From Isoetes taiwanensis (Eukaryota > Streptophyta > Lycopodiopsida > Isoetales > Isoetaceae), in assembly GCA_021234155.1 (NCBI GenBank), contig JAJEKV010000016.1:20959863-21023862 (forward strand): a DNA stretch of 64,000 nt, in the 5' to 3' direction. The translations under genes and the position numbers were made by a program. A model generated the notes under the pieces. That model had not been told where the DNA came from and did not search any database. It saw nothing but the letters and a program-made list of their open reading frames with translations. Shown here piece after piece: positions 1-64,000 of this stretch (position 1 is the first letter of the stretch; each line of letters begins with the position of its first letter).

Positions 1-2
1 GA

Positions 3-422
3 TATTTGAATCTTTCCTTCAATAAATTTGATGGACCAATTCCGAAAGGACTAGCCAAGATATCTGTTCTAGAAAGTTTGGACCTTTCGAATAATCAACT
101 TACAGGCTCAGTTTCCCCTCTCTTTTGCCCTCTTGGACTATCAATTTTCAACTTATATCAGAATCAGTTGGAGGGAGAGGTGCCAAATTTTTGCTGCACT
201 AAGTATGATAAGACCTCGTTCCTTCATAACCCAGACCTCTGTGGCTGCCCTCCCCTTAGACCTTGCAGGGCACCATCTCCTGATCAACATCTTGTTCCAG
301 CAGCTCCAAGTGGCGAATCATTTCTTGATAACGTATCAATACCCGCCTCTATCATTGGCTTCTTTATTGGGTTCTTTCTTGCTTTATATATTTGTTGTAA
401 AGGCAAAAGAAGAAGGCTGTGA
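3..422 (+). CDS. LRR receptor-like protein, C-terminal part (partial, enters from left edge)
   Basis: The frame is open from the window edge and stops at 420-422, so this is the 3' end of a longer gene. The visible ~140 residues hold about two plant-type LRR units (LNLSFNKFDGPIP and LESLDLSNNQLTGSV), then the capping region with the NPDLCGCPPLRPC motif typical of receptor-like proteins. A short acidic/serine spacer and one hydrophobic transmembrane segment (roughly IPASIIGFFIGFFLALYIC) follow. The cytoplasmic tail is only CKGKRRRL, so there is no kinase domain: this is an RLP rather than an RLK. Such proteins sit in the plasma membrane and act in defence or development with kinase partners. 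The ligand cannot be told from this fragment. Confidence 0.85.
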   Translation, partial: YLNLSFNKFDGPIPKGLAKISVLESLDLSNNQLTGSVSPLFCPLGLSIFNLYQNQLEGEVPNFCCTKYDKTSFLHNPDLCGCPPLRPCRAPSPDQHLVPAAPSGESFLDNVSIPASIIGFFIGFFLALYICCKGKRRRL

Positions 423-451
423 AATTAGAACTTGTCATGTACACAAGGGTC

Positions 452-557
452 TGAAATTAGGGGGCTTCCTCCGCATAATTTCAGATTAAAATTGTTAAAA
501 TCCAATAAGGGTCGAAATTTGGGGCTTCCTCCCCAATTTCCGATTAAATTTGTTAAA
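452..557. repeat. Two-copy imperfect tandem repeat (~60 bp) downstream of the RLP gene
   Basis: GGGGCTTCCTCC followed by an AATTTC-GATTAAA-TTGTTAAA block occurs at 461-499 and again at 521-557, about 60 bp apart. It lies just after the RLP stop and may be within its 3' UTR. Confidence 0.6.
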
Positions 558-602
558 CTGATTCCTCCCCAACTCTGATATGATAATGTAGATGTCGGAG
601 AA

Positions 603-720
603 CTTCCAGTAATGTAAAATCTGGCAAATTAGAGGTTTTTCTTCAACAATCCTATGTAGGGCTTCCAGTAATGTAAAATCTGGCAAATTAGAGGTTTTTC
701 TTCAACAATCCTATGTAGGG
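603..720. repeat. Perfect 59-bp tandem duplication
   Basis: The block starting CTTCCAGTAATGTAAAATC and ending CCTATGTAGGG is present at 603-661 and again, identical by eye, at 662-720. The absence of differences implies a recent slippage event or an assembly duplication. No gene is seen in it. Confidence 0.85.
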
Positions 721-828
721 GCATTTTTGCTGGTTAATGCAAAATCTAAATTGGAGGCCTATGTATAAGACTATGAATTTAGTATCTGCAGTGTATTAGT
801 TATTTAAAGGAAGTATTTTTTAGAAGGA

Positions 829-1025
829 AATACCTTGTTGGCGAAAGCCAAGGTGACTCACAATGGAAGCCTCCAATGGAGTATGCTTTTTTTGTAATAT
901 CTTGTTACTGAAAGGCCGATAGACTCACAATGGAAGCCTCACAATTGAGTTTGCTGTTTTAGGAAAATATTTTGTTACTCAAAGGCCAAGACTAACTCAC
1001 AATGAAAGCCTCACAAGTGAGTCAC
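829..1025. repeat. Degenerate three-copy repeat, unit ~65-70 bp
   Basis: Units contain TTGTTACT..AAAGGCC, then GACTCACAATGGAAGCCTC, then AATGGAGT or CAATTGAGT. They start near 834, 902 and 972, and the third is the most diverged. Noncoding. Confidence 0.6.
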
Positions 1026-1041
1026 TCATTTGAAAAAGGTT

Positions 1042-1063
1042 AGGAGGAGGAGGAGGAGGAGGA
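1042..1063. repeat. (AGG)n microsatellite
   Basis: About seven uninterrupted AGG units. Confidence 0.85.
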
Positions 1064-1230
1064 GCTATATATTACAAGCAAGCCTTAAAATCGAATCGTG
1101 GTAGCTCCATGTTTTCGAAGGGCAACTTTTAGAGTTGCCATTCATATTGAATGATGGCACCATTCATCTTAACATATATAAGACAGTACCATTTTTTGTT
1201 TGATGCTAATATTTTTTCTCCAGGAAAAAA

Positions 1231-1284
1231 CCTGAGAGAGACACGTGTCTTTAAAAACCTGAGAGAGACACGTGTCTTTAAAAA
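1231..1284. repeat. 27-bp tandem duplication containing a G-box palindrome
   Basis: CCTGAGAGAGACACGTGTCT plus TTAAAAA is present twice in tandem (1231-1257 and 1258-1284). Each copy contains ACACGTGT, a palindrome with the CACGTG core bound by plant bZIP/bHLH factors. It lies ~95 bp upstream of a weak ORF, so a promoter role is possible but unproven. Confidence 0.6.
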
Positions 1285-1377
1285 TAGAATAAATGAAAAA
1301 AAAAAAAGAAGGAAAGTGACGCCCCTTTCTCTTGCTCTGCAAGCAGTCTGGCTCTTCGATTTGCCCTCTAAAGATAG

Positions 1378-2092
1378 GTGCCGGACTTTGAAGAGCAAGG
1401 TTTTGAATTACACGAATCGATTAAGACTCCAGAGGTCGGATTGACATTGGGGTTTTGGATCTTTGGCTCCAGGCTAGAACAAGCCTATCTTTGGGAACAG
1501 CAGGTAGCATGGCTTGGTCCGAATCTGGAGGCAAGACCGAATTCAGCAACTAAGGCTCGATTTACAGAGCTCGGTGTTGGTGGCAGACCGACCCAGTTAT
1601 GCCTTGGCGCTCAGGTTTTCCCATGGCAATGCTCATACTCTGCCTTCGATTTGCCATGCTCGGCCTTGGCGTGCATGTTTTTCCATGGGAAGCTCTCTTG
1701 GCTATGGCGATGGCAAATCCGGCACCGGCTTGAAGGCTTTGGCAAATCCGACGCTGGTTTTTTCGTGCTATTCTCTTTTTGGTTCTTTATCACCTTCATA
1801 TTACTTTTAGATGTGCTAGTAATACCGATGTGCCTTTGTCTTTTGCAGGTGTTCTTTGTCATCTGCTACATCTGAACAGGAACATTGGTATGAGCTCAAA
1901 TTACTTCCTCAACTAGTTTTAGACAGTCCCGCTAATTTAAGGCCTATATATCCTTCCCTCATGTTAAATGGCCATGTATGTATGCCTTGTTGCACGTATC
2001 AGGTGAAAGATACTAGTGAAGAACCTCCAGACCATCTAAATTTGGATGATGAGAACGCCAGATATTACACTAGTTTGCTATCATATTCTTGA
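1378..2092 (+). other. Unrecognised region with two weak ORFs, possible old exon remnants
   Basis: An open frame of about 165 codons ends at 1875. A second, in another frame, runs 1856-2092. Neither matches a family I know. The first is rich in Trp, Phe and Gly and contains repeated TTTTCCCATGG and TGGCAAATCCG motifs at the DNA level, which is more like repeat-derived DNA than a protein. A pyrimidine-rich TTGTCTTTTGCAG at about 1838-1850 resembles a splice acceptor between the frames. I do not assign a function. Confidence 0.2.
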
Positions 2093-2649
2093 TAAATTTA
2101 GCACAGAACGTATCTCCTAGATTGAAGCTCTGATGGTGATGATTTATTGGCATTCTTATTCTGCTAGTGGCTAGATGATTTGCTGCTAATGTTTCTTTAC
2201 ATCTCATGGTGAGAAAAGTTCTAAAATTATCCTTGTGTGGATTACAATAAGGTTCTTAGTGCATGCCATATCTATCTATTTTGGAACCATAAGTGAGCAC
2301 AAATTCAGAAAATTTTTCATGGCCCAGGAGAAGCTTGTGGGTTTGCTTGACGTTAATGGGCAATTGTCCTTAATGCTGAATTAGCGCGAATGGATGAAAT
2401 CTGGGTGAATGGATGAAATCTGGATGCAGCCAAGGTTCATGTGACTGTAAAAGGTAAGCCATTTTCATCTATTTGACCTGGACTTGAGTTGGATGAAGTA
2501 GTTATTGACCAATTATCTATGTGCATATATTGACTCTGCGGAAGACTTGAGCTTGAATTAAAGCTTTTGTCTTGGAGTTCTTGCTTTACTGCACTAAAAG
2601 TGATATAAGTTCCAATTTTTTCATAGACCATCCAGCACTTGGTTTTCAC

Positions 2650-3190
2650 CCCATCAAGTAATACGCTTGCTGCCACAATTTTATAGTCATCTAGAAACAT
2701 GGCCATAACTCCTAAGACAAAGCTTTGTTTCCTGGGCAAGAACATTCGTTGAAAAGGTCGCTGGAAGATCTACAATTGATGCTAGGCGTCCATTCTCTTA
2801 ATTCCTAGCACAAATGTGCAAAAACATTGCTAAGTCAGGGAATGTCCTTGCTGCCACAGTTTTACAGGCGAGTAGAAATATTGCCATAACTCTTAGAACT
2901 AACCTCTGTTTTTCGTGCAAGAACGTCCATTGGAAAGATCATTGAAAGTTCTATAATTGATGCTAGGCATCCATTTCCCAAATTCCTAGCATAAATGGGC
3001 CAAAACAGTGCCAAATCAGACATCATCTTTGTTGCCGCACGGGTAGAAATATTGCCATACCTCCTAAAGGAAAGTTCTATTCTCTATGCAAGAACAGGTA
3101 TCGGAAAGATCATTGGAAGGTCCAGAAATGATGCTAGGTGAATATTTTCCAAATGCTTAGCATAAATGGGCCAAAGCACAATGAGAAACT
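2650..3190. repeat. Degenerate tandem array, unit ~180 bp, first block
   Basis: Three units begin with GCTGCCACAATTTTATAG or a variant near 2668, 2848 and 3028, a spacing of ~180 bp. Each goes on through (T)AGAAA-AT(A/G)(T/G)(T/G)GCCATA, CAAGAAC, GGAAAGATCATTGGAAGGTC-like and ATGATGCTAGG. They end TTCC(A/C)AAATTCCTAGCATAAATG. Divergence between units is high. Noncoding. Confidence 0.7.
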
Positions 3191-3339
3191 TCTGTGGAGG
3201 GCATGCAGGTCCAAAAGCGAAGCAGCTATGGAGCTGCTATTAAGGTAGGCCATCTGACATTTAGTGTCGTGCAAATCATAAGTGGATATAAGTTGAAATA
3301 TATTCTAGTTTACATGTTCATATTATCATCCGTCAAGTC

Positions 3340-3800
3340 CCAAAAGTAAGTCCCATCAAGTAATATGTTTGCTGCTACAATTTTATAGTCATCTAGAAAC
3401 ATGGCCATAACTTCCAAAACAAAGCTTTGTTTCCTGCGAAGAACATCTGTCAGAAAGGTCGCTCAGAAAGGTCGCTGGAAGGTCTACATTTGATGCTAGG
3501 CATCCATTCTTCGAATTCCTAGCATAAATGTGTCAAAAACATTGCCAAATCAGGGATTGTCTTTGCTGCCACAATTTTACAGTCAAGTAGTAGAAATATG
3601 ATCAGGGATTGTCTTTGCTGCCACAGTTTTACAGTCAAGTAGAAGAGTAGAAATATGGCCATAATTCCTAGAATAAAGCTCTATTCTCTGTGCAAGAACA
3701 TATATCAGAAAGATGATTAGAGGGTGTACAAAATGGCGCTAGGTATATATTTTCCAAATGCTTAGCATAAATGGCTTAAAAACATGGCATAATGAGAAGC
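3340..3800. repeat. Degenerate tandem array, unit ~180 bp, second block
   Basis: The same unit as at 2650-3190 resumes near 3368 and 3562 after a ~150-bp non-repeat spacer. There is an extra ~53-bp partial duplication: ATCAGGGATTGTCTTTGCTG occurs near 3548 and again at 3601. The array is a local satellite-like family with the period of one plant nucleosome repeat. Confidence 0.65.
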
Positions 3801-4034
3801 TAGAGCAACCAAAAGAGCAGAGCTTTTCAACCTGTAGAGGACATGCAGGTTTGCAATTGGAGCACAATGGATTGAAATGAGTTTCTGATAGAAAATCCTT
3901 CTTCCCACCAAACTAGCTACAACATTGAGATAAGGTTTATTTAGTACTTTCCATTTGCTTCTTGGTTTCCTCTAAGAGCAAGTAGCAACATTTGAACTTT
4001 GTCTGGATGCAAAGTATATGCGGTAGGCAGAAAT

Positions 4035-4203
4035 GCACGTCTTTTTCCTTGGTTCACATCTTGCACGTCTTTTTCCTGGTTCACATCTTGCTATGTTTTG
4101 AATGTTGTGAAGGAATGCATGGAATCTTGTGAAGCATTAACTGCACCATCATTTAATCGCTACTATAGAGCGGTATTCTGACTTCTATAGAGCGGTATTC
4201 TGA
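4035..4203. repeat. Two short tandem duplications
   Basis: GCACGTCTTTTTCC plus TGGTTCACATCTT is present at 4035-4062 and 4063-4090. CTATAGAGCGGTATTCTGA is present at 4163-4181 and 4185-4203. Both are simple local duplications. Confidence 0.7.
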
Positions 4204-5589
4204 GATGCCTCTTCAAGGCTTTTTATTTATAGGAAGATCTCTTGGAAAGGTAACAAAAGGATCTACAATGATAGTAGATGCATATTTTTGAAATACCTTA
4301 CCTGGATTTCGAATCGACCGCATCGAATTACAGGATGTATATGCGGGACTAATATTGATAAACTTGCGAAAGAAAGTGGGTGACAAACCTGCAAAAAGGA
4401 GAAGGAAAAATCCAGGACAAATCTGATGCTCCATGCAAAGAAGAATTTACAAAATCCTGGCTCAAGAAACAGGCTCCACCAGAACTGGAACAGCCAACTC
4501 CGCAGTGACAGGTACAAGGTACAGGTTTGTCCTCCCGACTTGTTGAGATTCAATGGGTTCTTTTTTGTATTGTACTAAAATGTTACCCTTTGTCCACTTA
4601 AATGTTAAAGTCATGTTCTTATTGTGTCTACCTGAAAATATAAAACATGCCGAGCATTGCAACAAATACAAATCTTAGAAAAAAGAACTACCATTGAAAA
4701 ATAGAATGTCAAACAAAAATTAATATCTAACAAATTGAAGCATGACTAAGAGAGCCAACAAAAATAGGCCAACAAATTTCTTGCACATTGGTCTTCAATT
4801 GATGTGTTAAAAATGTTGGCATCTCACCCAAGCCCAACGTCTCACACAAGCCCAACGATGCCAAGCCCAAATATTGCTACATGATAAGGCAATTTCTTAT
4901 TTGCATTTGCTTTTCTATTTTCTTTTTTTAAGAGGCCATGGAATATTACTATTTTTATTTCTCACGAGTGGGGTGCATCTTCGAATCCCTTGCCACTTCA
5001 ATTATTCATGCTCACTTATTCATGCCAACTATAAAAGAGCACGTATATCTTGGTTTGGAAATTTTTTGGCCAATGTTATTTTTGCATTTACCGTGAACTT
5101 TCAAATCCACCTGGATGTTTACACTCCACATGCGTTTGCTTTGTTCCCCATGATTTTTATTTTTTTTTGTTAATCACGCTCACACAGTATCTTAACATTA
5201 ATAACCTTACATTTTTTACTCATTTATGACCTTCAACACTATTGACCTATCCAGTCAAATGGACTATTTATAGGTGCTTTTGTGCATATGTAATAAAGGA
5301 TTGAGGCTCTTTTGATTGTGAACCTTCACACTGATGGTCAGTGCACTGGGTAAGGCCAGACACTAGTTCCCTTTGCCACCAAGCTTCTAATTTTTTTGGA
5401 AAATCCTTCATATTTATAGTTGATACTGGGTTCAAGTTTTAGAAGACTTGAACTGAGACCAAGCTTGACGTTCACATTATTTTGAACTTGCACAAATTTG
5501 ACAAAGAGAAATGCCGCCGCGATAAATTTCTTGTAAGGTTAATTTTTTTTCTCTTGTCCATTCACTAAAAGAATTTGCAGCTGCAACAA
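4204..5589. other. No gene recognised
   Basis: AT-rich sequence with short frames on both strands, none resembling a known protein. A small motif CAAGCCCAA(C/A) recurs three times at about 4830-4870. I see no RNA gene or mobile element terminus. Confidence 0.5.
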
Positions 5590-6430
5590 ACAAGTACATC
5601 TTGTCATAGTCTTTGCCATAAAGATATTGGACCCCATGTTTCCTTTAGATTAATTGGTTGAGGGCCATACTCGTCTACAGTTTTGTATATGCCAGTATAA
5701 GCACATGGAGTGTTTGGGCTCTTTGGCCGATGGCCCTTTTATGTATAGAGAAATTGGACCCCATGTTTTTCTTAGAAGAATGAGCTAAGTCCTTTAAATT
5801 GATTGGTGGGCCATACTTGCCTTCATTTTTGTGTAAGGTGTTTAGGATCTTTGGCCAATAGCACCCTATGTATAGAGAAATTAGACCCCATGTACTAAGT
5901 CCTTTAAGTTGATTGGTAGAATGCCATACTCATCTGCACTTTTTGTATAAGCACATAGAGTGTTTGGAATCCTTGACCCCATGTACTAAGTCCTTTAAGT
6001 TGATTGGTAGAAGGCCATACTCATCTGCACTTTTTGTATAAGCACATAGAGTGTTTGGAATCCTTGACCGATGGCCCTTTATTTATACCGAAATTGGACC
6101 CCACTATTATCTTAAGAGAATGAATGTTAAGTCCTCTAAATTGATTGATGGAGGGCCATACTCGTCTTCATTTTTGTATAAGCACATAAAGTGTTTGCGA
6201 CCTTTGGCCAATGGCCTATTTATGTATAGAGAAATTGGACCCCATGTTTTTCTTAGAAGAATACGTGCTATTTTGAATTGATTGGTGGAGGGCCATGTGT
6301 GTAATTTTGTAAAAGAACATGGGGTCTTTGGAATCTTTGGCCAATATCTTAATTGGACCCATGTTTTTCTTAGAAGAATGAATGTCAAGTCACCATATGT
6401 GTAGAGAAATTATACCCCATGTTTTTTCTT
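5590..6430. repeat. Minisatellite-like array, unit ~127 bp
   Basis: The block AAATTGGACCCCATGTTTTTC, AAGTCC-TTAA(A/G)TTGATTGGT(G/A), GGGCCATACTCGTCT, TTTTTGTATAAGCACAT, GTGTTTGG, CTTTGGCC(G/A)ATGG recurs. ACCCCATG or its variant lies near 5630, 5757, 5884, 5975 (partial unit), 6100, 6238, 6357 and 6413. Units differ by substitutions and small deletions. The short frames here are by-products of the repeat. Confidence 0.75.
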
Positions 6431-6788
6431 AGAAAATGAGTTACTGGTAGCATTTGGCCACGGGACTAGAAATGGGATTGAGGATGAGAAAAAGTGTGGA
6501 AAATAGTGTTGGTCGTGGAACCTTTTCCTAGTAGCCTACTTCTTTTCAATGTTCAATGGTGATGGTGGTTGTTATGATGGTGGTTGTTATGATTATTAAT
6601 TAACGGTACTGGCCAATTGACAATGGCCAATTTGATTTTTTCGCATTGTTGCATGCAATGCAATGAATATTGACAAAGAAAATGTATAAAGTTAATAGAA
6701 ATATATAACTTTTTTAAGGGTGACATTTGTGAGAGCCTTTCATGTTGAATGGCATTTTTCTACCTTGCCATTCATTTGCATGGCGAAA

Positions 6789-6811
6789 GAATAGAATAGA
6801 ATAGAATAGTT
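6789..6811. repeat. (GAATA)n pentanucleotide run, likely 3' tail of a minus-strand LINE fragment
   Basis: About four GAATA units lie immediately left of a LINE C-terminal fragment on the minus strand. Read on that strand it is a (TATTC)n tail, placed as a non-LTR 3' tail would be. Confidence 0.5.
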
Positions 6812-7640
6812 TTTTTAACGTCCACGGAGACCAATAAGTCATGGGACCCATACAATGGGCTAGTACAATCATTACTAACCCCTGCCTCGAAAGGTTTTCA
6901 AGGGAAAAACCTTTGCAGTAATGATGATACTAGACAAGCTTAGATAATGACTACTGAGGGCTCAGTAATTGCAGACGTTTATCTAGAACCTCAAGTATGT
7001 ATAATGCCAAGTCATTTTGCGGATGGTCTTGTTGAGAAGTTATTAGGCGTGGAATGGAATGCTAAGGTCGAAAAATGATTAGGACTATCTCAAAAGCGGG
7101 GCAACTTCGGAAGAGTATGGCTTTCATCTTCAATAACACATGGCGGCAGCAGGCACATAGTCTCGCTTCAGCGGCAATTCGCGGGCAGCTCCCATCTACC
7201 TATCTCAATCCAAGTAGCACTGTGGGACCCCGTGCGAATTGATGCAATAGCTACAAGCTTGTTCCTGGACAATGAAGCAAGCAAATAAGCTTGGGGCCCT
7301 GGTGCCAAAGTGGGGTTTATGTGTGCATGATAATGACCAGTTTTCACTTGGGCCAAAGTAACTGCGTCCCATATCTTTTGAGAAAAACGACCATTAAGAT
7401 ATTGTTGCAAAAGCTCAAGATCAGAACTGGCAAGCATCAGGCAGTGCTCTGGTTGCACAGCCCAACGGGCAAACCATGTAGTGCAATGCTCTTTCCAACA
7501 TCGTTTCAAACGCTGAGGAGATTCAGCCATGGCAAGTGCAAGAACAGGATACCTAACATCATCCATGTGGTGCACCTTGGAGATATAGTGGAGATATAGT
7601 GAAAAACAATCATTCGATGAAGAGCCATTCGAAAACATTA
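6812..7640 (-). pseudogene. LINE 3'-end fragment (ORF2 C-terminus), frameshifted
   Basis: The minus-strand frame 7638-7168 gives ~156 residues ending in NKLVAIASIRTGSHSATWI-EIGRWELP. This is the conserved stretch preceding the Cys/His motif in plant non-LTR retrotransposon C-termini. A stop and frame change follow, and the next frame (about 7165-7080) reads ETMCLLPPCVIEDESHTL, matching the C-x2-C ... EDExH signature of those elements. The 5' part (endonuclease, RT) is absent, as usual for 5'-truncated LINEs. The call rests on motif recognition only. Confidence 0.6.
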
Positions 7641-8179
7641 AAAAATCTGTTTCATTTTATTCTACTCTATTCTCATTTCAATGTTCAAAATTAAGGCTTG
7701 ATTATGCGGAGGCTAATGTTAAGCTTACACATTGTAAGAGAAGTAATTATGTCTCCACTCAAACTTTGGAATAGTGTTCTTGATTCCTAAGAGTCAATGA
7801 AATTTCTTTAAATGAATGCGTCGTGTATCCCTGAGTTGCCAATATACCCCCAATCAATAACTCAATCTAAAATAGTCGAGTCAAGTTAAACGACGCCCAA
7901 AATTTGCCTTCAACTGCAGTTGTATCTGCTTTTGGATTTACTTATGTAAGCTGGATCCCAACAAGATGTGGTGCCTCAAGTGTCTAGAGATGGCAAGAAT
8001 AAGATACAATTATACCTTAACAATTTTATTTAGTAGAGCAAGAGAGAACACACTTCTGATGTGTGTTCCCTCTAGTGGGAGACTCTTATATCATCAATCA
8101 AAGATCTGTCAGTAGTATTTAAATTTGCCTTACCATCATAAAAGCAAGCGACAAGCTTATTAAAGTTTAAGACTTACTC
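7641..8179. other. No gene recognised
   Basis: AT-rich sequence without a supported coding region or repeat structure. Confidence 0.4.
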
Positions 8180-8620
8180 AAAATTCTTGCCGCTATTCAA
8201 GAAGTGCTTAGCTTCCTCCCAGACATATTTGGATGGACTGTGCTTGTCATCCTAATGCATTTTTTTCTACTGCTGATCAACCCTATTTCAGGCAAGGAAT
8301 TTTATGGTGTTACACACTTCCATCAAAGACATAATATATGAAAAACTTTGCAACACCGCTATTGCTTCCAATTATCACTGCTCCTTTGAATCAAGCTTTG
8401 CAAGAAGGATTGCTAAAAACATGGGTCAGTACTAAGGGTGTTCTGGTTCACAAAGCATGTAATAAGAATGGCCCTTCTAATTATCACATCGTCATGCTCA
8501 ATCCACTTTTTTTCAAGCACTTAGCCAGTATTACTGAGAAGAAGTTGACGCCATGGGCAAAACATACTGATGTACATGTTGCAGGATAGGCAGGCTTTCG
8601 CTCAGACCATTCTATAATTA
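8180..8620 (+). pseudogene. LINE reverse transcriptase fragment
   Basis: The frame around 8338-8589 reads SNYHIVMLNPLFFKHLASI, then EKKLTPWAKHTDVHVAGQAG, then FRSDHSII. This is the RT block NYRPI..L....K..A.IL..RL..W.......QAGFR..RS of non-LTR elements. The usual N-Y-R-x-I is N-Y-H-x-I here. The frame is lost just after the QAGFR motif, and the catalytic YADD region is absent. Strand is opposite to the neighbouring LINE fragment at 6812-7640, so they are probably separate insertions. Confidence 0.6.
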
Positions 8621-8639
8621 TTACAATTGCAATACCTTT

Positions 8640-10270
8640 TTCAACAACAATTGCGACACCTTTTGCCCTGCATAAACAATCGAAAAATTTGTTTAAAAAA
8701 ATATAGCTTCAAGATAAAAAATAATTGCATTAGCTCACTGGGTATATTGGTTAAAGTAGTCTTAGTTAGGACATTGGATTATTTTAGTAGAGGCTCGAGC
8801 TCCCGTATTTCATATTCTAAAACCTTAGGCAAAGTCGTATAGAGGTTCGATATTCCTTCAAAACCTTAGGCGAAATCGTATTTCATATTTCAAAATCATA
8901 GGTACCTCCAATCATAAATGACTATAAGCGAAATGAGAGGTGCCCAAGGGCCCCTACATACGATCTGAGCCGTAGGATCGACGAATTTGACAACTATGGT
9001 AGTCTAGGGTGCACCTCGTTTATATTTTTATACATTTTTTCCCATGGTTTTCCTATGATTTTGTTGTGCAGGTGTATTAAATAGTATTTCTAGAGTGCAC
9101 TCTTTCTGACCGCTGATTTTCATAAAAAAAATGCAATTTTGTGGTGATAGTCTCTCAAAAATTTTGGATCCGTAGAGATCTTGAGCTAATTCTTTTAAGG
9201 TTTTAATAGACAGTTTTAGGGTTTTAATACACATGCTTCTTTTCTTAACAAAAAAAATCCAAAAATCCAGAGGCATGCTTGGGCAAGGTATATCTAGAGG
9301 TGTTTCAGCTATGGCGCCACATGCGGCCTTCTATTTTGAAGCTATGGCCGTCTAATAACCATAGCATCTGATGCAACCTGCCAGGCTCGACTTCTAGATT
9401 CAAACTCGGGCTTCTGTTATTCAAAGCTGGTAGGTAGGAGGTCGTTCAATAGACCTGAGGTTGAGGCTCTTGTAGCAAGGTCTAATATTTTCTCTGCTAT
9501 CATCTCACGATGTACTTGGCGAGAAAGGTTTCAGAACCTTGAAATCTCTTCTCAAATTCCAAATGTAATTAAATGAGCTCTTTGAAGAAGTTGTAATGCT
9601 ATCTCCGAGCTTTTACCTAGAGGTCGAAGGCAGCCAGTGTATTGTAGGCATAGCATTTGTAACTTGTTTCTACCATGCATCCATCAAAGTTGAACATGCC
9701 AAAAGATGGTAAATCTACTCTATTATTTTTGAGCTGCTTTTCTCTTAGTTAGAATTCAATGTGGTCTATGTAGAAGTATACTTGAGGTTTCGCTGGCAAG
9801 GCTAACAATAAATTTCCATTTCCATTTTTCTCTTCATTGAAGATCCCTTGATTGTATAGGCTTCTATCGATCCATAAATATCTGTACCTTCAGAACAGGA
9901 AGCTTAATAAAGACACTGCATATCCATTTTTCTAGAAGCAGAATCATCAAAACTTTGAAGGGTGCAGCAAACACTGTTGTTGTTACCTCTTGCCATCCAT
10001 TTTTATAATCTATTCAAAGCATATCTAACTTTAATACATTTGACACTTCATTGTTATGCAGTTTATGCACCAGATGGAGATCAGATGAGGATCATTATGC
10101 AGCTTATGCAGGCTAGATGCAGAATTTACATATCCATATCTTCATCACATCATAAACATCCAAAGGAAGAGTGCTAACGCTTGGATTTTGTCCTCTAAAC
10201 ATTGTCTAGGTTTTGCAAGAGTTGAACTAGCCACTTTGGTTTGCTGAATTCATGTGGCCTTCAAATTTAA
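8640..10270. other. No gene recognised
   Basis: Low-complexity and AT-rich stretches. A GC-richer patch at 8935-9015 (GAGAGGTGCCCAAGGGCCCC) could be an old LTR remnant but has no recognisable partner in the window. No supported ORF. Confidence 0.4.
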
Positions 10271-10274
10271 GGTG

Positions 10275-10383
10275 AGCCAAAAGCACAACCGCCATCTAGT
10301 TCACATCCTTCTGTAAACATGCCTTTCTAGCTCCACAACTGCCATCTAGTTTACATCCTTCTGTAAACATGCTTTTCTAGCTC
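10275..10383. repeat. ~52-bp tandem duplication
   Basis: ACAAC(C/T)GCCATCTAGTT(C/T) ACATCCTTCTGTAAACATGC-(C/T)TTTCTAGCTC occurs twice in tandem (about 10279-10332 and 10336-10383) with two or three differences. It abuts the LINE tail. Confidence 0.7.
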
Positions 10384-10396
10384 ATTGCTAGCGTCT

Positions 10397-10508
10397 TAGA
10401 ATAGGATAGGATAGGATAGGATAGGATAGGATAGGATAGGATAGGATAGGATAGGATAGGATAGGATAGGATAGGATAGGATAGAACAGAACAGAACAGA
10501 ACAGAACA
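10397..10508. repeat. Pentanucleotide tail of the minus-strand LINE: (ATAGG)n then (AACAG)n
   Basis: About seventeen ATAGG units run from 10401 to 10484, followed by about five AACAG units to ~10508. On the minus strand this follows the LINE 3' end as (TGTTC)n(TATCC)n. Non-LTR elements of several clades end in short microsatellite tails instead of poly(A). Confidence 0.8.
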
Positions 10509-10729
10509 GATTAAAATAGAATAGAATTATTGTCCCTAGTGCCCTGAGGCCCAGTGACTGATGTAGCATGGGCGAGCTCCCAATGGGTGCTACTATCGCT
10601 GCATGCTGATACATTGTAGCCCTTTTGGATGGCTTCTCTTATTTTCTATTGATACCGGCACCGCGCTTATAATCGGCATCATGGCCGCGCGGTGGTGCGT
10701 CGTTATCATCAGCTTTTAGTTGAGCTTTT

Positions 10730-11470
10730 GCGGGCTTGAATGTCCCACCTTTTCAGTGGTTCATATTACCAGCCCTTTTTCTTTGTGCAACTCCCGGTGT
10801 GTAGTTATCATCTTCCTGATTGCGTCGGCCAGATCTGCTTTTGTATCTGCTCTTTCCATTAGGATATGTGCGGGTTGTCCCCACCTTATTCGCTTGTATT
10901 TATTTCTGATGTCTTCATATGCTATACAGTCATTGAGCATGTGATTCTCGTCCTCTACTCTCCCTGTGTTACAGAGTCTACAAACCCGGTTTTCCCTTTC
11001 CACTTTCCTCCACCTATCCTTTTCGATTCTTAGATCGTCTGAATCTTGCCAAGGTGTTCCTTCTTGTCTTCCCTAATAGATTGTCCCTATACATTTGTTG
11101 TTCTATCTGTTGGTCTGAGTTAAAAATTTCTGTCAGCCAAAGTGTTTTGGTACCACTGTGTTTTGCAGCCATGCTCTTGTTGCTCTGAAAGCCCAGTCTT
11201 CGTTCCATTTCCCTTTCATTTATTAGATCACCCAGATTTAACCCCATCTCTCTAGTCCATATTGCTACTTCTCTAAACCACCCGCTGCCTGTAATGATAT
11301 GTGACTTGACCGATTGCTGATTGCGATTGTTGATAACTTCCCAGTGTGACCCCCCATGTTGGCCTTCAGTAAATATCTAATGGTCCTTTCCCAGGCTCTT
11401 ACCTCCATTGGTCTCTGCCCTGTCTCATATACCATGACTGCCAGGGGTGTATTTGATCGCATTCTGAATT
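10730..11470 (-). pseudogene. LINE ORF2 C-terminal region with Cys/His motif
   Basis: The frame 11003-10761 reads ENRVCRLCNTGRVEDENHML then NDCIAYED, a C-x2-C ... E-D-E-x-H-x3-D-C signature found downstream of RT in many LINEs. Adjacent frames to 11462 hold the thumb-like region. No RNase H domain is recognisable. Confidence 0.65.
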
Positions 11471-11559
11471 CCTACCTATGCCATTGCCTGAAAATCCCTT
11501 CTTGCTTTTTCCATTTCTTGTCTGGTAGGCCAGGTCCCCAGCCTCTGATCCATATAGTT

Positions 11560-12360
11560 GTGTTGATGCAATCACTGTATTAAACAGGTAGCATTTGATC
11601 TCCCAGAGATTATTCTGCTCCTGTTGCAGAAGTTTTTCATATTGAAGTAGCTTCCAATGGCTGACTGAAATCTGGCATCCGCTCCCTTAGACCATTTACC
11701 TGTGTCATGTGCATCGTATCCTAGGTATTTGTATTCCACCGATTCTTCCAGTTCTGTCCCCATATACCTAAAGGGCATGTGTCTACTCTTGGTGCTGAAC
11801 GTGACTATTTTGGTCTTCACCAGGTTCGCTGTCAACCATGTCCTGTTGCAGAAGGCTTCTAATAGCCCTAATAATCTGTGCACACCCTTGTTCTTTGTAG
11901 CCATCATGCTTAAGTCATCAGCATGTAGCATGATAGGCACCCTAGTATCCCCCAGGGTGGGAGCATCCGCATCCCCTTGCCTTTCTGCAATGAAGCCTTA
12001 TAGTGCATCTATGTAATTACCAAATAGTGTCGGAGATAGTGGACATCCCTGTTTAACTCCTGTATCACAATCTATCGTCTGTCCCTCCTGTTCTATTTTA
12101 GCATACACTCTCTGATATAACCTTGTGATCGACCCTAACATATCTTCTGGGGCCCATATATCCACTAACCTCTGTAACAGTTTTTCCCTTGGGACGATGT
12201 GCTTTTCTGAAATCCACGAAGCAACATATTATCTTCTTTCCCTGTGATTTGCTTTGCTCTATTAGTATTCGAAGGGTTACCAAGTGATTTGTAGTCGAAT
12301 GTTTAGGTCTGAAACCTGTCTGCCTTTGTGCTCTTAGCTTTTCTGTTTCTGCCCAATGCT
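11560..12360 (-). pseudogene. LINE reverse transcriptase catalytic core, frameshifted
   Basis: The 12283-12098 frame reads LVTLRILIEQSKSQGKKI then CCFVDFRKAH, RT motif A with its catalytic Asp. The 11940-11572 frame begins IMLHADDLSMMA, motif C, where the usual YADD is HADD. It continues VKTKIVTFSTKS and VEYKYLGYDA, the downstream RT blocks. At least one frameshift separates the two pieces. Confidence 0.8.
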
Positions 12361-13125
12361 TCAGTTTACTGTCCAGTACCTTCCCAAACCACTTGGTGCA
12401 GTAGTTCCACAGTCAGTCCATAGAGATCTGGGGCTTTGTAGCGCTACCATCAATTCCTGCATGCTGAAGCACGACTTATTTGTCTCTGGTGGAGTGGGTA
12501 TTGGTAACGGTGTGGCCTCTGTCTTATACAATTTCTCAAGATATTTTTCCCATTCGATCCCCCGGGTATCACGCTGTGTATTCTCTGGTTTTCTGTTCCC
12601 CCCTCCCTTTACTTTCACTCCCTTCCAGAACCTCCTTGGTTGCTTCTTCAACATGTCTGCCAACCCCCATTGGTGCTGCAAAAAGTTTTTGTTTCGTTTC
12701 GATCTCAGCAGTCTTAGGTATTTCGCCTTTTCTGCTTGATATATTTCCGTGCCTTTGTGGTCTCTGACTCTCTTTCTGTTCCATGCACTCCTCATCGTAC
12801 CATACTGAGGCACTGAATGCCTGGTGCTTCCTGGGGTCTTTTTCGTTTTTCGAAGATATCTGTCACCACCCTTCACTATTATGTCGTTCAGCCTGTTCCC
12901 ATTCTCGTCTGCTCCATGCTTCTCCGACGCCCAATTTTCCATTTGCGATCTGACATTTTCTATGAAGGTTTCTGCATGTTTATTCTGGAAGTGTATTTTC
13001 ATATTCGTGGTCTTTTCCTTGTCTAATGTCTCCGTCTGTACTTGTTCCTCTTGCTTGATTGCCAATTGGATGGGTCTATGGCCTTCCCTCTTCCCAGTCG
13101 GCCAATCTGCCAGCACGAAGCTCAA
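12361..13125 (-). pseudogene. LINE endonuclease-RT linker ORF
   Basis: The longest open frame of the LINE (~254 codons) starts with the end of the endonuclease (VLADWPTGKREGHRPIQL) and continues into a basic, Lys/Arg-rich linker. The first RT blocks follow, with SLWTDCGTTAPSGLGRYWTV near the end corresponding to the D-G/I-x-x-x-LK region of LINE RTs, already degraded. No separate gene is implied. Confidence 0.6.
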
Positions 13126-13870
13126 GACATCTGCCGCAGCTTTGTCGTTTAAGATTACGTAATCGACTATGCTTTTTCCATGTGTATTCTGACTCGTGAA
13201 TTCCCCTGATCCACTCCATTTCTTTACCTCGTTGGCTATAATGACCTCTGCTGTCGTGCATATCTCTATCAGTAACTCGCCCTTGGCATTGATTGATGTC
13301 TTATCCTCTGTACTTCTTATTCAATCCTGTGATCTCACGGTATGTACCCACTGTCCACTTATCTCGTTCATGTCGTGATTTATGCTTGTTCCTGGCATGT
13401 TCTGGCATTCAACTCTCCCATCAGTATCATTGGCCCCTGGTCTTTCCATTTCATCGTACTTTTTCCCAAGTCCAGCAGTTCTAGTTTGTCACTGTTTGTC
13501 GGGTAATATGCTATAATCAAAATTAATTCTTCGTTATTTTGCAATTGTATGCTCAACATCATGTATCTTTTATTGACATCTGAATATAACATACATGCAT
13601 TATTGGCTACATTCTCCTTTACATAGAAAAGTAGACATGCGCTCCCTCTTCCTATAATCTTTATCTTTCCAACATGTGAAAAGCCGGTACCCCTCTTCCT
13701 TTGGTAATCGCTTGGTATTATGTTCCCATGTCTCTACCAGACATATTATATCGCAATTGTGGGCTTCCTCGAGCCTCTTTCCATCATCCCACGGGTACTC
13801 GGTGCAATTCCAGTACCATATCGTCAGCGCTTTTTCTTCCTGGGCTGGTCCTTTGGGTTCTCCATATGTT
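13030..13870 (-). pseudogene. LINE apurinic endonuclease domain, frameshifted
   Basis: The N-terminal segment near 13840-13735 reads LTIWYWNCTEYPW, then HNCDIICLVETWE, the first endonuclease blocks. The central segment 13592-13380 contains LILIIAYYPTNSDK and ILMGELNAR. The usual catalytic GDFNA/GDLNA is GELNA, so the catalytic Asp is changed. The C-terminal segment near 13230-13080 reads GKSIVDYVILNDKAA in one frame and WPTGKREGHRPI in the next, the SxIDYVL and H-x-P blocks. This enzyme nicks target DNA to prime reverse transcription. Confidence 0.75.
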
Positions 13871-14104
13871 CTGACCCACTGGTTATCCTTCTCGGTCGTC
13901 CCTTGGTCCTTGCGATCGAAGCTGGGTCCTTATGCCCGTTTTGGTGTATCTGTTCCTCGCTGACCCTGTTTCCGTTTCCCCTTATGATGAGGGTTGTATC
14001 AGAGCGAAAGCTCTCTCCACTGAACTACCATATAAAAATGGTATTAGATAATCTAAAAACTATGATGGACATGGTTTTTTGTACAAGAATTTATCTGATA
14101 GCAG

Positions 14105-14109
14105 AAAAC
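14105..14109. repeat. Target-site duplication AAAAC, left copy (family-1 chromovirus)
   Basis: AAAAC directly precedes the LTR terminus TGATACAATA and is repeated at 20374-20378 directly after the other LTR terminus GCCGTAACA. Confidence 0.9.
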
Positions 14110-14762
14110 TGATACAATAAGATGATCTAAGACGACTCAAACAACTCAAAATAAGATGAAAAACACTCCAATCTTTAGGAGAACCACAACCGCCCAACCG
14201 GGTTCAGTTTGTCAATCAAGAATTCGTTATCTTGATAGCTATTCAACAATCGGGCTTTCTGTTAGGATTATCAACTCAGCTAGTGTTTTCAACGACAGGG
14301 CAGAAGGTACTTCTCAAGATTACAGTCAGATCATCTGCTTTAGAATGAGATAGACAGTTTTATTTATAAGGTACTTCGACCTATTTCCGGATTTCACCTT
14401 TGTTTGACCTAAATATCTACTAAAAGGCAGGGAATCTCAAATAGCTAATGATCGGCCGAAAATATCAATGTCTCAGCCTTTTCCCAAACCAGATCAGCCC
14501 TTTTTTCAACAGATCCGGAAGAACAGAAAAGATCTCGAGATATTTTTGGCTGAAGGGTCCGCGACCCGTTATCAGCCACGCCGGTTTTAATATTAATTAT
14601 AACTTCAATGGTTCCTATAGCCTTAAGTCAATAAACCACTAACCTTACCTAAGTGTCGTAAAAAGAAATAGACTACTCTTAAATAATTTTACAAGCTTTT
14701 GAGTATTATTTCCCGATTCGTGATCCTGAACCGCTCCTCCAAGCCGGCAATGAGCCGTAACA
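14110..14762 (-). repeat. Family-1 3' LTR
   Basis: Starts TGATACAATA and ends GAGCCGTAACA on the plus strand. On the coding strand this is TGTTACGGCTC...TATTGTATCA. It is homologous over its full length to 19728-20373. TTATAAATAAAA near 14355-14370 (coding strand) is the likely TATA region. Confidence 0.95.
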
Positions 14763-14782
14763 ATCCTTCCCTTCCCGAGGTT
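14763..14782 (-). other. Family-1 polypurine tract
   Basis: On the coding strand the sequence just before the 3' LTR is CCTCGGGAAGGGAAGGAT, a purine-rich stretch in the position where plus-strand DNA synthesis is primed. Confidence 0.75.
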
Positions 14783-15109
14783 AAACGTCCGCGTTAACCT
14801 TGAGGAACAAATTGTTTATCCTATTTCTTTTAAGGATATTTAACTCTATAGACTCAGTTCCTTTAGAGGTTATAGTTTTTATCATTTCAGTTCAGTTAGA
14901 AATGGCCTCAATTCCGTTAGAGGGCTTTCATTCCCTTCTCCGTTAGGGATGACCTCAAGTCAGTTAGAGGTCTTGGCATCTTTACAATCATTAGTAAAGA
15001 GTTTAATAATACTATGCATAGCAATACTTAGATATTTAAATAAAGCAATTGCAATTATAATAATATGGAATTCCAAATATAAAGTTTGAAGGTCTATGAA
15101 CTTTGCCTA

Positions 15110-15610
15110 TTATTCTTGCAAAGTTCTTTCGTATTCTTCCACCAAGAAATTGTATTCTTTTAATTGAGTCTTAGAATACCATACCGCATCGGTGGATGGA
15201 TGAAATTTAAATTTCACTAGATACCTTCGATAAGAGGAACTCCTAGTCTCCTTATCTTGGTGTGTCAATATTTTTTCCAGTTCCAGCACCTCTTCATCAT
15301 CTTTAATGTTGGGAGGTTCTGATTGCTCCATTCTCTGCAAAATCTCAGGAGAAATTTCACTTCCCTTATAGGGTTTCGGTATTCCCACATTAAAAACTGG
15401 GTGCAAGTTAGTCCATTTCCCATACAAATGTAAACGATAAGCATTCTCACCGATCTTGTCGTCAATTTGGAATGGACCATAATACCTAGGTGCCAGTTTT
15501 ACATACCAGTTACCCATCTTCCGTAGACGCTTTTTGGGAAGATGAATCCAAACCCATTGATCTTTTTTGTACACAACCTTTTTCCGTTTCTTTGCAAGTT
15601 TGGAAGCCAT
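15110..15610 (-). pseudogene. Family-1 integrase C-terminus and chromodomain
   Basis: 166 codons open. The first ~90 residues contain KLAPRYYGPFQIDDKIGENA then YRLHL and LHPVFNVGIPKPYKG, the conserved integrase C-terminal (GPF/Y) module. Residues ~115-160 (ELEKILTHQDKETR, YLVKFKFHPSTDAVWYS) match a chromodomain, in which YLVKWKG...ATWE is usual, so W is F here. Chromodomains of this class steer integration to heterochromatin through histone H3 marks. A frameshift at ~15610 separates this from the catalytic core. Confidence 0.8.
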
Positions 15611-16712
15611 TAATTCCTGGCTTTTCTGGATTTTACCTCTCGCAAGATATCTGCAAAGTCTGTAGTGGCTTCATCGGAAGCAGGTACTTCTCCCCCAAGC
15701 TTCGCAATTGGGGATTCCAAAGAATATCTGTATACTACTTCAAAAGGAGTCCTTTGGGTAACTGAGTGCACCGTATTATTATAGGCAAACTCTAAGAGAT
15801 AAAGATATTCTTCCCACTGGCTTTTCTTTTCAGCAACATAAGATCTCAGCATATCTTCAATAACTCGATTTACAACCTCAGACTGGCCATCCTTTTGGGG
15901 ATGATGGTGGAAAACTTTAAAGTCGTGCCTAAGTTTTTCATAAGTCCACCCCAAAATTTGCTACAGAATAGGGGATCCCTATCTGTTATGATTGCATCTG
16001 GCATTCCATGGATCTTAAATATTTCTTTTAAGAAAATTTTGCTTGCTTGCGGAGCAGTCATACTGGATTTACAGGGAATAAAATGAACCTGTTTTGACAA
16101 CCTGTCTACCACTGTCCAAATTTGATCATTCTTATGGATAGTCTTTGGTAACCCTTGAATAAAATCCATGGTAATATGCTTCCATGGTTTTTCTGGGATA
16201 GGCAAAGGCTGTACTAATCCAGCAGGCTTACCAGTAGAAGCTTTTATTTGTTGACAAATAAGGCATGCTTCGACATATTTTCTTACATCCCTTTCAAGCT
16301 TTGGCAAAAAAAAACGCCGTTTAACAGTTGCCAAAGTAGCTTGAATTCCTCTATGACCAGAGTATGGGGGTTCATGACATTCCTGTATAATCTTCAACAT
16401 GTATGCTTGTGTAACACAAGTACGATTTCGATAGAATAATAATCCATTATGGATTCTATACTCTGTCAAAGGATCTCTTCCATCCTTTTGTACCTGTACA
16501 TACGGACTAGCAAAGGAGGGGTCGTTCACATACTCTTCTTTCATTGGTTCCAAATCAACAAATTCTGCTACAGATATAGCTTGAATATTTATCCGGCTTA
16601 ATGCATCTGCAACCTGGTTCTCCTTCCCAGGCTTATATTCAAGCTGCATCCCTTCAAAATCCTTTATAGTGTCAATGAGCTTTAATTGCCGTGCATTGAT
16701 AATATCCTGCAT
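15610..16712 (-). pseudogene. Family-1 RNase H end and integrase zinc-finger and catalytic core
   Basis: From 16712: the end of RNase H (LEYKPGKENQVADALSR), then the HHCC zinc finger (HEPPYSGHRG ... CLICQQIKASTGKP), then the catalytic core. Its first Asp is in ITMDFIQGLP, the second in AIITDRDPLF, and the Glu in HHPQKDGQSEVVNR. A frameshift near 15900-15915 lies between the second Asp and the Glu. The core continues through EEYLYLLEFAYNNTVH. All three D-D-E residues are present once the frame change is allowed for. Confidence 0.85.
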
Positions 16713-17096
16713 TTGTATATGTTACAAACTTTGCTGATCAAAACGAGCTACAAATTTGGATCCCATAAGATAATGCCTCCACTTCTTGAGTGCATGAACT
16801 AAAGCAATCAATTCCTTTTCATAGGTACTATACTTTTGCTCCAAAGGTTTGAGCATTCGGCTGACATAAGCTAATGGATGTCCATCCTGCATAAGTACTG
16901 CACCAATAGCATTTCCACTTGCGTCGGAACAGACTGTGAAAGGCTTATTCCAGTCAGGCAACACTAATACCGGTTCAGTTGCCATGTTCTCTTTCAGAAT
17001 TCGGAAAGCTTCCTCGACTTCCGGATTCCAAATAAAAGGGGTATCTTTCTTTAAAAACCTGCTAAGAGGAAGGGTTACTTTTGCAAAATCCTTCAC
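16713..17096 (-). pseudogene. Family-1 RNase H domain, ended by an in-frame stop
   Basis: Reads FAKVTLPLSRFLKKDTPFIW, then PFTVCSDASGNAIGAVLMQD with the catalytic Asp, then STYEKELIALVHALKKWRHY with the catalytic Glu. The usual TDHQSL is FDQQSL here. An in-frame stop near 16722 splits RNase H from the next segment, which continues in the same frame. Confidence 0.85.
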
Positions 17097-17914
17097 AAAT
17101 CTTCGATAATAACTGCATAACTGTACAAAAGATCGTAAGTTTTTGAGATTTCAGGCCGAGGCCAATCAATGATAACCCTAATCTTTTCGGAATCCATCCG
17201 TATGCCTTCCTTGGATATAATATGTCCTAAATATCCAACTTCTTGCATAAAGAATCTGCGCTTGGATTCGTTAACAAACAGCTTATTTTGTCTCAAAAGA
17301 TTAAAAACCTGTTGAAGGTGCTGTTTATGCTCCTCAATAGTTCTACTATATATAAGTATATCATCAAAGAAGACTACAACACTTTTTCCTAGTACGGGTG
17401 CTAAAACTCTCCCCATGAGACGGCAGAAAGTTGCCGGGGCATTGGTCAGACCAAAAGGCATTACGCGAAACTCGTAGTGACCAAAAGTTGTTCTAAATGC
17501 TGTCTTACCAATGTCTTCTTCCTTTATTCGAATTTGGTGATATCCTGATTTCAAATCAATTTTGCTAAATATGCAGGCACCCTGTAATTCATCAAATAAA
17601 TCATCAGCTCTGGGTACTGGAAATTTATCTTTAACAGTCAACTTATTGAGAGCCCTGTAATCCACGCACATCCTATATTCCTTATCTTTCTTTTTGATTA
17701 GGATAACGGGTGCGCCAAAAGGTGAACAGCTTGGCCGTATTAGCTGTCGTTCTAACATCTCTGCTATCTGTTTCTCAAGCTCTAATTTCTCAAAATGGCT
17801 GACTCTATAAGGCGCCCTGTTTGGAGGTTTGGCATTTTCTTGCAATTGTATTGCATGATCCTCAGGACGATGAGGAGGTAAATCTAGAGTCTCCTCATCC
17901 TTGAAGAGGTCAAA
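17093..17914 (-). pseudogene. Family-1 reverse transcriptase
   Basis: The frame resumes immediately after the TAG ending gag-pro and is the same frame. It contains the RT blocks [55 protein letters not shown] (catalytic Asp), MPFGLTNAPATF, and VVVFFDDILIYS with the FFDD catalytic pair. Frame is lost near 17145 after VIIDWPRPEISK. This polymerase copies the element RNA into DNA. Confidence 0.9.
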
Positions 17915-19699
17915 CTATCTGAGAAAACTGTACAACTCGAAAGGCACCTGTAATAGCGGATCAGAGTTTCTCAAGTAAATAAAGTATGATTCATCTTCAC
18001 CCTGTATTAACTTCTTAGCTTTAGAGTATGTCAGCAGGAGTTCAGCTTGAGATGTGGAATCTGTACACAGCTTCAAAGGTTGCCCTTCAACCATTATAGT
18101 TACTGTCTTTTCCCTATAATTAGGTCGGGCATCAAACTGTTCTCGCCATCCAATTCCTAATATTACATCCATAGATCCTAGAGGAGCCATAATTAAAACT
18201 CTTTCTTCTGAATACTGCCCTATTTGGATAGGAGCTACTACATATTTATCACACTGGTTCCTAGGACCTTTCAAACCCTGCACAACTGTGATTTTCATTT
18301 GCAAATCACAAATAGGTAATCCTAATTTATACACCAAATCCTGCGAGATAAAGTCATGTGTTGAACCATCATCAAGTAAAACGGTCACATCTTGACCTTT
18401 TACTGAACCCTTCATCTTAAACAACCATGCTTCCGAAGGCCCTGTATCGTCTTCTGACAAATTCTTTAAGTATGCAATTTGCAGTCTCCCTTTTTCTTGT
18501 TCAATGGCTGCAAGCTTCCCTTTATTCCTTTCTTCTCCTTCCCTGGAAGTTTCTGGTCTGTCTTCCACATGGTGCGATTGAGCAACTTGCCTTTCCTTAG
18601 GCGGCGGCTCTTTAAACTGTACTTTCTTTGTATTTTTATCTGCCGGAGCTGTATTCTTTGGGCAGTTGGATTGATAATGCGGATCCCCACAATTATAACA
18701 TCCAATCTTTGGCCCTTTACTCTGTTCCTGTTTGGCCTTCTGTCCATTATTAGAGCGTTTTCCATTCCTCCCATTGAACCTGGTCTTACGCTCTTCACGG
18801 CCCCTTTTATTTTTCTTATCTCTTCTATTTTCAAAATTTTCACGCTTTGGTCTTTTTTGTTCACGAGAAGGCGCTCCTTCCCATATAACTAACTTACGAG
18901 CCTTGGGGTTCAACTTTCGTTCTGCAGCTCCTGCTTTCTTAATTGCATCTTCCATGTTGACTGGTTCAATAAGATCTAACTCTGCAAATATGTCCTCCCT
19001 TAACCCATTCACAAACTTTCTTAAAAGTTCGTGTTCACCCAGGTTTCTAACTTGTGAACCTAGATGACTAAATTTCATGTAATATTCGGACACTGTTTCA
19101 TCATCATCCTGCTTAAGAAGATCCCATTCTTTTTGCAATATCCTGTAATAGTTTGCAGGCAGGTAATGGGCTTCAAACGCACTACGAAAAACTGCCCATG
19201 AGTCAACTTCAGGCTGCATCAATCTGCGACCTTGCCACCAAACTTGAGCTTGCTCATCTAAATAGGTGTCCATTGCTTGCAATTTCTCCTGTTCGGTTGC
19301 GTTAACTCTCTCAAAGAACGTTTCCCATATCCCCAGGAAACTTGGCTTGACAGACACTCCGCCAGTAAAGTATGGCAGATCAACTTTTTCCAACCATTTA
19401 GGAGCCTTTTCCTTTTTAGTTGGAGTATCAGTTTCAGTAGTCATCAGAGGATCTGGGTTGGCGGTCACTTGCGGCGGATTTTCAGGTGGTGGTGGATGAG
19501 CAGGTGGAGGATCTCTGGGTAATGGAGGTGGCTGGGTATTACTGGGAAGAAAACCATAGAGTAGAGCAATCTGCTCTAATTTGTACTGGTAATCCTCTGG
19601 GGATGTAGGCTGTGGCATTGCTATCTGAGTAGCGATGAAATCAGCAGTTCTTAAGGCCTGCTGATATTGCTCTTCAGAGATATTGTAACGGTGTGCCAT
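17915..19699 (-). CDS. Family-1 Gag-protease ORF, intact
   Basis: 594 codons from the ATG at 19699 (MAHRYNISEEQYQQ). The upstream in-frame codons run into the LTR, so this ATG is preferred. Order: a proline-rich N-terminus, the retrotransposon Gag domain (WETFFERVNATEQEKLQAMD ... AQVWWQGRR ... FRSAFEAHYLP), a long basic Lys/Arg-rich segment, a CCHC-like knuckle, then an aspartic protease with VLLDDGSTHDFIS. The knuckle reads CYNCGDPHYQSNC, which is C-x2-C-x3-H-x4-C, one residue short of the canonical C-x2-C-x4-H-x4-C. The ORF ends at a TAG, and RT continues in the same frame after it. Confidence 0.9.
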   Translation of the reverse strand: MAHRYNISEEQYQQALRTADFIATQIAMPQPTSPEDYQYKLEQIALLYGFLPSNTQPPPLPRDPPPAHPPPPENPPQVTANPDPLMTTETDTPTKKEKAPKWLEKVDLPYFTGGVSVKPSFLGIWETFFERVNATEQEKLQAMDTYLDEQAQVWWQGRRLMQPEVDSWAVFRSAFEAHYLPANYYRILQKEWDLLKQDDDETVSEYYMKFSHLGSQVRNLGEHELLRKFVNGLREDIFAELDLIEPVNMEDAIKKAGAAERKLNPKARKLVIWEGAPSREQKRPKRENFENRRDKKNKRGREERKTRFNGRNGKRSNNGQKAKQEQSKGPKIGCYNCGDPHYQSNCPKNTAPADKNTKKVQFKEPPPKERQVAQSHHVEDRPETSREGEERNKGKLAAIEQEKGRLQIAYLKNLSEDDTGPSEAWLFKMKGSVKGQDVTVLLDDGSTHDFISQDLVYKLGLPICDLQMKITVVQGLKGPRNQCDKYVVAPIQIGQYSEERVLIMAPLGSMDVILGIGWREQFDARPNYREKTVTIMVEGQPLKLCTDSTSQAELLLTYSKAKKLIQGEDESYFIYLRNSDPLLQVPFELYSFLR

Positions 19700-19727
19700 C
19701 GTCACAGGTTCAAGAGCGGACTGAATT

Positions 19728-20373
19728 TGATACAATAAGATGATCTAAGACGACTCAAACAACTCAAAATAAGATAAAAACACTCCAATCTTTAGGAGAA
19801 CCACAACCGCCCAACCGGGTTCAGTTTGTCAATCAAGAATTCGTTATTTTGATAGCTATTCAACAATCGGGCTTTCTGTTAGGATTATCAACTCAGCTAG
19901 CAACGACAGGGCAGAAGGTACTTCTCAAGATTACAGTCAGATCATCTACCTTAGAATGAGATAGACAGTTATATTTATAAGGTACTTCGACCTATTTCCG
20001 GATTTCACCTTTGTTTGACCTAAATATCTACTAAAAGGCAGGAAATCTCAAATAGCTAATGATCGGCCGAAAATATCAGTGTCTCAGCCTTTTCCCGAAC
20101 CGGATCAGCCCTTTTTTCAACAGATCCGGAAGAACAAAAATGATCTCGAGATATTTTTGGTTGAAGGGTCCGCGACCCGTTATCAGCCACGCCGGTTTTA
20201 ATATTAATTATAACTTCAATGGTTCCTATAGCCTTAAGTCAATAAACCACTAACCTTACCTAAGTGTCGTAAAAAGAAATAGACTACCCTTAAATAATTT
20301 TACAAGCTTTTGAGTATTATTTCCCGATTCGTGATCCTGAACCGCTCCCCCAAGCCGGCAATGAGCCGTAACA
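19728..20373 (-). repeat. Family-1 5' LTR
   Basis: Same termini as the 3' LTR. TATAAATATAA on the coding strand near 19980-19970 is a good U3 TATA box. Relative to the 3' LTR it lacks about seven bases near 19900. Confidence 0.95.
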
Positions 20374-20378
20374 AAAAC
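20374..20378. repeat. Target-site duplication AAAAC, right copy
   Basis: Perfect match to 14105-14109. Confidence 0.9.
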
Positions 20379-20740
20379 CACATGCTATAGTGGTTTGTCA
20401 AAATGAATAGTGGTTTACAACATGGTTATTTATGTCAGCTACTAATAAGATAGTGGTTTGTTAAAACTAGTTGTAGTTTATGGGACCATTTCAAACAGAA
20501 ACTAAAATTATTAGTAGTTTATTAAAACTAGTAATGTTTTTTTAAGGCATCTAAATGAATAATGTGGGCACGATAAAGGATGGTATTTTTCTTATATAAG
20601 ATTTCCTAAGGTGTGGGCAGGTATTCATATGTAGAAGAGTATTTTGCTGATGGTGGCATCACAGATGCATTTTGGAAACCTACCTGGCAGAAGGGTACTG
20701 AGGTCCGAATGGTGTTGGCTGCAAAAGTCGTGAGCGGAGG
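20379..20740. other. Host flank between family-1 element and family-2 LTR, no gene
   Basis: 360 bp with a short motif TAGTGGTTT recurring three times (about 20390-20460) and AGTAGTTTATTAAAACTAGT. No coding signal. Confidence 0.5.
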
Positions 20741-22409
20741 TGTGACGTCCCCTACTCGTATACGGTGCACTCACCGTATGCAAACAGGAGTTCATCCCCC
20801 ATACCAGCTCCATGCTAATACAGGGCCCTCCACATGACACTGCAACCGTGACGGGTTCCAGTGGGAAGAGTGGAAGGGTCATTGCACCCCGTCTCCCTCA
20901 GGGCCTACCTAGCTGCGGAAGCGTAAACATACATGTTAGTAGCACATACATCAACATCATATGACCATCACGAAGGATGGTCCTCCACATATCTGCATAG
21001 ACAAAGATCAGCACATCACATAGGGAATCCTACCCAAAGCTCAGACTCAAGGGATGACTGATGGCTTGGGTCTCCAGAGTTCATTGCAGACAGAATTCAT
21101 GGCAATGGATTTGGCTGGCATATGAACATGGCTTAGGGTTGTCCACTCCATCCGCCCCTCCTGTGCACACTTTGCAGAGTAGGCTGAAAAGTGTTGGGAC
21201 CCGACTGTAGCCCGCCGGATGCATAGCCAAGGGGGCTATATCCTGGGTTACATCTCCCGATTCGATGGGGCGGTAGGGATCTCTCCCTCGAGAGATCTAC
21301 ATCTTTGACTCAAGGTGACTAGAGGGCCTTGCCCGGTACCCGACTTGAACTCAATGGAAGGTCATATTCACCACCTCACGAGTGTCGAGGCCCATGCCTT
21401 GCCCCCGCCGCGGTGGCAAGCCATTAGACCTAGTCACAATGATCCCGGCGGCACTAACACACCATAGGGATGGTCAGAGTCGAACACGAACCTCTTTATA
21501 AGCCGGTCTGGCCCCTTCACCCACAACGGGTGTGGCTCTTGTGCCTGAGCCGCATCTACGGTGTGCTAGAGAGGCTACTCTAGGAGCATCAACTACAAAG
21601 CTTTAGGTCTCTACCCCCCTTCCCAATACAAGGAGTTCATAGAGATACATCATCCATATACATCACAGAAGAACTAAAGAACAAGATCTAACCTACAATC
21701 ATAGAGTTAGGTTCTTTAGTTAGAATCTGCTATCTAGAGGTCTGGATGGCCAATCTAATAGGCTAAACCTACTGATTCAATGACTAAAATAGGGTTTAGA
21801 CTATCTAATTGGCCAAATACTGATCCTTGAGGGGCTCCTCGACTGAGCTCGACCATCCTGGCTTTGAAACGCTTTCGAATCTAGAGAAACTAAGGATGCA
21901 ACTCTCCTAATCCGAAGTGCGGGATGCGGTTTTTGTTTGTTGAGGCAGACCAAAGCAGTCTGAAAGCCCTAAAATCGAAAAATGGGCTAGTTAGGGTTTC
22001 CTACCCTAAATAGACAAGGGAGTTGGCTAGGGTTTCCAATTATCCCTTTTTGGCATGTGGGATAATTGGAAATGGGCCCACTTGCCTTTAAGGGCTAGGT
22101 GGCCAAATGTGCACACATGGAAGTGTGTGCCCACATTAATGTGTACATTGGAAAATGTGCACATTAATTGCACCTATGGGTGTGGCCCACTTGGCATGAA
22201 GTGTCCACTTGGAAATGTGTGCCCACATTAATGTGTACATTGGAAAATGTGCACATTAATAGTTGCACATATTTACGGCAAGTTGCCCCCTAGGGCTACT
22301 CACTGGCTACACGCTTAGCGTACCGTCGGTGGAGTGGCGGTGCGGCGTGTGGCAGGCGATGCGGTATCGATCTGGGGGCATTATCATCGTGTCTTTGGAA
22401 CGCGTCACA
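20741..22409 (-). repeat. Family-2 copy A 3' LTR (subfamily 2)
   Basis: On the coding strand begins TGTGACG and ends GGGGACGTCACA, TG...CA termini. About 1670 bp, homologous to 50110-51794 and 56123-57802. It shares the palindromic AATGTGCACATT repeats and a CTTGTCTATTTAGGGTAGG promoter-like region. Confidence 0.9.
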
Positions 22410-22431
22410 TTCTCCCCCACCTTGAAATGAT
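22410..22431 (-). other. Family-2 copy A polypurine tract
   Basis: Coding strand: TTTCAAGGTGGGGGAGAA directly before the LTR TGTGACG. The same tract precedes the other family-2 3' LTRs. Confidence 0.8.
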
Positions 22432-23277
22432 CTTTGTCCGGCGACATGGTGGGTCTCCCCACCTTGGGATCATCGTAACTTTTGCAATCAAGCACGATAC
22501 ATACGATTACTACTATAATTCTTACACATTTCTTAAAATTACCTTAAGGTAATATTTTTTATGCCATTATCACATTATTATATTATAACATAACTTATCA
22601 ATTCACAACATTACTAGCGGATTACTCCAAAATTAAGCTTAACATTACAATTAAGTTTATCAAAATTTAAAATTAACGTCAGAGGCACTCTTCATTCCTT
22701 GCAACACATTCCAACAAAATTTGTGTTGCAAGTTTTAAATAACTTGAGACCTCCTTGCCCTCGGGGCGCTCTCTCGGCTGCTTGGTCGACACTACGTTAG
22801 TACCATTTAATTATTAAATAAAATTTTGGTTATATGGTGACCACCCACCTATCTACATGGATGCATGGCTAATCTCGTAGGAAGAGGGTGAATCTTCCAT
22901 TATGGCGCGGAGAGGAGGCGCCTACATGCCTATATGCCGCTCATGCCTACACCTCTAGTTGCCCGGCGTGGAGGATATCCTTCTCGCGTGGGGCTGAAGG
23001 ATAGATTCCTCCTATCAAAGCATATATGGGGCTAAAGGTGCTTTCCCTATCCATGCATTCCTTCATGACCTCCTTTCTCTCGAGGTCGTCTACTTCCGTG
23101 GGGACAGTAGACTTTCTAATCTACCTTCCACTCGCCCAAAGCGGAAGCGGCGGTCATGCCTACATTGGCATTACACCCCGCCCTAGAGATCACCGTAGTG
23201 GTCCCATCATCGGTAACAGCGCATGCGACCCATACCAAGCATAGGTTGCATCGTAGATTAATCTTTCTATACAAGAA
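22432..23277 (-). other. Family-2 copy A 3' noncoding region
   Basis: About 850 bp between the pol stop and the polypurine tract, conserved in copies B, C and D. It holds ACCTTAAGGT palindromes and AT-rich tracts (coding strand TTACCTTAAGGTAATTTT) but no conserved ORF. Confidence 0.7.
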
Positions 23278-24480
23278 TTAACCTACACAAATCGACATGC
23301 ACCTGAGCGATTTCTTCGGAGATGACCTTGCCGTCCCATTGCTCCATAAGCGTGGGTATTGCTTAACTAAATCTTTCTTAAGTACCCGCGTCGCGTCTTC
23401 CAGCGGTAAGTGTTTCCACTTGACCAAATCTTTGGAGGAATTCTGATCTCCTCGTTTTCTTGAAAGCTTTATCAAGAATCAGTGCGGAACTATTTCCATT
23501 TGTTCCTCCGATCATTTCCAACAACGTTGGCGAATCAAGACTTAAATGCGGGTTTGGGGTATGCTTCTTGAGCAAACTCCGTGGAAGACCTTATGAATCT
23601 TTAGGTGTCTTTGGCAAGTCTAGCTTGTAGGCTTGATTACGCTTTTCGACTATTACGAAGGTCCAGCCCACCTTGGAGCAAGCTTCTTGCAATTGCCGAT
23701 CTGAGCTTTGCACCTTCACCTTGATCTTGAGCCAAACATCATCTCCAACTTTGAACTCTCTTCTTGTTCGATGCTTGTCGGTGATGCTCTTTTGTCGACT
23801 TCTTCTTTGCTAGCGGATACCCTCTAACTTCTTCCACAAGGCTGCTGCATATCGGCCAACATTTCTTTCGCGAAACTTCCACTTTTGACACGGGGTTGTG
23901 CCAAATTAATGCGGAGTTAAACACGATAGCCGTAATTGATCATAAGCGGCGACATTTGGGATGATTCTGCTTGGTGCTATTGTATGCAAACTCCACCAAG
24001 TGAATAAATTCTTCCCACATACTTTGCTTATTCGGACATAGTTTCGTAGCATGTCCTCTAAAATCCTGTTGGTAATTTCTCACATGCACGGCCATCCGTC
24101 ACGAGGATGATATGCGTGCTCATGGATAGCCGATGCGGATCGTCGTAAAGAGGTCTTGCCAAAGGCGCTCATGAACGGATCCTCGCCGGAGATGATCTCC
24201 CTTGGCATGCCATGAAGCCTGAAGATCTCTTTGGTGAAGAGCTTTCTTTGTATCCATGGTATCGTGGTTACGCAAGGCACAAAATGTGCCATCTTCGACA
24301 ACTTGTCGACCACTACCATCAAGGCATCCTTGCCTCTCGCTGTTCTTGGGAGTCCTGTGATGAAATCCATGCTGATTACCTCCCACTTAGCGTTTGGCAC
24401 CGCTAATGGCTCTAATGCCCCTGGAATTCGAAGCTGCTCCGCCTTAAATCTGTTGGCATAGCTGACATTCCTTGATGTAG
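23278..24480 (-). pseudogene. Copy A integrase core, C-terminal module and chromodomain (broken frames)
   Basis: The frame 24400-24080 carries the integrase core start (MPNAKWEVISMDFITGLPRT, then [19 protein letters not shown]) and the second-Asp region, where ISDRDP-like sequence is ISGEDP. The chromodomain is near 23575-23280 in two frames (LDKAFKKTRRSEF, then WKHLPLEDATRVLKKDLVKQ). The product would integrate the cDNA. Frame breaks coincide with CAG/CTG sites that are intact in copy D. Confidence 0.75.
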
Positions 24481-25097
24481 CGAGCTATTTGCTTCTTCAT
24501 TCCTGGCCAATAATAGCTGCTGCGCACTTTGAAATATGTTTTCATGAATCCCGCATGGCCAGCTATTGGGCTGTTGTGCGTGTCATGGAGGATTAACTTC
24601 CTTACACCTGATGATTCGGGTACGCACAACTTGCTCTTATGGTATAACAGGTTGCCTTCCTTCTTATAATGCTTGAAGGCCTCCCGCTCTTTATCTGTTC
24701 TAGCCTCCTTCGAAAGGCTTGCCCATACTTCCCTGAAATCCCCATCCGTTGGCAAGGACTCTTCAATCCTTTTACCAAAGTCATTTGGAGGCGTCGAAAT
24801 TGCATTGCAATGCACTCTAGTTGTCAGGGGATGCCTTGAAAGCGCATCTGCTACCACATTGAGCTTCCCCGGCTTGTAGACTATATCAAAGTCATATTCT
24901 TCGAGGAACTCCATCCATCTCCGCTGCCTCAGATTCAGGTGTGGTTGTGTGAATACATATTGGAGGCTCTGATGGTCGGTATCCAATTGGAACTTCCTTC
25001 CCAAGAGATAATGCCTCCATATTCTTAATGCCCTGACAACCGCAAGCAACTCCTGATCGTGCGTTGGGTAGCGCGTCTCGGCGTCGTTCATCTTCAC
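24444..25097 (-). pseudogene. Copy A RNase H end and integrase HHCC finger (217 codons open)
   Basis: Begins MNDAETRYPTHDQELLAVVR (RNase H Glu), TDHQSLQYVF, YKPGKLNVVADALSRHP, then the integrase zinc finger H(D)THNSPIAGHAGFMKT ... YIKECQLCQQ. This is one of the cleanest stretches of family-2 pol and useful as an alignment reference. Confidence 0.85.
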
Positions 25098-25361
25098 GGA
25101 ATCATCGCTACCGGCTCTTCTTGCATAAGCCTTGCACTGTAGCTATCTTACTGCGCATCTGTTGCTACAAGCTTATCTTTCTCGGATCCGGCGGGGGGTT
25201 AAAGGCTGGGGCTGTTGTTAAAGCTTCCTTCAACAATTGAACCCCTTTTGGGCTTTCTTGTGCCAATGCTCTACCCAATCTTTCACCTTCTCGCCCCTCG
25301 TCAGGTCGTTAGCTTGGGGCTGCTATCTTAGCAAAGTTCTTCACGAACTTCTGTAGTACCG

Positions 25362-26095
25362 CTAGGGCGAGGAAACCGACTTCATGCACATTCTTGCCGC
25401 CGGCCATGCTTGAATAATGGCTTCAATCTTGGCGGGGTCTGTTGAGATGCCTTCTGCTGAGATCACATGACCTAGATACTCCACCTTTTCTGTTGCGAAG
25501 TGGCACTTCGACAACTTGGCGTACAACTGGTGCCTCTTCAACTTCTCTAGCACTCTTCTCAAGTGTTGTACGTGCTCTTCAAGGGATCTGCTATACACCA
25601 AAATGTCGTCAAAGAAAACAATTACAAAGGTGTCCAGGAACTCCCTGAAGATATCGTTCATGAGCCTCATGAACGTTGCGGGGGCATTTGATAAGCGAAA
25701 GGCATTCACGTGAACTCATAATGCCCATGGCGTTCGAAGGCGGTCTTATGGATATCTTCTTCCTTTATCCTGATCTGATGATAACCTGACCTTAAGTCGA
25801 TTTTGGAGAAGATCTTTGCTCCCTGGAGCTGGTCCATCAAGTCGTCTGATCTTGGAAGCGCATACTTGTTCTTAATGGTGTGCTTATTCAACTGTCTATA
25901 GTCTATGCACATCCTCAAAGATCCGTCCTTCTTCTTGACAAAAAGAATAGGCGCTCCAAACGGCGAGACACTAGGTCTAATGAAACCTAGGTCGGCAGCT
26001 CCTAGCTTGCTTCTTGAGCTCAGACAACTCTGCGTTGTCATTCTATATGGAGCCTTACTTGTTGGCTTTGTTCCTGGTTGAGTGCAATCTCGCAC
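25362..26095 (-). pseudogene. Copy A reverse transcriptase
   Basis: Two frames: 26095-25706 ([60 protein letters not shown]) and 25709-25362 ([54 protein letters not shown]). Catalytic Asp and FFDD pair are present. Confidence 0.9.
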
Positions 26096-26159
26096 TCAAC
26101 TCCCCTATAAGGAGGGGCTGCTTGATCTCATCACGGAAAGAGATCATGGAACTCGTGAT

Positions 26160-27300
26160 CAGCTTAGCTACTTGCTCGGCAACTTCTTTGAGCACCTTGT
26201 CTTCTTTGCTTCCTTCCGATTCGGCTCACTAATCTCAAGCTTGAAGATGTATGCCACTTGCTCACTCTTGATGCACTTGAACAGCCGTTTAGAAGACATA
26301 CTGCTTTGCATGATGGGAACAACTTCCTTACCGTTATTTCAATGATCTTGCCATCGGGCGTTGGGAAGGTCACCTTCAGCTTTCCACGGTCGATAATGGC
26401 CCCTTTGCCCAAGGTACTCCATTCCTATGATCAAGTCATACTTTCCAATGCCCATTACTTCTGCCCCATCCGGATATTAATCCTGGTAAGTCGATGTCGA
26501 AGTTAATTCTCTTGCCCGTAGATGCGCCTATCAAGCCCGCCACTTGCTAAAACCACGGTGCGGGCTTTGACTTTAGCGGCTTCAACTTCAACATTTGAAC
26601 CATTCAGGGGGATGCAAAGTTATGGCTACTTCACGAGTCTATCAAGACTATGAAGGACTTAGCTTTAGCCTTCCCTCTTTGTGGAAATTACCTTATCTTG
26701 GCTCTCTGCTTGCTCGTATCTATTGCGGCAAAGATGTGACACTCACCACGGATGTAGTCGCGGGCCTCTTCGCCCGTCGTCGTCGGCAGGGCGTCCCAAT
26801 CTCCCAACTCCGCTAGAGCTGCACTCATGGCGTAGGGACGGTTTGTCGTCCCTATGGCTTGGCTGGAAGCACTGAAACCGCAATTTGCTTTTTCTATGCA
26901 CTCCTGCCTCTTTTCCTTGGGCATCGCTTGCAAAAGGATTACCTTTGCTTTGGAGTAGTTTGACCTCTCTGCTTGTCCTTGAAGGACACACTGCTTCTTC
27001 TTCTGCTTTGCTTCCCCGGGTTCCCACAGCAGGGAGTTCTAGCTGGACACAGATTTGGCTGCCACAGGGGCTATAGCTTCTGTCGCCTTGCCTTTATCCC
27101 GGAAATCTGCTGCTTGTGCCCAGCTATTGAGGTCGACCCCCGCAAGCTTATAGCCTTGGATTAAAGCCGATCTTGTCCTAGGGTTTATTGCCCTCACAAG
27201 CTTGCGGATCTCCTCATTGCCCCTCAATATAGCTTTCTCTTGCATGCTTCTCTCCTAACCCGGCACATCTGACCTTAGCCTCATGAATTCCTCTGTATAT
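26160..27300 (-). pseudogene. Copy A protease and Gag zinc-knuckle region
   Basis: The Gag C-terminal region near 27245-26690 reads RKLVRAINPRTRSALIQGYK, then the knuckle region with CFQPSHR in one frame. The protease region (about 26690-26170) aligns to the LIDSG-containing stretch of copies C and E but is shifted. The GQGAIIDRGKL-like remnant near 26410 corresponds to the element's conserved post-protease segment. Confidence 0.6.
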
Positions 27301-28120
27301 TTACGGACTGATTTGTTGCCTTTGCGCAACTGTGAAAGCTTCTTTTTGCATCATCTTTGAACTTATGTTCCTTGGGGACGTAATGGCGCTTTGAAGGCTT
27401 TGCAAACTTCTTGAACTTACAAGCATCCCTGCTCAAGCCGTGTGCCTTTGCATAACCCTTCCACCAAATCCGATGCGGCTCCCTTCAAGTTGTTACATTT
27501 GCAACTCGCCTTTGTCTTTATCTTTCATGCTATAAAGCGTTTCGTACTCGCTCATTTAGTCCAGCCATGCCTCTGCTTCCAATCGACCTGTTCTCCCCGA
27601 GAAGCTGTTCGATTCAGGGCCTTCCATACATTGCCGGTCGCGGAATCTACCTTCTTACGGTAGTCGGAGGCCACGGTGTCTCTTTGTCGAATCCATCACA
27701 GGGTGTTCCTCTACGCCTTCCATCTGTTCGTTTCGAGCACTGTTCTTCCTCTTCCCGGGTGAATGCAGTGCGAGCTTGAGTCGGAAGATTCGGGCTGGAG
27801 GATCTCCTTCTCTTGCTCCTCTTCTTGTCTTTTCACGCCCTCAGAGCTGATGCTTGCGGCAAGTGGCGTTGCCCACGAACCCACTCACTGCTTGGCGGGC
27901 GGTAATGCCTTTATCTGCTCTCGAATGCGTCCTCATCCGGGCTATCTCCTCCTCACGGGGTCATGGGTTCTATATCCTCGAATAGGTTCCTTGCAGGGGG
28001 GTGGTGCAGGTGGGGTTTGCTCTTCTACAAGATCTCGGTTTGTCGTTCCCCTGCGTTTAGGCCTCTAGCTGCATGCCTGAAGCAATTCATGGTTATATGA
28101 TTAGTTCCTTTGTTCTCTTG
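27300..28120 (-). pseudogene. Copy A gag N-terminal region
   Basis: Collinear with 61,980-63,000 of copy E and 41,500-42,500 of copy C. Shared protein blocks include EDIEPMTP-like, RKDKKRSKRRRSSSP-like and RKKVDSA. Highly charged, as Gag N-termini often are. A coding-strand GCATGCAG near 28075 may act as a splice acceptor just before gag. Frames are broken throughout. Confidence 0.55.
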
Positions 28121-28239
28121 CATTGATTGTGCTTGTTGGTATAATTGTGGGGCAAAAATACATCAACAAAACATTTAAAATGCAATAGGATTTATATTGA
28201 TATATCATATCATATTTTAGATACAAAAAGTCTCAGGGA

Positions 28240-29779
28240 TCAAGAGTCGACTAGTCTTGAAATCGCGGTAAGGCGGGTTGTCCTCGAGAAACTTCTTTAC
28301 TTGGGCTGTACCTCTTGTACTTCCCAAGTTCACGAAATATATCCCTTCTTTGTTCCCCTCGGATGGCGGATGCTAGCTCTTCCACCCGTCTATGGGAGGT
28401 ATGAGCTCATTCTCGCCAACCTACCTTGTCGAAGGTGGGGTGCTCTGCGAAGTCGAAGATGCCCAAGGCTGTTTTTTCCGCTTCACTAAAATGACATGGT
28501 CCACCTTTTACGATAGGGCGATGCGTGCATGCCAAATCTGAAAGTGCTACCGGCATCTGCCTGACTTCCTCTCGCGTGGGCTGAAGCGCTTGTGAAATAT
28601 TATTACTCTCCGATGCATTAGGGGCGGAAGGTAATATTTGAGTCTTTGCTCGGTACTCCTCCGCGTGCCCACGAGGTGCCCACATTGCCTTGATGCATCT
28701 TGGTCCACGGGTACTTGAACTAATTCCTTGTAGTCTTGGAAGAGCGTTCGTACACTTGTCGGGTTTGTGGCTCTCCTTGGAATTTTGCTATCTGCTCTTG
28801 TGAGGAAGAAGACTCCCCTTGCGATTACTCTTGTTGTCTTCCCCTTATTCCCATCCGCTCTGAGAAGTGCTATAAACTCCTCCTCAGTAGGAAGTTCCTC
28901 GACATCATACCTCTAATAGTGCAAAGTAAGCTTCAATGTAGAGATGGTGTGTCTGTGTAAGTAGGCGCCTCTCCATTATTTGTACCGGAAAATCTTCCGT
29001 TTCTTGGTCGATGAAGTCTTCTAGATCCGATCCATTGTTGCCGTAGGAGGTGAAGGAGTTCATCGACGCGGTAGCCTCTGTCCCTGCATTGGGGGAGGTT
29101 TTGATGTCATTTAGCAGCAAGTATTCTGTCCTTCGACTATGACTGGTGCTAGGCTTGTTATTCGGCCCGATTGGTTGTGCAATCCTCGGGGTGGTCTGTC
29201 GGCACCAGGCGGGTGATGTCTTGTTCGGCTTCGGCGTTCCTCCTCTGGGTCCACCTCTATGTCATCCTCGCTTTCTGCTTTCCGGAGTTTTCACTTTCTT
29301 GGATGCTTACGCTATGGTCTCTTCAGTATTCAAGCGGGGCGTTGCTCATTCTTAGCGTCCAAGGGTGTGACTTCTAGCGGCTGAATTGATGGTTCACCTA
29401 TTACGGTTTACGCCCTATATACTAGATATAGCGCTAAGGTCGTGTTGTAGGAGAAGAAGACTTTGCCATTGCTTGTTAGGGTCATATAGGTCGGTAGCGG
29501 TTGGTTACGTTCCCCAATGCCTTGGCAATATTGGGTACATGGTGAAATTTGTTTGCAATGCGGTCCTTGGTACAAAGTACCCTATGCATGGCGGTATCTT
29601 ACGTAAGCTAGGGACAACTTTCTCTTGGAATTCTGCTTGGGACTTTGTGGCGAGAAAGGATTGGAGTTCGGGGTTCTTTGAAAGGTCAAATTCTTTTGAA
29701 ATACTTGGAATACTATATTGACATCTACTTGGTGATGTGGGGGGGGGCTATACCAATTGATGAAGGCTTACGTAGCCAT
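28240..29779 (-). pseudogene. Copy A ORFb (extra gene upstream of gag)
   Basis: Candidate start at 29779 in a GCCATGGCT context, the equivalent of the ATG at 60426 in copy E. In this copy the fourth codon is TAA where E has GAA after ACA, one of the CAG-site changes. Blocks shared with E and C include the NLPN-G region (about 29110-29060) and the C-terminal region before 28250. No known family. A TATATATA box lies at about 29903-29895 and the leader motif GGCGATCTTTCAGC at 29843-29829. Confidence 0.55.
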
Positions 29780-30084
29780 GGCGAAGCGTGCTGCCGATGT
29801 CAAACTGGGCGGGAGGCGCATGACTAAAGCTGAAAGATCGCCTCAATTGCAGGGGGCGATTACGTGGTTGAGGCTTGGGGGTTATCTTGAGGGGATATAT
29901 ATAGGGAATTTATGCCCTAAAATTTTTAGGGTTTCTAAAACTCCTGACATTTGGGATGAGGCTAATGTTTCTTGGTTAATTTGAGGCTCAAGTGGCTTGC
30001 CTATAGTCTTAGGGTTCTAATGCAACAAATTTTGGTCGATTTGGGTATGTCTAGCTCAAGTTATGAACTTGGGAAGTTGGAGGC

Positions 30085-30153
30085 TGACTCTAAGAGTCTT
30101 GTGGGAGGGGTGTTAGGTTGGGACCTAACTAGGCTCTGGCGCACTCTTGGAAT
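30085..30153 (-). repeat. Hairpin cassette (subfamily-2 type) upstream of copy A ORFb
   Basis: Plus strand GACTCTAAGAGTCTTGTGGG ... GTTAGGTTGGGACCTAAC ... GCGCACTCTTGGAATC. This is the reverse complement of the cassette at 60057-60122 in copy E and in the same position relative to ORFb. Confidence 0.7.
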
Positions 30154-30319
30154 CACCGTGAAATTACTCCAATTGTTCCCAAAACTAATCATGCCTAATG
30201 AATATACACTCTTAAACAACTATATATATTTTATTATTCAAAATTTTTATACATCGGATATAATCACATTAGTTACAAAAAGTTAATTTCCTTCTATCAG
30301 TCCCTCCGCTTGATGTACT

Positions 30320-31483
30320 TAGCGGTCTCATATCCTTTGGGCTGCGGGGTGACTCTTTTTCCATCGAGTGCATGCTAATGAATCTTCAAAGTCTTTGTAC
30401 AACCTCCATCTCTGCTGCTTCTTGTAAAAGCGAGTAACATGTCGTTGGTTACTCGCTTGTTGGGGTCGAACTCCCACAAAATTTCTCGGACAAACCCTGG
30501 AATGCTGCCCTCGGGAAGAGGAATCCGTAGCTCCTTTGGAAGTGCTTGATTTCCCGCAAGGCTCGGCAAAGGGGAGTCTTGGGATCTCTTCATAGGCTTC
30601 TTGGGGGTTCAGGTAGCTCATGGGGGTTTGAGCTGGAATGCTTCCCGAGTTGGCCTCCCTCCTTGACAGTTTGACTCTGTTTTTCTTCGTAGTAGGCTGC
30701 GTAGTCTTCGTGCATCTTCTTGTATATTTTGTAATCTGCTAACTCCTTCTTGTACCTCCTCTACGGTCCTAAGGTGTCACGAGTCTCGGCGGTTTTGGTT
30801 GCTTTCTTCCCATTGCCTTCTACGCATCTAGCTTCTTTGCTTCTTGCCATATCACGAATGGGGGGGGGGGCGGGGGGTGGGTTAATCTGTGTCTCCACTG
30901 TGTTTGGAGTTGGGCTTAGCTCTTCCTCGCGGATTTCCTCTGTTTGGGTTGAGGGTTAGGCTGCTGCTTTGTGAAGATTCTCCCGTTTAGAAGGGTTGCC
31001 TCAAGAATCTTTGCTATATCACCCGGTCTCCTCAGCGAGGTTGGGGATTGTCGCCGCCGGTTGGCTCGTTTATAGATCTGCCCGGTAGGGTTCTTCTCTT
31101 CTTTTCGGGGTTCTTGGGTCATTACCCTTTTTCCTTTGGGGTGGGGTCCTCCTCTGTTCTTGGTTCTTTGTTCCGCCATTGGTCATCGCCGGGTTACGCA
31201 ACCTCCTCTTACCTTACATTTCTCGCTTTCCCCTCCTTCCTCTTGGCTCTTTCTTCTCTTCTTCTTGCCTTTTCCTCTTTCTTCTTGGCCTTTTCTTCTT
31301 TCCTCTTTGCCTTTTCCTCTTTCCTCGCCTCCTCTCAGATTCTGTAATACCTAGGCCGCCTCTCCATGTCGAGCCTTGAGTTTTTAAATTCGGCATCTTT
31401 GAGCTTACGTTATTTTGCGAGCACTTGGGCTGGGCCTATCTTCCTTCTTTGGCTTTGCGGGCGGTTTGTTTGGTCCTAGCCAT
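30320..31483 (-). pseudogene. Copy A ORFa with histone H3-like N-terminus, frameshifted
   Basis: ATG at 31483 starts MARTKQTARK, identical to H3 residues 1-9 after Met. An extra A in the tenth/eleventh codon region (CGCAAAGCC versus CGCAAGCC in copy E) shifts the frame and gives a stop six codons later. Downstream blocks match copy E: the Lys/Arg/Glu coiled region near 31380-31210 and GKKATKTA near 30810. The C-terminal domain ELRIPLPEGSIPGFVREI, LWEFDPNKRVTNDMLLAF lies near 30540-30430. Whether the shift is real or a sequencing error is open. Confidence 0.7.
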
Positions 31484-31553
31484 TTATGCGGCAAATCCCC
31501 GATTTGGAGCGGCCAAAAGATCGGCTAATGAGAAGGAATTTCGAGGAAGCACG

Positions 31554-31560
31554 GGAGAAG
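31554..31560. other. Inverted junction between copy A (minus) and copy B (plus)
   Basis: To the left the sequence matches the ORFa leader of copy E in reverse. To the right it matches gag on the plus strand. Both parents share GGAGAAG at the breakpoint, a 7-bp microhomology. Confidence 0.75.
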
Positions 31561-31566
31561 CGCGGT

Positions 31567-32770
31567 GTCCTTCAAGGACAAGCGGGGAGAGGTCAAACTA
31601 CTCCAAAGCAGTGCAATCCTTTTGCAAGCGATGCCCAAGGAAAAGAGGCAGGAGTGCATAGAAAAAATGTGCCGGGTGCTTCCAGCCGGGGCCATAGACG
31701 ACAAACCGTCCCTACGTCATGAGTGCAGCTCTAGCGGAGTTGGGAGATTGGGGCGCTACTGTCGGGCGACGACGGCGAAGAGGCCCGCGACTACATCCGT
31801 GGTGAGTGTCACATCTTGCCGCGAATAGATCTGAGCAAGCGAGAGCCGATTATAAGGTAATTTCCACGGTAGGGAAGGCTAAAGCTAAGTCCTTCATAGT
31901 CTTGATAGACTTCGGGAAGTAGCCATAACTTTGCATCCCCGAGAATGGTTCAAATGTTGAAGTTGAAGCGCTAAAGTCAAAGCCCGGACCGTGGTTTTAG
32001 CAAGTGGACGATAAAAGGCGACGGCGGGCAAGAGAATTAACCGACATCGACTTACGGGGATTAATATCCGGATGGGGGCAGAAGTAATGGGCATTGGAAA
32101 GTATGACTTGATCATAGGAATGGGTACCTTGGGCCAGCGGGGGCCATTATCGGTGGGAAAGCGGAAGGCTTCAAGGACAAAGGAGAGGTCAAACTACTCC
32201 AAAGCGGTGCAATCCTTTTGCAAGCGATGCCCAAGGAAAAGAGGCGGGGAGTGCATAGAAAAGCGGTATTGCCCCGGTGCTTCCGGCCGAGCCATAGGAC
32301 GACAAAGCGTCCCTACGTCATGAGTGCAGCTCTAAGCGGAGTTGGGAGATTGGGGCGCTTCTGTCGACGGCGACGGCCCGAAGAGGCCAGCGACTACATC
32401 CGGGGTGAGTGTCACATCTTTGCCGCAATAGATCTGAGCAAGAGAGAGCCGGTATAAAGGTAATTTCCCGTGGGAGGGAAGGCTAAAGCTAAGTCCTTCA
32501 TAGTCTTGATAGACTCGGGGAAGTAGCCATAACTTTGCATCCCCGAATGGTTCAAATGTTGAAGTTGAAGCCGCTAAAGTCAAAGCCGGACCCGTGGTTT
32601 TAGCAAGTGACCTTGATAAAGGCGGGCGGGCAAGAGAATTAACCGACATCGACTTACCGGGGATTAATATCGGATGGGGCAGAAGTAATGGGCATTGGAA
32701 AGTATGACTTGATCATAGGAATGGAGTACCTTGGGCCAGCGAGGGGCCATTATCGGACCGTGGAAGCGGA
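31567..32770 (+). repeat. ~600-bp tandem duplication of gag-knuckle/protease in copy B
   Basis: 31567-32167 and 32168-32770 both run from TTCAAGGACAA through CAATCCTTTTGCAAGCGATG, AAGTCCTTCATAGTCTTGAT and GGGCATTGGAAAGTATGACT to AGCGGAAGG. No other copy has this doubling. It makes two knuckle and two protease regions, so it cannot be functional. Confidence 0.8.
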
Positions 32771-35564
32771 AGGTGACCTTCCCAAGCGCCCGATGGCAAG
32801 ATCATTGAAATAACGGTAAGGAAGTTGTTCCCATCATGCGGTGTATGTCTTCTAAACTACTGTTCAAGTGCATCAAGAGTGAGCAAGTGGCATACATCTT
32901 CAAGCTTGAGATTAGTGAGCGAATCCGAAGGAAGCAAAGAGACAAGGTGCTTTCGACAAGTTTAGGAGCAAGTAGCTAAAGGCTGATCCGCGGAGTTCCA
33001 TGATCTCTTTCGGATGAGATCAAGCAGCTCCCTCCTTATAGGGGAGTTGAGTGCGAGATTGCACTCGAACCAGGAACAAAGCCAACAAGTAAGGCTCCAT
33101 ATAGAATGACAACGGGGAGTTGCCGAAATTTGAAGAAGCGATTCGCGAGGGCTGCTTTCGACCTAGGTTTCATTAGACCTAGTGTCTCGCGCCGTTTGGG
33201 GCGCCTATTCTTTTTGTCAAGAAGAAGGGCCGGATCTTTGAGGATGTGCATAGACTATAGGCGGTTGAATAAGCACACCATTAAGAACAAGTATGCGCTT
33301 CCAAGATCGGGGCGACTTGATGGATCAGCTCGGGGAGCAAAGATCTTCTCAAAATCGACTTAAGGTCAGGTTATCATCGGATCAGGATAAAGGAAGAAGA
33401 TATCCATAAGACCGCCTTCAGTAACGCGGTATGGGCATTATGAGTTCACGGTAATGCCTTTAAAACTATCAAATGCCCCCGCAACATTCATGAGGCTCAT
33501 GAGCGATATCTTCGGGGAGTTCCGGACACCTTTGTAATTGTTTTCTTTGGCGACATTTTGGTGTATAGCAGATCCCTTGAAGAAACGCATTACAACACTT
33601 GAGAAGAGTGCTAGAGAAGTTGAAGAGGCACGGTTATGCCAAGTTGTCGAAGTGCCCGCCGCCTTGCGAAAAGGTGGAGTATCTAGGTCATGTGATCTCG
33701 GTGAAGGCATCTCAACAGACCCGCCAAGATTTAAGCCGTCATTCGATTGGTCAGCCGAAGAAATGCATGAAGTCGAAGTTTCCACCGGCCTAGCGCCGGT
33801 ACTCTGAGGAAGTTCGTGAAGAACTTTTGCTAAGATAGCAGCCGGATTAACGGACTGGCGAGGCGAGGGAGAAGGTGAAAGATTGGGTAGAGCATTGGCA
33901 CAAGAAAGCCCAAAAGGGGTTGAATTGTTGAAGGAAGCTTTAACAACAGCCCGATCTTAACCTGCCGGATCAGGAGAAAGATAAGCTTGTAGCAACAGAT
34001 CACGAGTAAGATAGCTACAGGTGCGGTGCTTATGCAAGAAGAGCGTGGTAGCGTATGATTCCGGGAAGATGAACAGCGCCAGAGGCAGCGCTAACGCATA
34101 CGATCAGGAGTTGCTTGCGGTTGTCGGGGCATTAAGAATATGGAGGCATTATCTCTTGGGAAGGAAGTTCCAATTGGATCACCGACCATCAGAGCCTCAA
34201 TATGTATTCACACAACCACACCTGAATCGGCGTGAGGAGATGGATGGAGTTCCTCGAAGAATATGACTTTGATATAGTCTACAAGGGGAAGCTCAATGTG
34301 GTAGCGAATCGCTTTCAAGGCATCCCCCGACAACTAGAGTGCATTGCAATGCAATTTCGGCGCTCTCAGTGACTTTGGTAAAAGGAATGAAGAGTCCTTG
34401 CCAGCGGATGGGGATTTCGAGGGAAGTATGGGCAAGCCTTTCGAAGGAGGCTAGAACGGATAAAGAGCGGGGAGGCCTTCAAGCATTATAAGAAGGAAGG
34501 CAACCTGTTATACCATAAGAGCAAGTTGTGCGTGCGAATCATCGGTGTAAGGAAGTTAATCCTCCATGACACGCAAATGTGAGCCCAATAGGTGGCCATC
34601 GCGGGATTCATGAAAACATATTTCAAAGTCTTGCAGCGGCTATTATTGGCCGGGAATGAAGAAGCAAATAGCTCGCTACATCAAGGAATGTCAGCTATGC
34701 CAACAGACGGCGAGCGGAGCGGCTCGAATTCGAGGGCATTAGAGCCATTAGCGGTGCCAAGCGCTAAGTGGGAGGTAATCGGCATGGATTTCATCACGGG
34801 ACTCCCAAGAACGGTGAGAGGCAAGGATGCCTTGATGGTAGTGGTCGACAAGTTGTCGAAGATGGCACATTTTGTGCCTTGCGGAACCACGATCTGACCA
34901 TGGATACGACAAAGCTCTTCACCAAAGAGATCTTGGGGCTTCATGGCATGCCAAGGAGATCATCTCCGACGGGGATCCGAAGTTCATGGCGCCTTTGGCA
35001 AGACCTCTTTGCGACGATCCGGCGAAGCTATCCATGAGCCGCGGCATATCATCCTGGGACGGATGGCGGACAGAGGCGGACCAACAGGATTTTAGAGGAC
35101 ATGCTACTGAAACTATATCGGAATAAGCAAAGTATGTGGGAAGAATTTATTCACTTGGTGGAGTTTGCATACAATAGCACCAAGCGGGGGAATCATCCCA
35201 AATGTCGCCGTTTATGATCAATTACGACTATCGGTACTAACTCGGACACTTGGCACAACCCAGTGTCAAAAGTGGAAGTTTCGCGGCAAATGTTGGCGAT
35301 ATCGGCAGCTTGTGGAAGAAGTTAGAGGGTATCGCTAGCAAACAAGAAGTCGACAAAAAGAGCATCGCCGACAAGCATCGAACGAGAAGAGAGTTCAAAG
35401 TTGGAGATGATGTTTGGCTCAAGATCAAGGTGAAGCGGCAAAGCTTCGGGATCGGCAATTGCAAGAAGCTTGCTCCAAGGTGAAATTTTGGACCTTTCGA
35501 ATAGTCGAAAGGGTAATCAAGCCAAGCTAGACTTGCAAAGACACCTAAAGATTCATAAGGTCTT
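32771..35564 (+). pseudogene. Copy B RT, RNase H and integrase (broken frames)
   Basis: RT motifs: [20 protein letters not shown] near 33240-33300. The FFDD pair region near 33540 reads FFGD after an A-to-G change. RNase H near 34090-34260; integrase core near 34750-34900 ([18 protein letters not shown], then [20 protein letters not shown]). The integrase C-terminal region reads REFKVGDDVWLKIKVK near 35390. Ends at KIHKV where copy C is inserted. Small indels occur throughout. Confidence 0.8.
35560..35564. repeat. Target-site duplication GTCTT, left copy (copy C)
   Basis: GTCTT precedes the LTR start TGTGGCG and is repeated at 48929-48933. Removing 35565-48933 restores the uninterrupted late-integrase reading seen in copy D. 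Confidence 0.92.
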
Positions 35565-37273
35565 TGTGGCGTTCAAAGACAAAGTATCGCATCGGGGCGT
35601 ATATTTAATGCCACGCCACGCATTACCGCCACCCCGATTGGCGTGTACGCAACGTGATAGCCAAGTGGGTAGCCCTAGGGGGCAACTTGCTAAGAATGTG
35701 CATTAGTATTAATGTGCACATTTTTCAATGTACACATTAATGTGGGCACACATTTCCATGTGGCCACTTGATGCCAAGTGGGCCATACCCATGGAGTGCA
35801 AATAATGTGCACATTTTCCAATGTACACATTCATTAATGTGCACACATTTCCATGTGAGCACATTTGGGTGCACACATTTCCATGTGGGCACATTTTGGC
35901 CACACCTAGCCCTTAAAGGCAAGTGGGCCCATTACCAATTATCCCACATGCCAAAGGGGATAATTGGAAACCCTAACCACCCCCTTGTCTATATAGGGTA
36001 GGAAACCCTAACTAACCTAATTTTCAATTTTGGGGTTTTGAACTCTGTTTTTGGCTGCCTCAGCACCAAAACCGCATCAGAACTTCTGCTTGGGAGAATT
36101 ACATCCTTAGTTTCTCGAGATTGGCGTTTATTGAGGATGGTCGAGCTTCAGTCGGGAGGAGCCCCTCAAGGATCGGGGTATTTGGCCAATTAGATAGTCT
36201 AAACCCTATTTTAGGCATTGAATCGAGAGGTTTAGCCTATTAGATTGCCCATAGCAGCCCTCTAGAACTCTAGATAGCAGATTCTAACTAAAGAACCTAA
36301 CTCTATGATATAGATTAGATCTTGTTCTTTAGTTCTTCTGTGATGTATATGGATGATGTATCTCTGTGAACTCCTTGTATTGGGAAGGGGGGTAGAGACC
36401 TAAAGCTTGGTAGTTGATGCTCCTAGAGTAGCCTCTCTAGCACACTGTAGATGCGGCCTGTGCACAAGAGCCACACCTGGTTGTGGGTGAAGGGGCGGGC
36501 CCGGCTTATAATGAGGTTCATGTCGACTCTTGAAGCGACCCCTCAGGGTGTGTAAAGCTCGGGGGGGTCACCGCGTGACTAGGTCTAATGGCTTGCCCGC
36601 TGCGTGTGTGGGCAAGGCATGGGCTCGACACTCGTGAGGTGGTGAATATGACCTTCCATTGAGTTCAAGTCGAATACGGGCAGTGGCCCTCTAGTCACCT
36701 TGAGTCAGCATTGTAGATCTCTGGAGGGAGAAATCCCTACCGCCCCATGGGGCGGGAGATGTAACCCGGATATAGCCCCTTGGCTATGCATCCGTGAGCG
36801 ACAGTCGAGTCCCAACACTTTTCAGCCTTTACTACGCAAAGTGTGCACGGGAGGGGCGGATGGAGTGGACAACCCTATGCCATGTTCTTATGCCAGCCAA
36901 ATCCATTGCCATGAATTTCATGCGCAATGAACTCACGGAGACCCAAGCCGTCGATCATCCCTTTGAGTCCGAGCCTTGGGTAGGATTCCTATGTGATGTC
37001 TTTGATCTTGTCTATGCGAGATATGTGGAGGACCATCCTTAGCGATGGTCATATGATGTTGATGTATGTGCTCTTGACATGTATGTTTACGCTTCGCAGC
37101 TAGGTAGGCCCGAGGGAGGCGGGGTGCAATGACCCTTCCACTCTTCCCTTTGGAACCCGTCCACGGTTCGGTGTCATAATGGAGGGCCCTGTATTAGCAT
37201 GGAGCTGGTATGGGGATGAACTCCTGTTTGTATACTGGTGAGGGGGCAGGTATCACGAGTAGGGGCGTCCGCG
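35565..37273 (+). repeat. Copy C 5' LTR
   Basis: Begins TGTGGCGTTC (TGTGACGTTC in the 3' LTR) and ends about 37273. The U3 contains three degenerate ~115-bp repeats rich in the palindrome AATGTGCACATT (35697-35900). TATATAGGG near 35990 is the likely TATA box. Confidence 0.9.
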
Positions 37274-37274
37274 G

Positions 37275-37284
37275 TGGTATGAGC
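37275..37284 (+). other. Copy C primer-binding site
   Basis: TGGTATGAGC one base after the LTR. The plant initiator-Met tRNA site is TGGTATCAGAGC, so the CA of a CAG is missing here. Copies D and E read TGGTATCGAGC. Confidence 0.8.
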
Positions 37285-37356
37285 TATGTTCTTGGAGACC
37301 AAGAGCAAAAGCCGCCATGTTCAGTAGCACTAACTTGATAGGATCCTCAAACCTCG

Positions 37357-37384
37357 AAAAATGAGAAATTTTTTTCTCATTTTT
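37357..37384 (+). promoter_or_regulatory. Perfect 12-bp hairpin after the primer site (copy C)
   Basis: AAAAATGAGAAA and TTTCTCATTTTT are exact reverse complements separated by TTTT. The same position in copy E (57895-57916) has a different but also self-complementary GGGAAA...TTTCCC. Candidate packaging or translation element of the genomic RNA. Confidence 0.6.
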
Positions 37385-37472
37385 GTAGTTTATGCTAAGC
37401 TAGTAACTTGATTAAAAAGAATAGAAACGTAAAAAGACTAAAATTGATGAGCCAACATCCAAAAGTAGAATT

Positions 37473-37709
37473 GGTCTCACCGCGTCGCAGAGACGATTTC
37501 TACATTTTAGAAATACCGGGATTTTAACGTCTTGAACATTCGATTTTGACACCAAAAAAAAAGTTGTAAATTACAATTAAAATATCTTGATAATTCTAAA
37601 TTTAAGCTAAGAATTAGTAGATTTAGCATGTTACATGTTAATTTAATAGTGGGCCCCACCATGTCTCACACGTCGGCCGGGGATGGGTTTCTAGATTCTA
37701 GGAATCGGG
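37473..37709 (+). repeat. Hairpin cassettes 1 and 2 (subfamily-1 type), upstream of ORFa
   Basis: 37473-37520: GTCTC...GAGAC followed by ATTTCTACATTTTAGAAAT. 37661-37709: ATGTCTCACACGTCGGCCGG then TTTCTAGATTCTAGGAA, a weaker copy. Unit ~48 bp. Confidence 0.7.
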
Positions 37710-37799
37710 CTGGGCTTAGCGTGAGACCTTGCTTAATTAAGTGTTTTAGATGCCTTAGACAACCCAAAAGGTAGTTTAAAAGTTGACCTAAAATTGGCC

Positions 37800-37881
37800 T
37801 ATAAATAGAACTGGACCCCTCCCATTTTTCCCGTTCTTCACGAGAACTTAATTTCGTATTGTCAAGGCGATCTTCCGGCGC
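37800..37881 (+). promoter_or_regulatory. Internal promoter and leader of copy C ORFa
   Basis: TATAAATA at 37800-37807. Then the leader motif GGCGATCTTCCGGCGC at 37866-37881, shared in nearly the same form with the leaders of ORFb in this copy and ORFa/ORFb in copies A and E. Confidence 0.6.
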
Positions 37882-37906
37882 GTAGCTCAATCGATTTAAC
37901 CGAAAA

Positions 37907-39165
37907 ATGATAGCCCGCGACGGGCGGTACCCAAGGAAGCCCTAGCGAAGCGGATCCTCCAGTCCAGGACGGCCCCTTGTTCATAGGATTCTTCGGGGAA
38001 CGCCTTCTCAGCGTCGGCGGATCTTCGTCGGCGAGGAATCGTGGCCGGACGAGGAGGCGACCATCTGAGAGATCTTGGAGGGACGATCGGCGGGCGTCAT
38101 GGCGAGATCCTCAATGAAATTGAGCGGCTGAGAGTGAAAGTGAGCGGCAGGGAGCAACACCAAGGGGCGCCAACCCACGGGGAGGCGAGAGGGAACAGGC
38201 GGAACCCACCCATAGGCCAAGAACAACCGGGGATGAGATCCACACGCGAAGAGCGGGTAGGGAGAGGACAGCGGAACTCACCCCGAGGAAGAGGCCGACC
38301 CTAGCACGCCTGGGCCCACAAGCAAGTCAAAGAGCCACGGGAGCAGAGATCAAAGGATGGGGAAGACGGGGACCCAAGAAGAGGAGGCCAAGGCCGTCCA
38401 AGGCAGGCAAGAGGAAGGCGGTGAAGGTTGGGAAGAGAGCCGAAGGTCCGGTCATCAACGAGCGTCGGGAGGGGAGACCAGCCCACCACCGCGATTGGGA
38501 CCAAGACTACGTGGCCGGGAGCAGACGGGCGAGCTCTTCAAAGCCCCGGTTGTAGAGGAAGAGGTGCACGAGGAGGCGGCCCAAGAGCGAGGAGGAGGCG
38601 GGCAGGTGGAAGCCCCCACCATTCCGGCGTGGGATAGGGTCAAGGCCCCGCGACGGCCCGGCTGAAGCCTACGTGATAGACCCCTTAAAGGTCTATGAGA
38701 AGAGAATGAGGGAGCACAACGATATATATGGCGAAGTGGGAGGCCTACAACACCTATTACCGGGGAGCACGGGTGAGAACGATCGGCTGGCACCCGGACG
38801 AAGAGCCGGACACTAAAGCCCCCTCCACCAAAACCCAAGGCCCCACGAGCACAGGGAAGAAGAGGAGCAAGAAGAAAGGGAGGAAGAGCGGGGCATTCAA
38901 GGAGATCCGCCACTTCCGAGAAAAGTTCACGGACTCCGATTCCCGTCTTGCCGTTCAGCGTCACGGTCCGCGAAGTCATTCAAGAATACAACACGGACAT
39001 CGCGGCGTGGAGCCGAGATGTTCTTTGTGTTTGCAAGAGGCGCCCGAAGCCCACTTGGTGAAACATTTTGAAGATTCAACGGCCTGCCGCGATTACGCGA
39101 AGAGGGTTACCCTCATGAGGCGGGATATGTATCTTGCCGGACACATCAAGGAGAAGCGCCCTTGA
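37907..39165 (+). pseudogene. Copy C ORFa (diverged N-terminus, many frame breaks)
   Basis: First ATG after the TATA box is 37907 and reads MIARDGRYPRKP then stop, so the H3-like start seen in A and E is not visible here. The rest is homologous: a long charged region (38041-38640), then [17 protein letters not shown] near 38668-38715, comparable with SYTLGPERRYKKEL in E. A C-terminal block follows: [25 protein letters not shown] and [20 protein letters not shown] ending at 39165. No known family. Confidence 0.6.
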
Positions 39166-39309
39166 ACCTTATAAATATTTGTAAAATTTTGTTAATATAA
39201 AGAAAATTTTTGCGTAAATAAAGATGTCCAAACCAGTTTAGATAGGTCAAGATATCGATCCCTAGCCTTCGTTTTAATTAAATTGGAGTTTGGAGCAAAA
39301 TTGAGGCGA

Positions 39310-39556
39310 TGTCTCACCGTCAGCGCCGGGATGATTTCTACATTTTAGAAATCCGGGTGGGTAAGCGATGTGAACCATGTAAAAAATGCCCAAAACAGCT
39401 CCAAATCGACCAAGTAAGGGGTCAATTCTGCCTAACTTCGATGAGATTAGTAGAATTACAGACCTTAGATCACCTAAATTGAGTAATCCCTAGCCCAATT
39501 AGGACCCATGTCTCCTGCGTCGGCGCCGGACGATTTCTACATTTTAGAAATCGGTG
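39310..39556 (+). repeat. Hairpin cassettes 3 and 4 (subfamily-1 type), upstream of ORFb
   Basis: 39310-39357 and 39508-39556: GTCTC, a GC-rich segment with GGCGCCGG, then GATTTCTACATTTTAGAAATC flanked by CCGG/CCGG or CCG/CGG arms. Same unit as at 37473-37709. Confidence 0.75.
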
Positions 39557-39749
39557 AAACATAGCGATATGAACCCCGTATATGTCATCACCAAATGATC
39601 CCCAAATTGCACAATAGGTTCAGTTGCTCTCCTAGCATGCTCAAACTCTAGAAATAGTCTTCAAACTTGCAATTGCATCCCTTAATAGATCAGAATTACC
39701 TAATATCGGTAAAATCTAGGTCATCCCAAAATTAGGGTTTTCCCCTTTC

Positions 39750-39825
39750 TATAAATAAGTTCCCCATTTCTCAATTGGCACCACCGCAAATTTGCTCCCC
39801 CTTTGCTTAAGGCGATCTTTCGGCT
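39750..39825 (+). promoter_or_regulatory. Internal promoter and leader of copy C ORFb
   Basis: TATAAATA at 39750-39757 and leader motif GGCGATCTTTCGGC at 39811-39824, about 50 bp before the ATG at 39875. Confidence 0.65.
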
Positions 39826-39874
39826 CCACTGTACTTCATCGCATCCGTTTGATACTCCCTTCCTTGCTAGATCA

Positions 39875-41400
39875 ATGGCCTTTGCTGATTTGGACGATGG
39901 TGCGGCGCCGGTGCCCATGCCCTTGAGGCGGATGTCAATGACATCTTCAAGTCTTTGTGAAAGAAATTGACATCAAGCTCTATTTGAAACAACCCGGCAT
40001 ATAGGCCGGTGCTAAGCGAATTTCGGCTAGGGTAGGACCCTCCCTTGTCCAAGTCCCCCCCTTGCATAGGATACCGTTCCGCCGTCCCTTCAAAGCGGCC
40101 AGCAGGCGTGTCCCCAACATCGCCAAGTACTTGACTAATAAAGCGCTGAGAGGCTACCTGATTACATGGTCGACAGCCAGCGGGACCAAGTACTTCTCGT
40201 ACACCGCCGCCCTAGCCATCTTCTTATCCCACCGGAGAACCCGATGGGGGCAACCTCTATCCCTCAGATGGAGGTAGACCCCATAGCCGTGGCGAAGGAA
40301 GGGCAAATCTGCTGCGGTATCAACAAGAGCAGGGGAAGCAAGAGAAGGCGAAGAAGAGAGGGGACGACGAAGGATACGAGCTCGACTTCGGGCCGAAGAA
40401 GCTTGGCCAAGGAGGCGAGGCGATCAACCGGCGAGCAATGGGGGGCGAGAAGTTGCTCCCCACTTTGGGCTAGGCATCACAAGCCTAGCCCCTATCATCA
40501 TCGATGGAGAGGAGTATCTACTCCTCGCGACATCGAACCTCCCGAATGTAGGGAGAGGGAGCTCAGGTTGGACGAACTACTCCACCCGGTGCGCGAACCG
40601 ACACGGGCGACTTCATCGTCGGGGAGCATCGAACTTCCGCTCCAAGTGAGGGAGTCCGACACCTACACAGGGGGAGGCGACCTCCAGAGCATCCGGCTTA
40701 TAGCAAGCATCGGGCAATTGATGGGACGGCCCGGAGCTGCCAGCAGAGGAGGAGTTCCTCGCCCTCCAAGAGCAGATGGGGATCCGGTGGGAAGACCACG
40801 AAGTATCCTAATGCCGGGTCCTCCAATATCACCCTTGCCAAAAGGAGAAGGAATCGACCTCGTGAGGCTCGAGCCGCGACAATTGAAGACTACAGGGGAG
40901 CTCACTGGAAGTAGAGGTCGGCCGAAGCGCCTGGAAGCCCGCAGTGGAGGCCAAACAAGCGGAGAAACCCGGCGACACACAGCGGCAAAGGTCGCTCGGG
41001 TACTACTACCCTGCTGGCGATGGATGGGAGAATAGCGGTAATCCACCGCAAGTTCAGTCAGGCGAAGAAGGAGTGTTTATGCTGATTGCACTCTCGGGCT
41101 TGGCGGGCATGCTCGAATAGCGGCAAATGTCGACTATCTTTGTCTTAGTCAAGAGGGCAATGGCACTTGACCTCTTCGACCGCCATCCCCCACCGGCGTC
41201 GAGGGGAGATTAGCGATGGCTGCGGCCCTTACATCCGACCGCGGGGTAGAAGACACTGGTGAGAGCCATCGGGGAGGCTTCGCCCGGCAAGCATCATCGG
41301 GAACTTGGGTCACTTTCGGTAGGGGCGGCCCAAGTTAGAAGTTTCTTGAAGACAACCCGTCTTCACCGCGATTTCAAGAATAGTTAGACTCTTGATCCGG
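39875..41400 (+). pseudogene. Copy C ORFb (extra gene upstream of gag)
   Basis: ATG at 39875 in AATGGCC context. Homology to copy E in separate frames: ADVNDIFKS (E: VDVNIVFQV), VPNIAKYLTNKALRGYL and GTKYFSY near 40105-40205 (E: VPNIAKAL, GKVFFSY). Further blocks are ITSLAPIIIDGEEYLLL ... NLPNVG near 40465-40545 (E: STVIVEGQGILLL ... NLPNAG) and a C-terminal block near 41100-41395. The longest frame, 40166-41035, keeps the correct frame only in parts. Function unknown. Confidence 0.6.
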
Positions 41401-41499
41401 AGACTTTTGTACCTAAAATATTACATGATATATAAACACAATTCCCTTGCACTTTAAATGTTTTATTGATGTATGTTGCCCCACAATTATACCAACAAA

Positions 41500-42900
41500 C
41501 ATAAACAATGCAAGAGAACAAATGGAACTAACCATATAGCCATTAATCACTTGTGGATGCGGCTAGAGGGCTAAAGCTTGAGGGAGCGACAAGCTGCGAG
41601 ACCTTATAGAAGAGCAAACCCTTGAGACCACCACCCCGCAAGGAACCTATTTGAAGATAGGGAACCCATGACCCAGGCGGGAGATAGCCCGGATAAGGGC
41701 CGGATCTGGAGCGGATAAAGGCATTCTTGTCGGGTGCAGCGGGGAGTAGGTTAGGTGGGCAATGCTCGATTCCGCAAGCATCAGCTCGGAGGAAGGAAGG
41801 GACAAGAAGAGGAGCAAGAGAAGGAGATCCCCGGTCCAGGAATCTTCCGGCTCAAGTTGAGACTCGGACTCAGAGCTACGAGGAAGAGGAAAGCGAGCTC
41901 GAGGGGAACCATGAGGAGGAAGAAGAGGAACACCCGGAGGGGCGACAAAGAGATACCGGGGCCTCAGAGCTACGGTAAGAAGGTAGATTCCGACTGGGCA
42001 ATGTATGGAAGGCGAAGCTGGAACAGTTCTCGGGAGAACAGTCAGGATTGGAAAGAGGCATGGTTGGGCGAAATGGCGAAAATATGGAAATGCTTATGGT
42101 ATGAAGGATAAGGACAAAGGCGAGTTGCAACAGCCAACTTGAAAGGAGCCTTCGAATTTGGTGGAAGGGGTATGCAAAGGCACGGCTTAAGCGGGGATGC
42201 TTGTAAGTTCGAGAAAGTTTGCTAAAGCCTTCAAAGCGCCATTCGTTCAAAGGGAACATAAGTCCAAACATGATCTTGTGGTTTTCATGAGGTTGCGGCA
42301 AGGCAACAAATCGATTCAAGAAATATCTGAGAGGAATTCATGAGGCTAAGGTTTGTATGTGCGAAGTTGGGAGAAGCATCTTGATGAAAGCTATATCGAA
42401 ATTTTGAATGAGGAGATCCGCAAGCTTGTGAGAGCAATAAACCCTAGGGACGATATCGAGCGAGAATCAAGGCTATAAGCTTGCAAGAGTCGGGACCTCG
42501 AATAGCGGGCACAAGCGGATACTTCCGGGGAGAAAGGCAAGGTGACAGGAAGCTATAGCCCTGGGGGCGCCGGTCCAGTCCGGCTAGAACACAATATGGT
42601 GGGAACCGGGAAGCGGCGGAGAAGAAGCGGAGTGTCCTTCAAGGACAAGCGAGGAAAAGGTCAAACTACTCCAAAGCGGTGCAATCTTTTTTGCAAGCAA
42701 TGCCCAAGGAAAAGAGCGGGGAGTGCATAAAAGCGGTTGTGCTTGAGGTGCTTCAGTAGGGCCATAGGACGAAAAACTGCCCCACGTCATGAGTGCGGCT
42801 CTAAGCGAGTTGGGAGATCGGGGAAGCCACTGTCCGGGACGGCGGCGAAGAGGCCCGCGACTACATTCCGGGGTGAGTGTCATATCTTTGCATAATAGAT
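41500..42900 (+). pseudogene. Copy C gag region
   Basis: Collinear with gag of A and E. Charged N-terminal part near 41760-41990 (the EEEEEEHPEGRQRDTG frame). Capsid-like part near 42000-42350; knuckle region near 42640-42800 (CNLFCKQCPRKR, then CFSRAIGR-like). The region 41400-41540 before it is noncoding and contains a polyadenylation-like AT tract and GATGCGGCTAG, where A and E have GCATGCAGCTAG. Confidence 0.6.
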
Positions 42901-45900
42901 CTGAGCAAGCGAGAGCCGGTATAAAGGTAATTTCCACGGTAGGGAAGGCTAAAGCTAAGTCATTCATAGTCTTGATAGACTCGGGGAAGTAGCCATAACT
43001 TTGCATCCCGAGAATGGTTCGGATGTTGAAGTTGAAGCCGCTAAAGTCAAAGCCAAGACCCGTTATTTTAGCAAGTGGTGCGATAAAGGCGGGACGGCGG
43101 GCAAGAATTAACCGACATCGACTTGCGAGGGATTAATATCCGGATGGGGGCGAAGTAATGGGCATTGGAAAGTATGACTTGATCATAGGAATGGAGTACC
43201 TTGGGCAGCGGGGGCCATTATCGGCTAATGGAAGCGGAAGGTGACCTTCCCAGCGGCAACGGCAAGATCATTGAGATAACAGTGCGAAGTTGTTCCCATC
43301 ATGCGGTGCATGTCTTCTAAGCGGTTGTTCAAGTGCATCAAGAGTGAGCAAGTGGCATACATCTTCAAGCTTGAGATTAGTGAGCCGAATCGAAGGAAGC
43401 AAAAGGAAGACAACGCGCTCGGCAAGTTGCGAAGCAAGTATCTCGGCTAATCACGGAGTTCCATGATCTCTTTCCGGATGAGATCAAGCGGCTCCCTCCT
43501 TATAGGAAGTCGAGTGCGAGATAGCTTTTCGAACCTGGGACAAAAGCCAACAAGTAAGGCTCCATATAGAATGACAACCACGGGGAGTTGCCGGGCTGAA
43601 AAAGCGATTCGCGAGGGGCTGCTTTCGACCTAGGTTTCATTAGACCTAGCGTCTCGCCCGTTTGGGGCGCCCATTCTTTTGTCAAGAAGAAGGATGGATC
43701 TTTGAGAATGTGCATAGACTATAGGCAGGTTGAATAAGCACACCATTAAGAACAAATCTGGCGCTCCCAAGATCGGGACGACTTGATGGATCAGCTCAAG
43801 GTGCAAAGATCTTCTCAAAATCGACTTAAGGTCGGGATATCACCCGATCGGGATAAAAGGAAGAAGATATCCATAAGACCAGCCTTGAGCGGTATGGGCA
43901 TTATGAGTTCACGGTAATGCCTTTCGGCTTATCAAATGCCCCCAAGCGTTCATGAGGCTCATGAGCGATATCTTCGAGGAGGTTCACGGACACCTTTGTG
44001 ATTGTTTTCTTTGGCGACATTTTGGTGTATAGCAGATCCCTTGAAGAACGCATTACAACACTTGAGAAGAGTGCTAGAGAAGTTGAAGAGGCACCGGTTA
44101 TGCGTAAGTTGTCGAAGTGCCGCCGCCAGCGAGAAAAGGTGGAGTATCTAGGTCATGTGATCTCAGGCGAAGGCATCTCAACGGACCCGCCAAGATTGAG
44201 GCCGTCATTCGATTGGCCAGCGCGAAGAATGTGCATGAAGTCGAAGTTTCCTCGGCCTAGCGGTACTACTGAGGAAGTTCGTGAAGAACTTTGCTAAGAT
44301 AGCAGCCGGATTAACGAGACGGCGAGGGAGAGAAGGTGAAAGATTGGGTAGAGCATTGGCACAAGAAAGCCCAAAAGGGGTTTGAATTGTTGAAGGAAGC
44401 TTTAACAACAGCCCGATCTTAACCACCCGGACGGGAGAAAGATAAGCTTGTAGCAACGGATGCGAGTAAGATAGCTACGGTGCGGTGCTTATATGCAAGA
44501 AAGCGTGTGGTAGCGTATGATTTCGGGAAGATGAGCGGCCAGAGCCTTGGCGCTACCCAACGCCACGATCGGGGAGTTGCCGCGGTTGTCGGGGCATTAA
44601 GAATATGGAGGCATTATCTCTTGGGAAGGAAGTTCGGTTGGATACGAGCCATCGAGCCTCCAATATGTATTCACGCAACCACACCTTAATCGAGGCGTGC
44701 GGAGATGGATGGAGTTCCTCGAAGAATATGACTTTGATATAGTCTACAAGCCGGGGAAGCTCAATGTGGTAGCAGATGCACTTTCAAGGCATCCCCTGGC
44801 AACTAGAGTGCATTGTAATGCAATTTCGATGCTCTCCAGCGACTTTGGTAAAAGGATTGAAGAGTCCTTGCCAGCGGATGTGGATTTCAGGGAAGTATGG
44901 GCAAGCCTTTTGAAGGAGGCTAGAACGGATAAAAAGCGGGGAGGCCTTCAAGCATTATATAAGAAGGAAGGCAACTGTTATACCATAAGAACAAGTTGTG
45001 CGTAAATCATCGGGGTGTAAGGAAGTTGATCCTCCATGACACGCTACTTGACCCAATAATAGCTGGCCATCGGGATTCATGAAAACATATTTCAAAGTCT
45101 TGTGACTATTATTGGCCGGGGAATGAAGAAGCAAATAGCTTCGCTACATCAAGGAATGCCGGCTATGCGGCCAGAGGCGAAAGGCGGGGGCGACCGAATT
45201 CAGGGGCATTAGAGCCATTAGCGGTGCCAAGCGCTAAGTGGGAGGTAATCGGCATGGATTTCATCCGCGGGACTCCCAAGGACGATGAGAGGCAAGGATG
45301 CCTTAATGGTAGTGGTCGACAAGTTGTCGAAGATGGCACATTTTGTGCCTTGCGGAACCTGAGAATCTGACCATGGATACGACAAAGCTCTTCACCAAAG
45401 AGATCTTGGGCTTCATGGCATGCCAAGGAGATCATCTCCGGCGAGGGATCGAAGTTCATGGCGCCTTTGGCAAGACCTCTTTCGCGACGATCGGACGAAG
45501 CTATCCATGAGCCGCGGCATATCATCCCTCGGACGGATGGCGGACGGAGGCCGGACCAGCGATTTTTAGAGGACATGCTACGAAACTATATGCGGAATAA
45601 GCAAGGTATGTGGGAAGAATTTATTCACTTGGTGGAGTTTGCATACAATAGCACCAAGCGGGAATCATCCCAAATGTCGCCGTTTATGATCAATTACGGC
45701 TATCGATTGCCTAACTCGGACACTTGGCACAACCCGTGTCAAAAGTGGAAGTTTTCGCGGCGGATGTTGGCCGATATGCGGCGGCTTCGTAGAGGAAGTT
45801 CGTGGCTATATATGCTAGCGACAAGAAGTCGGCAAAAGAGCGTCGCCGACAAGCATCGAAACGATAAGAGAGTTCAAAGTTGGAGATGATGTTTGGCTCA

Positions 45901-46358
45901 AGATTAAGGTGAAGCGGTGGCTTCGGGATCGGCAATTGCAAGAAGCTTGCTCCAAAGGTGGGCTGGACCTTTCGGAATAGTCGAGAAACTAGGCAATCAA
46001 GCCTACGGGCTAGACTTGCCCGGCACACCTAAAGATTCATAAGGTCTTCCACGTGAGTTTTGCTGAAGAGGCATACCCCCAAATCGAGGCGAAGTCTTGG
46101 ATTATGTATTTGTTGGAAATAGCGGAGGAACAATTTGGAAATAGTCCCAATTGATTCTTGATAAAGCTTTCAAGAAAAGCGAGGAGATCGGAATTCCTCC
46201 GATTATTTGGTCAAGTGGAAACACTTACCGGTGGAAGGCATGCGTGGGTACTTAAGAAAGATTTAGTAAAAGCAAATTACCCACGGTTTATGGAGCAATG
46301 GGACGGCAAGGTCATCTCAGAAGAAATCGGCTCGGGCATGTCGATTTGTGTAGGTTAA
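42900..46358 (+). pseudogene. Copy C protease-RT-RNase H-integrase-chromodomain
   Basis: Protease KAKSFIVLIDSG near 42950-42987. RT near 43560-44250, with FFGD where copies A and D have FFDD. RNase H near 44330-44800 (RRWMEFLEEYDFDIVYKPGK, LNVVADALSRHPL). Integrase near 45225-45700 ([34 protein letters not shown]). Chromodomain near 46100-46350, where the stop shared by all copies follows MSICVG. Order is complete but frames are broken, mostly at former CAG/CTG sites. Confidence 0.8.
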
Positions 46359-47208
46359 TGCTTGTATAGTTAAGATTAATCGCATGCCACCCACGCTTAG
46401 TATGGGTCATCGTTGTCACCGATGATGGGACCACTACGGTGATCTCTAGGCGTGGTGTAATGTCAATGTAGGCATGACCGCGTTCCGCTTTGGGCGAGTG
46501 GAAGGTAGATTAGAAAGTCTATACGTTCCACGGAGTAGGCGACCTCGAAGAAAGGAGGTCATTGAGGAATGCATTGATAGGAAAAGCACCTTTAGCCCCA
46601 TATATGCTTTGATAGGAGGAATCTATCCTTTCAGCCCCCCCCGAGAAGGATATCCTCTGTTGGGCAACTAGAGGTGTAGGCATGAAAGGCATATAGGCAT
46701 GTGCGGTTGTCTCCATGCCATAATGGAAGATTCACCCTCTTCCTACTGTAGGGAGATTAGCCATGCATCCATGTAGATAGGTGGGGTGGTCACCATATAA
46801 CCAAAAATTTTAATTAATAATTAAATGGTACTAGCGTAGTGTCGAGGCCTGTGCAGCCGATTAGAAGCTCAGGAGGGCAAGGAGGTCGAGCCTCACGAAG
46901 ACTTTGCAACACAAATTTTGTTGGAATGTGTTGCAAGGAATGAAGAGTGCCTCGAGCGTTAATTTTAAATTTTGATAAACTTAATCGTAATGTTAAGTGA
47001 AGTTTGGAGTAATTTGTCTAGTAATGTATTGAATTGATAAGTTATTTCATAATATAATGATGTAATAATGTCATAAAAATATTACCTTGAGGTAATTGTA
47101 ATAAATGTGTAAGTATTATAGGAGTATATCATTATGCATCGGGTTGATTGCAAGGTTAGGAAGATTCAAGGTGGGGAGAACCCGCGATCTTTGCGGGCAA
47201 ACATCATT
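46359..47208 (+). other. Copy C 3' noncoding region
   Basis: About 850 bp without a conserved ORF. It contains ATTACCTTGAGGTAAT near 47080 and AT-rich stretches, as in copies A, B and D. Confidence 0.7.
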
Positions 47209-47224
47209 TCAAGGTGGGGGAGAA
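47205..47224 (+). other. Copy C polypurine tract
   Basis: TTCAAGGTGGGGGAGAA immediately before the LTR TGTGACGTTC. Confidence 0.85.
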
Positions 47225-48928
47225 TGTGACGTTCCAGCCGACGATATCGCTCCCGGGATGTATATTATCTTGCGCCGTCCGCATTACCGCCACCCCGATT
47301 GGCGTGTACGCAAGCGTATAGCCAAGTGGGTAGCCCTAGGGGGCAACTTGCTAAGAATGTGCATTAGTATTAATGTGCACATTTTCCAATGTACACATTA
47401 ATGTGGGCACACATTTCCATGTGGCCACTTGATGCCAAGTGGGCCATACCCATAGGTGCAAGTAATGTGCACATTTTCCAATGTACACATTCATTAATGT
47501 GCACACATTTCCATGTGAGCACATTTGGTGCCTACATTTCCATGTGGGCACATTTGGCCACCTAGCCCTTAAAGGCAAGTGGGCCCATTACCAATTATCC
47601 CACATGCCAAAGGGGATAATTGGAAACCCTAGCCACCCCCTTGTCTATATAGGGTAGGAAACCCTAACTAACCTAATTTAATTTTAGGGTTTTAGGGTTT
47701 GAACTTCTGTTTTGGGCTGCCTCAGCGGCAAAAAAGCATCGAACTTCTGCTTGGGAGAATTACATCCTTAGTTTCGAGAGATTGAAGCGTTTTATTGAGG
47801 ATGGTCGAGCTCAGGTCAGGAGGAGCCCCTCAAGGATCAGGTATTTGGCCAATTAGATAGTCTAAACCCTATTTTAGGCATTGAATCAGTAGGTTTAGCC
47901 TATTAGATTGCCCATAGCAGCCCTCTAGAACTCTAGATAGCAGATTCTAACTAAAGAACCTAACTCTATGATATAGATTAGATCTTGTTCTTTAGTTCTT
48001 CTGTGATGTATATGGATGATGTATCTCTGTGAACTCCTTGTATTGGGAAGGGGGGTAGAGACCTAAAGCTTGGTAGTTGATGCTCCTAGAGTAGCCTCTC
48101 TAGCACACTGTAGATGCGGCCTGTGCACAAGAGCCACACCTGGTTGTGGGTGAAGGGGCCAGACTGGCTTATAAGGAGGTTCATGTCCTGACTCTTGAAC
48201 GACCCCTCTGGTGTGTAAAGACTGCCGGGGGTCACTGTGACTAGGTCTAATGGCTTGCCACTGCGTGTGGGCAAGGCATGGGCTCGACACTCGTGAGGTG
48301 GTGAATATGACCTTCCATTGAGTTCAAGTCGAATACGGGCAGTGGCCCTCTAGTCACCTTGAGTCAGCATTGTAGATCTCTGGAGGGAGAAATCCCTACC
48401 TGCCCCATCGGAACTGGGGAGATGTAACCCAGGATATAGCCCCCTTGGCTATGCATCCCGTGAGGCGGCAGTCAGTCCCAACACTTTTCAGCCTACTCGC
48501 AAAGTGTGCGAGGGGCGGATGGAGTGGACAACCCTATGCCATGTTCTTATGCGGCCAAATCCATTGCCATGAGTGCATGCGCAATGAACTCACGGAGACC
48601 CAAGCCGTCAGTCATCCCTTTGAGTCTGAGCCTTGGGTAGGATTCCCTATGTGATGTGCTGATCTTGTCTATGCAGATATGTGGAGGACCATCCTTCGCG
48701 ATGGTCATATGATGTTGATGTATGTGCTACTGACATGTATGTTTATGCTTCCGCAGCTAGGTAGGCCCTGAGGGAGATGGGGTGCAATGACCCTTCCACT
48801 CTTCCCACTGGAACCCGTCACGGTTGCAGTGTCATGTGGAGGGCCCTGTATTAGCATGGAGCTGGTATGGGGGATGAACTCCTGTTTGTATACGGTGAGG
48901 GCACCGTATACGAGTAGGGGACGTCACA
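47225..48928 (+). repeat. Copy C 3' LTR
   Basis: TGTGACGTTC ... GGGGACGTCACA, with a terminal inverted repeat TGTGACG/CGTCACA. 1704 bp, collinear with 35565-37273. TATATAGGG near 47645. Confidence 0.92.
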
Positions 48929-48933
48929 GTCTT
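48929..48933. repeat. Target-site duplication GTCTT, right copy
   Basis: Matches 35560-35564. Copy B integrase resumes at once (CCACGTGAGTTTGCTGAAG). Confidence 0.92.
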
Positions 48934-49239
48934 CCACGTGAGTTTGCTGAAGAAGCATACCCCAAACCCAGACGAAGTCTTGGATTCGCCAACGTTGTTG
49001 GAAATGACGGAGGAACAGCTGGAAATAGTTCCAGAATTGATTCTTGATAAAGCTTTCAAGAAAACGAGGGAGATCGAAATTCCTCAAAGTATTTGGTCAA
49101 GTGGAAACACTTACCGTGGAAGACTTGACGTGGGTACTTAAGAAAGATTTAGTTAAGCAATACCCACGTTTATGGAGCAATGGGGACGGCAAGGTCATCT
49201 CCGAAGAAATCGGCTTTCGGGCATGTCGATTTGTGTAGG
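48934..49239 (+). pseudogene. Copy B integrase end and chromodomain (right part)
   Basis: SLLKKHTPNPDEVLDSPTLL then LEIVPELILDKAFKKTR in one frame, and DLTWVLKKDLVKQY in another. It corresponds to residues ~255-350 of the intact frame in copy D, with frameshifts near 49075 and 49180. Confidence 0.8.
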
Positions 49240-50109
49240 TTAATTCTTGTATAGAAAGATTAATCTACGCATGCAACCTATGCTTGGTATGGAGTGGCAT
49301 CGTTGCTACCGATGATGGGACCACCACGGTGATCTCTAGGGCGTGGTGTAATGCCAATGTAGGCATGACCGTTTCCGCTTTTAGGCAGTGGAAGGTAGAT
49401 TAGAAAGTCTACTACGTCCCATCTAAGTAGGCGACCTAGAGAAAAGGAGGTCATGAAGGAATGCATGGATAGGGAAAGCACCTTTAGCCCCATATATGCT
49501 TTGATAGGAGGAATCTATCGCCAGCGCCCACGCGAGAAGGATATCCTCCACGCCGGGCAACTAGAGGTGTAGGCATGGCGGCATATAGGCATGTGGAATT
49601 TGTCTCGCGGCCATAATGGAAGATTCACCCTCTTCCCTGGAGGAGATTAGCCATGCATCCATGTAGATAGGTGGGGTGGTCACCATATAACCAAAATTTT
49701 ATTTAATAATTAAATGGTACTAACGTGAGTGTCGACTGCAGAGGCCGATGAAGCTCGAGGAGGGCAAGGAGGTTCGTGATTTGAAAACTTGCAACACAAA
49801 TTTTGTTGGAATGTGTTGCAAAGGAATGAAGAGTGCCTCAGGGGCGTTAATTTTAAATTTTGATAAACTTAATTGTAATGTTAAGCGAATTTTGGAGTAA
49901 TCCGTTAGTAATGTTGTGAATTGATAAGTTATGTTATAATATAATAATGTGATAATGGCATAAAAATATTACCTTAAGGTAATTTTAAGAAATGTGTAAG
50001 AATTATAGTAGTAATCGTATGTATCAGGTTGATTGCAGGTTACGATGATCCCAAGGTGGGGAGACCCACGATCTTTGCCGGGACAAACATCATTTCAAGG
50101 TGGGGAGAA
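49240..50109 (+). other. Copy B 3' noncoding region and polypurine tract
   Basis: Noncoding, collinear with 55264-56122. ATTACCTTAAGGTAAT palindrome near 49967-49982. Ends TTTCAAGGTGGGGAGAA before the LTR. Confidence 0.75.
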
Positions 50110-51794
50110 TGTGGCGTTCCGACCGATATCGCCCGGGGCATATATCACATCTTGCCTAAAATCGCAGCGTACCGCCCCTCGGTGGCGATGTGCGCTAGCG
50201 TGTAGCCAGGTGAGTAGCCCTAGGGGGCAACTTGCCAGAAATATGTGCAACTATTAATGTGCACATTTTCCAATGTACACATTAATGTGGGCACACATTT
50301 CCAAGTGGACACTTCATGCCAAGTGGGCCACACCCATAGGTGCAATTAATGTGCACATTTTCCAATGTACACATTAATGTGGGCACACACTTCCATGTGT
50401 GCACATTTGGCCACCCTAGCCCTTAAAGGCAAGTGGGCCCATTTCCAATTATCCCACATGCCAAAAGGGATAATTGGAAACCCTAGCCAACTCCCTTGTC
50501 TATTTAGGGTAGGAAACCCTAACTAGCCCATTTTTTCGATTTTAGGGCTTCAGGGACTCTGTTTTGGGCTGCCTCAGCGGCAAAAGCGCATCCCAACTTC
50601 GGATTAGGAGAGTTGCATCCTTAGTTTCTCTAGATTCGAGCGTTTCAGCAGGATGGTCGAGCTCAGGTCAGGGGGAGGAGCCCCTCAAGGATCAGGTATT
50701 TGGCCAATTAGATAGTCTAAACCCTATTTTAGTCATTGAATCAGTAGGTTTAGCCTATTAGATTGGCCATCCGTTCTCTAGATAGCGTGTGATTCTAACT
50801 AAAGAACCTAACTCTATGATTGTAGGTTAGATCTTGTTCTTTAGTTCTTACGTGATGTATATGGATGATGTATCTCTATGAACTCCTTGTATTGGGAAGG
50901 GGGTAGAGACCTAAAAAGCTTTGTAGTTGATGCTCCTAGAGTAGCCTCTCTAGCACTTGTAGATGCGGCATTGTGCACAAGAGCCACACACGGTTGTGGG
51001 TGAAGGGGCCGACCGGCTTATAAAGAGGTTTCGTGTTCGACTCTGAGCGATCCCTATGGTGTGTTAGTGCTTTGCCGGGATCATTGTGACTAGGTCTAAT
51101 GGCTTGCCGCTGCGTGTGGGCAAGGCATGGGCTCGACACTCGTGAGGTGGTGAATATGACCTTCCATTGAGTTCAAGTGGGTAATGCGGGCGGTGGCCCT
51201 CTAGTCACCTTGAGTCGGCATGTAGATCTCTCGGAGGGAGAGATCCCTACCGCCCCATCGGGCTGGGGAGATGTAACCCGGGGATATAGCCCCCTTGGCT
51301 ATGCATCCCGTGAGGGCTACTGATCGGGTCCCAACACTTTTCAGCCTACTCGCAGAAAAGTGTGCAGGGAGGGGCGGATGGAGTGGACAACCCTAAGCCA
51401 TGTTCATATGCCGGCCAAATCCATTGCCATGAATTACATGCGCAATGAACTCGGAGACCCAAGCCATCGGTCATCCCTTGAGTCCGAGCCTTGGGTAGGA
51501 TTCCCTATGTGATGTCTTTGATCTTTGTCTATGCAGATATGTGGAGGACCATCCTCCGTGATGGTCATATGATGTTGATGTATGTACTCTTGACATGTAT
51601 GTTTTACGCTTCAGCGACTAGGTAGGCCCCGAGGGAGGCGGGGTGCAATGACCCTTCCACTCTTCCCACTTTGGAACCCGTCCACGGTTTGCGGTGTCAT
51701 GTGGAGGGGCCCCTGATTAGCATGGAGCTGGTATGGGGATGAACTCCTGTTTGCATACGGTGAGTCGGGCAGATATCACAGTAGGGGACGTCCT
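50110..51794 (+). repeat. LTR shared by copies B (3') and D (5')
   Basis: Preceded by B's polypurine tract and followed by D's primer site, with no target duplication, so a single LTR serves both copies. Starts TGTGGCGTTC and ends about 51794. Confidence 0.85.
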
Positions 51795-51795
51795 G

Positions 51796-51808
51796 TGGTA
51801 TCGAGCAA
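51796..51808 (+). other. Copy D primer site fused to protease region
   Basis: TGGTATCGAGC runs straight into AAGCGAGA of the protease-upstream region. GAGCAA occurs at both parental positions (after the primer site in E at 57812, and in CTGAGCAAGCGAG of C at 42900-42912), so the deletion has 5-6 bp of microhomology. Relative to copy E it removes ~5.7 kb. Confidence 0.75.
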
Positions 51809-52400
51809 GCGAGACGCAATTATAAGGTAATTTCCACGGTAGGGAAGGCTAAAGCTAAGTCCTTCATAGTCTTGATAGACTCAGGAAGTAGCCATAACTT
51901 TGCATCCCCAGAATGGTTCAAATGTTGAAGTTGAAGCCGCTAAAGTCAAAGCCCGGACCAGTGGTTTTAGCAAGTGGCCTTGATAAAAGGCGACGGCGGG
52001 CAAGAGAATTAACCGACATCGACTTACCGGGATTAATATCCGGATGGGGGCAGAAGTAATGGGCATTGGAAAGTATGACTTGATCATAGGAATGGAGTAC
52101 CTTGGGCGCGGGGGCCATTATCATTGTGGAAAGCCGGAAGGTGACCTTCCCAGCGCGCCCGATGGCAAGATCATTGAAATAACAGGTAAGGAAGTTGTTC
52201 CCATCATGCAGTGTATGTCTTCTAAACGCTGTTCAAGTGCATCAAGAGTGAGCAAGTGGCATACATCTTCAAGCTTGAGATTAGTGAGCGAATCGGAAGG
52301 AAGCAAAGAAGACAAGGTGCTTTCGGCCAGTTCCGGAGCAAGTAGCTAAAGGCGATCCACGGAGTTCCATGATCTCTTTCCAGATGAGATCAAGCAGCTC
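51809..52400 (+). pseudogene. Copy D protease region
   Basis: AAGTCCTTCATAGTCTTGAT encodes KSFIVLID of the aspartic protease, followed by the conserved MGIGKYDLIIGMEYLG near 52055-52105. Frames broken. Confidence 0.65.
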
Positions 52401-53512
52401 CCTCCTTATAGGGGAGTTGAGTGCGAGATTGCACTCGAACCAGGAACAAAGCCAACAAGTAAGGCTCCATATAGAATGACAACGCAGGAGTTGTCGGGCT
52501 GAAAAAGCGATTCTGCGAGGAGGCTGCTCGACCTAGGTTTCATTAGACCTAGTGTCTCGCCGTTTGGAGCGCCTATTCTTTTTGTCAAGAAGAAGGACGG
52601 ATCTTTGAGGATGTGCATAGACTATAGACAGTTGAATAAGCACACCATTAAGAACAAGTATGCGCTTCCAAGATCGGGGCGACTTGATGGATCAGCTCGA
52701 GGGGAGCAAAGATCTTCTCCAAAATCGACTTAAAGGTCAGGTTATCATCGGATCAGGATAAAGGAAGAAGATATCCATAAGACCGCCCGGAAGCAGCGGT
52801 ATGGGCATTATGAGTTCCGCAGTAATGCCTTTGGCTTATCAAATGCCCCATAGCGTTCATGAGGCTCATGAGCGATATCTTCGAGGAGTTCACGGACACC
52901 TTTGTAATTGTTTTCTTTGACGACATTTTGGTGTATAGCAGATCCCTTGAAGAGCACGTACAACACTTGAGAAGAGTGCTAGAGAAGTTGAAGAGGCACC
53001 AGTTGTACGCCAAGTTGTCGAAGTGCCACTTCGCAACAGAAAAGGTGGAGTATCTAGGTCATGTGATCTCAGCAGAAGGCATCTCAACAGACCCCGCCAA
53101 GATTGAAGCCGTCATTCAGTGGCCGGCGCCGAAGAATGTGCATGAAGTCAGAAGTTTCCTCGGCCTAGCAGGGTACTACAGGAAGTTCGTGAAGAACTTT
53201 GCTAAGATAGCAGCCCCGTTAACAGACCTGACGAGGGCAGAGAAGGTGAAAGATTGGGTAGAGCATTGGCACAAGAAAGCCCAAAAGGGGTTCGAATTGT
53301 TGAAGGAAGCTTTAACAACAGCCCCAGTCTTAACCCTGCCGGATCCGGAGAAAGATAAGCTTGTAGCAACAGATGCGAGTAAGATAGCTACAGGTGCAGT
53401 GCTTATGCAAGAAGAGCGCGTGGTAGCGTATGATTCCAGGAAGATGAACGACGCCGAGACGCGCTACCCAACGACGTCATCGAGGAGTTGCTTGCGGTTG
53501 TCGGGGCATTAA
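52400..53512 (+). pseudogene. Copy D reverse transcriptase and RNase H, partly intact
   Basis: Up to 52850 the frames are broken ([20 protein letters not shown] near 52610-52670). From 52859 a 217-codon frame is open: [59 protein letters not shown], then RNase H with LVATDASKIATGAVLMQEE. It breaks again near 53475 with a duplicated GACGTCATCGAGGAG-like stretch in place of the clean sequence in copy A. Confidence 0.88.
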
Positions 53513-54210
53513 GAATATGGAGGCATTTATCTCTTGGGAAGGAAGTTCCAATTGGATACAGCAAACCATCGAGCCTCAATATGTATTCACACAACCCACA
53601 CTGAATCACGAGGCGTGAGGAGATGGATGGAGTTCCTCGAAGAATATGACTTTGATATAGTCTACAAGCGGGGAAGCTCAATGTGGTAGCAGATGCGCTT
53701 TCAAGGCATCCCACGACAACTAGAGTGCATTGCAATGCAATTTCGGCGCTCTCCGGTGACTTTGGTAAAAGGATTGAAGAGTCCTTGCCAGCGGATGGGG
53801 ATTTCGGGGAAGTATGGGCAAGCCTTCGAAGGAGGCTAGAAACGGATAAAGAGCGGGAGGCCTTCAAGCATTATAAGAAGGAAGGCAACCTGTTATACCA
53901 TAAGAGCAAGTTATGCGTGCAGAATCATCAGGTGTAAGGAAGTTAATCCTCCATGACCGCTACAACACCCAATAGCTGGCCATCGCGGGATTCATGAAAA
54001 CATATTTCAAAGTCGCAGCGGCTATTATTGGCCGAGGAATGAAGAAGCAAATAGCTTCGCTACATCAAGGAATGTCGGCTATGCCAGCAGACGAAGGCGG
54101 GCGGCTTAATTCGAGGGCATTAGAGCCATTAGCGGTGCCAAGCGCTAAGTGGGAGGTAATCAGCATGGATTTCATCACGGGACTTAAGAAAACGGAGAGG
54201 CAAGGATGCC
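53513..54210 (+). pseudogene. Copy D RNase H end and integrase HHCC finger
   Basis: NVVADALSRHP near 53680-53710, FGKRIEESLPADGDF near 53760-53810, and the finger region near 53930-54080 with frame breaks. Collinear with 24860-24444 of copy A. Confidence 0.75.
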
Positions 54211-55263
54211 TTGATGGTAGTGGTCGACAAGTTGTCGAAGATGGCACATTTTGTGCCTTGCGGAACACAGAATCTGACCATGGATACAAACAAAGCTCTT
54301 CACCAAAGAGATCTTCAGGCTTCATGGCATGCCAAGGGAGATCATCTCCGACAGGGATCCGAAGTTCATGAGCGCCTTTTGGCAAGACCTCTTTGCGACG
54401 ATCCAGACGAAGCTATCCATGAAACGCGGCATATCATCCTCGACGGATGGCGACAGGAGGCGGACCAACGAGGATTTTTAGAGGACATGCTACGAAACTA
54501 TGTCTGGAATAAGCAAAGTATGTGGGAAGAATTTATTCACTTGGTGGAGTTTGCATACAATAGCACCAAGCAGGAATCATCCCAAATGTCGCCGTTTATG
54601 ATCAATTACGGCTATCAGTGCCTAACTCCAGACACTTGGCACAACCCCGTGTCAAAAGTGGAAGTTTCGCAGCAAATGTTGGCCGATATGCAGCAGCTTG
54701 TGGAAGAAGTTAGAGGGTATCTGCTAGCAGCAAGAAGTCGACAAAAGAGCATCGCCGACAAGCATCGAACAGTAAGAGAGTTCAAAGTTGGAGATGATGT
54801 TTGGCTCAAGATCAAGGTGAAGCAGGCAAAGCTCAGGATCGGCAATTGCAAGAAGCTTGCTCCAAGGTGGGCTGGACCTTTCAGAATAGTCGAGAAAGCA
54901 GGTAATCAAGCCTACAAGCTAGACTTGCCAGCACACCTAAAGATTCATAAGGTCTTCCACGTGAGTTTGCTGAAGAAGCATACCCCAAACCCAGACGAAG
55001 TCTTGGATTCGCCAACGTTGTTGGAAAATGGCGGAGAACATTTGGAAATAGTTCCAGAATTGATTCTTGATAAAGCTTTCAAGAAAACGAGGAGATCAGA
55101 ATTCCTCCAGTATTTGGTCAAGTGGAAACACTTACCAGTGGAAGACGCGACGTGGGTACTTAAGAAAGATTTAGTTAAGCAATACCCACAGTTTATGGAG
55201 CAATGGGACGGCAAGGTCATCTCCGAAGAAATCGGCTCAGGCATGTCGATTTGTGTAGGTTAA
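54211..55263 (+). CDS. Copy D integrase C-terminal half and chromodomain, 350-codon open frame
   Basis: Starts within [16 protein letters not shown] of the integrase core. The stretch around 54280-54480 is out of frame, so the second catalytic Asp is not readable. From ~54480 it is clean: FLEDMLRNYVWNKQSMWEEF, FAYNSTKQESSQMSPF, REFKVGDDVWLKIKVK, KLAPRWAGPFRIVEKAGNQA (GPF module), LPAHLKIHKVFHVSLLKKHT. Then comes the chromodomain, about residues 280-330: VPELILDKAFKKTRRSEF, LQYLVKWKHLPVEDATWVLK. The first aromatic-cage position seems replaced (VPELI), which resembles the reduced chromodomains of some plant chromoviruses. No start codon is implied, as it is part of a polyprotein. Confidence 0.85.
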   Translation: MMVVVDKLSKMAHFVPCGTQNLTMDTNKALHQRDLQASWHAKGDHLRQGSEVHERLLARPLCDDPDEAIHETRHIILDGWRQEADQRGFLEDMLRNYVWNKQSMWEEFIHLVEFAYNSTKQESSQMSPFMINYGYQCLTPDTWHNPVSKVEVSQQMLADMQQLVEEVRGYLLAARSRQKSIADKHRTVREFKVGDDVWLKIKVKQAKLRIGNCKKLAPRWAGPFRIVEKAGNQAYKLDLPAHLKIHKVFHVSLLKKHTPNPDEVLDSPTLLENGGEHLEIVPELILDKAFKKTRRSEFLQYLVKWKHLPVEDATWVLKKDLVKQYPQFMEQWDGKVISEEIGSGMSICVG

Positions 55264-56122
55264 TTCTTGTATAGAAAGATTAATCTACGCATGCAACCTA
55301 TGCTTGGTATGGGTCGCATGCGTTGCTACCGATGATGGGACCACTACGGTGATCTCTAGGTGGTGTAATGCCAATGTAGGCATGACCGCGTTTCCGCTTT
55401 GGGCGAAAGTGGAAGGTAGATTAGAAAGTCTACTGCCCGTCCCCACGGAAGTAAGGCGACCTCGAAGAAAGGAGGTCATGAAGGAATGCATGGATAGGGA
55501 AAGCACCTTTAGCCCCATATATGCTTTGATAGGAGGAATCTATCCGCCCCCCGCGAAGGATATCCTCCTGTTGAGGCAACTAGAGGTGTAGGCATGGCGG
55601 CATATAGGCATGTGGTATTTGTCTCGCGGCCATAATGGAAGATTCACCCTCTTCCTCACAGGTAGGGAGATTAGCCATGCATCCATGTAGATAGGTGGGG
55701 TGGTCACCATATAACCAAAATTTTATTTAATAATTAAATGGTACTAGCGTAGTGTCGACACTGAGCCCGATGGAGCTCGGGAGGGCAAGGAGGTCGGGCT
55801 ACGAAAACTTGCAACACAAATTTTGTTGGAATGTGTTGCAAGGAATGAAGAGTGCCTCGGACGTTAATTTTAAATTTTGATAAACTTAATTGTAATGTTA
55901 AGCGAATTTTGGAGTAATCCGTTAGTAATGTTGTGAATTGATAAGTTATGTTATAATATAATAATGTGATAATGGCATAAAAATATTACCTTAAGGTAAT
56001 TTTAAGAAATGTGTAAGAATTATAGTAGTAATCGTATGTATCAGGTTGATTGCAGGTTACGATGATCCCAAGGTGGGGAGACCCACGATGCTGCGGACAG
56101 CATCATTTCAAGGTGGGGAGAA
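55264..56122 (+). other. Copy D 3' noncoding region and polypurine tract
   Basis: Collinear with copies A, B and C. TTACCTTAAGGTAATTTTAA near 55987. Ends CATTTCAAGGTGGGGAGAA. Confidence 0.75.
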
Positions 56123-57802
56123 TGTGACGTTCTAGCGCGATATCGCCCGGGGCATTATCCGCATCTTTGCCTCGTCACGCAGCGTACGCGCCACTCCGGT
56201 GGCGCGGTAATGCGCTAAGCGTGTAGCCGGTGAGTAGCCCTAGGGGGCAACTTGCCGAAAAATATGTGCAACTATTAATGTGCACATTTTCCAATGTACA
56301 CATTAATGTGGGCACACATTTCCAAGTGGACACTTCATGCCAAGTGGGCCACACCCATAGGTGCAATTAATGTGCACATTTTCCAATGTACACATTAATG
56401 TGGGCACACACTTCCATGTGTGCACATTTGGCCACCTAGCCCTTAAAGGCAAGTGGGCCCATTTCCAATTATCCCACATGCCAAAAAGGGATAATGGAAA
56501 CCCTAGCCAACTCCCTTGTCTATTTAGGGTAGGAAACCCTAACTAGCCCATTTTTCGATTTTAGGGCTTCGGGACTCTGTTTTGGGCTGCCTCAGCGACC
56601 AAAAGCGCATCAGAACTTCGGATTAGGAGAGTTGCATCCTTAGTTTCTCTAGATTGGCGTTTGGCGGGGATGGTCGAGCTCGGTCGGGAGGAGCCCCTCA
56701 AGGATCAGGTATTTGGCCAATTAGATAGTCTAAACCCTATTTTAGTCATTGAATCGGTGAGGTTTAGCCTATTAGATTGGCCATCCGTTTCTCTAGATAG
56801 CGATTCTAACTAAAGAACCTAACTCTATGATTGTAGGTTAGATCTTGTTCTTTAGTTCTTACGTGATGTATATGGATGATGTATCTCTATGAACTCCTTG
56901 TATTGGGAAGGGGGTAGAGACCTAAAGCTTTGTAGTTGATGCTCCTAGAGTAGCCTCTCTAGCCTGCTTGTAGATGCGGCTTTGTGCACAAGAGCCACAC
57001 ACAGTTTGTGGGTGAAGGGGCCGGGCTTGGCTTATAAAGAGGTTAGGTGTTCGACTCTGAGCGATCCCTATGGTGTGTTAGTGCTGCAGGGATCATTGTG
57101 ACTAGGTCTAATGGCTTGCCCGCTAGCGTGTGGGCAAGGCATGGGCTCGACACTCGTGAGGTGGTGAATATGACCTTCCATTGAGTTCAAAGTCGGTAAT
57201 GCGGGCGGTGGCCCTCTAGTCACCTTGAGTCGGCATGTAGATCTCACGGAGGGAGAGATCCCTACGCCCCATCGGGCTGGGGAGATGTAACCCGGGATAT
57301 AGCCCCTTGGCTATGCATCCGTGGCTCTGATCCCGGTCCCAACACTTTTCACCTACTGCGCAAAGTGTAATTGCGGGGAGGGGCGGATGGAGTGGACAAC
57401 CCTAAGCCATGTTCATATGCCGCCAAATCCATTGCCATGAATTACATGCGCAATGAACTCGGAGACCCAAGCCATCAGTCATCCCTTGAGATGCGAGCCT
57501 TGGATAGGATTCCCTATGTGATGTCTTTGATCTTTGTCTATGCGAGATATGTGGAGGACCATCCTCCGTGATGGTCATATGATGTTGATGTATGTGCTCT
57601 TGACATGTATGTTTACGCTCGCCTTGACTAGGTAGGCCACGAGGAGGCGGGTGCAATGACCCTTCCACTCTTCCCACTTTGGAACCCGTCCACGGTTGCG
57701 GTGTCATGTGGAGGGAGCCTGTATTAGCATGGAGCTGGTATGGGGGATGAACTCTGTTTGCATACGGTGGAGTGCACCGTATCACAGTAGGGGGCGTCCG
57801 CG
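56123..57802 (+). repeat. LTR shared by copies D (3') and E (5')
   Basis: TGTGACGTTC start, about 1680 bp, flanked by D's polypurine tract on the left and E's primer site on the right. Contains two AATGTGCACATT blocks near 56277 and 56369. Confidence 0.88.
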
Positions 57803-57894
57803 GTGGTATCGAGCAATGTTCTTGGAGACCAAGAGCAAAAGCGACCATGCTCCCAGTAGTACTAACTTGATAGGACCCTCAAACCTCGAGTAGC

Positions 57895-57916
57895 GGGAAA
57901 AATTTTTTTCTTTCCC
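57895..57916 (+). promoter_or_regulatory. Post-primer-site hairpin (copy E)
   Basis: GGGAAA (57895-57900) and TTTCCC (57911-57916) pair around a T-rich loop. Positionally equivalent to the 12-bp hairpin at 37357-37384 although the sequence differs. Confidence 0.5.
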
Positions 57917-58006
57917 TGGGGTAGAGATAGTAATTATCTAAGATTAAGATAAGTAGAGAACATAGGTAGGATGGAATAAATAATCAAAATAGCACTTTTG
58001 GCCAAT

Positions 58007-58074
58007 GACTCCAAGAGTGCGCCCGGAGCATGTTAGGTTCAGACCTAATGGCCCTTTCGCGCACTCTTAGAGTC
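58007..58074 (+). repeat. Hairpin cassette 1 (subfamily-2 type)
   Basis: GACTCCAAGAGTGCGC at the left and GCGCACTCTTAGAGTC at the right pair over 16 bp with one mismatch. Inside, TTAGGT-TCAG-ACCTAA forms a second perfect stem. Confidence 0.8.
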
Positions 58075-58204
58075 GTCACCTCATATAAACCCTAGAACTT
58101 GACCTTAGGAACTCCAAATGGGAAGATAAAAGATGAAATCCCGATCAAGAGAGTTCGAAATAGCTAGAATTGTATGTTAAAACATCGAAAAACATTAAGT
58201 ACAA

Positions 58205-58304
58205 GTCACTTTTGGAACAGCGACTCCAAGAGTGCGCCAGAGCATAGTTAGGTCCCAACCTAACACCCCTCCCGCGCACTCTTAGAGTCATCCCCAAAAG
58301 TGAC
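58205..58304 (+). repeat. Hairpin cassette 2, extended palindrome of 100 bp
   Basis: Outer arms GTCACTTTTGG / CCAAAAGTGAC (58205-58215, 58294-58304). Middle arms GACTCCAAGAGTGCGC / GCGCACTCTTAGAGTC (58222-58289), inner stem GTTAGGT-CCCA-ACCTAAC. The most complete copy. Confidence 0.82.
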
Positions 58305-58430
58305 CCTTAAAAATTAAATGTAAATTAAAAGGGTCAAAGTAATGATAGGATCCTGCTTAAAATGCTTAAATTAGGGAGTAACAGCATGTAAATTGTGTAA
58401 ATTGGGTGTGTTGGAGCAGAGAAGGCCGAC

Positions 58431-58498
58431 GACTCCAAGAGTGCGCCCGAGCCTAGTTAGGTCCCAACCTAACACCCCTCCCGCGCACTCTTAGAGCC
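58431..58498 (+). repeat. Hairpin cassette 3
   Basis: GACTCCAAGAGTGCGC ... GTTAGGTCCCAACCTAAC ... GCGCACTCTTAGAGCC, about 110 bp upstream of the ORFa TATA box. Confidence 0.8.
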
Positions 58499-58607
58499 AT
58501 TCGAAGAAGCAGCACCAAACAAGACCCCAATTTTGCCCAAGACAGGGAGACTTTTGCCAGCAAAACCACCAGAAGATTAAATCGACCAAACCCTAAAAAT
58601 CCAACCC

Positions 58608-58690
58608 TATAAATTAAGGGACATAGGCTCATTTTTTAGGGTTCTCCCGTGCTTCCTCGAGCTCCTTCTCATTAGCCGATCTTTTGGCGC
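58608..58690 (+). promoter_or_regulatory. Internal promoter and leader of copy E ORFa
   Basis: TATAAAT at 58608-58614, then the leader motif GCCGATCTTTTGGCGC at 58675-58690. The ATG at 58719 is the first ATG after the TATA box. Its context ACAATGGC fits the plant initiation consensus. Confidence 0.65.
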
Positions 58691-58718
58691 CCTGCTCCAA
58701 ATCAGACGCTGTCGTACA

Positions 58719-59885
58719 ATGGCTAGGACCAAACAAACCGCCCGCAAGCCAAAGAAGGAAGATAGGCCCAGCGCCCAAGTGCTCGCAGCTGAACAGAAGC
58801 TCAAAGATGCCGACGAAAAACTGAAGGCTGACATGGAGAGGCGGCCTAGGTATTACAGGAATTTGGAGAGGAGGCGGAGGAAAGAGGAAAAGGCAAAGAG
58901 GAAAGAAGAAAAGGCCAAGAAGAAAGAGGAAAAGGCAAGAAGAAGAGAAGAAAGAGCCAAGAGGAAGGAGGGGAAAGCGAGAACAGAAGCAGAAGAGGAG
59001 GTTGCAGAACCCGAAGATGACCAATGGCGGGAACAAAGAACCAAGAACAGAGAGGACCCCGACCCCAAAGGAAAAAGGGTAATGACCCAAGAACCCCCGA
59101 AAAAGAAGAGAAGAACCTCGGTCGGCGTATCTATAAACGAGCCAACCGAAGGCGAACAATCCCCAACCTCGTCGGAGGAGACTGGCGATATAGCAGCATT
59201 CTTGGAGGCAACCCTTCTCGGAACGGGAGAATCTTCACAGCAGCAGCCTAACCCTCAACCTGAAACAGAGGAAATCCGCGAGGAAGAGCTAAGCCCAACT
59301 CCAAACACAGTTGAGACACAGATTAACCTACCCCCGCCGTTGCCCCCACCATTCGTGATATGGCAAGAAGCAAAGAAGCTAGATGCAGAGAAGGCAGCGG
59401 GGAAGAAAGCAACCAAAACCGCCCGAGACTCGTACACCTTAGGACCAGAGAGGAGGTACAAGAAGGAGTTAGCAGATTACAAAATATACAAGAAGATGCA
59501 CGAAGACTACGCAGCCTACTACGAAGAAAACAGAGTCAAAAGCTGCCGGAAGGAGGGAGGCCAACTCGGGAAGCATTCAGCTCAAACCCCCCTTGAGCTC
59601 AGGAACCCCCAAGAAGCCTATGAAGAGATCCCAAGACTCCCCTTTTGCGAGGAGCCTTGCGGGAAATCAAGCACTTCAAAGGAGCTACGGATTCCTCATC
59701 CAGGGGCAACATTCGAGAGGTTTGTCCAGAAATTTTGTGGGAGTTCGACTCCAACAAGCGAGTAACCAACGACATGTTACTCGCTTTACAAAACGGCGAG
59801 AGATGGAGGTTATGCAGCACTTTGAAGATTCATTAGCATGCACTCTCCATGGAAAAGAGTCACCCTGCAGCCAAAGGATATGAGG
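58719..59885 (+). CDS. Copy E ORFa: retrotransposon protein with a histone H3-like N-terminal tail
   Basis: Open for 348 codons (58719-59765), and its natural C-terminus continues in other frames to about 59920. It starts MARTKQTARK, identical to histone H3 A1-K9, then PKKED with no further H3 homology. Residues ~45-90 are a very Lys/Arg/Glu-rich, probably helical region (RKEEKAKRKEEKAKKKEE). A basic patch PKKKRR near residue 128 looks like a nuclear localisation signal. An acidic/Ser-rich stretch and a polyproline segment (NLPPPLPPPF, near residue 205) follow. ATKTARDS at residues 231-238 resembles H3 ATKAARKS. A conserved C-terminal domain (SYTLGPERRYKKEL, then ELRIP, NIREVCPEILWEF-like and NKRVTNDMLLA) is shared with copies A and C. 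Frameshifts near 59690 and 59790. An in-frame TAG about 90 bp upstream of the ATG rules out a much longer N-terminus. No known family. Confidence 0.8.
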
Positions 59886-60056
59886 CGGCTAAGTACATCA
59901 AGCGGAGGGGTGATAGAAGGAAATTAACTTTTTGTAACTAACGGGGATTATATCGATGTATAAAAATTTTGAATAATAAAATATATATAGTTGTTTAAGA
60001 GTGTATATTCATTAGGGCGATATTAGTTTTGGGAACAATTGGAGTAATTTCACGGT

Positions 60057-60122
60057 GACTCCAAAGAGCGCTTGAGCCTAGTTAGGTCCCAACCTAACAC
60101 CCCTCCCGCGCACTCTTAGAGC
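60057..60122 (+). repeat. Hairpin cassette 4, upstream of ORFb
   Basis: GACTCCAAAGAGCGC ... GTTAGGTCCCAACCTAAC ... GCGCACTCTTAGAGCC. The same unit as before ORFa, with a damaged left arm. An AT-rich AATAATAAAATATATATAG (about 59965-59990), possibly the ORFa polyadenylation region, lies before it. Confidence 0.78.
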
Positions 60123-60304
60123 CGCCCGAACTTCCCAAGTTCATAACTTGAGCTAGACATACCCAAATCGACCAAAATTTGTTGCATTAGAACCCTAAGA
60201 CTATAGGCAAGCCACTTCGAGCCTCAAATTAACCAAGAAACATTAGCCTCATCCCAGATGTCAGGAGTTTTAGAAACCCTAAAAATTTTAGGGCATAAAT
60301 TCCC

Positions 60305-60375
60305 TATATATATCCCCGCATAACCCCCAAGCCTCAACCACAGAACTGCTCCTGCAATTGAGGCGATCTTTCAGC
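60305..60375 (+). promoter_or_regulatory. Internal promoter and leader of copy E ORFb
   Basis: TATATATAT at 60305-60313 and leader motif AGGCGATCTTTCAGC at 60361-60375, 50-120 bp before the ATG. Confidence 0.6.
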
Positions 60376-60425
60376 TTAGTCAGGCGCTCCCAGTTTCGTT
60401 TGACATCGGCAGGCCGCTCTTCGCC

Positions 60426-61960
60426 ATGGCTACAGAAGCCTTCATCAATTGGTATAGCGCCTCCCCCCACATCACTGAAGTAGATGTCAATATAGTATTC
60501 CAAGTATTTCAAAAAGAATTTGACCTTTTCGGCAACCACGAACTCCAATCCTTTCGCGGCAAGTCTGCGGGGAATTCCAAGAGAAAGTTGTCCCTAGCTT
60601 ACGGAAGATACCGCCATGCATAGGGTACTTTGTACCAAGGACCGCATTGCAAGCGACCCTCAGTCATGTACCCAATATTGCCAAGGCATTGAGGAAGCAG
60701 AACCAACCGCTTACCGACCTATATGACCCTAACAAGCAATGGCAAAGTCTTCTTCTCCTACAACCACGACCTTGGCTATATCTAGTATATAGGGCAGAAA
60801 GCGTAATAGGTGAACCATCAATTCAGCCGCTAGAAGTCACACCCTTGGGCCTTGGCGGTGAGATAACGCCCTCTGCTTGAATCTGAAGAGACCATAGCAG
60901 AAGCATCGAGAAGAAAGTGAAAACTCCGGCAGGAAGCGAGGATGACATAGAAAGGTGGACCCGAGGAGGAGGAGGCGCGGGGAAGCGGAACAAGACATCA
61001 CCCGCTTGAAGTTGGCAGACCACCCGAGGATTGCACAACCAAATGGTGGGAATAACAAGCCTAGCACCGTCATAGTCGAAGGACAGGGAATACTGCTGCT
61101 AAATGACATCAAAAACCTCCCGAATGCAGGGGCCAGGAGAGGCTACGCGTCGATGAACTCCTTCACCTCCCTACGGCAATGGCCCCGGATCTAGAAGACT
61201 TCATCGACCAAGAAGCGGAAGATTTTTCCGGTACAAATCTGAGAGGCTACTTACTTACCAGGACACACCATCTGGGACATTGAAGCTTACGGCACTATTA
61301 GAGGTATGATGTGGGAGGAACTTCCCTCTGGAGGAGGAGTTTATAGCACCGAGGAGCAGATGGGAATAAGGGGAAGACAACAAGAGTACTTGCAAGGGGA
61401 GTCTTCTTCCTCACAAGAGCAGAATAGCAAAATTCAAGGGAGAGCCACAAGCGACAAGTGTGCTGGCAGCTCTTCCAAGACTACAAGGAATTAGTTCAAG
61501 TACCCGTGGACCCGGTATGCATCAAGGCCGCGGGGGCACCTCAGGGCACGCGTGGAGGAGTAGGGGGCAGCACTCAAATATTACCTTCGCTCCTATGAGG
61601 GGAGAGTAATAATATTTCCAAAGCGCTTCAGCCCACGCGGAGAGGAAGGCGGCGGAATCTTTGGTAGCACTTCGAGGATTTGGCATGCACGCGCCTATCG
61701 AAAAAAGGTGGACCATGTCATTTTAGTGAAGCGGAAAACAGCCTTGGGCATCTTCGACTTCGCGATTACCCCACAACCGACAAGGTAGGTTGGCGATGGC
61801 AGCAGCTCATACCTCCCATAGGCGGGTGGAAGAGCTAGCATCCGCCATCAGAGGGGGGAACGACAAGGGATATACTTCGGGGAACTTGGGAATGCAGTAG
61901 GTACAGCCCAAGTAAAGAAGTTTCTCGAGGACAACCCGTCTTCTGGGCGATTTCAAGACT
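60426..61960 (+). pseudogene. Copy E ORFb (extra gene upstream of gag), frameshifted
   Basis: ATG at 60426 in GCCATGGCT context: MATEAFINWYSASPHITEVD, then VNIVFQVFQKEFDLF. A frame break near 60560 is followed by IPPCIGYFVPRTALQAT and VPNIAKAL near 60600-60690, GKVFFSYNHDLGYI near 60740-60780, STVIVEGQGILLLNDIKNLP near 61060-61120 and a C-terminal region to ~61960. These blocks are conserved with copy C although the DNA has diverged, which suggests protein-level selection in the past. No recognised domain. Confidence 0.65.
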
Positions 61961-62123
61961 AGTCCGGACTCTTGATCAGGAGACTTTTTGTATCTAAAAT
62001 ATGATATGATATATCAATATAAATCCTATTGCATTTTAAATGTTTTGTTGATGTATTTTTGCCCCACAATTATACCAACAAGCATAATCAATGCAAGAGA
62101 ACAAAGGAACTAATCATATAACC
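61961..62123 (+). other. Spacer between ORFb and gag
   Basis: AT-rich, with ATGATATGATATATCAATAT and TGCCCCACAATTATACCAAC conserved in copies A and C. A plausible ORFb 3' end and intron end (TGTGCATGCAG near 62130-62141). Confidence 0.5.
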
Positions 62124-63480
62124 ATGAATTGCTTGTGCATGCAGCTAGAGGCCTAAAGCGGGGAGCGACAAGCTGCGAGATCTTGTAGAAGAGCAAACCC
62201 CACCCGAGACCACCCGGCAAGGAACCTATTCGAGGATATGGAACCCATGACCCTGAGGAGGAGGAGATAGCCCGGATGAGGACGGACTGGAGCAGATAAA
62301 GGCATTACTTGTCCGCAGCGCAAGAGTGGGTTCGGTGGCAACGCTTCGATTCGCAAGCATCAGCTTCGGAGGCGAGGAAAAGACAAGAAGAGGAGCAAGA
62401 GAAGGAGATCCTCCAGCCGGGAATCTTAGGCTCAAGCTCGGACTTCGGTTAGACTCAGGAAGAGGAAAAAGAACAGCTCGAGGAGCGAGCAGATGGAAGG
62501 CGAGGAACACCCCGGATGGGCGACAAAGAGACACGGGGCCTCGACTACCGTAAGAAGGTAGATTCCGCCTTTGGGCAATGTATGGAAGGCGGGAAGCGGA
62601 GCGATTCTCGGGGGAGAACAGTCGAGGATTGGAAGCGAGAGGCATGGCTGGGACGAAATGAGCGAAAGTACGGAAACGCTTATAGCATGAAAGATAAAGA
62701 CAAAGGCGAGAGTTGCAACAGCCAACTTGAAGGGAGCCGCCGCACGGATTTGGTGGAAGGGTTATGCAAAGGCACGGCTTGAGCGGGGATGCTTGTAAGT
62801 TCAAGAAGTTTGCAAAAGCCTTCAAAGCGCCATTACGTCCCAAGGGAACATAAGTCCAAAGATGATGCGGCTGAGTTTTACGAGGTTGCGGCAAGGCAAC
62901 AAATCAGTCCAGAAATATCTGAGAGGAATTCATGAGGCTAAGGTCTGTATGTGCCGGGTTAGGAGAGAAGCATGCGGTAGAAAGCTATATTGAGGGGCTG
63001 AATGAGGAGATCCAAGCTTGTGAGGGCAATAAACCCTAGGACATGATCGAAGCGGAATCCAAGGCTATAAGCTTGCAGGGGTCAGGACCTCCGAATAGCG
63101 GGCACAAGCAGCGGTACTTCCGGGATAAAGGCAAGGCGACGGGAAGCTATAGCCCTGTGGCAGCAAGTCAGGTCCGGCTAGAACCCCCGGGGGGGTGGGA
63201 ACGGGGAAGCGGCGGAGAAGAAGCAGGTGTCCTTCAAGGACAAGCGAGGAGAGGTCAAACTACTCCAAAGCGGTGCAATCCTTTTTGCAAGCGATGCCCA
63301 AGAAAAAAGAGGGGGAGTGCATAAAAGCAATGTGCCCGAGGTGCTTCCAGCCGAAGCCATAGGACAACAAAGCTGTCCCTACGTCATGAGTGCAGCTCTA
63401 GCGGAGTTGGGAGATTGGGCCGCCTGTCGGGGCGATTTACTGAAGAGGCCCGCGACTACATCGGGGTGAGTGTCACATCT
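62124..63480 (+). pseudogene. Copy E gag region
   Basis: Candidate ATG at 62124 (ACCATGAATTGC). Blocks: charged N-terminal part (62340-62510), RKKVDSAFGQCMEGG near 62550, DWKREAWLGRNERKYGNAY near 62625-62690, DLVEGLCKGTA near 62750, LVRAINPRT near 63015. The knuckle region is near 63280-63370, with VMSAALAELGDW just after. It would form the particle shell and bind the RNA. Confidence 0.65.
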
Positions 63481-64000
63481 TTGCCGCAATAGATACAGAA
63501 AGCAAGCAGAGAGCCGGTATAAGGTAATTTCCACGGTCGGGAAGGCTAAAGCTAAGTCCTTCATAGTCTTGATAGACTCGGGGAAGTAGCCATAACTTTG
63601 CATCCCCCAGAATGGTTCAAATGTTGAAGTTGAAGCCGCTAAAGTCAAAGCCCAGACCCGTGGTTTTAGCAAGTGGCGCAGTAAGGCAGACGGCGGGCAA
63701 GAGAATTAACTTCGACATCGACTTACCAGGGATTAATATCCAGATGGGGGCAGAAGTAATGGGCATTGGAAAGTATGACTTGATCATAGGAATGGAGTAC
63801 CTTGGGCGGTGGGGGCCATTATCGGCTGCGTGGAAGCGGAAGGTGACCTTCCCAGCGCCCGATGGCAAGATCATTGAAATAACAGTAAGGAAGTTGTTCC
63901 CATCATGCGGTGTATGTCTTCTAAGCGGTTTGTTCAAGTGCATCAAGAGTGAGCAAGTGGCATACATCTTCAAGCTTGAGATTAGTGAGCCAGAATCGGA
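63481..64000 (+). pseudogene. Copy E protease region (partial at window edge)
   Basis: AAGTCCTTCATAGTCTTGAT encodes KSFIVLID, the protease active-site strand (DSG follows) near 63555-63585. MGIGKYDLIIGMEYLG is near 63755-63805. The element continues beyond the window. Confidence 0.7.

Follow-up and report, generated by a model that had tools for sequence, protein, structure and literature searches.

The closest precedent for the protein described here is H3L, an H3-like gene present in 26 copies in a hAT-type DNA transposon of the fungus Pyrenophora tritici-repentis (PMC3538342). According to the available text of that report, H3L is likewise an H3-like gene in a mobile element, with a divergent tail and a fold fitting neither H3 nor CenH3, but its carrier is a DNA transposon with terminal inverted repeats that occurs in few near-identical copies, and its tail contains insertions (PMC3538342). 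Among Ty3/gypsy elements, a screen of 121 angiosperm genomes described orchid elements with an ORF for an AlkB-type m6A demethylase, a case in which a lineage fixed an extra ORF from a host epigenetic gene, although that ORF encodes an enzyme acting on RNA and not a histone (PMC9289625). No histone is among the extra domains that the available text lists for this orchid and angiosperm screen, and lycophytes lie outside it (PMC9289625). Plant chromoviruses with group II chromodomains occur in lycophytes (Selaginella) and have the same type of carrier as the element described here, namely a Ty3/gypsy element with a C-terminal integrase chromodomain (PMC3350952). Group II chromodomains lack Y24 and usually Y48, and no interacting factor was found for them; a histone ORF is not mentioned in the available part of that report (PMC3350952). 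Our literature search, with subscription journals and preprints outside its scope, found no LTR retrotransposon with a histone. Short H3-tail mimics exist in viral and host proteins, and EZHIP is an H3K27M-like inhibitor; such mimics share H3-tail residues outside a canonical histone but lack the histone fold.

In contrast to H3L, the ORF studied here (ORFa) belongs to plant LTR retrotransposons, in which families E and G and a probable third, K, carry H3-like ORFs, and ORFa has a ten-residue tail under selection. A hAT-type carrier was considered and rejected, because the carrier has LTRs, reverse transcriptase, and integrase. The window, the whole stretch of 64,000 nucleotides that was analyzed, comes from Isoetes taiwanensis, a quillwort (lycophyte), and not from a gymnosperm as the initial annotation had assumed. 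In copy E of the element, ATGGCTAGGACCAAACAAACCGCCCGCAAG encodes the first ten residues of H3, and the ORF begins MARTKQTARKPKKED. Copy A encodes the same ten residues at 31454–31483 (reverse strand), with one mismatch to ATGGCTAGGACCAAACAAACCGCCCGCAAG, and a ATGGCTAGGACCAAACAAACCGCCCGCAAG-like match was absent from 100 shuffles of the window. The ORFa loci and their histone fold remnants are as follows.

58719..59765, forward strand: ORFa of copy E (E-type), 348 amino acids as it stands; the frame is lost within the histone fold, and intact relatives have 377–400 amino acids
58719..58748, forward strand: tail codons 1–10, MARTKQTARK, identical to the H3 tail
59654..59917, forward strand: H3 histone fold remnant of copy E, spread over changing frames; its frame-tolerant score with H3 is 102, compared with a maximum of 43 in 400 shuffles
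30309..31483, reverse strand: ORFa of copy A, with the same tail and broken frames; histone fold remnant at 30562–30309
37907..39165, forward strand: broken ORFa of the G/C element; G-type relatives, where intact, begin MARTKQTARKP
39034..39165, forward strand: clean C-terminal part of the H3 fold with stop, element G; it matches PF00125 at 6.1e-7 (above the cut-off) and, in the PDB, H3.Y at 8.3e-8

All three ORFa copies of the window (E, A, and G) are broken. Copy G has an odd N terminus (MIARDGRYPRKP) in the window, but its reading as a tail-less relative was discarded, since intact G copies elsewhere carry the tail. Both nanopore and Illumina reads went into the assembly of the Isoetes taiwanensis genome (PMC8566536). 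Where copies A and E differ (30270–31483 versus 58719–59940), the differences cluster near CG/CHG sites (129 of 514 such positions versus 38 of 708 others) and have the look of nanopore errors at sites of methylation, either in place of decay or in addition to it; single-copy frames are therefore not to be trusted. At 31559, copies A (reverse strand) and B (forward strand) join head to head, as a real inversion or an assembly fold-back.

It had been proposed that copy E diverges from H3 at once after residue 10. This holds for residues 11 to ∼300, but ∼290 codons downstream of the tail the H3 homology resumes as a full histone fold, which was overlooked at first because the frame of copy E breaks inside it. 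Residues of the H3 fold follow in changing frames behind the stop of copy E ORFa and lie at the same place in the two other copies of the window. Frame-tolerant alignment to the H3 core gave scores of 102 (E), 111 (A), and 164 (G), compared with maxima of 43, 58, and 41 in 400 dinucleotide shuffles each, and the copies score with H3, not with H4, H2A, or H2B. Of 424 tiles covering both strands of the window, those scoring >40 for the H3 core all overlap the three ORFa loci. The clean stretch of element G comprises 43 residues (39034–39162), and its PF00125 match exceeds the curated cut-off.

Intact relatives display the fold without interruption. Three intact E-type proteins match the core histone family PF00125 of Pfam at 6.4e-22 (an ORF of 394 amino acids), 2.7e-21, and 6.7e-19. 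The protein of 394 amino acids also matches H3.3 in the PDB at 5.8e-20 over residues 299–390, and the best PDB matches are H3 chains. The broken copy itself gave no Pfam domain in the 348-codon frame of copy E ORFa, no PDB match for 26 tail residues or for two frames of copy E, and no match for copy E ORFa in the protein collection. Viral contigs likewise held no match to degenerate codons of the tail. With the fold region of an intact copy, 782 matches were obtained in the protein collection (candidates of ∼217–690 amino acids); among the 120 matches listed, most MART-starting proteins have a canonical H3 tail as judged by pattern, and none of seven sequences examined is a relative of E or G. 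Structure models had low confidence; that of full-length ORFa (pLDDT 59.7), with top matches falling on a coiled part, was not used as proof.

From these homologies, ORFa is almost certainly a histone H3 variant. The first ten residues of the E and G proteins are identical to those of host H3 (canonical or variant; L119 and L123–L125), but whereas host H3 has 136 residues, the intact, retrotransposon-encoded E and G proteins have 377–439. H3 residues 11 to ∼40 (the S10-K14-K18-K27-K36 region) are absent and are replaced by a spacer of roughly 290 residues between tail and fold. ORFa is thus a whole H3-like protein and not the isolated short mimic it had been taken for, since the tail forms the end of a histone whose fold is complete. 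Once the fold had been found by PDB, PF00125, and H3 alignment, the readings as short mimic or chance were abandoned. Because the tail belongs to a whole H3-like histone, gene capture, that is homology, explains it better than mimicry does.

A genome search with copy E ORFa yielded 122 matches among 116 scored places, and the G query gave at least 150. Intact ORFs from tail to fold (377–400 amino acids) are present in 29 of 61 fetched E-type loci, five of which were set aside in this selection for lack of a readable start. The 50 fetched G loci include 14 distinct intact copies of 411–439 amino acids, with three duplicates (L081, L083, and L092) left out. A tail-like start is found in 24 of the 50 G loci (duplicates included) and is exact in 18. 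Both families begin MARTKQTARK and share the fold, while their middles differ by eye. The first third of the protein is highly basic, and a KK[KRM][KR] stretch is located mid-protein in 29/29 intact E and 13/14 intact G copies. Among E loci, tail variants at K4, R8, and K9 exist. In the tail of ORFa, the position of H3 S10 is occupied by proline or valine.

The intact sets were picked with patterns including part of the start and of the fold, so that some of the following counts of kept residues are helped by the choice. The positions of H3 R83, C110, H113, K115, R116, T118, and L126 are unchanged in 43/43 intact copies, and those of R69, R72, and D123 are kept in 42/43. We take these positions to be H4- and DNA-facing contact residues of H3, and their retention favors a use inside nucleosomes. 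The position of R63, in contrast, is proline in 28/29 E and 14/14 G intact copies, and that of K79 is aspartate or asparagine; because of these changes, nucleosomes might be altered or not formed.

We estimated omega by NG86 from every pair of related copies; shared history is not taken into account by the codon bootstrap, and the sets are partly pattern-selected. For the 29 intact E copies, omega is 0.039 in codons 2–10, 0.079 in codons 11–60, 0.113 in codons 61–130, 0.329 in codons 131–215, 0.132 in codons 216–300, and 0.055 in the fold. For the 14 intact G copies, it is 0.013 in codons 2–10, 0.372 in codons 11–60, then 0.261, 0.211, and 0.113 in three parts after codon 60, and 0.024 in the fold. 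The comparison suggested at the outset, codons 1–10 versus 11–60, therefore gives the lower omega for the tail in both families, with overlapping intervals in E (0.013–0.067 versus 0.034–0.156) and without overlap in G. Between families E and G, omega is 0.042 for the tail and 0.071 for the fold, with synonymous sites saturated.

Because the intact sets were partly chosen by start and fold patterns, the tail test was repeated on loci selected through a downstream anchor, irrespective of the tail; 8/61 E and 32/47 G loci without the anchor were dropped, as was one false G anchor. In these sets, tail omega is 0.061 versus 0.625 for codons 11–19 in E, and 0.143 versus 0.219 for codons 11–30 in G, where the contrast is small because one of 14 tails is damaged. 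An exact MARTKQTARK is encoded in 41/53 E and 12/14 G loci of this kind, so that its absence from most other copies, the outcome that the initial annotation had named as its refutation, is not observed. Its claim of a perfect H3 tail in an LTR-retrotransposon ORF beyond chance is likewise borne out, by the shuffles and by purifying selection. Since constraint acts on the tail as well as on the fold while the element is spreading, we conclude that the protein is used. An accidental match of ten residues, or a dead captured fragment carried along passively, would fit the broken window copies and a K-E-R-rich ORF in which basic residues are common; this reading is effectively refuted by the fold homology (6.4e-22) and the strong purifying selection, along with the natural intact copies in 29/61 fetched E-type loci and a tail common to two diverged families.

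The same constraints bear on a reading in which ORFa acts outside nucleosomes as a decoy. The free ARTKQTARK end would titrate or recruit host H3K4/K9 readers and writers, as the initial annotation had suggested, and the fold would tie up H4 or chaperones or stabilize the protein. A constraint on the tail that equals or exceeds that on the fold is consistent with this proposal, as are the changed R63 and a long charged spacer that would keep the tail far from the nucleosome surface. A decoy, however, would need no DNA-facing residues, yet R83, R116, and T118 are invariant and R69 and R72 nearly so, and a third family, K (see below), possesses the fold without the tail. We therefore regard the decoy as a possible but unlikely explanation.

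The carrier is a lineage of Ty3/gypsy-type LTR retrotransposons with chromovirus features. Its parts in the window are the following.

35565..48928, forward strand: full-length LTR retrotransposon, the G/C copy with a G-type ORFa; LTRs 93% identical over 1682 columns, GTCTT duplication
35560..35564, no strand: left target-site duplication, GTCTT
35565..37275 (end approximate), forward strand: 5′ LTR of the full-length element, followed by TGGTATGAGC
47224..48928 (start approximate), forward strand: 3′ LTR of the full-length element
48929..48933, no strand: right target-site duplication, GTCTT
54214..55263, forward strand: C-terminal part of integrase and chromodomain of the related copy F; Pfam Chromo at 8.8e-10
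56123..57802 (end approximate), forward strand: LTR directly before copy E, starting TGTGACG
57804..57815, forward strand: primer-binding site TGGTATCGAGCA, 922 bp before ORFa as counted from the LTR end motif

The LTRs span TGTGACG to CGTCACA, with TG...CA ends, and are followed by TGGTATC-type primer sites; we take TGGTATCGAGCA to be of the initiator-Met type. The full-length element is nested in another copy, and its uninterrupted target is seen in three other copies. The element is ordered LTR, primer-binding site, leader, ORFa, ORFb, gag region (by eye), a protease-like stretch (recognized by eye only), pol, and LTR. Pfam RVT_1, RT_RNaseH, Integrase_H2C2, SH3_Tf2-1, and Chromo were matched in copies F and A, and the copy F chromodomain by eye keeps only one of three aromatic cage residues. 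Copy A aligns with E over 26215–31559 and with C over 20741–28306, which places an E-type ORFa and pol in one stretch. A separate gypsy-type element occupies 14110–20374 (reverse strand), with end repeats of ∼650 bp that are 97% identical and a Gag-protease ORF (Retrotrans_gag and RVP_2); it is chromodomain-free or unassigned.

Elsewhere in the genome, an LTR end and primer site precede the ATG by 648–672 bp in 13/14 intact G copies. Among eight E loci with long flanks they are clear in six (922–988 bp), poor in one, and absent in one. Linkage to pol was assessed with the best 116 and 150 pol matches, so that the counts are lower bounds. An integrase-chromodomain match lies 6.2–7.9 kb downstream on the same strand in at least 15 of 150 G-type loci (0.06 expected), with no other arrangement within 12 kb, and an RNase H match lies downstream on the same strand in at least 16 of 150 (0.08 expected), with one other arrangement. 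For E-type loci, linkage was seen in at least 0 of 70 with the integrase query and at least 1 of 115 with the RNase H query, in addition to copy A of the window.

ORFa is the first ORF after the LTR and primer-binding site. The idea that it represents Gag does not hold, as it precedes a separate ORFb and gag region. An H3-like protein, by itself or together with host H4, might nonetheless coat the RNA or cDNA of the element within the particle or on import, in the manner of a nucleocapsid or a viral histone. Its position directly after the primer site, the highly basic first third, and the nuclear-localization-like stretch agree with such packaging. On the other hand, packaging leaves the letter-exact retention of the tail unexplained, and the element has a gag region of its own; we consider it improbable.

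The leader upstream of ORFa contains conserved motifs.

58608..58614, forward strand: TATAAAT, ∼110 nt upstream of the ORFa ATG
58676..58688, forward strand: CCGATCTTTTGGC, a conserved motif of the leader, 42 nt upstream of the ATG
58006–58077, 58221–58291, and 58430–58500, forward strand: hairpin motif of 70 nt, present three times in the leader that precedes ORFa
60056..60124, forward strand: fourth copy of the hairpin motif, between ORFa and ORFb

The TATA box noted earlier ahead of the ATG is thus present in the window, and a TATA-like sequence also occurs in 28/29 intact E copies (at −110 to −114, with one at −34) and 14/14 intact G copies (−109 to −111). CGATCTTYYGGC is found at −41 or −42 in 23/29 intact E and 13/14 intact G copies. 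With up to 3 mismatches, GCGATCTTTYGGC is not enriched in the whole window (41 found versus 28.75 expected; 2 of 100 shuffles had as many), and its six matches with 0 or 1 mismatch all precede ORFa or ORFb starts in copies A, E, and G. A TATA box plus a GCGATCTTTCGGC-like motif stands before both ORFs in both window families (37800–37915, 39750–39900, 58608–58719, and 60305–60430). Because this pair precedes each ORF, it suggests that ORFa and ORFb form separate transcripts from their own transcription units within the retrotransposon.

ORFb (60428–61900 and 39885–41050) is another extra ORF, situated in both families between ORFa and gag, and is broken in the window copies. As a candidate for another histone it found no support, since its scores with H3, H4, H2A, and H2B in three copies stayed within the range of 100 shuffles each; the best were copy A with H2B, reached by 1/100 shuffles, and copy G with H2A, reached by 6/100. 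The hairpin motifs at 58006, 58221, 58430, and 60056 have energies of −37.3, −37.8, −32.5, and −21.3 kcal/mol and z scores of −7.0, −11.4, −9.6, and −4.2, respectively. At least one copy of the motif is present in 58/60 fetched E-type loci. The window yielded no Rfam match at gathering scores and no tRNAs.

A search of the genome with H3 returned 15 full-length host H3 matches (96–98%) and 135 further matches at 71–86%, many of which sit in frames of more than 400 amino acids. Four of the 135 were fetched and define family K, so that the remaining 131 may be something else. All four are open proteins beginning MAITKSAPDP (413 amino acids in L120), composed of an unrelated N-terminal domain and a C-terminal near-canonical H3 core with 85% identity to host H3; ARTKQTARK is absent from the N terminus in 4/4. 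At one locus, the LTR end CGTCACA followed by the primer site TGGTATCAGAGC is located upstream of the ORF, and the LTR part resembles the window LTRs (86% over 112 columns). Loci of the high-copy K family outside the window are L120, L121, L122, L126, and L127. Because K keeps the fold without the tail, such elements do not all require the tail.

The folds of E and G representatives are 65% identical to each other and 51% (E) and 58% (G) identical to host H3. In a tree of the fold, built from a short alignment with few reference sequences, K groups with H3, a split with support of 100 sets E and G apart from them, and the plant CENH3s group together (97) with E and G apart. Two captures are the simplest reading of this topology, and K is probably a second H3 capture. 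An origin of ORFa from CENH3, with copies steered to centromeres, finds some agreement in the long divergent N-terminal part and in the proline at H3 R63 and the [ILF]P..[AP]F pattern, which E and G share with plant CENH3s. Plant CENH3s, however, have a loop 1 extended by 1–2 residues, and E, G, and K show no such extension relative to H3. Identity to CENH3 (47–58%) is not above that to H3 (51 and 58%), and E and G separate in the tree from both; we regard a centromere-type origin as very improbable.

The identity of ORFa, its place in the element, its copy number, and the purifying selection on it are direct observations, around which we propose the following reading. A host H3 or H3-variant gene would have been captured between the primer-binding site and gag and then diverged, keeping the first ten residues and the histone fold while residues 11 to ∼300 turned into an extended charged spacer. 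A promoter-like leader of its own probably drives production of the protein, which would be imported into the nucleus by virtue of the KK[KRM][KR] stretch and would expose ARTKQTARK upon removal of the methionine. Most likely, the protein forms pairs with host H4 and is built into nucleosomes. Chromatin at element copies or insertion sites would thereby gain a tail that is writable and readable at R2, T3, K4, R8, and K9, with proline or valine in place of S10 and without the rest of the H3 tail, and the element might evade or steer silencing. We assign a probability of roughly 0.6 to ORFa being an H3 variant that is encoded by the retrotransposon and joins host H4 in nucleosomes.

On chromatin, such a variant may mark copies, block silencing, or provide a landing mark for the element's own integrase. 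A more specific version, which we consider doubtful, holds that element-specific nucleosomes with this variant on element DNA or insertion sites are read by the element's own integrase chromodomain of group II type. Equally tentative is the notion that this self-encoded mark and reader would guide integration, silencing, or the nesting of the element within its own kind, and that H3 was captured at least twice for it. The protein makes binding partners of plant group II chromodomains testable, and it is a naturally occurring H3 variant whose tail is reduced to the part with K4 and K9. Few proteins are as conserved as histone H3, and transposon silencing is written on its tail; a retrotransposon lineage with its own H3, its exact tail start under strong selection and H3 probably captured twice, would be an example of transposons whose action reaches the nucleosome itself. 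In the protein collection, the metagenomic proteins P0084, P0093, and P0109 (335–585 amino acids) also join a C-terminal H3 fold to a long, unrelated N-terminal part and are perhaps further unusual H3 fusions.
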